From positions 1-35,392 of the forward strand of contig CANMKE010000042.1 of NCBI GenBank assembly GCA_947498325.1: DNA of 35,392 nt, read 5' to 3'. The DNA comes from an uncultured Persicobacter sp. Its GTDB lineage: Bacteria > Bacteroidota > Bacteroidia > Cytophagales > Cyclobacteriaceae. The notes beneath the pieces are model-generated. The model ran no database searches, had not been told where the DNA came from, and saw nothing but the letters and a program-made list of their open reading frames with translations. Shown one piece after another: positions 1 through 35,392 of the stretch. The first letter of the stretch is position 1. Every line of letters begins with the position of its first letter. The translations under genes were made by a program, and so were the position numbers.

Positions 1-3000
1 ACCGCCGAAGGCGCATAGGGATTATCCAATTTCTTGTTGATGCTCACGCCCATGAAAATCGCCGTAATGCTCTTCGCCTCATCGCCTTGCGCCGGATACA
101 GATACCCATATCCGGTGCGGAAATATTTGAAAAAGTTGTTCAGATAATTCGCCTTGTCATTCCATCGGCTCAACAACTTTTTCTCCTGTTCAGACTTCTG
201 ATTTTCAATCTCACTCACCCGACGGCTCACATATTCCTTTTGCAATCCTTCCTCCGGCACCGGAATTTTCCGAAAGCCTGCCTCGTCCTCAATCCCATCA
301 AAGAGCTTTTCGAATTTCTTGTCCAACTGATTTTGCCCCGCCTTCAACTTTTCGGCCACATACGCATTGTGTTCTTCGATCAACTTTTCGGCTACCACAT
401 TTGGATCCTTACCGCCCAGCTCCTTCGAAACCAAACCTTTCAATTCATCCTTCGGAATCGGCTTTTTCAAAACATTCACCTCGCAACGCTCCACCATGCT
501 ATTCTCCCCAAACACGCTCAGGCCGGCACCCTTGCCACTGACGGCAATCATCTGCGCCTTCGTTTCCGCCTCCAAATCCAACACATCAACTTCCAAATCA
601 TACTCGTCGGTCTGCTTCAAATACGCCACATAATCTTCATACCGTGCGATGATCTCCTTGTAAAATTTCTCCTGATCTTCCACCGGCAAAACCGCCACAC
701 GCCCCGTAACTTTGTGCGACGCCCCAACGGTCGATCCATCGCCCGAAAGGTCCACCGGATCATCCAAGCGTGCGCTCAACTCCGGATTTTCACGAAGATA
801 TTGCACCACAATCTTGTCGCCGTACTTGTTCAAAAAGTCCGGCGAATCCAACTGCGCCTTGTTCGATGATTGTGAAGAAGTCGTGTTCGCATCCAACGAT
901 TTGAGCTTCTTTTTCAGCATCATCATCAGGCGTTTTTGCGCCGGTATCGCCGAAATGATATAGTCGTATCGAGGCTTCAAAATCTGCCCCGTCCGGTTGA
1001 TGCGCCCACGCTTTTGAATTTCCGTGTTGATGTTCAGCTCCGCCTGTAAGATAATCATGACCCTTTTTTTGACATCTTTTCGAGGGACCTTATCGGTAAC
1101 AATGGCGTGCGCCGAAGCTCCTGTTGAGCCCGACTGATTAATCAACAAACAGTCGATTTCATTGTCATTGTATCGTCGGAAAGCGTCTGCCGTGTTCTCC
1201 TTCGGACGGCGTACAATCTTGCCATTGGTCGTAATTCCCCCCCGTTTGTTCTGCTCAAATTCCACCGCCAAACTACGCCCCGTAACCTCACCAGTCCGAT
1301 AGCCCACCGCCTCAATTTTTTGAATAATAATATCGAGCGGACTGATCGAAATACCGGTGCTCACCTCCTGCGCCCTGTCCAAAATATCATAGTAAGCCGC
1401 CTGCGTGCTCGCCGGAAAATCCGCTATGTTCAACGTCCTTTTGATCGACTTTCCGGCCGCCGTTTTCTCGGTATATTTCAGCGTACTTTCGAGCCCTTTT
1501 TGTAAGACCAAATTAAAATCCCCGTCAATCTTATCATCAATATCACCCATTTCCGAAAGGAAAGATCCCATCGTATTGGCAAAGGCAATGATCGGTTTTT
1601 GCCCCTTTTTTAGCAATGCAATCGCATGATCGGCCACCTCTTCGGCGTTAAGCGAAAACAGCAATTGATTAATCACATTGAACACTTTCGAGAAGTAGGG
1701 CGTGTTATCCACCCCAGCTCGTTGGGCACCCTTGCGCTTGCCAATTTCACCACCTTGCGCCGCAATCAGCTTATCCATCGTCTTGATTTCATCATCCACG
1801 TAATGTTTCTGAAATTCAATAATATCACGGATAATGCCCGTAACCTTGTCCGAAATTTGCGCCTGCTCTTTGGCCTTATCCGTCAGCTCAATGTAGTTCA
1901 CCTCAACGCCTTCAAACGAGCGTTCACGTCGGATCATCTGCGCCTCACTCACCAGTTGAGCCGCTAATATTTCCTGCAAAGCCACCCCACCTTTTTCAAT
2001 GGATTCGACCAGTTCCATCGTCCCCATGTTGGCGTCTGAAATCGAAGTTTTTCTCGCATAAATCGGCATATTGTCCGGTCTTTTGGCAAAGGTCGCCGAC
2101 AGGAAAACCACCCCTTTGGTCTTATTCAAAACCACCTGCATGAACTCGCCCGTCTGCGACGAACCCGACGCATTATGACTTTCATCCATGACCACAATGT
2201 TGTTTTCAGCCATCTGCATCAGAAAATTACGCTTGTTCGCCATGCGATCCGAATTGAACTGCGTGTAGGTGGCGCATACAAAATCATAAGGGTGCGGAAG
2301 CTCTGCATCCTCTAAAATTCTCGCCTGCGCCGCCTTTTCCGGTGCCGTGTAAATTACCGTCCCCTTTTTGTCTTTGATATTCGATTTTGCCTCTTTGGTA
2401 TTGACAATAAAAGGGTGAAGGCTCGACGAATTGATGTCCACCAAATCACGGTAGAGGTCTGTAAACAAGTTCGGTTTCTCGCTCAAAAATATCGGTTGAT
2501 GACCACTTTTTACCCCATAGCGGATCAATGCCGCCGCCGTTCTTCCCTTACCAATTCCGGTTTGGTCGCCAATGATGATGCCCTGCTTTCGCTCCTCAAT
2601 ATTATAAATCGCCAAGCCCACCGCATCAATCTGCTCGGCACTCAATGACTTGACCAAGCCTTCGCTATCGTAATCCAATTTATCAGCCACATAGTTGAAA
2701 AGCGACTTTTCTTTGAGTTTCGATTTTACTTTTCGAATGGCCAGGTGCATCTCAAACCCCATGCTGTCAGGCACGGTCGTGTTCAGAACAAAACCCTTTT
2801 GCGAAGCGGGAATATAGGCCATGCCCAGCCCTTCAACCTCAAACATTCCATTGAGGTAATCCCGTTCGTTTTGTGCTAATTTTTTCTTACGATCAAAGCG
2901 TTTGTAATCCTTCGTTTGAAAGCCCATCTCCAACAAGCGGGCAATCACAAAATCTTTGGGTGGCCGACTGAATTTAATGGTCAGCGTTCGGTTTTGGTAG

Positions 3001-3017
3001 GTGATATTAGATGTCAT
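1..3017 (-). CDS. Strawberry-notch-like SF2 helicase, 3' end beyond window
   Basis: A continuous frame of at least 1005 codons reads leftward from ATG 3017 and is cut by the window edge, so the C-terminus is missing. Visible motifs are Walker A (GDQTGIGKGR, about residues 150-160), a DExH box (VVMDESHN, about 275), a SAT motif (FLSATFA, about 304), LLINQSGSTGASAHA (about 630) and a final helicase motif KRGRINRTGQ (about 670). This arrangement is that of the Strawberry notch P-loop helicase plus its C-terminal domain, found in phage and plasmid proteins including DarB-like antirestriction proteins. The start overlaps the stop of the upstream methyltransferase by 4 bp, so the two are translationally coupled and probably act together on incoming DNA. 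The product is probably cytoplasmic or co-packaged; the antirestriction role is inferred from family and partner. Confidence 0.85.
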   Translation of the reverse strand, partial: MTSNITYQNRTLTIKFSRPPKDFVIARLLEMGFQTKDYKRFDRKKKLAQNERDYLNGMFEVEGLGMAYIPASQKGFVLNTTVPDSMGFEMHLAIRKVKSKLKEKSLFNYVADKLDYDSEGLVKSLSAEQIDAVGLAIYNIEERKQGIIIGDQTGIGKGRTAAALIRYGVKSGHQPIFLSEKPNLFTDLYRDLVDINSSSLHPFIVNTKEAKSNIKDKKGTVIYTAPEKAAQARILEDAELPHPYDFVCATYTQFNSDRMANKRNFLMQMAENNIVVMDESHNASGSSQTGEFMQVVLNKTKGVVFLSATFAKRPDNMPIYARKTSISDANMGTMELVESIEKGGVALQEILAAQLVSEAQMIRRERSFEGVEVNYIELTDKAKEQAQISDKVTGIIRDIIEFQKHYVDDEIKTMDKLIAAQGGEIGKRKGAQRAGVDNTPYFSKVFNVINQLLFSLNAEEVADHAIALLKKGQKPIIAFANTMGSFLSEMGDIDDKIDGDFNLVLQKGLESTLKYTEKTAAGKSIKRTLNIADFPASTQAAYYDILDRAQEVSTGISISPLDIIIQKIEAVGYRTGEVTGRSLAVEFEQNKRGGITTNGKIVRRPKENTADAFRRYNDNEIDCLLINQSGSTGASAHAIVTDKVPRKDVKKRVMIILQAELNINTEIQKRGRINRTGQILKPRYDYIISAIPAQKRLMMMLKKKLKSLDANTTSSQSSNKAQLDSPDFLNKYGDKIVVQYLRENPELSARLDDPVDLSGDGSTVGASHKVTGRVAVLPVEDQEKFYKEIIARYEDYVAYLKQTDEYDLEVDVLDLEAETKAQMIAVSGKGAGLSVFGENSMVERCEVNVLKKPIPKDELKGLVSKELGGKDPNVVAEKLIEEHNAYVAEKLKAGQNQLDKKFEKLFDGIEDEAGFRKIPVPEEGLQKEYVSRRVSEIENQKSEQEKKLLSRWNDKANYLNNFFKYFRTGYGYLYPAQGDEAKSITAIFMGVSINKKLDNPYAPSA

Positions 3018-4036
3018 AGATTGAGTTGTTTTTGCAAAATCATAATGGCCTTTGCTCGTGTTTTCGCTTTTGTTTTGGCTATCGCTTCATTTGATTTCAT
3101 GTGAGGAATGATGCGGTTGAACAGTTGGTCATGGCTGCGCATCACGGTCGCCAGTTCTTCGGTTTTCAGCGGTGCGGCACCTTCAGGTTTTCGCTTTCTT
3201 CCGGCAATCAAAATCAGTCGGGTATCAAAACTGGTTCCTTGTCGGGAGTAGAGTTTTTTACCATCAATCGCAATCACATCCACCACGTGGTAGTAGTGAT
3301 AGAGGTAATTGAAAAAGATCCGATCATGCCCAGCTCGGATGCGGTTGCGCTCATCGTATCGGGTATGTGATCCGATAATTAATGCCGCACGCCCGTCGTT
3401 TTTCATACAATAGAGTGCCTCCAAGCACATCAAATGTTCGAGCTTTTTGATTTTGTAATCGCCGAAAAATACGGGGTCGGGTAGGGTGCCAAATGGCGGG
3501 TTGGTAATGACCCCGTCATAATATCTGATAAACTCAATCCCGAAATCTTGCGAAGCATCAAGCGCATATACGTTCCTAAAATTCATCATTTTCAGATTGT
3601 TACGACGAGTTTCATCCAACTCATTAACATCCGTTTGCTCAGGCGGTAGCGCAATGGTCAATAGTCCGTTGCCGGCGGAAGGCTCGAAGAATTTACCCTT
3701 TAGTTTGCTGACACGAATGAATGAAGAGGCCAAAAACGCTATTGGTGCAGGCGTGGAATATTGCTGCATCATGATGCTGATCGAGGTGCGCATCGACAAA
3801 TTGACCTGCAATTTATAGAGGTCCGTTATCTGTTCGTAACGCTCCAAAAATGAACGCGCACCGAAGGCAAGGAAATGCGCCCTTCTCACAATTGCTGCTT
3901 CGGTAAGCTCTTTGACCAGGTTTTTCTGGTCTATGCTAAAGCGTTCACGAGCGACTTTTTCAATGCTGTTTCGGTTGTGCTTTTTGCCTGCTCGCAACTC
4001 TTTTTGCACCCACGATATGTAGCCTTGCTTATCCAT
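3014..4036 (-). CDS. N6-adenine DNA methyltransferase
   Basis: The 340-aa product has the gamma-class N6-adenine methyltransferase signature: QQYSTPAPIA (motif X-like, about residues 101-110), the SAM-binding motif FFEPSAGNG (about 116-124) and catalytic NPPFG (about 179-183). It should transfer a methyl group from S-adenosylmethionine to adenine N6 in DNA. The ATG at 4036 is preferred; the frame also allows an upstream TTG at 4039. This ATG overlaps the stop of the fibre-like gene by one base, and its own stop overlaps the helicase start. In phage P1-type DarB proteins a methylase and a helicase lie on one chain; here they are two adjacent chains. No target-recognition domain or nuclease is visible, so self-methylation for antirestriction is likelier than a restriction system. 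Confidence 0.85.
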   Translation of the reverse strand: MDKQGYISWVQKELRAGKKHNRNSIEKVARERFSIDQKNLVKELTEAAIVRRAHFLAFGARSFLERYEQITDLYKLQVNLSMRTSISIMMQQYSTPAPIAFLASSFIRVSKLKGKFFEPSAGNGLLTIALPPEQTDVNELDETRRNNLKMMNFRNVYALDASQDFGIEFIRYYDGVITNPPFGTLPDPVFFGDYKIKKLEHLMCLEALYCMKNDGRAALIIGSHTRYDERNRIRAGHDRIFFNYLYHYYHVVDVIAIDGKKLYSRQGTSFDTRLILIAGRKRKPEGAAPLKTEELATVMRSHDQLFNRIIPHMKSNEAIAKTKAKTRAKAIMILQKQLNL

Positions 4037-4839
4037 CAATCATCGTCCTCCTCGTATTTATAGTAGATTTTTTGCTCTTCGTCGTCATGGAATTTGAATA
4101 CCATATAGTCCTTTTTGAACTCGATTTTTTTGACCTGTTCACCCAAAATATCGGTGTTGGTTCCTTCGCCCAAACCGTCGATTCGTTGCGTGAGCTCGTC
4201 GATAGATTGTTCCAATTCGGCTACTGTTTGAGTAAGTGTTTGTGCTGCCGCTAATGCCTGTTGATCCTCTTCTGAAAGCCCCTGTTTTTGCGTATTCGTC
4301 TCGATTGCTTCGGCTTGTTCTGGCGTAATGGTTGCCGGTTTGTTGGCAACATTCGTGTTCCAGTCGGCACCCTTCGTTGCCTCTGCTTCAATCTTCGCTA
4401 ACTTGTCTTTGTCCGATTTTGGGTAAGAAACCTTCTCGGTATTTGCCTCAATTGCTTGCGCCTGAACGGTGGTAATCGTGGTCGGTTTGTTGGCTACGTT
4501 GGTATTCCAGTCGGCACCTTTGGTTGCCTTTTCCTCTACCTGATCGAGTTTGGTTTTAGCCGATTCATCAAAGCTCTGCTTTTTTGAGTTGGTCTCGATT
4601 GCAGCAATCTGTTCTGCCGTAATGGTGGTGGGGGTGTTGGAAAGATCAGTATAATCCACCACGGACAAATAATTCTCCCGTAACTGATCGATGATCTCCT
4701 CAAAATTCACTTCGCCACCGGCAAAGACAATGTACTTTCTACTGCCGATCCCCAAATACGCAAAGATCCCGTTGGAAGCCCACTCACCTTTTTTTAGTGT
4801 TGGGGGAATATCTCCATTGAACATTTTTATAGTCGCCAT
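4036..4839 (-). CDS. Fibre/spike-like protein with three ~50-aa repeats
   Basis: The 267-aa product begins with a short beta-rich head (MFNGDIPPTLKKGEW, IFAYLGIGSRKYIVFAGGE) and then carries tandem repeats built on ATKGADWNTNVANKP, TTITxEQAxAIExNT and KxKLxxIExEA. These sequences are typical of phage tail-fibre and spike shafts. A coiled-coil stretch follows (TQTVAELEQSIDELTQRIDGL, about residues 205-225), and the tail is very acidic (EEDDD). No signal peptide is visible. It lies between the lysozyme-like gene and the methyltransferase in one operon, 11 bp from the former. A receptor-binding or virion-surface role is inferred from the repeat type and the neighbours. An adhesin of non-viral origin is the main alternative. 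Confidence 0.65.
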   Translation of the reverse strand: MATIKMFNGDIPPTLKKGEWASNGIFAYLGIGSRKYIVFAGGEVNFEEIIDQLRENYLSVVDYTDLSNTPTTITAEQIAAIETNSKKQSFDESAKTKLDQVEEKATKGADWNTNVANKPTTITTVQAQAIEANTEKVSYPKSDKDKLAKIEAEATKGADWNTNVANKPATITPEQAEAIETNTQKQGLSEEDQQALAAAQTLTQTVAELEQSIDELTQRIDGLGEGTNTDILGEQVKKIEFKKDYMVFKFHDDEEQKIYYKYEEDDD

Positions 4840-4850
4840 AATATTTTTGT

Positions 4851-5414
4851 TTAGATGATTTTGTATGCTTGTTCAAACAGCGAAGTGTTGATGTAATGAT
4901 TGCCGTTTTCCATTTTGTCGATCGCAAAAACGAGGGTCCGAATGTTGTCCTTGGTCGCCTGAATTGGCGTGTCTTTGTTGATGTTCAGGGCTTTTGAAAC
5001 GTGGTTAATATACGCCTGCGTGTTGTTTTCGTGCGGGGGGGCAAACTCATGTATGAGCTGCGTAACCGTGTTTTTGCCCTTCTGAATATCATTCACCAAG
5101 TCTTTAATCAGTGCCCGAACGCCCCAAACGGGTGCCTTGAAAACTTCAAACCGCCCACTGCTCGGTAGCTTGCCTTTCCAGGCAACATTGGTGCTTATCA
5201 GGTTGCCTGGGTTGTTGTTCCGAATGCCATTTGGCAAATGCGAGAGCACTGAATTTCCACCGTTCCAATTCGTGAAATCGGAAGGGGTGGCGGTGGCTGC
5301 TCGTCGGGCTCTTCGCTTCTTGATCCAATAGCCGAGCCCGACGGTTACTGCCGTAGATACGCCGGCGATAATCAATTGATCCCTGATTTTTTCTGTCAAA
5401 ACGGTATTGTCCAT
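4851..5414 (-). CDS. Membrane-anchored lysozyme-like (structural protein P5-type) protein
   Basis: The C-terminal ~120 residues begin with GIRNNNPGNL and continue with W-x-G, FEVFKAPVWGVRAL and FAPPHENNTQAYINHVSKAL. This is the signature of the P5-type, lysozyme-fold proteins annotated as virion structural proteins in phages. The expected activity is muralytic cleavage of peptidoglycan. I place the start at ATG 5414 (MDNTVLTEK, 187 aa) because the longer frame from 5474 would overlap the upstream gene by 79 bp. From this start a single transmembrane segment (about residues 14-31, IIAGVSTAVTVGLGYWIKKRR) lies at the N-terminus, as in several neighbours. A membrane-tethered muralytic enzyme suits genome entry or lysis of a membrane-containing virion. 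It could instead be a cell-wall remodelling enzyme. Confidence 0.7.
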   Translation of the reverse strand: MDNTVLTEKIRDQLIIAGVSTAVTVGLGYWIKKRRARRAATATPSDFTNWNGGNSVLSHLPNGIRNNNPGNLISTNVAWKGKLPSSGRFEVFKAPVWGVRALIKDLVNDIQKGKNTVTQLIHEFAPPHENNTQAYINHVSKALNINKDTPIQATKDNIRTLVFAIDKMENGNHYINTSLFEQAYKII

Positions 5415-5848
5415 GCCTGAAATTTTTTGCTGATACTTTCTAAATAGTTGCCGCTTAATTCGGCTTTGAGCCACAACATCAGGTTCATTTGCTGCCCCAA
5501 AAATGCGGACCTTGTGCCGGCCAAATACCGCTTTTGTCCAAAGTGCTTGATGACCAAAAGGGCGTCGTCCTTGCTTTGCAGTTGCCGGAAAATGTTCATG
5601 ATCGTTGCCTCGTCGGTGCCGAAACTCGCCATTGCTTGATAGAGTGAATTGGCCATCATTCTTGCCTGATTTTCATCAATCGTCAGGTTTGATTTTTTGA
5701 TGCTCAGCTTCATGCTTGGTGCTTCTGTCGCCTCTTTTTGTTTGCTCAGGAACTTTTTCAGTACAAATACACCTGCCCCGATCCCCACGGCGGGCAAGAT
5801 CAGTGAGCTTGCCAATTGTGTGATGATTTCCATCCGGTTGTCTTTCAT
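5396..5848 (-). CDS. Membrane protein with annexin-like motif
   Basis: The 150-aa product has one N-terminal transmembrane helix (about residues 10-32, LASSLILPAVGIGAGVFVLKK) followed by a soluble helical domain. The domain reads GTDEATIMNIFRQL...DALLVIKHFGQ...LMLWLKAELSGNYLESI. The GTDE...(L)xxELSG spacing strongly recalls a single annexin repeat, in which GTDE and the downstream acid bind calcium and lipid, although only one repeat is present. The family is not otherwise recognised. The N-terminal helix followed by KK matches the topology of other products of this operon. The gene overlaps the lysozyme-like gene by 19 bp. A role in membrane binding or scaffolding is inference. The start could also be the second ATG at 5833. 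Confidence 0.7.
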   Translation of the reverse strand: MKDNRMEIITQLASSLILPAVGIGAGVFVLKKFLSKQKEATEAPSMKLSIKKSNLTIDENQARMMANSLYQAMASFGTDEATIMNIFRQLQSKDDALLVIKHFGQKRYLAGTRSAFLGQQMNLMLWLKAELSGNYLESISKKFQAWTIPF

Positions 5849-5884
5849 GTTAATAGTATTTTGGGGTTAGGCGGTTTTTGGAGC

Positions 5885-6061
5885 TTAGATCAATCGCAAT
5901 GCAGTCTTGATTAAGCTTGGGTTTTTGGCGGCTTTCTCCAACAGGGCAATGATGTCATTTTGTGAATTGGTTTTAAGGGTGTGCTGCACAAGGTTGGCTA
6001 ACTTCTGCGCCTGGGCATCGCTTGCGGCTTCGAATCGGATATTGATGTTATATTTTTTCAT
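5885..6061 (-). CDS. Small 58-aa protein, unknown
   Basis: A short frame from ATG 6061 to TAA 5885 encodes MKKYNINIRFEAASDAQ... and ends in KTALRLI. It overlaps the end of the upstream coiled-coil gene by 14 bp and lies 36 bp before the annexin-motif gene, filling what would otherwise be the only sizeable gap in this part of the operon. The pattern suggests one beta strand followed by three amphipathic helices. No known domain is recognised. Its place among virus-like structural genes suggests a minor structural or assembly part, but this is only context. Confidence 0.55.
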   Translation of the reverse strand: MKKYNINIRFEAASDAQAQKLANLVQHTLKTNSQNDIIALLEKAAKNPSLIKTALRLI

Positions 6062-7082
6062 CTTGGAGTAGATTTAGGATGATTTCCATTTGTTCAGGAC
6101 GGTCGATTACCGCTCCGATGATCTGTGTGATTTTGATCAGTCTGTCGAGCTCAAGGGCTTGCAGGGCTTCTTGTATCGAAGCAATGATCTGTGATTGCTG
6201 GTCGGTGGGTTCTGCCTTGATCGGCACCTGTTCCATGGCCTCGGCAACAGAATCTCCGACGCCGAAAGCGGCTTTGAGCTCCTGATCCGAAAGCCCCAAA
6301 AGTGAAGCGGCCTTTGGACTGTTTGTGAGAAGTTTTGCTCCGACGTTGGTGAGCACGCCCGTCGCTACACGCTGCATGACCTCATTGGGTGCATAAGAAG
6401 CCAGGCGGTTTTCCAAGTCGATTTTCTCCTTGTCCAAGCCTTCCACGATACCCCCTAATCGGTCCTTTTCTTTTTCAATCTGATCGTATTGTCGCTTGAG
6501 GTTTTCATATTTCTCCGTCAGGTGCTCATACTTATTATTGAGCACTATTTCGGAAAGCTCATTTTTATGATTGATCCGGCTGATTTCTTCCTGCTTCGCC
6601 GACATCGTATTGAAGAATCCCAGGAATCCTAAAAGACTCGAATTGGGGTCGTCGGCATTGGGTTGGTTGCCGGTCATCATGCCTAACAGACTGCCCAGCT
6701 GCTCAAAATTATTGGAAGGGGTGGGCTGTGGCTGATGTTGGCGCAATTCCTCCTGAATAATTGATCGTAAGTTGGCGGCTTCTTTCTGTTCAGGAAGCTC
6801 CAGTTTGTATTCATTGATCAATTTAGCATTGGCACTTTTTCCGCTGAAAATCATCACTTTCAAAATGCTTGAAGGGTTGCTGTGTAATCGGTCCAAACCC
6901 AATTTCACATCCTTACGAAAGAGGGTGTGATCGGCACATTTGCCCACAACCAATTCCGAATGCGTTGGGCTCACGAGCTGTATTTCATAGGCAAAAGGTT
7001 GCTTTTCGGTTTGTTCGGATCGTTCCAAAAAGCTGATGATACTATCTATTGTTGATGCGGTTTTATCTTCTGATGTCTTCAT
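6048..7082 (-). CDS. Coiled-coil protein, unknown
   Basis: The preferred start is ATG 7082 (MKTSEDKTAST, 344 aa), 7 bp after the upstream stop; a longer frame from 7121 would overlap the upstream gene by 32 bp. The N-terminal ~100 residues look beta/alpha-mixed (FAYEIQLVSPTHSELVVGK). A Gln/Pro-rich linker follows (HQPQPTPSNN), then a short glycine/leucine-rich helical stretch (LGSLLGMM), and then a long heptad coiled coil at about residues 160-230 (NKYEHLTEKYENLKRQYDQ). A helical C-terminus rich in Leu/Ile completes it. No enzyme motif or signal peptide is visible. An oligomeric scaffold or assembly factor is plausible given the coiled coil and the operon, but the family is not recognised. 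Confidence 0.65.
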   Translation of the reverse strand: MKTSEDKTASTIDSIISFLERSEQTEKQPFAYEIQLVSPTHSELVVGKCADHTLFRKDVKLGLDRLHSNPSSILKVMIFSGKSANAKLINEYKLELPEQKEAANLRSIIQEELRQHQPQPTPSNNFEQLGSLLGMMTGNQPNADDPNSSLLGFLGFFNTMSAKQEEISRINHKNELSEIVLNNKYEHLTEKYENLKRQYDQIEKEKDRLGGIVEGLDKEKIDLENRLASYAPNEVMQRVATGVLTNVGAKLLTNSPKAASLLGLSDQELKAAFGVGDSVAEAMEQVPIKAEPTDQQSQIIASIQEALQALELDRLIKITQIIGAVIDRPEQMEIILNLLQDEKI

Positions 7083-7089
7083 TTTTTGT

Positions 7090-7455
7090 TTATCGGAAAG
7101 GGGTGATTTTGATAAATTCAAGGTAGAAAGGGCGGAATACCTGGGTGTCGTCCATGATGATTTTCAGGTCGATATAATCAGTGAAAACCTGATAGCGGTA
7201 TTCGTCCATGAGTTCATATTCCGAAGGTCTGACCGTGAAATAATTATCGCTGGACTTGAGGGTGTATGATATATGCTGCTCCCCAAAAACGGGTAGTTTG
7301 TGCGTGTTCAGAACATACATATCATTATTCAGGTCCCAAAAGGCTGTTGGACTATTGACCAGTATTCGGAAGGGCGTGAGTTTATAGTCGATGATGGTTC
7401 TCATGCCTTCGATGCGGTCTTTGGCGATATGGTGAATCAGTTCACTGGTGTTCAT
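7090..7455 (-). CDS. Conserved-looking 121-aa protein, unknown
   Basis: The start ATG 7455 overlaps the stop of the 401-aa gene by 4 bp (ATGA), which indicates translational coupling. The protein is rich in beta-forming and aromatic residues (LTPFRILVNSPTAFWDLNND, YTLKSSDNYFTVRPSEYEL, FRPFYLEFIKITPF). It has no transmembrane segment, signal peptide or recognised motif. Strand-rich composition and position among particle-like genes suggest a minor structural protein, possibly one that folds with the adjacent 401-aa product. This is inference. Confidence 0.6.
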   Translation of the reverse strand: MNTSELIHHIAKDRIEGMRTIIDYKLTPFRILVNSPTAFWDLNNDMYVLNTHKLPVFGEQHISYTLKSSDNYFTVRPSEYELMDEYRYQVFTDYIDLKIIMDDTQVFRPFYLEFIKITPFR

Positions 7456-8657
7456 GCTCCTTCAGTTTGGTATTGAAAATAGACATAGCAATCAAGCGGT
7501 AGTCCGGACTTGTTTTTAATCAGGATCGTTGCGCTGCTATTGACCATGATTGGTTCGGCAAAGGGTTTGATTTCCTTCTTGATCGGTTTGAGTCGGCGGT
7601 TCAGCGGAAGGGGAAAATCCCGCAATAAAAAGCTGTTACCGTTAATCAGGGTGGTGATTAGCGTCTGCTCACCACTTTGTGTCGGGTAGTCAATGTATTG
7701 TCGTTCATAAAAGAAAATATCCTTTTTGCGTTTGCTCAAATAGAAAATGATGCGGTTGAACATCTCCTCCAAACTCACCGGATACTTTTTGTACTTCAGG
7801 TAGTTGGTATAATAATCGTTATCAAAAATGGCGGCTGTGAAAGTCGGATCTTTGAGGATGGATTGTAGCCTTGTTTGCAGTTCGCTATTGGCAATGGCCC
7901 GATAATTTATGTGCTCGAATAGTTTCTGTTCCAAACACGGAATGAACTTTTGCTGAAAGTATTGTTGTGCTGATATTTCGGTTTGAGTGTTGGCCAGATA
8001 GTCAATCGGAAGGTCCATTGCCCGCAAATTTTCCAGCAAAATGGATTGCGGAAAAACCAAGGGAAAAATCACCTGCCTCATGGGGGATTCAGGGAATGAC
8101 TGTATGACTTTATCATAGAAAAATATCCGAGCGCTGTTACGCTGTAAATAGGAAATGACTCTTTCTTTGATTGTGATTTCGAGACGGATGCGCTGATATT
8201 CCCGATAGGATGTTGAGCTGAATGGCCGCTTTTCGATATACCGTTCAAAGGTGTCATACTCAAAGATATAATCGATAAAGGGCGTGCCGTTCAATAGCTC
8301 CGATAACCGGTCGGTTAGCACCTGCTGATCCACGGTTGTAAAAACAATACCCGACAGCAATGCGCTTTTAAGAAGATCAACAAAATTTGATTTGAAATAA
8401 CTTCGTGCAGTAGATTCACTTGACTGACTGAGTAGTGCGTCATATTTGTTTTCAAGGTCAATATTGGACAAGTTTTCCTGCAATTTGGTTGAAGGAAAGG
8501 TCAGGCTTACCGGCACGGTATTGCTTTCGAGCTCACTCAACGACAAGGCGCTGTACGCCATGCCCGTGATCTGTTTGCAGTCGGCGGGCAAGAGGTGTTC
8601 CGACTTAATATGATCGCCGGCAACACGCAACTTAACGGTATGATAGTGATAGCTCAT
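7452..8657 (-). CDS. 401-aa protein, unknown
   Basis: The frame from ATG 8657 (MSYHYHTVKLRVAG) encodes a soluble protein with a beta-rich N-terminus and C-terminus (IMVNSSATILIKNKSGLPLDCYVYFQYQ). Between them lies a large helical middle that appears to be duplicated. Two related segments are seen, about residues 75-185 and 215-330. Each has F-x(n)-LL/LEQKL, a 'DYIFEYDTFERYIEKRPFS' or 'AAIFDNDYYTNYLKYKKYP' block, and then 'RVISYLQRNSARIFFYDKVI' or 'RIIFYLSKRKKDIFFYERQY'. The internal repeat is clear by eye; the function is unknown. It is coupled to the downstream 121-aa gene and sits 5 bp after the upstream 127-aa gene. Confidence 0.65.
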   Translation of the reverse strand: MSYHYHTVKLRVAGDHIKSEHLLPADCKQITGMAYSALSLSELESNTVPVSLTFPSTKLQENLSNIDLENKYDALLSQSSESTARSYFKSNFVDLLKSALLSGIVFTTVDQQVLTDRLSELLNGTPFIDYIFEYDTFERYIEKRPFSSTSYREYQRIRLEITIKERVISYLQRNSARIFFYDKVIQSFPESPMRQVIFPLVFPQSILLENLRAMDLPIDYLANTQTEISAQQYFQQKFIPCLEQKLFEHINYRAIANSELQTRLQSILKDPTFTAAIFDNDYYTNYLKYKKYPVSLEEMFNRIIFYLSKRKKDIFFYERQYIDYPTQSGEQTLITTLINGNSFLLRDFPLPLNRRLKPIKKEIKPFAEPIMVNSSATILIKNKSGLPLDCYVYFQYQTEGA

Positions 8658-8662
8658 TGCAC

Positions 8663-9043
8663 TTATTTTTTCGGATCAATAACAGCAAGCAAATACAGTC
8701 GGACCTCGTAATCCTGATCGGTCGCCATGTTCTTCGCATCGTCTTTGTAGAGCACTCGGATAGGGCTGTTTTTGGCTTTCTCGTTTAGTGGAAAAGCGAC
8801 CTCATCAATGCTCATATCATCGCTATGATGCAAGAGTGCCACTTCGGTATCATCAGGGATAATTTCGGTATCGTCGATCCACATTCGGACCGTTGCCCCT
8901 AACAATGCTTCGGGTTCGGACAGTCGGAAAAAAGCCCCAACAATGCGGTCATGTTCGGTCTTGGTGTTGGCGTTATACTCAACAGTGTTGCCCTGTTTGG
9001 CGGTGAATTTTATCACCTGAATTTTTTTGATTTGTTGTTCCAC
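8663..9043 (-). CDS. Beta-rich protein, possible minor capsid-type
   Basis: The frame is open from GTG 9094, but a convincing terminator covers 9063-9091. I therefore place the start at GTG 9043 (reading M/VEQQIKKIQVIKFTAK, 127 aa). The protein is almost all predicted strands (KIQVIKFTAKQGNTVEYNAN, GATVRMWIDDTEIIPDDTEVALL, IRVLYKDDA, YEVRLYLLAVIDPKK) with an acidic middle. This pattern, next to the larger strand-rich 280-aa gene, would suit a jelly-roll virion protein. No sequence family is recognised, so this is a fold guess only. It could also be a small adaptor. Confidence 0.6.
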   Translation of the reverse strand: MEQQIKKIQVIKFTAKQGNTVEYNANTKTEHDRIVGAFFRLSEPEALLGATVRMWIDDTEIIPDDTEVALLHHSDDMSIDEVAFPLNEKAKNSPIRVLYKDDAKNMATDQDYEVRLYLLAVIDPKK

Positions 9044-9062
9044 GGTAGGCTTGGGTTGGATG

Positions 9063-9091
9063 AAAAAAAGGGCTTGACAATCTGCCAGCCC
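9063..9091 (-). terminator. Rho-independent terminator after the 280-aa gene
   Basis: Read on the minus strand, GGGCT (9091-9087), a 12-nt loop and AGCCC (9074-9070) are followed at once by seven T (9069-9063). It lies about 100 bp downstream of the 280-aa gene stop and upstream of the preferred start of the next gene. It should end, or thin out, transcription after the 280-aa gene. Confidence 0.7.
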
Positions 9092-9109
9092 CACAATTTG
9101 GTTTCTGAA

Positions 9110-9178
9110 TCTATCGCCAGAGTTCCTCTTGTGATAGACCGATCATCAACCTACCACGAGACGGAGTCTCGCGGCAGG
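9110..9178 (-). repeat. Two hairpins downstream of the 280-aa gene
   Basis: The first inverted repeat pairs 9150-9162 with 9166-9178 around a 3-nt loop. Its two non-Watson-Crick positions become G-U pairs only in minus-strand RNA, so the mRNA is the folding molecule. The second pairs 9110-9122 with 9126-9138 (TCTATCGCC...GTGATAGA). It is a diverged copy of the hairpin at 10063-10091 upstream of the same gene. Together with the following terminator they probably protect or process a highly expressed transcript. Confidence 0.6.
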
Positions 9179-9188
9179 AATTGTACGT

Positions 9189-10031
9189 TTACGCCTTCTC
9201 AATCATCGCACCGATCAAGGTAACTTTCACTGCCGGCGCATAAACGCCGTCGCCCACAACCGCCTTTGGCATGTTCAAACGAGGGGTGATGTCCATTGCC
9301 GGCTTCAACCATTTCGGGTTGTCCAGACCATAATAAAACTTGCGCTTGGTAGTATCGCTATCATCGAAAATACCACATGATAATTCCGGTACAATCACCT
9401 TGGTGCCCAGGGTCATTTCAAAAGTACCGTTCATGATTTGCGGCGGGTAGGCGTACTGTCCGAAAGGGAAGTTGGAAGGATCAGTGTCGTTCTCATCTTC
9501 GCCATGTGCATACTCCAACACGATACCGGTCAAAAGGAAAAACTTGCCGTTATCGAGCTGTGCACGGTTCAGGTTCGTGCGACCGGTTTTCTTATCGTCC
9601 GAGCTTTCCATCAGGTCAATATCGGACTTGTTTTCGATTGACTTGATCGTGTATATCGCCGAATCGACTACCTGCAAACGGGCGGTTCTCAAACCTTCCT
9701 GCACGTCTTTGGGTAACTGGTGGCGACGCAATTCAAAGTGCGCCTTGGAGGTCAAATCTTTGGTCATGCCCGTTTTCAGGGCAATGGCATTTTGACCGGC
9801 ACGGAAGGATTTTCGCACCGCTCTACGGCGTGAAGCCTTGCGCTTTGCTCTGCGTCGGGCACGTCTTTTGGCACGGTTCACACGACCGATCTCGCCAATG
9901 CCTTCGACCACATCATCTTCAGCGTCTTCCTTCTCGAACTGACTTTCTTCTTGATCCAGCATGGATTCTTCAATACCCTCGATCTCCTCGACCGAAGGGA
10001 AAAGGTCTTTTTCTTCGCTTACATCTTGCAT
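9189..10031 (-). CDS. Putative major structural (capsid-like) protein, Arg-rich N-terminus
   Basis: The 280-aa product starts with an acidic segment (about residues 3-47) and passes abruptly into a very basic stretch (about 53-77, AKRRARRRAKRKASRRRAVR). The remainder, from about residue 90, is strand-rich (NGKFFLLTGIVLEYAHG, NGTFEMTLGTKVIVPELSCG, APAVKVTLIGAMIEKA). No signal peptide or membrane helix is present. It is the only gene of the operon with its own flanking hairpins and downstream terminator, which fits the highest expression in the set. A basic arm plus beta domain suits a nucleic-acid-contacting capsid protein. I do not recognise a family, so the capsid call rests on composition, expression signals and neighbours. 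Confidence 0.6.
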   Translation of the reverse strand: MQDVSEEKDLFPSVEEIEGIEESMLDQEESQFEKEDAEDDVVEGIGEIGRVNRAKRRARRRAKRKASRRRAVRKSFRAGQNAIALKTGMTKDLTSKAHFELRRHQLPKDVQEGLRTARLQVVDSAIYTIKSIENKSDIDLMESSDDKKTGRTNLNRAQLDNGKFFLLTGIVLEYAHGEDENDTDPSNFPFGQYAYPPQIMNGTFEMTLGTKVIVPELSCGIFDDSDTTKRKFYYGLDNPKWLKPAMDITPRLNMPKAVVGDGVYAPAVKVTLIGAMIEKA

Positions 10032-10062
10032 CGAAATTGTTGTTTATAGGTTAATATTCATA

Positions 10063-10129
10063 TCTATCGCGAGAGTCTCTCTCGTGATAGACCAAGGGAT
10101 TTTGGGCCTTAGTGGGTCGCTAAGACCAG
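10063..10129 (-). repeat. Two hairpins upstream of the 280-aa gene
   Basis: TCTATCGCGAGAG (10063-10075) pairs with CTCTCGTGATAGA (10079-10091) around a 3-nt loop. A second hairpin, CTTAG (10108-10112) with CTAAG (10120-10124), extends by flanking GG/CC. They fill the 104-bp spacer between the 197-aa gene and the 280-aa gene. The 31-nt unit at 10063-10093 recurs with four differences, in the same orientation, at 9110-9140. No T-run follows either hairpin, so they look like mRNA processing or stability elements rather than terminators. Confidence 0.55.
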
Positions 10130-10135
10130 TATTTT

Positions 10136-10729
10136 TTAAGCCGTCAGCATATCGCCGGCAAACACATCCATGTCCGTTGCATCAGGCACAACGCCGTCGG
10201 GTAGGTTCGAGGCTCCGATGCCGCTGACATACTCGTCGGTTTCATCATCATAATGATAAGAAGGGGTGCCCGATTGTCCCGTAGGTAATGCTCGCATGGC
10301 GTCCGATTCCATGATCGCCTCAATGTCCAGGTTGGCAGCTGGCAATGCCCCAGGGTTCGCATTTAGCGGAATAGTGATCGGTTCATCTTCTTCAACCTCA
10401 CCCAGGATTCCTTCGAGCCCCTGGAGCAATGATTTTCCAGTTACTTTTTTGTAGCCTTCTTCCATTCCGGCACCCGAAACGCCCAACAAGCCGAGCTTGA
10501 GGTATTCGTTCGAGGCCATTTGTGTGCCGACCAGTCCACCGATCGTTACGATGCCAGGCACAAGCATTTCTTTAATGTCTGCTTGCCCCAAGCCTTTGAC
10601 CGTCGAGGTGTTGTTCAGTGTTTTGATGAGGTATTTTCCACCCACCAATCCGATGACCAGGCTCAATGGTTTGCCTACATCTTCGGCGGCTTTCATGAAG
10701 TCGATTTGTTGTTTATTTCTTATTGCCAT
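10136..10729 (-). CDS. Membrane protein, unknown
   Basis: The 197-aa product starts MAIRNKQQIDFMKAAEDVG and has two or three hydrophobic, Gly-rich segments (about residues 20-33 LSLVIGLVGGKYLI, 55-68 MLVPGIVTIGGLVG, 75-88 YLKLGLLGVSGAG). An acidic, Pro/Asp-rich soluble tail makes up the second half (DDETDEYVSGIG, DATDMDVFAGD). No known domain is seen. The small Gly-rich helices resemble those of viral membrane proteins and holins, but they are not diagnostic. It lies 19 bp after the transglutaminase-like gene and just before the hairpin-flanked 280-aa gene. Confidence 0.6.
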   Translation of the reverse strand: MAIRNKQQIDFMKAAEDVGKPLSLVIGLVGGKYLIKTLNNTSTVKGLGQADIKEMLVPGIVTIGGLVGTQMASNEYLKLGLLGVSGAGMEEGYKKVTGKSLLQGLEGILGEVEEDEPITIPLNANPGALPAANLDIEAIMESDAMRALPTGQSGTPSYHYDDETDEYVSGIGASNLPDGVVPDATDMDVFAGDMLTA

Positions 10730-10748
10730 ATTAATTATAGGTTTGAAA

Positions 10749-13067
10749 TTATGTCAGTACAATACCCCCCAAATCATCCTTTTTCATGTATTGGGTTGCG
10801 GCGAAAATTCCCCCACCAACGGCGGCAAGGATACCGGTTCCAATCAAGAGTTTTTTGATCGGTAGCTTGGATTGCGTTGCCGGAACAGCGGGGACCGATG
10901 AGTTTGTTGTCGTCGGGTTTTGATATGAAGTCGTAGCCGGCATGGTTCGTTGGTTTGCCGTTGTGCTTCGGCTTGGTGTTCTTGTCGGGCTCAATACCGG
11001 TTTGGGTGCAGTGCTCTTTTTCCGTTTTGGAAAGATATTACGCACCTTCGATTTGACCTTTTTGAATATGTCTTTGATCGGTTTGAAGAACGATCCGATC
11101 TTTGCCAAAACTGGTGTTGCGGCGGCTACGCTTGCGGCGGTTGCCACGGCTCCGAAGCCTCCGAACTCATCATCGTAATGCTCCACATCGCCGAAGCCAC
11201 TCAATGAAAAGTCCCTGCTTTTCTGTTTGGATCCCTTGATAATCGCCTTTTTCAAGTTGTGGCTCTTGCCTTGCAACTTGCTGAAGATCTTCTTCACACG
11301 GGCGAAGGCTGCTTTGATCTGTCTGAGTTTTGCCGGATCAATGTTATGGCGACTTGCCATATTATCCGGCAAGTAGGCGTATTGCATTTTTTTCGCCAAT
11401 CCGAACATGTTGGTGCGGAAGGCTAACAGCAATCCGTTGCGTACGGCGATTGAAACCGGATTGAAACGCACCACGGCTTTGACTGCTTTCTTGGCGAACT
11501 TGCCAATCTTCTTTCCGATCTTTTTGAGCGCACTGAAAAAACGTCCACGTCTGCGCTTTTTGCCTCTGCGTCGGCGGAAAAATCCAAGCCCGTCGAGCTC
11601 CTGATCTTCGGCATCCAAATAGTCCTCAATGCCCAACAAATCCGACTGAATGAAATCGGCATCCATGAGCTTTTCTTCCAACAATTCCAGCTTATCCAGT
11701 ATTGGTCCTCGCTTGGGCGTATGCCAATATTTGATCGCCTGATTAAGCATATCCAAAAACTGAACAGGGTTCTGAATGTGGGCAATCTTGCTCGCATTGT
11801 CTTGGTTTTTCGATATGAAATTACGGGTGCGTACGAGGTAATTATAAGTCTTGTCCTCATCGCTGATCGCCCCAATTGTATCATCAAAGTCAATACCGCT
11901 GATGATGTTTTCGAGCTCCAGCTCATCGGCTGTTGAACCTCCCGAATGCCCACTCAGGGCATAAATCGGAAGGCCAAGACCACTCACGGAAACATTACTA
12001 TTCGTCATAGGAAAGGATTGTTCATAGGAATAGGGCACCTGATAATCGAAGGTGTCAAGCACCGGATCAATGATGATCTCACCACTTGTATCCTGATCGT
12101 CAGGAATGAAAATGTATATGTGCTGAAAGTTGCGCTTACCATTGTATTTGGTGATGCGAAACTCAAAAGGAATGCCCAGGCATTTGAGAAGGGAACCGCA
12201 AAAAATGGAGAAGTCATCGCAATCAATACCGGCGTCTTTCTCGTTGCGTTGCTTGAAGCGAATTTGCCCATCAAGCCAGGAGCGGGCGGGGGTACGAAGT
12301 TGCTCCGTGCCCGCCTCGTCCAGCTTGTATTGCAGGTGTTTGTAGGCAAAGTCAAAAATATTTTTAGCGGTATTTCGGGTGTTTACCCCCTTGAGTTTTT
12401 TGGCCAAATCAGCCACTTCCAAATAATGTTGCTCAACGATTTGGACACAAGCATTGACCGTATCAAACACGTCGCCATGCTTGAGCAAAATGTCTTTGTT
12501 TTCAACCGATTTAATCAGGTGGTTATATGCCCGACCGTCGGCTACGTTACGAGGACCGGAGGTGATACCGAGCTGTCCGAGCTCGCCGGAAAGTCCACTC
12601 ATAGCTTCAGAAGCCAAGTGATGATTGATCTGCTCACCGTTCACGGTCAAGTGCAGATCAAAAGCAAGGGACGAAAGGATCGTCGATACTTGTGAAATCT
12701 TCAACCCTTTCCCCAAGAGGTTAGAAAGCGGAATTTCAAATTTGATTGGAAGCACCTGCGTAGAAGTCGGTGCAATCTGATGAACCTTGCCCTGCGGAAC
12801 GGAAAACGCCAGCGGCGCACCATTGTAGTTGGCAACGATCTGGCGAAGCCCCAAAGCCACCGCCGTCGTGCGGGGATTGTAGGCTTGAATGTCCACGGCA
12901 ATGACCACCTTTTGCAAATCCACCGAATGCAGACGAGGAAGGTGGTAAGTGAATTTGAGATCAGCCACCGGTAGGATCTTCTTGCCCTTCTTGTAAAAAT
13001 ATAGACCACCCGCAACAACGGTTCCGACGGCAGCTATTTTGGCAATATTGGCTAAATCTTCATTCAT
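10749..13067 (-). CDS. Membrane-anchored LEA2/transglutaminase-like protein
   Basis: This 772-aa first gene of the operon encodes a multi-domain protein. An N-terminal transmembrane helix (about residues 6-25) ends in KKGKK. A LEA2-like beta domain follows (about 35-155, FTYHLPRLHSVDLQKVVIAV, PIKFEIPLSNLLGKG). A transglutaminase-like cysteine-protease fold (about 225-345) has a candidate triad: Cys in GIDCDDFSIF (about 283), His in FQHIYIF (about 315) and Asp in IIIDPV (about 333). A strongly basic region comes next (about 490-620, RRRRGKKRRRGR), then a Pro/Thr-rich linker and a C-terminal transmembrane helix (about 738-758). The enzyme class suggests peptide cross-linking or cleavage. Substrate and topology are unknown. 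A virion or envelope structural role is inferred from context. Confidence 0.7.
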   Translation of the reverse strand: MNEDLANIAKIAAVGTVVAGGLYFYKKGKKILPVADLKFTYHLPRLHSVDLQKVVIAVDIQAYNPRTTAVALGLRQIVANYNGAPLAFSVPQGKVHQIAPTSTQVLPIKFEIPLSNLLGKGLKISQVSTILSSLAFDLHLTVNGEQINHHLASEAMSGLSGELGQLGITSGPRNVADGRAYNHLIKSVENKDILLKHGDVFDTVNACVQIVEQHYLEVADLAKKLKGVNTRNTAKNIFDFAYKHLQYKLDEAGTEQLRTPARSWLDGQIRFKQRNEKDAGIDCDDFSIFCGSLLKCLGIPFEFRITKYNGKRNFQHIYIFIPDDQDTSGEIIIDPVLDTFDYQVPYSYEQSFPMTNSNVSVSGLGLPIYALSGHSGGSTADELELENIISGIDFDDTIGAISDEDKTYNYLVRTRNFISKNQDNASKIAHIQNPVQFLDMLNQAIKYWHTPKRGPILDKLELLEEKLMDADFIQSDLLGIEDYLDAEDQELDGLGFFRRRRGKKRRRGRFFSALKKIGKKIGKFAKKAVKAVVRFNPVSIAVRNGLLLAFRTNMFGLAKKMQYAYLPDNMASRHNIDPAKLRQIKAAFARVKKIFSKLQGKSHNLKKAIIKGSKQKSRDFSLSGFGDVEHYDDEFGGFGAVATAASVAAATPVLAKIGSFFKPIKDIFKKVKSKVRNIFPKRKKSTAPKPVLSPTRTPSRSTTANQRTMPATTSYQNPTTTNSSVPAVPATQSKLPIKKLLIGTGILAAVGGGIFAATQYMKKDDLGGIVLT

Positions 13068-13342
13068 ACTTTCCGGTTCATGTTTGGATTAACATACCGA
13101 AATGTAAGGGCTACTGATTTGTGAGTGAATGTCTTTGAACGTAGATGACCGTTGATGATTGTGTTTTATAGGATTTGAGTGTAGAATTTTGTAGGGTGAA
13201 GGTAGAGTGCAGGGAATCGTTGTATATTTGTGGGAGAAAGAGAGTCTATCCTCATCACCTTTCATTTTACACTATTATAAAAGGTGATGTAAATACTACT
13301 TGTAATTAGTTAGGTCTTCAATTAATTGTATCCTTATAAAAA
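13068..13342. other. Intergenic region upstream of the virus-like operon
   Basis: No gene is seen. The region must hold the promoter of the leftward operon, but no clear TAnnTTTG/TTG pair is found on the minus strand; TACATTTC at 13097-13104 is the nearest. A perfect 10-bp inverted repeat, CATCACCTTT (13253-13262) and AAAGGTGATG (13280-13289), is separated by 17 nt. It lacks a following T-run, so it looks more like an operator or protein-binding site than a terminator. Confidence 0.4.
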
Positions 13343-13376
13343 AAATAGGATCTGGTTAGTTCACCAAATCCTATTT
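13338..13376 (-). terminator. Terminator of the DUF4249/TonB receptor operon
   Basis: A 14-bp near-perfect stem (13343-13356 with 13363-13376, one mismatch, 6-nt loop) is followed on the minus strand by a run of eight T (13345-13338, partly within the stem base). It lies 40 bp after the DUF4249 gene. It separates the uptake genes from the leftward virus-like operon. Confidence 0.85.
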
Positions 13377-13415
13377 TATTCTCCCACTTTGTGGGATAAA
13401 TATACACCATCATCG

Positions 13416-14246
13416 TTACTCACTAATAAAAGGTGGAAGATCCTTAATCGCAACGACCTCTTTACTGATAGTGGCGCCATAAAAGAAACCAACAGCTCCC
13501 TCGCTCAGATTCCCTTCGGTATTTGCGGGAATGGTGGCAAATTCATTTGACTTCCAATCAGTCTCATTCATGACTTGATACAGGTATCTTTGATAAGCAG
13601 GACTGAAAGTTACTCGATTATAATGAAGGCTATCTGCTTTTGTACTACTGCCATAGATTGCTGTACCTCCTCCAACACTTCCCCATAAAATACCCTGAGG
13701 AATAGTTCCCTTGAAAGTGAAAGCATGGTGTGTTTGTGTTAAATAAGAAAACAAATGAATTGGCTCGGTGTACGTTTGATCATGTGGCACCACCCATAAA
13801 GCTGTTTCGGAATAACCGAAATTGTAACGGTTATGGTAAAAACCACTACCTCCCCCCCCTTGAAAATAAGGATGACGTGTAGCACTACTCGCCAAAGGCA
13901 ATACCCCTTTAGCAGTATATTCTTCGCCATTACAAATGACCATCAGCTCAAAATCTTCGCCTTCCGTGCCTTGAATTTGATCTACTGACTGATAAACATA
14001 GCTGTACTGATCACCGACAACATCAAAATCATACACCTTTCCAGCGTGCTTTAGTTGTATGGTAGCTGTTAGGAGTTGTTCTTCGGTAAGATCTGAATTT
14101 TCAGTGGCTCTGAGATTAACCTGAGCGTAGCTTTTAAGATTGGAAAAAACGCCGTCCACGGACAATTTGACGGCAGGCTTATGTACACTGCCCCAAGGTT
14201 CGCAGGCGAATAGAAAGATAAAGGATAAGAAAGTTAGGTATCTCAT
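13416..14246 (-). CDS. DUF4249-type lipoprotein
   Basis: The 276-aa product has a lipoprotein signal (MRYLTFLSFIFLFACEPWG, lipid-modified Cys at residue 15). A beta-rich body begins KPAVKLSVDGVFSNLKSYAQVNL and later has YSYVYQSVDQIQGTEGEDFELMV, which matches DUF4249 proteins. In Bacteroidota these are almost always encoded beside a TonB-dependent receptor, as here with a 6-bp gap. The protein is expected in the outer membrane or on the surface, helping substrate capture for that receptor; the substrate is unknown. It is the last gene of its transcription unit and is followed by a strong terminator. Confidence 0.75.
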   Translation of the reverse strand: MRYLTFLSFIFLFACEPWGSVHKPAVKLSVDGVFSNLKSYAQVNLRATENSDLTEEQLLTATIQLKHAGKVYDFDVVGDQYSYVYQSVDQIQGTEGEDFELMVICNGEEYTAKGVLPLASSATRHPYFQGGGGSGFYHNRYNFGYSETALWVVPHDQTYTEPIHLFSYLTQTHHAFTFKGTIPQGILWGSVGGGTAIYGSSTKADSLHYNRVTFSPAYQRYLYQVMNETDWKSNEFATIPANTEGNLSEGAVGFFYGATISKEVVAIKDLPPFISE

Positions 14247-14252
14247 AGCGGT

Positions 14253-16547
14253 TTATTCAAAAGTGTATTTAAAGGAAGCTTGTGGAACTGCTCCCAAAAA
14301 GTGGGTCGTTTTGTAATATGGGGCTTCGGTTATGTACTCTATACCCATTGGATTTTGTGTACCAAAAGCATTATAGATCCCCAGACCGAAAGTAAGCTTT
14401 CCTCTAAAAAATTTACTGTATCGCTCATAATCCACAGAAAGGTCCATACGCTGATAATCAGGAAAACGCCCTCCGTTTCGAGGCCCGTAAATAGGCACCC
14501 TGTTAACTGTGATATAGTCCCTGTAAAAATCAATAGGAAGTGTTACGGGGCGTCCGCTTTGGTATTGGTAATATCCGTTAAGGTGCCACCGTTTGGACAA
14601 AGCATATCTGAATTGTGCACGAAAATCATGGGGGATATCATGAAGTGCCACATAAGCTTGGTCGTCGTTGATGCCATTAATTTTTTGAAAAACACGGGCA
14701 TAGCTATAACTGATCATTCCGGTAAGCTTTCCCTGAATTTTCTGCAAAGCCAATTCAAAACCATAAGCCCGCCCCTTGCCCATAAGGGTTTCGGTAACGG
14801 GTGCGTCGTTACCTACAATTTGGGCATTACCTTTATAATCCAATACATTCTGATATGCCTTGAAATAGGTTTCAGCGGAAAACTCCAAGGAAGCGTTAAG
14901 GCGATAAAACCATCCAAAAGAGAGTGCATCTACTATGATGGGGTCAATATTTTGGTTGGCAGGGAACCACATTTCCATCGAATTGAATGCCATGCTTGAA
15001 TTGTTAAGCACCTGCATGTATTGGACGTTGCGGTCATAACCAAACTTCATGGTTTGGCGATCAGTCATTTCATACTGCCCTGAAATCCGAGGCTCAAGAT
15101 TAACAAAGCTATGATAGATGCCTGTTACATTTTCCTTGACCTCCAACAGCTCCCGCCGCTCATCATAATAAGTCTGATCTTTTCCTTGTCCCAAATTATG
15201 GAAAGAAGAAAGCCGTAAGCCCACATTCAATTTCAATCGGGAAGAAATCTGTAATTCATCCAACATATAGAACGCATTTTCCCAAGCGCTCTCCTGTTGA
15301 TCCACATCCGATTCTCCTGTTTCCTGTCCCGTAACAAACTGATGATAGATGGTATTGAAGCCATATTTCAAATGATGCTTTTCATTGAGAAGGGTACCAA
15401 AATCCATTTTATAATTGATATCCCGAATGCCTACCAATAATTCATATTTGAAATTTTCATTGGACAGATAAGACAGGTTATCGTAATTGCTGTAAATCAG
15501 GGAACTGTTGAAATAAGTATGATTCGCAAAGTGGTGCGTCCAACGAGCCGTCGCCGTTTGGTTGCCCCAATCACTCTTCATCCTGCTACCGTCAATACCA
15601 AAGGTTTTACCATAATTAAGGTGGTCTTTCCCATAATACATAGAGAAATAGAACCGATCATGGTCGGAGATTTTCCAGTTGAATTTCGCATTGAAATCAT
15701 GGTAGTTGCTATTCTCCAAAGAGGTGAGTCCACCTGCATACGCCATACTTTTTCGTCCTGACAACAGAAAGCTACTTTGATCCTCTTTAATAGGTCCACC
15801 CGCCAATACAGAAGCGCCAATTAAATTAATCCCCGCAGTGAGTTCATAATTTTTCAGGTTTCCTTCCTTCATTTGCATATCCAGCACACCCGCCACTCTA
15901 CCACCATAATTGGCAGGAGCACTTCCCTTGTAAAATTTGATATGGTTAATCGCATCAGCATTAAAAGCGGACACATACCCCATGATATGGGTAGGATTGT
16001 AAACCGGAGCCTCATCAAGGATAATCAAGTTTTCATCACTTCGACCACCTCGAACAAACATTCCCGACGACCCATCTCCGACCGTCTTGACACCACTTTG
16101 CAACTGAATGACCTTCAGCACGTCTGCATCACCAAAAACAGTAGGGAACTGCTGAAGTTGTTTGGCTGAGATACTTTGGTAAGTAGATTTTGAGTTAAAT
16201 ACGGCTTGATTTTCCTGAATTTCGACCCCTGAAAGCAAAATAGATTGGCGCGTCAAGCTAATATTAAGCACTTTCTGATCGTTTGGGTTTACCAGAAGTT
16301 CTTTGGTAGCGTAACCGAGGTATTGAATAGATAGGGTGATTGGTTCTGTTCCCTTGACCCCAAGGTTAAAAAATCCATAATTATTGGACGCTGTTTGTTG
16401 AGCTTGCCCTTTGATGCTGATATGAGCCCCCACTAAGGACTCGCCAGTGAGTTGATCGGTTAGGTAGCCACGAATACTCGTTCGGGGCTGTGCTATCAGG
16501 GAAAATGATAGGAATAGAAAAAAAAGTAAAAATAAGAATAATTTCAT
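14253..16547 (-). CDS. TonB-dependent outer-membrane receptor
   Basis: The 764-aa product has a signal peptide (about residues 1-19, ending SLIAQ). It then has a carboxypeptidase-regulatory-like domain (about 22-105, SIRGYLTDQLTGESLVGAHI) and a plug domain (about 125-235, LKVIQLQSGVKTVGDGSSGMFVRGG, YGGRVAGVLDMQMK). The rest is a 22-strand-type barrel ending in an aromatic C-terminal residue pattern (FKYTFE). It imports a ligand across the outer membrane with energy from TonB-ExbBD; the ligand cannot be read from sequence. Its length is usual for the smaller receptors paired with DUF4249 rather than for SusC. A MITE-like element ends 21 bp upstream and may carry or displace its promoter. Confidence 0.92.
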   Translation of the reverse strand: MKLFLFLLFFLFLSFSLIAQPRTSIRGYLTDQLTGESLVGAHISIKGQAQQTASNNYGFFNLGVKGTEPITLSIQYLGYATKELLVNPNDQKVLNISLTRQSILLSGVEIQENQAVFNSKSTYQSISAKQLQQFPTVFGDADVLKVIQLQSGVKTVGDGSSGMFVRGGRSDENLIILDEAPVYNPTHIMGYVSAFNADAINHIKFYKGSAPANYGGRVAGVLDMQMKEGNLKNYELTAGINLIGASVLAGGPIKEDQSSFLLSGRKSMAYAGGLTSLENSNYHDFNAKFNWKISDHDRFYFSMYYGKDHLNYGKTFGIDGSRMKSDWGNQTATARWTHHFANHTYFNSSLIYSNYDNLSYLSNENFKYELLVGIRDINYKMDFGTLLNEKHHLKYGFNTIYHQFVTGQETGESDVDQQESAWENAFYMLDELQISSRLKLNVGLRLSSFHNLGQGKDQTYYDERRELLEVKENVTGIYHSFVNLEPRISGQYEMTDRQTMKFGYDRNVQYMQVLNNSSMAFNSMEMWFPANQNIDPIIVDALSFGWFYRLNASLEFSAETYFKAYQNVLDYKGNAQIVGNDAPVTETLMGKGRAYGFELALQKIQGKLTGMISYSYARVFQKINGINDDQAYVALHDIPHDFRAQFRYALSKRWHLNGYYQYQSGRPVTLPIDFYRDYITVNRVPIYGPRNGGRFPDYQRMDLSVDYERYSKFFRGKLTFGLGIYNAFGTQNPMGIEYITEAPYYKTTHFLGAVPQASFKYTFE

Positions 16548-16567
16548 TAAGTTAATATATATTTATA

Positions 16568-16758
16568 GGGGCTGTAGCACAAATATGTTCTATGAATTTA
16601 TCGTAAAATATTATATGATGATTTGTAGGAATGTACCTATACGTATATCATTATTACTCAAAATTTTAATTAATTCAGGCAGACAAAAAGATCAGCCCAA
16701 TTAGTGACCAAATAAAATTTTGTAGGTCAACATCAATTTCTGGTTGTGCAACAGCCCC
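16568..16758. mobile_element. MITE-like element, 191 bp
   Basis: GGGGCTGTAGCACAA at 16568-16582 and TTGTGCAACAGCCCC at 16744-16758 form a 15-bp terminal inverted repeat with one mismatch. TA lies immediately outside both ends, consistent with a TA target duplication. The interior is AT-rich and has no ORF. Ends of this type occur in IS families that target TA or short AT sites; the parent IS is not in the window. It lies between the lipoprotein gene and the receptor gene. Confidence 0.7.
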
Positions 16759-16791
16759 TACTTAAAAGCGTTTACAAACTAATAAGTTAAG

Positions 16792-18090
16792 TTAGTTTAC
16801 TAATTTAATTCCAAAAACCATAGATCCATTTCTATATTCTTTTCCTCCATTAACCGAATCCGTAAATGGAATTATATTTTCTCCTACTAACATTTTATCA
16901 TCCGGAACAGTCAATACTCCATTAACAGTGACAGTTGATGACCCATAAGTGTTTGTGTAAGAGTAGTTTACATCTTTAAGCCCATGTCCGTCTGTTTCAT
17001 ACCATATATACTTCATTTGATCTCCATGGACTTCTTTCTTCCACTGAACTATATCTATGTCTACATCCACGGTTCTAACGTAATTAGTAAGCCCAAAATT
17101 ACTCGAGCCAATCCAGTCACGGATTACGGGATTTTGAGATTTATCTAATTCCGCAACAGATTGTTTCTTAGACATCAAAACCAAAAGATACATTTCCGGA
17201 TCGCCTTGATACCAATATTCAAATTGCCTTTTAGCGTCAACACTAATAAATCTAGCATAGGTTACTCTATCTCGTTTATAAGAATATTTCTCCCTATCTG
17301 GTCTTGTATCTGTATTACCACCACCACCACCACCAGGTGGTGGTGGAAGCTCCTCCTCAAATTTAAAAATAGTCAAGTCATCTGACTTAGCATAATTCTT
17401 ACCAGTGTTAGTGTATTGTACGCCATTAAAGTCAGTATAATCACTTTCCTTTGCGTTCCTTTGATTTTCTTGATCTATTGGAAACAATCTATCATTGTCC
17501 CTTAATACAAGTACAGGTACATTAGGCTCTGATTTAGCATCTAACAGGTATTCTTTTCCTGATATATCAAACCCGTACAATTTCTCTATTTTTGATTCAG
17601 GAACATTGTCAGGGACCGGTACGATTACATAGTCATTTAGGCTCAATGTGTCTGAGTCAAACATATAATCATTGGGGAAATTAATATTCAGTAAAGGACG
17701 CTCCTTAAGAATACTGGAAATTACATCTTCAATTTGCCCACCTTCCTGATTAAGTGATTGATTCATTAGATCCTGAAAAGAAAATCCAGAGCGACCATTA
17801 GCGGTAGGTAAAGTTTCTTTTAGGTTCAATCCGAATAAAAAGTCTTGATCTCCATCAAAACGCTCTAAACTTTTGCCATAAATAAAGCTAAATAGTTCGT
17901 CATTACTATTCGACTCAAAAATAGCATGACCTACCTTCATCAAATCTGGTGGGGCAAGGTCTTTATAAAATAATGTTTCATCCAATTGATCTTCATTGTG
18001 GATGTTGGTTTGTGAGCAACTATAACATGTCAATAATAGACATGTAGCAAAAGCTAACTTAAACCATTGGTTTCTAATAGTTGATGTCAT
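16792..18090 (-). CDS. Secreted lipoprotein, unknown
   Basis: The 432-aa product has an N-terminal export signal ending in a lipobox-like LLLTCYSCS, so the mature lipid-linked Cys is residue 22 or 25. After an acidic helical segment it has a strand-rich part with NVPVLVLRDNDRLFPI. A PPPPGGGGGG linker (about residues 250-260) separates this from a C-terminal beta domain (YARFISVDAKRQFEYWYQG, WIGSSNFGLTNYVRTVDVDIDIVQW). No enzyme motif is recognised. The two-domain layout and flexible linker suit a surface-exposed binding protein. A 7-bp inverted repeat (16776-16782 with 16792-16798) spans its stop codon and may be a weak terminator. Confidence 0.75.
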   Translation of the reverse strand: MTSTIRNQWFKLAFATCLLLTCYSCSQTNIHNEDQLDETLFYKDLAPPDLMKVGHAIFESNSNDELFSFIYGKSLERFDGDQDFLFGLNLKETLPTANGRSGFSFQDLMNQSLNQEGGQIEDVISSILKERPLLNINFPNDYMFDSDTLSLNDYVIVPVPDNVPESKIEKLYGFDISGKEYLLDAKSEPNVPVLVLRDNDRLFPIDQENQRNAKESDYTDFNGVQYTNTGKNYAKSDDLTIFKFEEELPPPPGGGGGGNTDTRPDREKYSYKRDRVTYARFISVDAKRQFEYWYQGDPEMYLLVLMSKKQSVAELDKSQNPVIRDWIGSSNFGLTNYVRTVDVDIDIVQWKKEVHGDQMKYIWYETDGHGLKDVNYSYTNTYGSSTVTVNGVLTVPDDKMLVGENIIPFTDSVNGGKEYRNGSMVFGIKLVN

Positions 18091-18662
18091 AAGAGATATT
18101 TTTTTAGTTAATAATTAAACATCTCTGTAAACAAGCAAAAAAAAAAAAAGAAAAACCAAGGATACGCAGTATAAAATTTCAAAAAAGCACATTCCATCAA
18201 AAGAAACCGACAATTAACTTATGAGTGTAATTGTTAGATTTTATTTCAATTTAAACTACAAAACACTCATAAAATATTTATAAACAGGTTATTATAATGA
18301 AATATTGAGTTTTTTGTTATGTTTTTAAACAAAAAAATACGCAACTATGATTTAACTTGGTCATTAAGTTTGTTTTAAAAAATGACTCCAGTGTCAAGGC
18401 TTGATGTGTTAAAGAATTCCGTAATTAATAAACACTAATTATAATTTATTAGATGTAAATATAGGATACCGGACAATTTTAGTTTGCTTCCTCCATTACG
18501 CTAAATTATTGTTTTATTTATCACCTTGAACTAAGTACCTGCATATGCATTTATTTTGCAGGGACGGTTTATTGGTTAGAATATGGACAGTGTTTATTTT
18601 ATAGCCTCTAACTAACTATTGGCACTAATCTTATATTGCCATAGTTTGGGTAATACCAAGCT
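18091..18662. other. AT-rich intergenic region
   Basis: No credible gene is seen in this 572-bp stretch. It holds a run of 13 A near 18139-18151, many short AT-rich tracts, the 10-bp palindrome TGCATATGCA (18540-18549) and the inverted repeat CCTGCA/TGCAGG (18538-18543 and 18557-18562). The promoter of the leftward lipoprotein gene is expected at its left end, but no convincing box was found. Confidence 0.5.
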
Positions 18663-18893
18663 TTATTTGAATTGTTCTTCCACCCCAAAATGCTCAAACA
18701 GCAACTGCACCTGTTGCGCATTATAATAATGAAGCCTGTCCTTATTGGTCAGGCTTTTTAATTTTTGTTGCAGTTCCGGACAACTCCTAATTTCTCGTTG
18801 CAATGTTTGCATGGCCGAGGCTTCGGAGGTAGCGTGGGTGAAAATGATCTTGGCGACTTCCTGCTTGTACATGGTGTTTCGCTTTGGGCTCAT
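18663..18893 (-). CDS. Small 76-aa helical protein, unknown
   Basis: The frame from ATG 18893 encodes a short, mostly helical protein (MSPKRNTMYKQEVAKIIFTH, LQREIRSCPELQQKLKSL, YNAQQVQLLFEHFGVEEQFK). The second ATG at 18872 is an alternative start. It is not recognised. A seven-unit 11-bp DNA repeat lies 144-220 bp upstream of its start, so it could be a DNA-binding protein that controls or partitions through that array. This is speculation from position. A plus-strand terminator-like hairpin lies within the frame (18732-18756), which lowers confidence that this is coding. Confidence 0.4.
   Translation of the reverse strand: MSPKRNTMYKQEVAKIIFTHATSEASAMQTLQREIRSCPELQQKLKSLTNKDRLHYYNAQQVQLLFEHFGVEEQFK
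18732..18760 (+). terminator. Possible plus-strand terminator
   Basis: AAGCCTG (18732-18738) pairs with CAGGCTT (18750-18756) and is followed by a T-rich tail (TTTAATTTTT). It has the form of a rho-independent terminator on the plus strand, yet it sits within the minus-strand 76-aa frame and no plus-strand gene precedes it. It might end an unseen small RNA or be incidental. Confidence 0.3.
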
Positions 18894-18983
18894 AAAGCGT
18901 AGGGTTTGTGTGAAACAAGGAGGCGGTCTGCTTATTATACGTGCAATAGCGGGCGTTAAGCACCCTCTGAGCCGGCTTTTTTG

Positions 18984-19113
18984 TACTTTGCAAGAGCTTT
19001 GATACTGCTTTTTATAACTATTCCAAGCTAATAGGGCGCTTTTATAGTGCTTTTGTGGTACTTTAAGGGTGCTTTGGTGTTGCTTTTATAGTGCTTTAGG
19101 GGTGCTTTTTGGG
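18984..19113. repeat. 11-bp phased tandem repeat array
   Basis: From 19037 to 19113 there are seven head-to-tail 11-bp units with consensus TGCTTTNNNGG; all keep CTTT in register, for example TGCTTTTATAG and TGCTTTAGGGG. Three more degenerate units at the same period occupy 18984-19016. Eleven base pairs is close to one helical turn, so bound proteins would lie on one face of the helix. Such arrays act as centromere-like partition sites, replication iterons or operators. It lies upstream of the 76-aa frame, about 2.4 kb from the rep iterons, whose sequence and period differ. Confidence 0.7.
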
Positions 19114-19170
19114 GAGGAGGATTGTTCCAATGAGCGACCGATCTAACCCATTTTATTGGCTAATGTAGTA

Positions 19171-19188
19171 TCAAGCCTGTGTGCTTGA
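19171..19188. repeat. 18-bp hairpin repeat, copy 1
   Basis: TCAAGCCTGTGTGCTTGA has a 6-bp stem (TCAAGC/GCTTGA). An identical copy in the same orientation lies at 21953-21970. The pair brackets the Abi gene and the rep replicon. Confidence 0.6.
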
Positions 19189-19282
19189 CCTATGGGTACA
19201 TGGATCAAGGGACAACAACACCATCACCACAATTTCCGTCTTTATTATTAGGCAAAAGGATGATTATTAACGGCACATTCTT

Positions 19283-19290
19283 TATATTTG
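19283..19290 (+). promoter_or_regulatory. Bacteroidota -7 promoter box for the Abi-linked RNA
   Basis: TATATTTG matches the Bacteroidota TAnnTTTG -7 consensus. No clear TTG -33 element is seen at the usual spacing. Transcription is expected to start near 19296, about 92 bp before the Abi start codon. Confidence 0.5.
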
Positions 19291-19295
19291 CAGTC

Positions 19296-19387
19296 CAATC
19301 AGGAAATAATAATCTTTTACAGATTTAAAGATAATACACCTCCCAGGCTTACTTTTAGGAGTAGCACACTTGGGAGGTTTTTTGTTT
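19296..19387 (+). ncRNA. Candidate abiF-type structured RNA
   Basis: Between a TAnnTTTG box and the Abi start codon lies a roughly 90-nt segment that looks like a complete small RNA gene. A 5' hairpin has ATCTTT (19312-19317) paired with AAAGAT (19327-19332). A terminator-type stem has CCTCCCA (19339-19345) paired with TGGGAGG (19371-19377), an inner GCT(T)AC/GTAGC helix and a following T-tract (19378-19387). Known biology: AbiF genes are preceded by the abiF RNA motif, a small RNA acting with the HEPN protein. Length, position and architecture fit, but I could not compare the consensus structure. The alternative is a leader terminator or attenuator of the Abi gene. Confidence 0.6.
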
Positions 19388-19388
19388 T

Positions 19389-20321
19389 ATGGACTATAAT
19401 AAACCACCCTTAACTTTTTCGCAACAGGTCGATTTGCTCCAGCAACGAGGCTTGATGATTCAGGATCCGGATCGTTGTGCAGACTATCTAAAACAGATCA
19501 GTTACTATCGATTGAGTGCTTATGCGCTTGTTTTTCAGCAGCAAAAAGACCAGTTCAATAGGGGAACGACTTTCCAAAATATCTTGGACCTATATGTTTT
19601 TGACCGGGAGTTGAGGTTGTTGGTTTTTGATGCGATTGAGCGCATTGAGGTGGGGATAAAAACACAATTGATCTATCAGCTTTCGCATAAATATGGGGCG
19701 CATTGGTACACGAATGCGCAGCTGTTCAAGAAAACCAGTCGGGTGGATGTTTGTGAAGAGTTGAAATCATTGGTGGTACATGCAAAGCACCAGAAAAACC
19801 CCGAGACGTTCATCAAACATTATTTTGACCGCTATCAACAGCCGGATCTTCCGCCGGCCTGGATGACGATCGAGTTACTGACCTTCGGTCAAATCTCTCG
19901 ACTATTCAAGCACCTTAAAGACAATGATGACAAAAGGCTGATCGCCGATCAATTTGGTGTGCATCATACCGTGTTTGCTTCCTGGCTTCACTCCTTGACT
20001 TACATTCGGAATATCTGTGGGCACCACGGCAGGTTGTGGAATAGGGAGATTGCCATTGAGCCTATTTGGTTGAAAAAGACGAAAAAGAGGTGGATCAATC
20101 CGGCGTTTCAGAGCAAGACCAACCGGACGTTTTATAGTTTGTGTATCATTCAGTTTCTGCTCAATACCATCAATCCCTCTTCGAGATTTAAGGAAAAATT
20201 GAATGCTTTGATGAACGCCAACAAATGCCCCAAAGGCTATATCAAGTTGATGGGGATTCCAACCGATCAGCAGGGGAGATTGCATCCATGGCTAAAGGAT
20301 CCTTTGTGGGCTGGGGAATGA
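19389..20321 (+). CDS. Abi_2 family HEPN protein, AbiF/AbiD-like
   Basis: The 310-aa product matches the Abi_2 (AbiD/F) family along its length: KPPLTFSQQVDLLQQRGL, YLKQISYYRLSAY, DLYVFDRELRLLVFDAIERIEVGIKTQL and FASWLHSLTYIRNICGHHGRLWNRE. The last segment holds the HEPN RNase motif R-x4-H (RNICGH, about residues 207-212), with the typical HH-x-RLWNR tail. The family provides abortive infection: an RNase-like toxin activated or controlled during phage infection. The ATG follows the terminator-like end of the candidate upstream RNA by two bases, so protein and RNA probably form one defence unit. The frame is intact and full length. Phage specificity cannot be inferred. Confidence 0.88.
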   Translation: MDYNKPPLTFSQQVDLLQQRGLMIQDPDRCADYLKQISYYRLSAYALVFQQQKDQFNRGTTFQNILDLYVFDRELRLLVFDAIERIEVGIKTQLIYQLSHKYGAHWYTNAQLFKKTSRVDVCEELKSLVVHAKHQKNPETFIKHYFDRYQQPDLPPAWMTIELLTFGQISRLFKHLKDNDDKRLIADQFGVHHTVFASWLHSLTYIRNICGHHGRLWNREIAIEPIWLKKTKKRWINPAFQSKTNRTFYSLCIIQFLLNTINPSSRFKEKLNALMNANKCPKGYIKLMGIPTDQQGRLHPWLKDPLWAGE

Positions 20322-20348
20322 TAGCAAGTGGGGTACAAATTTTGTAAA

Positions 20349-20517
20349 CCACGGTTGAAACCATGGCCTACCATTACAAAAACCTACTGAAGTAGGTTAG
20401 CCCTGTGGTTCCATTGAAACGGTGCGCTCAATTATGGTCCGATATTCAATTGAAAGGAGGAACCAACCCATTTCAATGGGTTTGACTCTGTTAGCCCATT
20501 GCTTCAGCTGTGGGGTA
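20349..20517. repeat. Multi-hairpin REP-like repeat, copy A
   Basis: This copy holds four short hairpins: 20349-20366 (GGTTGAAACC core), 20381-20398 (AACCTACT/AGTAGGTT), 20465-20482 (AACCCATT/AATGGGTT) and about 20492-20516. Positions 20353-20402 are identical over 50 nt to 21735-21784 in copy B. It lies between the Abi gene and the 3' end of rep. Confidence 0.7.
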
Positions 20518-20526
20518 CACAATCAA

Positions 20527-21465
20527 TCACCCCACCAAATACCCCCACATCTCTTCGGTAAAATTAAACTTATACCGTTCTCTCGCTGCCGCTTGCACCA
20601 CATCAAAAGATTGTCCTTCGTCGATCATTGGCTTTAGGATTTCCATATGGCGGAGCTGGTTATTGGTGAAATCGGCCTGAGAAGGCTTGCTATTTTCCGT
20701 TTGGGGTGGGGTATAGATGGTCTCTTCCTTTTGTTTGCTTTTAAGACTTTGCGCATAAGCATGCGGATTATCGGCCTGCTGGTCGAGGGCCGTTTGTAGC
20801 TCGGCGGAGTTTTCTTTCTGTTGGTATTTGTTGAACTGAAATTGGATGTGGGTGAATTTTCGGCCGGTTTTGAAGAGGGTGTAGGTTGCGTTGAGGTTGA
20901 TGCCCTCGTTGATTTCTTCCAAAGAACCATCGATCACCCGTCTGAAAACAGCAAACTTATCGTAACGCTTCCCTTCTGCATTCATCCACACCCGTAGTTC
21001 CTCCAAATCAATTTTTGGGGTTTGTCCACGTTTTTTCCAGCTCTGCACTACCTGAAAAAGGAAAGGGGTAAATTTGGATTTGAATTGGATCAGCGCATCC
21101 AGATCATAAGCCGTGAACTGCTTCAGGTCAATGAATGCATCCTCGCCAAAATCAGTCAGCTTAATGGACACTTGCCCCCGCTTGTAAGCGAATTCCTCGA
21201 AGATATTTTTAAACACCCAGCTTTCATCATCTTCCTTAATCTTGATCGCCTTGGTCAGACGTTCAGCCGATTCCATTATCTGCTTAGTCGTGATCTTCTT
21301 GCCCAAAGCCTCCTCAAGCTCACTCTTCTTGAAAAGGTACAGATTGTTTCCTTTTTTGAAGTTCAAACTGATAATCGCCACAATTTTACTATCCAACACC
21401 TCCCAATTTCTGCCTCCGTAGGTGATAATATGCGCCTGATAGGCATCCTTCTTCTGCAAATCCAT
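20527..21465 (-). CDS. rep: Rep_3-type replication initiator protein
   Basis: The preferred start is ATG 21465 (MDLQKKDAYQAHIITYG, 312 aa); the longer frame to 21516 adds an unlikely hydrophobic leader. The body has the Rep_3 initiator pattern of two winged-helix units: an N-terminal KLTKAIKI/FKNIFEEFAY and GQVSIKLTDFGEDAFIDL region, then FTPFLFQVVQSWKKRGQTPKIDLEELRVWM and FAVFRRVIDGSLEEIN. The C-terminal ~90 residues are Gln/Lys-rich and more variable. The protein should bind the four 22-bp iterons that lie 60-140 bp upstream of its start, recruit the replication machinery and repress its own gene. This makes the region a plasmid-type replicon, active or fossil. Confidence 0.85.
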   Translation of the reverse strand: MDLQKKDAYQAHIITYGGRNWEVLDSKIVAIISLNFKKGNNLYLFKKSELEEALGKKITTKQIMESAERLTKAIKIKEDDESWVFKNIFEEFAYKRGQVSIKLTDFGEDAFIDLKQFTAYDLDALIQFKSKFTPFLFQVVQSWKKRGQTPKIDLEELRVWMNAEGKRYDKFAVFRRVIDGSLEEINEGINLNATYTLFKTGRKFTHIQFQFNKYQQKENSAELQTALDQQADNPHAYAQSLKSKQKEETIYTPPQTENSKPSQADFTNNQLRHMEILKPMIDEGQSFDVVQAAARERYKFNFTEEMWGYLVG

Positions 21466-21525
21466 GTCCAAAGGTAGCCAAATGATACAGCAAATCAAGT
21501 TACTGTAACCTTTCATTTCCCAAAA

Positions 21526-21606
21526 GAAACAATCTGTACCCCTAAAGGAAACAATCTGCTACCTTTGAAGAAACAATCCGTACCCTTTTAGGAAACAATC
21601 TGTACC
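21526..21606. repeat. Four 22-bp iterons, probable oriV
   Basis: GAAACAATCTGTACC or close variants begin at 21526, 21548, 21570 and 21592, an exact 22-bp period. The second carries a one-base insertion in TGCTACC and the third has a C in place of T. They lie directly upstream of rep, as in iteron plasmids controlled by Rep_3 proteins. An AT-rich stretch (21650-21685) and a GC-rich inverted sequence followed by nine T (about 21688-21710) adjoin them and may form the melting region or a terminator. Confidence 0.88.
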
Positions 21607-21730
21607 GTTTCACGCCACAACTCCCTGAAAATCACCAGTGTTCCACGGCCCTAAAATAGTAAAATAAGAAAATAGTAAAAATCGGGCGCTGCGCGCGGTT
21701 TTTTTTTGATGATTATACCGGTCGTGTACA

Positions 21731-21881
21731 CCATGGTTGAAACCATGGCCTACCATTACAAAAACCTACTGAAGTAGGTTAGCCACGCGATTCCATTTAA
21801 ACTGTGATTTCAATTGAACCACCATGCCAACCTGCTTTAGCGGGTTTGACTGCTGTTAGCCCATTGCTTTAGCTGTGGGTA
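21731..21881. repeat. Multi-hairpin REP-like repeat, copy B
   Basis: It has the same four-hairpin layout as copy A and the same orientation: 21731-21748 (perfect CCATGGTT/AACCATGG), 21763-21780, 21829-21846 (AACCTGCT/AGCGGGTT) and about 21858-21880. In the third hairpin the stem sequence differs from copy A but pairing is kept, so the structure appears to be selected. The two copies bracket rep and its iterons. Confidence 0.7.
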
Positions 21882-22161
21882 TGCAATTGCTGTGGGGTAT
21901 AGTATTGAGCGTTTTTTATGATTGACTGACATGATTGTATTGGGGCGTAAGGTCAAGCCTGTGTGCTTGATCTATACTCATCCAATTTTCAAGATTGAAG
22001 TGCACCCAAACTGCATATCTCCCCATTACTTTTGCCTCGGGACTATTGCTTGCTATTTTGGAGCCTTAGGCTAAGCTAAACAGCAATAATTCCCCATAAA
22101 TCACTAAATTGCTCCTTCGCAAAAAAGAGGCGACTTGGGCGCTACAACAGAAAGCAAAAGC
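21882..22161. other. Leader region of the defence operon
   Basis: No gene is seen. It contains copy 2 of the 18-bp hairpin repeat (21953-21970). TACTTTTG at 22027-22034 fits the TAnnTTTG -7 box and would place transcription start near 22041, about 120 bp before the methyltransferase ATG. No -33 TTG is seen at the usual distance. Confidence 0.45.
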
Positions 22162-24831
22162 ATGAACACTTCTCAAATAGAGCAAAATGTAAAGGAGATT
22201 TTCAAATCCTTTCAATTATCCGATTTTATATATGAGCTACTGACCGCCTATGGTTTGCCGAAGGCGAGTATTTCACGGCTGAAAAATGGTAACCTGAATT
22301 TGGCAAAGTCCGAGGGAGAGGTCATTTGGAAGAAGAAGCTACGCTACAAGCTGGTCAAAGATCTGGATTTGCATTTGGCGATTACTGAATTGGCGAAAAA
22401 CAGCAAGCATGAGGAGCGTTTTATCATCGTTACTGATGGCGTGCTGTTGTTAGCGATGGACACCAAAACAGGTGAAAAGCTGGATATTGATTTGAAGGAA
22501 TTGCCGAAGCATTTTGATTTCTTTTTGCCGTGGGCAGGTATGGAAAAGGTTCAGCACCAAAATGAGAACCCGGCGGATGTGAAGGCTTCGGAGCGCATGG
22601 CGAAGCTCTTCGATCAGATCAAAAAGGATAATGACAGCGATGATGAGGCTTTTATTCATGGGCTCAATGTTTTTCTTTCCCGTTTGTTGTTCTGTTTTTT
22701 TGCCGAGGATACCGGTATTTTCACCGACAGTCAGTTCACCAATGGCATTGCTTCCCATACCCAAACCGATGGCAGTGATCTAAGCCATTACCTGGACCAA
22801 CTGTTTGAGGTCCTGAATACCGACCAACCCAATCGAGCAGATCTGCCGGCCTATTTGGAGGCTTTCCCTTATGTGAATGGTGGTCTGTTCAGACAGCGAC
22901 AGCCGGCACCACAATTCAGCCGAAAGTCCCGACAATTAATCATTGATATTGGAGATCTCGACTGGAAGGACATTAATCCTGATATTTTCGGCTCCATGTT
23001 TCAGGCGGTGATTGATCCTGAAAAAAGGGGCAACTTGGGGGCGCATTATACTTCTGTTCCCAATATCATGAAGGTGATTGAGCCTTTGTTTTTGGATGAG
23101 CTCAAGGCGGAATACCAAAAGGTGAAGGGCAATCTGCAAAAGGTGAATGAATTTCTGCACCGACTGCGCTCGATCAAAATCTTTGATCCCGCTTGTGGGA
23201 GTGGGAATTTCCTGATCATTGCCTATAAGGAATTGCGCAAGCTCGAAATGCAGGCTTTCCGTGAGCATGGCTTGATGGCGCTTTCTGGTATTGAACTATC
23301 ACAATTTTACGGCATTGAGTTGGACGACTTTGCCCATGAGATTGCTCAGCTTTCTCTATGGCTGGCAGAGCACCAAATGAATGTGGCTTTCTTCAATGAA
23401 TTTGGAAGAACCAACCCGACCTTACCCCTCAAAAAAGCAGGAAAGATTGTCTGCGGAAATGCTTGCCGACTCAACTGGGAAGAGGTATGCCCCAAAGAGG
23501 AAGGCGATGAGGTGTATATCTTGGGCAATCCGCCGTATTTGGGGGCTCGTGTACAAGAGGCTTCGCATAAAGAGGATATGGATTTTGCTCTTGCCAAATT
23601 TAAAAAATACAGAGACCTCGATTATATCGCTATTTGGTTTTACAAAGGAGCTCGTTACCTTCAAAACTCAAATACTAAATGTGCCTTTGTTTCTACCAAT
23701 TCTATTTGCCAAGGACTGCAAGTGGGGCTTTTATGGCCATATATTTTTGAATTAGGGGTTGAAATATACTTTGCCCATACTTCATTCAAATGGACAAACA
23801 GTGCTAAATCTAATGCAGGGGTAACTGTTGCGATTATTGGCTTGGCAAATGAGTCTAAAGATGAAAAAACAATCTTCTCCCGAAATATCATCAAAAAAGT
23901 AAAAGGCATTAATGCCTATCTTAGTGATGGCGGAAAGACCATTGTTAGCCGAAGATCTAAACCCCTTTCAGATTTTAAACCCATGAACTTTGGGAACATG
24001 CCCAATGATGGCGGAGGCTTAATCCTGTCGGAAGAAGAGAAAGATCAGCTGGTACAAGCACACCCTGATGCTCAAAAATTTATTCGTCAATTATTGGGAG
24101 CTCAAGAATATATTAGAGGGCAAAAAAGATATTGTTTATGGATTTCAGATGATGAAAAAGAGGAGGCATGTCAGTTTTCTGAAATCGTCAAAAGAATTGA
24201 TATTACAAAACAACATCGATTAGCGAGCAAAGATAAAGGGACGAATAAACTTGCTGAACGATCACATCAATTTAGGGATACAAAAGAACCTCAAAGTTCT
24301 CAAATCATCATGCCAAGCGTATCTTCAGAAAGAAGAGAGTATATCCCTTCAGGTTTTTTAGAAAAAGATAAAATAGTATCAAATTCAGCCCAAGTAATTT
24401 TTGATGCAGAACCTTGGCTATTGGGTGTTCTTGCTTCAAAAATCCACGTGGTTTGGCTCAAAACTGTTGGTGGTAGGTTAAAGACGGATTATAGATACGC
24501 AAAGGATATGGTGTACAACACCTTCCCTTTCCCACCAATCTCCACCCAACGCAAGAACGAGCTTACGCAATGTGTTTTCCGCATTTTGGAAGAACGGGAG
24601 AAGCATCCGGAGAAGACTTTGGCTCAGCTGTATGATCCGGATAAAATGCCGGAGGGCTTGCGGGAGGCGCATCGCCTGAATGATTTGGCGATTGAGCGTT
24701 GCTACCGTAGCAAACCCTTTGAGAGCGATGAGGAGCGTTTGGAGTACCTGTTCAAGCTGTATGAGAAGATGATCGCCGAAGAACAGGCCAAAGGGGGCTT
24801 ATTTGAAAAACCGAAAAGGAAGCGCAAGTAA
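22162..24831 (+). CDS. MmeI-like (type IIL/IIG-related) DNA methyltransferase
   Basis: The 890-aa product starts at ATG 22162 (MNTSQIEQNVKE; the frame is open from a TTG at 22135). Its order is that of the MmeI family: an N-terminal domain, a helical spacer (SRLLFCFFAEDTGIF, INPDIFGSMFQAVIDP, GAHYTS), a methyltransferase core with FDPACGSGNFL (about residues 343-353) and NPPYLG (about 455-460), a target-recognition region (about 630-790, KTDYRYAKDMVYNTFPFP) and the C-terminal LYDPDKMPEGLREAH domain. It should methylate adenine N6 at a specific site. I do not see the D-x9-ExK nuclease motif of MmeI in the first 150 residues, so cleavage may depend on the downstream GIY-YIG protein. Its stop overlaps the RhuM start by one base. 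Confidence 0.85.
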   Translation: MNTSQIEQNVKEIFKSFQLSDFIYELLTAYGLPKASISRLKNGNLNLAKSEGEVIWKKKLRYKLVKDLDLHLAITELAKNSKHEERFIIVTDGVLLLAMDTKTGEKLDIDLKELPKHFDFFLPWAGMEKVQHQNENPADVKASERMAKLFDQIKKDNDSDDEAFIHGLNVFLSRLLFCFFAEDTGIFTDSQFTNGIASHTQTDGSDLSHYLDQLFEVLNTDQPNRADLPAYLEAFPYVNGGLFRQRQPAPQFSRKSRQLIIDIGDLDWKDINPDIFGSMFQAVIDPEKRGNLGAHYTSVPNIMKVIEPLFLDELKAEYQKVKGNLQKVNEFLHRLRSIKIFDPACGSGNFLIIAYKELRKLEMQAFREHGLMALSGIELSQFYGIELDDFAHEIAQLSLWLAEHQMNVAFFNEFGRTNPTLPLKKAGKIVCGNACRLNWEEVCPKEEGDEVYILGNPPYLGARVQEASHKEDMDFALAKFKKYRDLDYIAIWFYKGARYLQNSNTKCAFVSTNSICQGLQVGLLWPYIFELGVEIYFAHTSFKWTNSAKSNAGVTVAIIGLANESKDEKTIFSRNIIKKVKGINAYLSDGGKTIVSRRSKPLSDFKPMNFGNMPNDGGGLILSEEEKDQLVQAHPDAQKFIRQLLGAQEYIRGQKRYCLWISDDEKEEACQFSEIVKRIDITKQHRLASKDKGTNKLAERSHQFRDTKEPQSSQIIMPSVSSERREYIPSGFLEKDKIVSNSAQVIFDAEPWLLGVLASKIHVVWLKTVGGRLKTDYRYAKDMVYNTFPFPPISTQRKNELTQCVFRILEEREKHPEKTLAQLYDPDKMPEGLREAHRLNDLAIERCYRSKPFESDEERLEYLFKLYEKMIAEEQAKGGLFEKPKRKRK

Positions 24832-25847
24832 TGGAACAGACGAATCAAAATATCATCATTTACAATACCGATGACGGCAAGGCTTCGGTGCGTTTATATG
24901 CCAAAGACGGTTCGGTATGGATGAACCAAAAACAGCTGGCGGAACTTTTTGCCACCTCTAAACAAAACATTGGTCAGCATATCGCTAACATACTCTCTGA
25001 AGGGGAATTAGATGAAAATTCAGTTGTAAAGAATTACTTTACAACTGCCGAAGATGGCAAGGATTATCAGGTTACCTTCTATGCCTTGGAGATGATCATT
25101 GCCATTGGTTTTCGAGTCCGAAGCAAACGGGGTACACAATTCAGAATTTGGGCGAACAAAAACCTGAAAACCTATATGGTCAAAGGCTTTGTGGTCGATA
25201 GCGAGCGCCTGAAAAATCCGGATGGTCAGCCGGATTATTTTGATGAATTACTGGAGCAAATCCGAGATATTCGGGCTTCGGAAAAACGCTTTTATCAGAA
25301 GGTAAGGGATCTTTTTGCTTTGAGCAGTGATTATGACAAAAGCGATAAGACCACGCAGATGTTTTTTGCCGAAACGCAGAATAAGTTGCTCTATGCGGTA
25401 ACGGGAAAAACAGCTTCGGAAATTGTGCTCAGCCGTGCCAATGCCGATGAGCCGAATATGGCGCTGACGAATTGGAAAGGAAAGGTTGTTCGCAAGGGTG
25501 ATATTGTGGTGGCGAAGAATTACCTGAACAAAGAGGAGATAGACACTTTGAATCGTCTGGTGGTGATCTTCCTCGAAACCGCTGAACTGCGAGCCAAAAA
25601 CCGCATGGATTTAACGATGAGTTTCTGGAAAGAAAATGTGGATCGGGTGTTGGAGTTCAACGATCAGAAAGTGTTGCAGGGTAACGGGAGCGTGAGTCAT
25701 CGCCAAATGGAGCAGAAAGTCAGGGAGATTTATGCTGAATTTGACCAAAAGCGAAAAGCCTTTGAAGCTCAGCAAGCCGATCAGCAAGACTTACAAGCAC
25801 TCAAAGCCTTGGAGCAGGAAGTCAAGTCTAAAAATCACCCCAAATAA
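24831..25847 (+). CDS. RhuM family protein
   Basis: The 338-aa product matches the 'virulence RhuM' family: an N-terminal IIIYNTDDGKASVRLYAKDG, a helix-turn-helix-like MNQKQLAELFATSKQNIGQHI, YFTTAEDGKDYQVTFYALEMIIAIGFRV and RGTQFRIWANKNLKTYMVKGFV. A helical C-terminal half includes SDYDKSDKTTQMFFAETQNKLLYAVTGKTASEIV. Such genes often lie within type I restriction loci of Bacteroidota, but the biochemical role is not settled; a regulator or toxin-like part is suggested in general terms. TAATG overlap with the methyltransferase stop implies coupled translation, so it belongs to this operon and not to a bystander. Confidence 0.85.
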   Translation: MEQTNQNIIIYNTDDGKASVRLYAKDGSVWMNQKQLAELFATSKQNIGQHIANILSEGELDENSVVKNYFTTAEDGKDYQVTFYALEMIIAIGFRVRSKRGTQFRIWANKNLKTYMVKGFVVDSERLKNPDGQPDYFDELLEQIRDIRASEKRFYQKVRDLFALSSDYDKSDKTTQMFFAETQNKLLYAVTGKTASEIVLSRANADEPNMALTNWKGKVVRKGDIVVAKNYLNKEEIDTLNRLVVIFLETAELRAKNRMDLTMSFWKENVDRVLEFNDQKVLQGNGSVSHRQMEQKVREIYAEFDQKRKAFEAQQADQQDLQALKALEQEVKSKNHPK

Positions 25848-25935
25848 TATTTTCAATACTTAAAAAAGCTAAATTGGAAAGCATAAGCAGACCGAGCACC
25901 GCTTATTTACTTTTTAGAAAATCACTTTACCGATC

Positions 25936-27876
25936 ATGCAAAATATCGTCGATGTAAGCTATCAAAGAACAGGGCAAAGCACCTGCACCAACACCATGGG
26001 GATGCGGGAAATGCAGGCAAGGGCCTACGAGGCTCGAAAGGCTCAATACCTATTGCTGAAGGCACCTCCGGCTTCGGGAAAATCGAGGGCTTTGATGTTT
26101 TTGGGTCTGGATAAGCTCGAAAATCAGGGCTTGCGGAAGGTGATTGTGGCCGTTCCGGAGCGTTCGATTGGTAGTTCTTTTGCGCCTACGGATCTGATGG
26201 CTCACGGCTTTTTTTCCAATTGGTCGCCTGACGATGAGTATAATTTGTGTACGCCAGGTGGGGATGGCAGTAAGAGCAAGGTGAAGGCTTTTCGCCGTTT
26301 TATGGAGGCGCCTTATGATCGGATTTTGATTTGTACCCATGCGACTTTGCGCTTTGCCTGCGAGGAATTGGAGGAAGAGGTATTTGATGATTGTCTGTTG
26401 GCCATTGATGAGTTTCACCATGTTTCGGCAGACAAGAACAACCGCCTTGGGGACTTGCTCAGGGGCATCATGCGAAAATCGTCGGCGCATATTATTGCCA
26501 TGACAGGTTCCTATTTCCGAGGGGACAGCGTGCCGGTTTTGGAGCCGGAAGATGAGGCCAAATTCCATAAGGTAACCTACAATTACTACGAGCAATTGAA
26601 TGGTTACCAATACCTGAAAGGCTTGGGCATCGGCTATCATTTTTATCAGGGCCGGTACACGGATGCCATTATGGAGGTGTTGGATACGGACAAAAAGACG
26701 ATTCTGCATATTCCTAATGTCAATTCGGGGGAATCGACCAAAGACAAGCAAAATGAGGTGGATTTTATCCTCGATGCAATCGGTACGGTAACCAAACAGG
26801 ATCAGGAAACGGGGGTGATTCATGTGAAGCGCCATTCGGATGGAAAGATGCTGAAGGTGGCTGATTTGGTTGAGGACACGCCAAGGGAGCGGGACAAGAT
26901 TGTGGACTACTTGCGCAAGGTCAAGAAGGTCGAGGACATGGACCTGATCATTGCGTTGGGCATGGCCAAGGAGGGTTTTGACTGGCCGTATTGCGAACAT
27001 GCCCTGACGGTGGGCTATCGTGGTTCTCTGACCGAAATTATTCAGATCATTGGTCGTGCAACACGGGACAGTGCCAATAAAAGCCATGCGCAATTTACCA
27101 ACCTGATCGCTCAGCCCGATGCTCAGGATGATGAGGTTACGCTGTCGGTGAACAATATGCTCAAGGCGATCACGGCCTCATTGCTGATGGAACAAATATT
27201 GGCGCCCAATTGGAAATTTAAAACCAAGCTGGACGAAAAGGATGATGAAGGGCCGAAGCCTGGCGAGATCAAGGTGGGCGGTTTCAAAGAGCCGTCTTCC
27301 AAGCGGGTCAAAGATATTATTGAGTCGGATTTGAATGATTTGAAAGCGACGATCTTGCAGGACAAGGATATGCAGAAGGCTATTCCTGGTAATGTGGATC
27401 CGGAGGTAATCAATACCGTGCTGATTCCAAAAGTCATCAAGGTGAAATATCCGGAGCTTTCGGATGAGGAGATTGAGGAAGTTCGTCAGCATGTGGTGGT
27501 GGATTCAGTGGTGAAAAATGGAGAAATCAAGGAAACGGGGGATAAGCGATTTATCCGTATGGCGGATTCTTTTGTGGACCTGGATGATATTCACATTGAT
27601 TTGATCGATCAGGTGAATCCCTTCCAGAAGGCATTTGAGGTGCTATCCAAGGAAGTAACTTCAAAGGTACTGAAGGTGATTAAGGAGACCATTGATGCGA
27701 CCAAAATCAAGATGACCAAAGAGGAAGTGTTGTTGCTTTATCCTAAGATCAAGGAATTCATGAAGCTGTACAACCGCAAGCCGAACATCAACTCAGCGGA
27801 TCCATTGGAAGGGCGGATGGCGCAAGCCATTATTTTCATTAATGACCAAAGAAGAAGACAACATGCTGGGGCGTAA
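25936..27876 (+). CDS. SF2 DExH helicase/translocase of the defence operon
   Basis: The 646-aa product has the SF2 motif series: Walker A APPASGKS (about residues 43-50), DEFH (about 157-160), TGSYF in place of SAT (about 190), GMAKEGFDWP (about 342) and QIIGRATRDS (about 369-378). The C-terminal 250 residues are helical and highly charged, with no nuclease motif. This is the type of motor used by type I and type III restriction enzymes; here it probably moves DNA or senses target DNA for the separate nuclease that follows. It starts 88 bp after RhuM and overlaps the next gene by 35 bp, evidence of coupled expression. A role outside restriction is possible. Confidence 0.85.
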   Translation: MQNIVDVSYQRTGQSTCTNTMGMREMQARAYEARKAQYLLLKAPPASGKSRALMFLGLDKLENQGLRKVIVAVPERSIGSSFAPTDLMAHGFFSNWSPDDEYNLCTPGGDGSKSKVKAFRRFMEAPYDRILICTHATLRFACEELEEEVFDDCLLAIDEFHHVSADKNNRLGDLLRGIMRKSSAHIIAMTGSYFRGDSVPVLEPEDEAKFHKVTYNYYEQLNGYQYLKGLGIGYHFYQGRYTDAIMEVLDTDKKTILHIPNVNSGESTKDKQNEVDFILDAIGTVTKQDQETGVIHVKRHSDGKMLKVADLVEDTPRERDKIVDYLRKVKKVEDMDLIIALGMAKEGFDWPYCEHALTVGYRGSLTEIIQIIGRATRDSANKSHAQFTNLIAQPDAQDDEVTLSVNNMLKAITASLLMEQILAPNWKFKTKLDEKDDEGPKPGEIKVGGFKEPSSKRVKDIIESDLNDLKATILQDKDMQKAIPGNVDPEVINTVLIPKVIKVKYPELSDEEIEEVRQHVVVDSVVKNGEIKETGDKRFIRMADSFVDLDDIHIDLIDQVNPFQKAFEVLSKEVTSKVLKVIKETIDATKIKMTKEEVLLLYPKIKEFMKLYNRKPNINSADPLEGRMAQAIIFINDQRRRQHAGA

Positions 27877-29089
27877 GAAATATCATTCCTTAGAAGAAAT
27901 ATTCAATGATGAGGAATTTCACCTGATCGAAGAAAAGAAAAAAGTTACTCACACCATTACGGCGGATGCTCGTCTGTTGGCTTCCTTTGAGGAGATCAAT
28001 GATTTCATTTCCAAAAATGGTCGTGAGCCAGAGCCGAATATGAGTAGCGTTTCGGAGTTTTCGCTGTATTCAAGGCTGAAAGGGCTACGAGAGGATATTG
28101 AAAAAATAGCCATGCTTAGAGCGGTGGATCTTCACCATTTATTGCCTTTGCAGGAAGAAAATATGGTGGCTGAAGATGCACCAGGCTATGGTAAAGAAAA
28201 AGAAATCAACTCCTTTGATGATATTATGGAGGATGATTTCATGGACTTGCTCGATAGCGATGATGATTGCGGACTTTTTGATTTCAACCATACACCAAGG
28301 GAAATCAATATGCCTGATTATAAGGCCAAGCGGAAACGATGCAAAGATTTCGATCAGTTTGAAGGAATGCTCAAGGCCTGTCATCGGGACTTGCAGAATG
28401 GTCTGCGCAAGATCAAGGTTTTCAAAAATGAGCAGGAAATCGACAAGGGGAATTTTTATATCCTGAAAGGCGTTTTGCTCTATGTGGCCGACATTGGCCC
28501 CCGCTTCAAAGATGAAAGCAACTCCACCAATGCCCGCCTGCGCTGTATTTTCGATAATGGAACCGAATCCGATTTGCTTTTACGCTCCCTCGGTGCCGAA
28601 CTGTACAAAGACGGCAGAAGAGTTACCCACAATGAAAATGAGGTCGTGAGCAACTTCGAAAGAGGCTTCAATGTAACGGACAAGGACCAAGATTCCGGCT
28701 ACATTTACGTGCTCAAGTCCAAGAGCCAAGACGAGCGCATTCAGCAGATTGAACACCTGTATAAGATTGGGTATTCAAGCACCAGCGTAGAAGAGCGCAT
28801 CAAAAACGCCAGTAACGAACCTACCTACCTGATGGCAGAGGTGGAGTATGTCGCCGGCTGGAAGTGCTACAATATGAATCCACAAAAATTCGAACAGCTC
28901 CTGCATAATTTCTTCGGCTCCGCTTGCCTGGAGCTCGATGTATTCGACAAGAAAGGCCGCCGGCATACCCCACGGGAGTGGTTCATTGCGCCATTGCCGA
29001 TCATCGAAAAAGCCGTTGAAGGAGTGATTAATGGTATGATTGTCGGGTATCGTTATGATGCGGAGAATCAGATGATTGCGGTGGTTTAG
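27842..29089 (+). CDS. T5orf172/GIY-YIG-type nuclease
   Basis: The 415-aa product has a charged, helical N-terminal half with an acidic stretch (about residues 125-145) and a C-terminal GIY-YIG-like domain. This reads YIYVL (about 286), LYKIGYS (about 305), VEERIKNA (catalytic-type Arg about 315), FEQLLHNFF (Glu about 350) and REWFIAPL. These are the marks of the T5orf172/MUG113 branch of GIY-YIG nucleases, so DNA cleavage is expected. The ATG lies 35 bp inside the helicase gene; ATG 27863 is an alternative. As the only clear nuclease in the operon it is the likely cutter, with the methyltransferase protecting self DNA. Confidence 0.82.
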   Translation: MTKEEDNMLGRKKYHSLEEIFNDEEFHLIEEKKKVTHTITADARLLASFEEINDFISKNGREPEPNMSSVSEFSLYSRLKGLREDIEKIAMLRAVDLHHLLPLQEENMVAEDAPGYGKEKEINSFDDIMEDDFMDLLDSDDDCGLFDFNHTPREINMPDYKAKRKRCKDFDQFEGMLKACHRDLQNGLRKIKVFKNEQEIDKGNFYILKGVLLYVADIGPRFKDESNSTNARLRCIFDNGTESDLLLRSLGAELYKDGRRVTHNENEVVSNFERGFNVTDKDQDSGYIYVLKSKSQDERIQQIEHLYKIGYSSTSVEERIKNASNEPTYLMAEVEYVAGWKCYNMNPQKFEQLLHNFFGSACLELDVFDKKGRRHTPREWFIAPLPIIEKAVEGVINGMIVGYRYDAENQMIAVV

Positions 29090-29106
29090 GTTTTTTAATA
29101 TTTTTT

Positions 29107-29454
29107 ATGAAACGAGATATAGAATTAGTCCGGAAAATTTTAGAGACCGTGAAAGAATGCGAGACATTCAATCGACCGGAAAACATTACGATTGATGGCT
29201 ATAAGCCGATGCTTATACATTACCATATAAAGCTTTTGGGAGAGGCTGGCTACTTGGAAGTTTCTGATTATTCAACTAAGGCGGGACCTAACTTTATGAT
29301 AAACGGCATGACTTGGCAAGGCCATGAATTTCTTGATACGATAAGAAATGAAACCGTTTGGAAGAAACTGACAATCCGATTCAAAGAGGATGCGGGAAAG
29401 TTACCGTTTGAAGTGATAAAGGTTATCGGTGCTACATTAATCAAAGGGCTATAA
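29107..29454 (+). CDS. DUF2513 protein
   Basis: The 115-aa product reads MKRDIELVRKILETVKEC..., YHIKLLGEAGYLEVSDY..., MTWQGHEFLDTIRNETVWKK, the conserved pattern of DUF2513. The first two-thirds looks like a winged helix-turn-helix (helix, helix, GYL turn, wing). These short proteins occur in phages, plasmids and defence loci, and their function is unknown; DNA binding or regulation is plausible. It starts 17 bp after the nuclease gene, and its TAA overlaps the ATG of the next gene, so it is probably co-expressed with the membrane protein that follows. Confidence 0.75.
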   Translation: MKRDIELVRKILETVKECETFNRPENITIDGYKPMLIHYHIKLLGEAGYLEVSDYSTKAGPNFMINGMTWQGHEFLDTIRNETVWKKLTIRFKEDAGKLPFEVIKVIGATLIKGL

Positions 29455-31424
29455 TGATGGTGGTAAGAGAAAAAATGGATATTGATAGCTTATATGCTAC
29501 CCTTCGGTATGGATCTGGCCAAGTTATACATGACAAAGAGTTTGAAAGTAGTGTTCGTATTAACCCTGAAACTACTGATGTAAATAATAATTTCATACAT
29601 ATTACATTCAGAAACTGCACGTTCAAAATGGGGGTTTCAATTACAGGCAACCTCAATAGAGGATGTGTTGAATTTGATAACTGTCAATTCGATGGTGAGT
29701 TTTTTTGTGGACATCATCTAACCTTACAAATCTTACAGATTAAAAACAACTGTAAACTAAGGTTGTTTCATTCAGCTAATGAGTGTAATATTCAACTTTT
29801 TGATATTTGGAACTCCACCATTGAATACAACCTTAATATAGACGATTTTAATTACCACCTTCCTGCTAAAGAAGAGGGTCTAAAAATAGATATAGTTGAT
29901 ACAGAAATCAGGGGAGGTATTGAAATAGATAATGCACAAATAAATTATTTTGATTTAAAAAGATCAAAAATAAATAAGGACATTAAGGTCAATAGGTCTT
30001 CAATAAGAGAAGTAGATTTAGAGAATACAATTGCCAGTAATATTTTATTCACTGGTATAAACACATTCTCTATTGCTGACGACAACCGAGAGGAAGAACA
30101 TCCTTTAAAAGATGCAAAAAAACTACATTTGAGCATTTCAAAAACAGAGATAAATCAACGTCTTATTATATCGAGTACGCAATCTGAAGAAATACTATTA
30201 GAGTCAATTACAGTCAGAAAACATACCATTATTCGTGATAATAGCGAAAATGACTTAATTATACAGCATAGTGAATTTTTTGACAAAGTAAATATTAAAG
30301 AAAATACCTTAAGGGAGTTAAGGGTTAGTGATCTAAAATCCTCATTCAAACCGTTTGAAATTTCAAAAAATAATCTCGCAAAATTGGTATTATCCGAATC
30401 TAATTTTAATAGTCTTATAATTGATCAACAGACCTCAGATTCAACTTCATTCTTAAATATATCAACAGATAATGGATTGATCATTTCTGATATTGATGAC
30501 AGTAAAAATGAAATAAAAAAAACAACAAGTATTGGCAAGTTGCTTTTGAATAATATTCATGGGCATTGTAATGTGTCTCATATTAAAGGCGAACTGTTCG
30601 ATTTAAGTAACTCAACCTTGATTGAAAATTTACATATATCAATGTGTGATTTTCAAAACTACATGATTGAAGGTTTTTTAGGAGACGGTAAAATAGTAAT
30701 CGAAAGCCCTTTAATGACTTATAAACCAAAAGATAACCGCTTCCATTTGAAAAGATGTTCATTTCAAAGCGGTGTATTTTTTAATATTGATTTTGAGGCA
30801 CTATTCAGCGATTTGGTGATTGAAAAATCAGATATTCAAGCCCTAAAATTGATTGAGGTTAAATTTCCTGAAAAAATTAAGACCGATACGGAAATAGGAT
30901 CCATTACCAATAGTACCCTATACCAACAATTGAAAACAGTTTATGAAAATCAAAACAATAAGCCCGAATCTCTTAAATATAAATCTTTAGAATATCGGAG
31001 TTACAAGCAGGAGCTAAAGGCCAAAGAGTACCTTAATAATTTATCCGATCATTTTATCTTGTGGTTAAATGAGTGGTCAAATAACCACGGAATGAACCCG
31101 TTGAAAGCACTTTTATGGATATTATTCTTAAATCTGGTATTCTCTTTTCTCTTTATTTTTACTATCTGCCTGCAAAATAGCACAAGCACCAACTGTATTG
31201 AGTATGATTTTCTGAATGATAAACTAAGTTATGTCTATTTCAGAACTTTTAATTTAACTTACTTGGTTGATCGATTATTCCCAGATAATTTCTGTCATCA
31301 AATTTCTGGCGGTAACAATATGGTAAAAGGTGGTATGATATTTTTTCTCACGGGTTTACAAAGGCTTTCCCTGGGGTACTTGTACTTTCAGTTTGTTTCT
31401 GCCTTTAGGAAGTTTGTGAAATAG
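29454..31424 (+). CDS. Beta-helix membrane protein, candidate effector
   Basis: The 656-aa product begins at the TAATG overlap. About 480 residues form a pentapeptide-like or right-handed beta-helix pattern with repeated F-x-N-C-x-F and strand-turn units (FRNCTFKMGVSITG, VEFDNCQFDGEFF, GLKIDIVDTEIRGGIEIDNA). A charged helical segment follows (about 490-545), then a transmembrane helix (about 552-575, ALLWILFLNLVFSFLFIF) and a second hydrophobic segment (about 625-645) ending in GYLYFQFVSAFRKFVK. Sensor-like solenoid plus two C-terminal membrane segments resembles pore or channel effectors of abortive systems; this is inference. The gene is markedly more AT-rich than the first four genes, which suggests a separate origin. 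Confidence 0.7.
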   Translation: MMVVREKMDIDSLYATLRYGSGQVIHDKEFESSVRINPETTDVNNNFIHITFRNCTFKMGVSITGNLNRGCVEFDNCQFDGEFFCGHHLTLQILQIKNNCKLRLFHSANECNIQLFDIWNSTIEYNLNIDDFNYHLPAKEEGLKIDIVDTEIRGGIEIDNAQINYFDLKRSKINKDIKVNRSSIREVDLENTIASNILFTGINTFSIADDNREEEHPLKDAKKLHLSISKTEINQRLIISSTQSEEILLESITVRKHTIIRDNSENDLIIQHSEFFDKVNIKENTLRELRVSDLKSSFKPFEISKNNLAKLVLSESNFNSLIIDQQTSDSTSFLNISTDNGLIISDIDDSKNEIKKTTSIGKLLLNNIHGHCNVSHIKGELFDLSNSTLIENLHISMCDFQNYMIEGFLGDGKIVIESPLMTYKPKDNRFHLKRCSFQSGVFFNIDFEALFSDLVIEKSDIQALKLIEVKFPEKIKTDTEIGSITNSTLYQQLKTVYENQNNKPESLKYKSLEYRSYKQELKAKEYLNNLSDHFILWLNEWSNNHGMNPLKALLWILFLNLVFSFLFIFTICLQNSTSTNCIEYDFLNDKLSYVYFRTFNLTYLVDRLFPDNFCHQISGGNNMVKGGMIFFLTGLQRLSLGYLYFQFVSAFRKFVK

Positions 31425-31485
31425 TAACATGAATACTGACTTCAAATCTAACCTTATTCAATTGAGTGATTTTTCTTTGGATGAG

Positions 31486-31509
31486 TCCCCTCATCCCGCC
31501 ACTTAGAGA
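31486..31509. repeat. Copy of the resolvase 3' end, interrupted by IS66
   Basis: Positions 31486-31507 are identical to 34562-34583, which encode the last residues of the serine resolvase (SKWRDEG). Joining across the IS66 insertion extends the match to about 31 nt with two differences. On the minus strand it still reads VSISKWRDEG. It is a duplicated recombinase end or a former recombination site. Confidence 0.7.
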
Positions 31510-31527
31510 GTAAACACCCAGTCATAC

Positions 31528-32994
31528 TCACCCCTCAAAATTCTGAGGTAACAACGCCTCCAACTTATCCTTAGGAGTTGTGTGGATATTTTCAAGAACA
31601 TGAGTAAGCCATTGCACTGGGTTCACACCATTGAGTTTACATGTGGCAAAAAAGGAATAGAACATCGCGGCCCATTGTCCACCACTTTCTGAACCTACGA
31701 ACATATAGTTTTTGCGTCCAATGGCGATTGGTCGGATTTGATTTTCTATTAAGTTATTGTCAGGCAACAACAGCCCATCTTCAGCATAGTTGACCATTCG
31801 ATCAAACATGTTGAGGAAATATTGAAAAGCTTTGCCTAAATCCTGTTTTGGGGTGGTATATATTGCATTTTCTTTGATCCATTCCTTTAAATCCATCAGA
31901 ATTGGAAGGATCTGTTCTTTTCGTTTTTGCTGCCGGACGGAAGCCTCTTTTTCTTTGAGCGCACGCTCGATCTCGTAAATTTTTCCTATTTCTTTGAGCG
32001 CATATAAGGCTCTTTTTTTGTCATTCTTTTGTGCCTCGAAGAATTTTCGACGAATATGAGCCAGGCAGGCAACCAATGTTACTTCTTTGTGATTTCCCAA
32101 GTAATCATAACCTGCGTAACCATCAACCTGAATATATTTTCCGGTGAAGTCATCAAAAAATTTCTTCGCATGCACAGCACCTCGTCCACGGTTGAACTGA
32201 AAGCAAGCAATTTTCTCACATGGCGCATGATACGCCCACATATAGGCTTTCACTGCTCCACCTTTTTTACTGAGTTTGATCGTGGTTTCATCAGCCTGCA
32301 CATAATTGGATTGCTGTACTTTTTGAGTCAGAAGTTGATACAATTCTTCAAGCAATTCAGCTGACTTTTTGATCCAATTGTTGATGGTCGAATCTGATAT
32401 GACGATCTGATCCCGTTTGAACATCTGGATCAGACGATAAATCGGTAGGTGATCCACAAATTTGCTGACCAATAAATAAGAAAGCAACGAAGCGGATACA
32501 TTGCCCTTCGGAATGGGAATTCTTGAGGGGTAATCTGCCATCAATGATTCAAACCGCTCATCCTCCAAAGGAATCACATACCTCTCCCGATGAAAACAAA
32601 GTTTAATTAGCTTCGACGGTTGATAGTCCAGTACTTCAACCACTTCCGCACCAATTTTTTGCGCATTTTCGGGAAGATTCTTGGGCTTCAAATAAATATC
32701 CTTGGTCGGTAGATCTTTCGGAAGCACCAGCCTTTTGGCTAATCCTTTTTTACGTGACTTTTTATTAGTTGTATTTTGAGTAGATTCCTCAATGGGAGTG
32801 TCTATGATTTGTTGCCCGTCAAAAAGTATTTCAGTTTGCTTTTCATCCACCACTTTCCCCTTAGGCATCCGCTCTGATCTCGAGCCATTATGCAATTTCA
32901 AAAAATAACTGAGTTGTTGTTCCATCACCTCAAAACGGTGTTTCAGATCGATATGATCCTTGAGTAAGTCATTATATTTAGAGGTGATGTCCAT
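31528..32994 (-). CDS. tnpC: IS66 family transposase TnpC
   Basis: The 488-aa product is the full-length IS66 DDE transposase. It has an N-terminal coiled coil and a basic region (KKSRKKGLAKRLVLP). A Cys-poor linker is followed by YVQADETTIKL (first Asp about residue 234), QVDGYAGYD (second Asp about 289) and NNLIENQIRPIAIGRKNYMFVGSE (Glu about 417). It catalyses cutting and joining of the element ends. The start ATG 32994 lies 31 bp after TnpB. The frame is intact and the stop is 18 bp inside the left end of the element. Confidence 0.95.
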   Translation of the reverse strand: MDITSKYNDLLKDHIDLKHRFEVMEQQLSYFLKLHNGSRSERMPKGKVVDEKQTEILFDGQQIIDTPIEESTQNTTNKKSRKKGLAKRLVLPKDLPTKDIYLKPKNLPENAQKIGAEVVEVLDYQPSKLIKLCFHRERYVIPLEDERFESLMADYPSRIPIPKGNVSASLLSYLLVSKFVDHLPIYRLIQMFKRDQIVISDSTINNWIKKSAELLEELYQLLTQKVQQSNYVQADETTIKLSKKGGAVKAYMWAYHAPCEKIACFQFNRGRGAVHAKKFFDDFTGKYIQVDGYAGYDYLGNHKEVTLVACLAHIRRKFFEAQKNDKKRALYALKEIGKIYEIERALKEKEASVRQQKRKEQILPILMDLKEWIKENAIYTTPKQDLGKAFQYFLNMFDRMVNYAEDGLLLPDNNLIENQIRPIAIGRKNYMFVGSESGGQWAAMFYSFFATCKLNGVNPVQWLTHVLENIHTTPKDKLEALLPQNFEG

Positions 32995-33025
32995 GACTAA
33001 ATATAATCAAAAACAGCCATTTAAG

Positions 33026-33391
33026 CTAATTAAAGACTGTTTTTAGACTGATATCGCTTCCTATTTTTTCGTTTTCCAAACCGATACCTTCGAGCATCAT
33101 CATGACCGTTGCATGAGATATTTTTAGACTGGCAGTTCCAATATTATGCTTTTGAGGGAGCTCTATGCGCCCCTTTTCCAAACGCTTAAAATAGATCGCA
33201 AAGCCATCGCCTTCAAAACGAAGTAACTTGATCATATTTCGTGATTTATTGACAAAAATATAAATATTCCGGTCCATTGGGTTTTTATCCGTACAATTCC
33301 TTATCAAACCACAAAGCCCATCGAAACTCTTGCGCATATCCGTTGGCTCACTGAATAGAAATAATAAATCCTTTGGTCCAACAGCTAACAT
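33026..33391 (-). CDS. tnpB: IS66 accessory protein TnpB
   Basis: The 121-aa product has the TnpB signature: LLFLFSEPTDMRKSFDGLCGLI, IYIFVNKSRNMIKLLRFEGDGFAIYFKRLEKGR. It is the second of the three IS66 genes and is needed for efficient transposition in studied members, though its chemistry is not known. Its start overlaps the tnpA stop by 7 bp, as is usual in this family. Confidence 0.95.
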   Translation of the reverse strand: MLAVGPKDLLFLFSEPTDMRKSFDGLCGLIRNCTDKNPMDRNIYIFVNKSRNMIKLLRFEGDGFAIYFKRLEKGRIELPQKHNIGTASLKISHATVMMMLEGIGLENEKIGSDISLKTVFN

Positions 33392-33690
33392 GAGTGAATG
33401 ATATCAGTTAAACGTTCCATTGATGAGTCCGATGGCATGAAAATTTTGACGCCATTGGGAAAATGAATTTCAATTTCACCCTGCGTTACTTTTTCCTCCT
33501 GCTCTGAAGGCCAATCCACTTCAAGTGTGTGAAATTGAGAAAAGCTTGATACCTTTTCCTTTTTTAAACGCTTCCATTTATAAAAACTCGCTTGACTGAT
33601 GTCTTCGGATTCACAAAATTCTCGAATACTCAACGAGGAACGTTCCCACTTTTCTACCAAAGCAATCTTTTGTTTTTTACCTCTTTTCAT
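33385..33690 (-). CDS. tnpA: IS66 accessory protein TnpA
   Basis: The 101-aa product has a helix-turn-helix near its start (KIALVEKWERSSLSIREFCESEDISQASFYKWKR), typical of IS66 TnpA, which probably binds DNA. A short beta-rich tail (EIEIHFPNGVKIFMP) follows. It is the first gene of the insertion sequence, about 80 bp from the right end, where the promoter should lie. Confidence 0.9.
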   Translation of the reverse strand: MKRGKKQKIALVEKWERSSLSIREFCESEDISQASFYKWKRLKKEKVSSFSQFHTLEVDWPSEQEEKVTQGEIEIHFPNGVKIFMPSDSSMERLTDIIHSC

Positions 33691-33837
33691 AACTGAATTA
33701 ATGTTAGTTAAGGAGGGAATTTCGGGAAGTTATTGGGGATATCAAATATGGGGGTTGGCGGGGTGTTTACCTTAGAGATACTGACCAACATGGCAGTTAG
33801 CATCGTGATTAGTGTTTTGGTCAGTAGCCGTTTTATG

Positions 33838-34374
33838 TTATTTTGTTTTTGCTTTGAGGGTTGGAGTTGGTTGGTTAAGATGATGGATTACGTTTTGGAG
33901 GGAGTCGTATTTGGCTTTGTATGCGTCTCGTTCTTGCACCACTTTAGTGGTTTCTAATTTTTGGTTGGACTGGTAGTTGAAATAGGTAGTCAAACCAAGG
34001 GCGCTTAATGAAATAAATACGGTAAAAAGGTTGAGATACCACTGGCGCTTTTCTTTGAGTTCCTGTTTGTGATTTTTTTCCCACAGTTTGGTAAAGCCAC
34101 CACTATTTAGAAAGTAGTCAGCCCTTCCATCAATTTTGTATGTGTATAGAGCCAAATCTAATTTCGGGTCTTCAACGAGGAACTTGTAATCCAAAAACAC
34201 GAAAAACGCTTTTTCATCTAATGAGTCATGATCTATTTGAATATCCAGTCCACTCATTGAGCATTCTTCATGAACCAAAACTACTCTACTTTGAGCATGA
34301 ACTATTTTATATAATTCTTGATCCAGTTCAATACAGGCTTCTTTAGAGAAGAAAAAATTAGTTGAGTCTATCAT
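33838..34374 (-). CDS. One-TM coiled-coil protein, unknown
   Basis: The preferred start is ATG 34374 (MIDSTNFFFSKEACIEL, 178 aa); an earlier start at 34413 adds 13 residues. The N-terminal ~100 residues form a soluble alpha/beta domain (ELYKIVHAQSRVVLVHEECS, KAFFVFLDYKFLVEDPKLDLALYTYK). A transmembrane helix follows (about 113-133, LNLFTVFISLSALGLTTYF), then a coiled coil (QERDAYKAKYDSLQNVI) and a basic tail. The family is not recognised. The IS66 insertion lies about 60 bp beyond its stop and leaves it intact. Confidence 0.6.
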   Translation of the reverse strand: MIDSTNFFFSKEACIELDQELYKIVHAQSRVVLVHEECSMSGLDIQIDHDSLDEKAFFVFLDYKFLVEDPKLDLALYTYKIDGRADYFLNSGGFTKLWEKNHKQELKEKRQWYLNLFTVFISLSALGLTTYFNYQSNQKLETTKVVQERDAYKAKYDSLQNVIHHLNQPTPTLKAKTK

Positions 34375-34413
34375 ATCATTTTCTTGGTTGATCCGTCTAA
34401 TATACAGATCCAA

Positions 34414-34556
34414 AAGAAAAAATTAAAGGGAGGCTGAGCTGAACGCTTTCTCCGTACAGGGTAGTGGCACTATCTCATAAAGGCCTACGTTCCACATAAC
34501 TGCAAATCCGGCACGAAACCATCTCAGGGCCTGGTATCGCCTATTACATTGAGGAA
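34414..34556. other. Spacer between resolvase and TM gene
   Basis: No gene is seen. It contains the 11-bp palindrome TAGTGGCACTA (34462-34472), of a size and kind seen in resolvase binding sites, although such sites are more usual upstream of the resolvase gene. Confidence 0.3.
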
Positions 34557-35141
34557 TCACCTCCCCTCATCCCGCCACTTAGAAATACTCACCCGACTTA
34601 CCCCAGTCATTTGATGAATAGCCGTTACGGATAATCCAGCCGCCAAATGCGCCATCACGCTATCGTACAAATGGTGGCGGTGGACATTCTTACTCCCTGG
34701 CTTGCGTCCTTTGAATTTGCCTTCGAGTTTGGCGTGGGCGATGCCCGCCAAGGTTTTCTCCTTGATGATTTCTCTTTCGAACTCGGCGAACTCCGCCAGG
34801 ATGCCAATGATCATTCGGGTGGCGGGCGTGAGGGTCCAGCGTTCATTGAAACAAACCAAGCCTTGACTTTTAATCACGACCTGCACTTTCCGTCGGCCAA
34901 ACCAGTTGATGGCTTTTTTGACATCCTCTGCCTTCCGTCCGAAGCGGTCCAGTCGGGAGACTTCCACTTCGGTGATTTTTCCTTGTTCCACTGCCCGCAC
35001 CAATTTCTTTACGGCACCTCTTTCAAAAAATGGTATGGCGCCCGAACACTTGTCGATGAATTCTTTGGCCTGGCCACTTTGGTCATGCTGAATGGCCGTG
35101 TTCTGGTTGGTAGTTGAAACTCGGATGTAAATCGCCTTCAT
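34557..35141 (-). CDS. Small serine recombinase (resolvase/invertase)
   Basis: The start is placed at ATG 35141 (MKAIYIRVSTTNQN, 194 aa), the standard N-terminus of the family; the longer frame to 35189 is rejected. The catalytic Ser lies in YIRVS (residue 9). The conserved EVSRLDRFGR, ILAEFAEFEREIIKEKTLAGIAHAKLEGKFKGRKPGS and a C-terminal helix-turn-helix (HLAAGLSVTAIHQMTGVSRVSISKWRDEG) complete a normal 190-200-aa resolvase. It should cut and rejoin short paired sites, resolving plasmid multimers or cointegrates or inverting a segment. Part of its own 3' end is repeated 3 kb away at 31486-31507, which suggests a past recombination. Confidence 0.9.
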   Translation of the reverse strand: MKAIYIRVSTTNQNTAIQHDQSGQAKEFIDKCSGAIPFFERGAVKKLVRAVEQGKITEVEVSRLDRFGRKAEDVKKAINWFGRRKVQVVIKSQGLVCFNERWTLTPATRMIIGILAEFAEFEREIIKEKTLAGIAHAKLEGKFKGRKPGSKNVHRHHLYDSVMAHLAAGLSVTAIHQMTGVSRVSISKWRDEGR

Positions 35142-35187
35142 TTTGTTTGCTTTTGGACGGGTAGTGTAAAACTGTACAGTAAAGATC

Positions 35188-35229
35188 AAAAAAAATCAGA
35201 AAACCAACAAGTTGTGGATTTCTGATTTT
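35188..35229 (-). terminator. Terminator of the gene entering from the right
   Basis: AAAATCAGAAA (35192-35202) and TTTCTGATTTT (35219-35229) form an 11-bp perfect stem with a 16-nt loop. On the minus strand it is followed by a run of T opposite the A-run 35188-35195. It should end transcription of the partial gene at 35313 and insulate the resolvase. Confidence 0.8.
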
Positions 35230-35312
35230 GTAAAGGGGTAGGGTGTAGGTTATTTCATTCCGTAGCCAATCGAACCATGGGTCTTGTCTTACACCCCCAT
35301 ATTATTCGGAGC

Positions 35313-35392
35313 CTAAGCTTCTTCCAAGTCAATATGATAGTTGGTGCTGTTGAAGAATATATTGGCTGGAATGTTTAGACCTTGAACCAGGC
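35313..35392 (-). CDS. C-terminal fragment of a gene beyond the window
   Basis: One minus-strand frame is open from the window edge to TAG at 35313 and reads LVQGLNIPANIFFNSTNYHIDLEEA. The reading frame is protein-like, and a terminator follows 84 bp later. Only 25-26 residues are present, too few to assign a family. Confidence 0.5.
   Translation of the reverse strand, partial: LVQGLNIPANIFFNSTNYHIDLEEA

What the first reader, a model, noticed from the sequence alone, without database searches (positions are those of the whole stretch)
22027..31424. Six-gene defence operon: MmeI-like methyltransferase, RhuM, SF2 helicase, GIY-YIG nuclease, DUF2513, beta-helix membrane protein
Coupled starts (TAATG twice, a 35-bp overlap, a 17-bp gap) tie the genes into one unit. 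The methyltransferase lacks a nuclease motif I can see, while a separate helicase and a T5orf172-type nuclease are encoded downstream. This would be a restriction system with modification, motor and cutter on separate chains, backed up by a membrane protein that may kill or depolarise the cell. I do not know a named system with this exact composition.
Basis: partly seen in the sequence, partly recalled or inferred. Interest (0 to 1): 0.85.

Follow-up and report, generated by a model that had tools for sequence, protein, structure and literature searches.

The report
Three-part restriction system with embedded gene
A bacterial DNA-marking enzyme, a DNA motor and a DNA cutter made as separate proteins probably form a known but little-studied anti-virus system, and the gap between marker and motor turns out to be a place where relatives often carry extra, exchangeable genes, many of them of defence type.

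Summary
The six ORFs exist; four belong together, two are not shown to. Of 80 related loci, 79 have the nuclease, 69 the methyltransferase (the 11 misses lie within 2.4 kb of a contig end), 13 RhuM, none DUF2513 or the membrane protein. The MmeI nuclease motif is in 0 of 60 family members and 18 of 21 other phylum hits. New here: the methyltransferase-helicase junction is an insertion slot (over 300 bp in 34 of 68 loci; helicase-nuclease junction 2 of 79), holding RhuM, Schlafen/AlbA-HATPase, Fic, Bro-N and others whose identity is scattered on the helicase tree as at random. RhuM in the window is one such insert. Helicase C-terminus and nuclease N-terminus share a short domain. DUF2513 and the low-GC membrane protein look like a passenger. 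Best reading: three-chain restriction with an embedded gene. No function was tested.

The parts
22135..24831 (+). MmeI-like adenine DNA methyltransferase with its own target recognition domain (DnmA/YeeA type), nuclease motif absent; likely true start ATG 22162
   Evidence: Pfam MmeI_Mtase E 3.2e-106, MmeI_TRD E 6.5e-81, MmeI_N, MmeI_hel, MmeI_C; PDB MmeI 5hr4 E 6e-195; DPACGSGNF 351-359 and NPP 465-467 at least 97% conserved in 60 sequences; nuclease motif 0 of 60
23929..24537 (+). target recognition domain, residues 599-801
   Evidence: Pfam MmeI_TRD
24829..25935 (+). insertion slot between methyltransferase and helicase, here filled by RhuM
   Evidence: 34 of 68 related loci carry more than 300 bp here, against 2 of 79 at the helicase-nuclease junction
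24831..25847 (+). RhuM family protein (PADLOC candidate PDC-S05), embedded gene
   Evidence: Pfam Virulence_RhuM E 5.9e-108; PDC-S05 E 5.5e-148; upstream of the helicase in 13 of 13 related loci with a RhuM match, 8 of them full-length
25936..27876 (+). SF2 helicase/translocase (YeeB type); Walker A K49-S50, DEFH 158-161, motif VI R374/R377 conserved
   Evidence: alignment of 76 sequences; match in 263 of 72,556 plasmid records
27736..27849 (+). helicase C-terminal short domain (residues 601-638) that aligns with the nuclease N-terminal domain
   Evidence: hhalign probability 90.9, E 1.1e-6; 20 column shuffles at most 1.15; 57.1 with longer flanks
27842..29089 (+). GIY-YIG (T5orf172/MUG113) nuclease (YeeC type) with Y289, K308-I309-G310, R319, E351, H355 conserved
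   Evidence: Pfam MUG113 E 1.1e-12, T5orf172 E 3.4e-12; 74 sequences; AlphaFold model pLDDT 85.1; BFVD matches incl. named T5orf172 proteins, best E 3.3e-6
27983..28096 (+). nuclease N-terminal helical domain (residues 48-85), counterpart of the helicase C-terminal domain
   Evidence: helices 41-59, 70-84, 86-95 in the model
28697..29020 (+). GIY-YIG catalytic domain (residues 286-393)
29107..29454 (+). DUF2513 protein; not part of the conserved set
   Evidence: Pfam E 2.1e-26; no match in 80 related loci or in 58 other related genomes; 74 plasmid records
29454..31424 (+). membrane protein, GC 31%, strand-rich N-terminus and hydrophobic C-terminus; not part of the conserved set
   Evidence: no match in 80 related loci; GC 0.311 against 0.433-0.481 for the first four genes; hydrophobic segment 553-571

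Best explanation
The locus is a three-chain restriction-modification system of the DnmA-YeeB-YeeC kind with an embedded RhuM gene, followed by an unrelated two-gene passenger. The methyltransferase carries its own target recognition domain, binds a non-palindromic site and methylates adenine on one strand. When the site is unmethylated, the complex recruits or activates the SF2 motor, which moves along DNA using ATP, and the GIY-YIG subunit cuts. The nuclease is probably tethered by flexible acidic linkers and by a short helical domain that it shares with the helicase C-terminus. RhuM sits in the methyltransferase-helicase slot as an exchangeable defence-type insert, probably co-expressed with the complex. 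Shown here: gene order and conservation, absence of the MmeI nuclease motif, intact motor and nuclease motifs, the slot and the turnover of its contents, the shared domain. Inferred: complex formation, cleavage dependent on the methyltransferase, phage restriction, any role of RhuM.
For: Helicase, nuclease and methyltransferase occur together: nuclease 79 of 80, methyltransferase 69 of 80 loci, all 11 misses having under 2.41 kb of sequence upstream of the helicase; in a separate draw of Bacteroidota genomes the nuclease follows the helicase in 8 of 8 and a full-length methyltransferase precedes it in 6 of 8. Motor, methyltransferase and GIY-YIG motif residues at least 97% conserved. MmeI nuclease motif in 0 of 60 DnmA-type proteins but 18 of 21 other homologues, the three misses lying beside a helicase gene themselves. 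Shared domain between motor and cutter. In Acinetobacter-type loci the nuclease N-terminal part is a separate ORF, divided between residues 102 and 121, where the model has a low-confidence linker at 107-118. Literature: DnmA methylates GACGAG, was proposed as Type I-like with YeeB/YeeC, and deletion of the dnmA and yeeB homologues in Vibrio crassostreae raised sensitivity to some phages (PMC7261158 and PMC9973331, passages). Slot; contents; turnover. In 3 of 5 plasmid RhuM loci read, RhuM directly follows a methyltransferase gene of another system.
Against: In B. subtilis the same cluster gave no protection against three phages and no block to transformation, and was called a relic (PMC9973331, PMC7261158, passages). 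No methylome, protein interaction or phage test exists for this locus. The 80 loci are the best-scoring of 548, so near relatives are over-represented. The shared-domain match falls to probability 57.1 (E 1.1e-4) with longer flanks. In the separate draw one of 8 loci also has more than 300 bp (384) between helicase and nuclease ORFs and another 273, so the second junction is not always tight.
Confidence: 0.7

Rival explanations
1. A restriction relic: the methyltransferase works as an orphan (regulatory) enzyme and helicase and nuclease no longer restrict, as proposed for B. subtilis.
For: Published negative results for B. subtilis (PMC9973331, PMC7261158, passages).
Against: In this window all three ORFs are full-length with the conserved motifs; they lie on a contig with a plasmid-type replication gene, and the helicase is found in 263 of 72,556 plasmid records, where a useless set should decay (inference); the mBio paper notes stretches missing from B. 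subtilis YeeB/YeeC and protection in Vibrio crassostreae.
Confidence: 0.12
2. A six-gene integrated defence operon in which DUF2513 and the membrane protein are a second, cell-killing layer.
For: TAATG coupling of DUF2513 to the membrane protein and a 17-bp gap after the nuclease; no + strand terminator-like site between the nuclease and the membrane protein in a simple scan; 17 of 69 related loci also have a co-directional ORF of at least 80 aa within 60 bp of the nuclease gene, so tails of some kind are not rare.
Against: No match to either gene in 80 related loci; GC 31% for the membrane protein; membrane-protein matches in 5 of 58 other related genomes, none with a DUF2513 match; the ORFs behind the nuclease in other loci do not form one family (largest cluster 4 of 210 ORFs).
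Confidence: 0.1
3. A non-cleaving exclusion system like BREX, in which methylation marks self and the other proteins stop phage replication without cutting.
For: The methyltransferase domain is related to PglX/BrxX, and the helicase has weak matches to PbeA (best E 1.3e-8).
Against: The best BREX model scores 40.2 bits against a cut-off of 500; no PglZ, BrxC or BrxL among the ORFs scanned around it; a GIY-YIG gene is present in 79 of 80 loci with its motif residues conserved.
Confidence: 0.05

Closest known systems
DnmA-YeeB-YeeC of Bacillus subtilis (PMC7261158, PMC9973331, passages read; Morgan et al. 2009 cited there, not held)
   Same: Same three families in the same order; methyltransferase homologous to MmeI without its nuclease motif; helicase and T5orf172 nuclease downstream
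   Different: The window has RhuM between methyltransferase and helicase and two more genes behind; no direct sequence comparison with the B. subtilis proteins was made
MmeI, single-chain Type II restriction enzyme (PDB 5hr4)
   Same: Methyltransferase and target recognition parts align, query 94-881, E 6e-195
   Different: The DLxWKGxxxVExK-like nuclease motif is absent; cutter and motor are separate genes
Type I systems with an embedded defence gene: DarTG2 between hsdS and hsdR (PMC12255303, passages), PrrC within ecoprrI (PMC12707154, passages)
   Same: Accessory defence gene among the genes of a restriction system; RhuM itself was found between M and S genes of a Type I system
   Different: Different core proteins; no guard function is known for RhuM
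PADLOC phage-defence candidate PDC-S05 (RhuM); 'guilt by embedding', Payne et al. 2024 (preprint, seen only as cited in PMC12255303 and PMC12629846)
   Same: RhuM matches PDC-S05, E 5.5e-148
   Different: Whether the DnmA-YeeB-YeeC slot was part of that survey could not be checked; that PDC families come from it is recalled

Membership tests
DnmA-YeeB-YeeC cluster | MmeI-homologous methyltransferase without the nuclease motif | tested here: met
DnmA-YeeB-YeeC cluster | SF2 helicase and T5orf172/GIY-YIG gene downstream in this order | tested here: met
   nuclease behind the helicase in 79 of 80 related loci
DnmA-YeeB-YeeC cluster | Sequence similarity to the B. subtilis proteins themselves | not tested
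   the B. subtilis sequences were not fetched; a Bacillus locus (L069, B. mediterraneensis) is in the set
DnmA-YeeB-YeeC cluster | m6A at a non-palindromic site | not testable with these tools
   needs a methylome
Type IIG/IIL single-chain restriction enzyme (MmeI) | PD-ExK nuclease in the N-terminus of the same chain | tested here: not met
   motif in 0 of 60 DnmA-type sequences (window included) and 18 of 21 other homologues
Type I restriction-modification | HsdM, HsdS and HsdR subunits | tested here: not met
   one chain with MmeI-type methyltransferase and recognition domain; motor and nuclease on separate chains
BREX | PglX at family level together with PglZ, BrxC, BrxL | tested here: not met
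   PglX models far below cut-off; no such neighbours among the ORFs scanned
Embedded defence gene PDC-S05 (RhuM) | RhuM family protein encoded between core genes of a defence system | tested here: met
Six-gene unit as proposed | Conserved co-occurrence of all six genes | tested here: not met
   DUF2513 and membrane protein matched in 0 of 80 loci

The most novel reading that the evidence does not exclude
The methyltransferase-helicase slot is a guard bay: whatever gene sits there (RhuM, Schlafen/AlbA-HATPase, Fic, AAA_13 ATPase, PD-T4-9) is held in check by, or reports on, the restriction complex and acts when a phage inhibits it, as PrrC does for EcoprrI; in the window the tail pair DUF2513-membrane protein would be a further newly captured effector of the same kind.
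Probability: 0.15. Interest if true: 0.75.

Novelty: new variant of a known kind. Interest (0 to 1): 0.45.

Why it matters
PADLOC-DB 2.0.0, the one defence library searched, takes the methyltransferase for a Type IIG restriction enzyme (1045.6 bits) although its nuclease motif is gone, while motor and cutter get only weak hits. A widespread system is thus half-annotated, and in its best-studied host (B. subtilis) it looked inactive. The slot gives a simple way to collect candidate defence genes: read what lies between a nuclease-less MmeI-type methyltransferase and its helicase. One such insert holds two genes of a known system (PD-T4-9); several hold genes without a family match. If slot genes turn out to guard the complex, that would extend the PrrC principle to another restriction family.

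Tried and rejected
Foldseek of the nuclease model against the PDB gave no match at E 0.001 or better; the best compact one is an SH3-like domain of EF-P (5wxk_B, E 0.015, 54 columns), only suggestive. DUF2513 has no convincing solved relative (best E 0.26); its neighbours in five plasmids show no shared partner by annotation. BREX, Type I and Type IIG membership were considered and not met. Promoter-like sites are no more frequent than in shuffles (24 against 23.8); terminator-like sites are (18 against 9.4), one on the + strand at 27816-27831, inside the end of the helicase gene just before the nuclease start, which speaks mildly against one even transcript. A first count of the slot gave 36 of 68 loci at 300 bp or less and 32 above; the ORF-based count (34 and 34) is used, the difference being L029 and L082. 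Papers: Morgan 2009, Piel 2022, Makarova 2011 and Payne 2024 are not held; what is said of them rests on passages in PMC7261158, PMC9973331, PMC12255303 and PMC12629846. PMC13230959, PMC12602166 and PMC11797060 were opened at passages only and gave nothing on the cluster. Rows dropped before counts: methyltransferases of L017 and L050 (at contig starts) and L029 (changes frame), helicase of L086 (406 of 646 aa), nucleases of L056 and L065 (two ORFs), RhuM fragments of L020, L023, L028, L048, L056, and ORFs running off a contig. In one search eight frames under 850 aa were left out. The first pattern D-x(7-14)-ExK hit 10 of 60 DnmA-type sequences and was too loose; the motif was taken from that output, so it was fitted to the controls it separates. 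The names RloC/PrrC-like for AAA_13 proteins, and R319/E351 as catalytic GIY-YIG residues, are recalled and come from no call.

Full report
Check of the observation. Six + strand ORFs lie where stated, apart from the start: the methyltransferase frame begins at 22135 (TTG) and more likely at the ATG at 22162, not at 22027. The couplings TAATG (twice), 35-bp overlap and 17-bp gap are exact; an 88-bp gap between RhuM and the helicase was not mentioned.

What the core is. The methyltransferase matches all five MmeI domains and MmeI itself (5hr4, E 6e-195, residues 94-881). A search of 247 genomes of the phylum with this protein gave 29 genomes with a match. Of the 29 loci compared (L102-L130), 21 had a frame of at least 850 aa; 18 of these carry a DLxWKGxxxVExK-like nuclease motif near the N-terminus, and the other three (L102, L103, L121) lie beside a helicase gene of the DnmA kind. 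None of 60 DnmA-type sequences, the window included, has it. The motif was derived from the same output, so this is a description and not a blind test, but the separation is complete.

Conservation. A scan of the species genomes with an alignment of nine helicases returned the best 80 of 548 relatives. In these the nuclease gene is present in 79, the methyltransferase in 69, RhuM in 13 (8 full-length), DUF2513 and the membrane protein in none. The one locus without nuclease ends at the helicase, and the 11 without methyltransferase have 0 to 2406 bases upstream of the helicase, so contig ends explain them or could; L044 has the methyltransferase behind the nuclease. The loci carry 16 phylum names, one archaeal, many of them metagenome bins; four are unassigned. 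On plasmids 263 of 72,556 records match the helicase and 229 the nuclease; in phages two partial matches only. In a separate draw of 395 Bacteroidota genomes (own included) nine had the helicase at E 1e-60; the eight others all have the nuclease behind it, six have a full-length methyltransferase in front, one a remnant (with a helicase match that starts at residue 55), and one none in the stretch fetched.

Known or not. These three genes are DnmA (YeeA), YeeB and YeeC. PMC9973331 and PMC7261158 (passages read) report the conserved order, the earlier remark by Morgan et al. that such MmeI homologues lack the nuclease motif and lie next to helicase and nuclease genes, the suggestion of a Type I-like system, no restriction or phage protection in B. 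subtilis, and increased sensitivity to some phages after deletion of the homologues in Vibrio crassostreae. The core is therefore known. Full-text searches for a further name of the three-gene set showed nothing else in the listings seen (one search showed 15 of 493 papers), in open-licence papers only.

The slot. In 68 loci with both genes measurable, methyltransferase and helicase are at most 100 bp apart in 34 and more than 300 bp apart in 34; the helicase-nuclease junction exceeds 300 bp in 2 of 79. By sequence clustering (59 ORFs of 32 loci) and family searches of representatives, 12 of the 34 inserts contain RhuM or a piece of it, 12 a Schlafen/AlbA-HATPase protein or pieces of it (two contain both), and 7 of the remaining 12 another recognised family: Bro-N (PDC-S13; L011), PDC-M59A with Fic (L025, L030, L058, the first also with a KAP ATPase), SoFic-like Fic (L057), Abi_C/AbiJ (L033), and an M78 peptidase with HTH (L016). 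Inserts that also hold RhuM or AlbA add an AAA_13 ATPase (PDC-S06, L072), an OLD-like ATPase (L051), a DUF1016/YhcG nuclease (L026) and a PDDEXK_3 protein (L081). The other five have none: L029 is a frame change in the methyltransferase itself, L021 has one marginal match (E 7.5e-4), L046 no Pfam match, L089 no ORF of 60 aa, and L082 (336 bp) was not examined. Of the 59 insert ORFs 58 point the same way as the operon. In the separate draw, 6 of 6 loci with a full methyltransferase have 833-1886 bp between it and the helicase: AlbA type, Bro-N plus RhuM, PD-T4-9 A and C, and three with forward ORFs of 257-282 aa of unknown family; one of the 8 loci also has 384 bp, and one 273 bp, between helicase and nuclease ORFs.

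Turnover. On a quick helicase tree of 76 rows (67 with a measurable junction), insert against no insert needs 17 changes, RhuM (13 rows) 13 and AlbA type (11 rows) 9. Shuffled labels need on average 22.5, 12.2 and 10.4: having an insert follows the tree somewhat (10 of 500 shuffles as low), while the kind of insert is spread as if at random (500 and 66 of 500). Parsimony cannot tell gain from loss, the tree has 21 open forks, and long branches meet in it. The nearest helicase to the window's (81%, Algoriphagus, L010) has a gene of the AlbA-HATPase cluster and not RhuM in the slot; L023 has a RhuM piece beside a full AlbA-type gene. So contents are exchanged around a stable core. Inserts are commoner in Bacteroidota (23 of 37) than in Pseudomonadota (3 of 12) in this sample; of eight plasmid loci read, six have the genes adjacent and two a broken methyltransferase.

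RhuM elsewhere. Among five plasmid RhuM loci read, RhuM lies between M and S genes of an annotated Type I system, between a methyltransferase and a DEAD/DEAH helicase gene in two that look like Type III Mod-Res pairs (the type was not tested), and in two places without an annotated restriction system. Embedding of defence genes in restriction operons is known in general (PMC12255303, PMC12707154, passages); its extent in this family is what these counts add, as far as the searches above can tell.

Anatomy of motor and cutter. Walker A (K49, S50), DEFH (158-161) and motif VI (Q370, R374, R377) of the helicase, and Y289, K308-I309-G310, R319, N344, E351, H355 of the nuclease, are at least 97% conserved in 76 and 74 sequences. 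A model of the nuclease from 59 sequences has mean pLDDT 85.1 and pTM 0.46, with a helical N-terminal part, low-confidence linkers, a strand-rich middle part and the GIY-YIG domain; T5orf172 proteins are among its structural matches. Helicase residues 601-638 and nuclease residues 48-85 align as profiles (probability 90.9, E 1.1e-6; shuffled columns at most 1.15 in 20 trials; with longer flanks 57.1, E 1.1e-4). A short acidic motif like SLDDIF occurs 87 times in the first 160 residues of 74 nucleases, against 1.3 in shuffles, at least twice in 27, once in 33 and not in 14; the window has it at 16 and 124. In L002 and L065 (Acinetobacter), L003 (Proteus plasmid) and L056 (Thiotrichaceae) the N-terminal part and the nuclease are separate ORFs or parted by a stop. 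Together this suggests a cutter tethered by linkers and docking peptides; no partner was tested.

The last two genes. The membrane protein has GC 0.311 and DUF2513 0.391, against 0.433-0.481 for the other four. Matches to the membrane protein, mostly to its C-terminal part and weak, occur in 5 of 58 other related genomes and 3 of 394 others of the phylum, none on plasmids; none of those five genomes has a DUF2513 match. One relative (L132) lies about 2.5 kb from an Eco57I-type restriction enzyme gene, a single case. An IS66-type element follows on the other strand. The pair may still be co-transcribed with the core; 17 of 69 related loci have some co-directional gene within 60 bp of the nuclease.

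Mechanism, and what is inferred. The order of events (site recognition by the methyltransferase, ATP-driven movement, cutting by the GIY-YIG subunit) is inferred from the families and from the published Type I-like suggestion. A guard function of slot genes is inference by analogy with PrrC, which senses inhibition of EcoprrI (PMC12707154, passage). Nothing functional was tested here.

Verdict. A well-conserved, already described three-gene core with a newly counted exchangeable slot; the six-gene composition is a local assembly. New variant of a known kind, moderate interest.

Noticed in passing
window 19389-21516: A Rep3-type replication initiator (20527-21516, -) and an AbiD/Abi_2 abortive-infection protein (19389-20321, +) lie just upstream, so the contig is plasmid-like and carries a second defence gene. 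The contig ends show no exact overlap of 15 bases or more.
   Followed up: partly
window 3-5474: The first two long - strand ORFs match different parts of the same giant phage family phrog_14770 (3427 positions), the second also DNA methyltransferases; the ORF at 4851-5474 matches endolysin/tail transglycosylase families. It may be a divided polyvalent protein of a mobile element.
   Followed up: no
window 6048-14246: Long - strand ORFs without a convincing Pfam match, and for the five also searched no PHROGs match; possibly an undescribed transfer module.
   Followed up: no
window 14253-16547 and 16792-18090: A TonB-dependent receptor gene and a 432-aa ORF without Pfam, NCBIfam or PADLOC match in a GC-poor stretch.
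   Followed up: no
window 31528-33690: IS66-type transposase gene with two smaller ORFs on the - strand directly behind the membrane protein.
   Followed up: no
L161 (unnamed Bacteroidota genome): PD-T4-9 A and C genes lie between methyltransferase and helicase; a third ORF of 81 aa there was not scanned.
   Followed up: partly
L165 7743-8591, L166 5406-6179, L167 3127-3909: Slot genes of 257-282 aa without Pfam or PADLOC match in three genomes: candidate new defence genes.
   Followed up: no
L002, L003, L056, L065: The nuclease gene is divided into an N-terminal piece and the GIY-YIG part; in L002 and L003 the small piece is annotated as a hypothetical protein. PMC9258068 (passages) lists yeeC-hp-yeeB beside a resistance gene in Acinetobacter transposon Tn2009, which may be the same arrangement.
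   Followed up: partly
L044: Order helicase-nuclease-methyltransferase instead of methyltransferase first.
   Followed up: no
L131-L140: Relatives of the membrane protein mostly end in a YQ-x-I-x-AFRKF-like motif; the three scanned have no Pfam match above its cut-off.
   Followed up: partly
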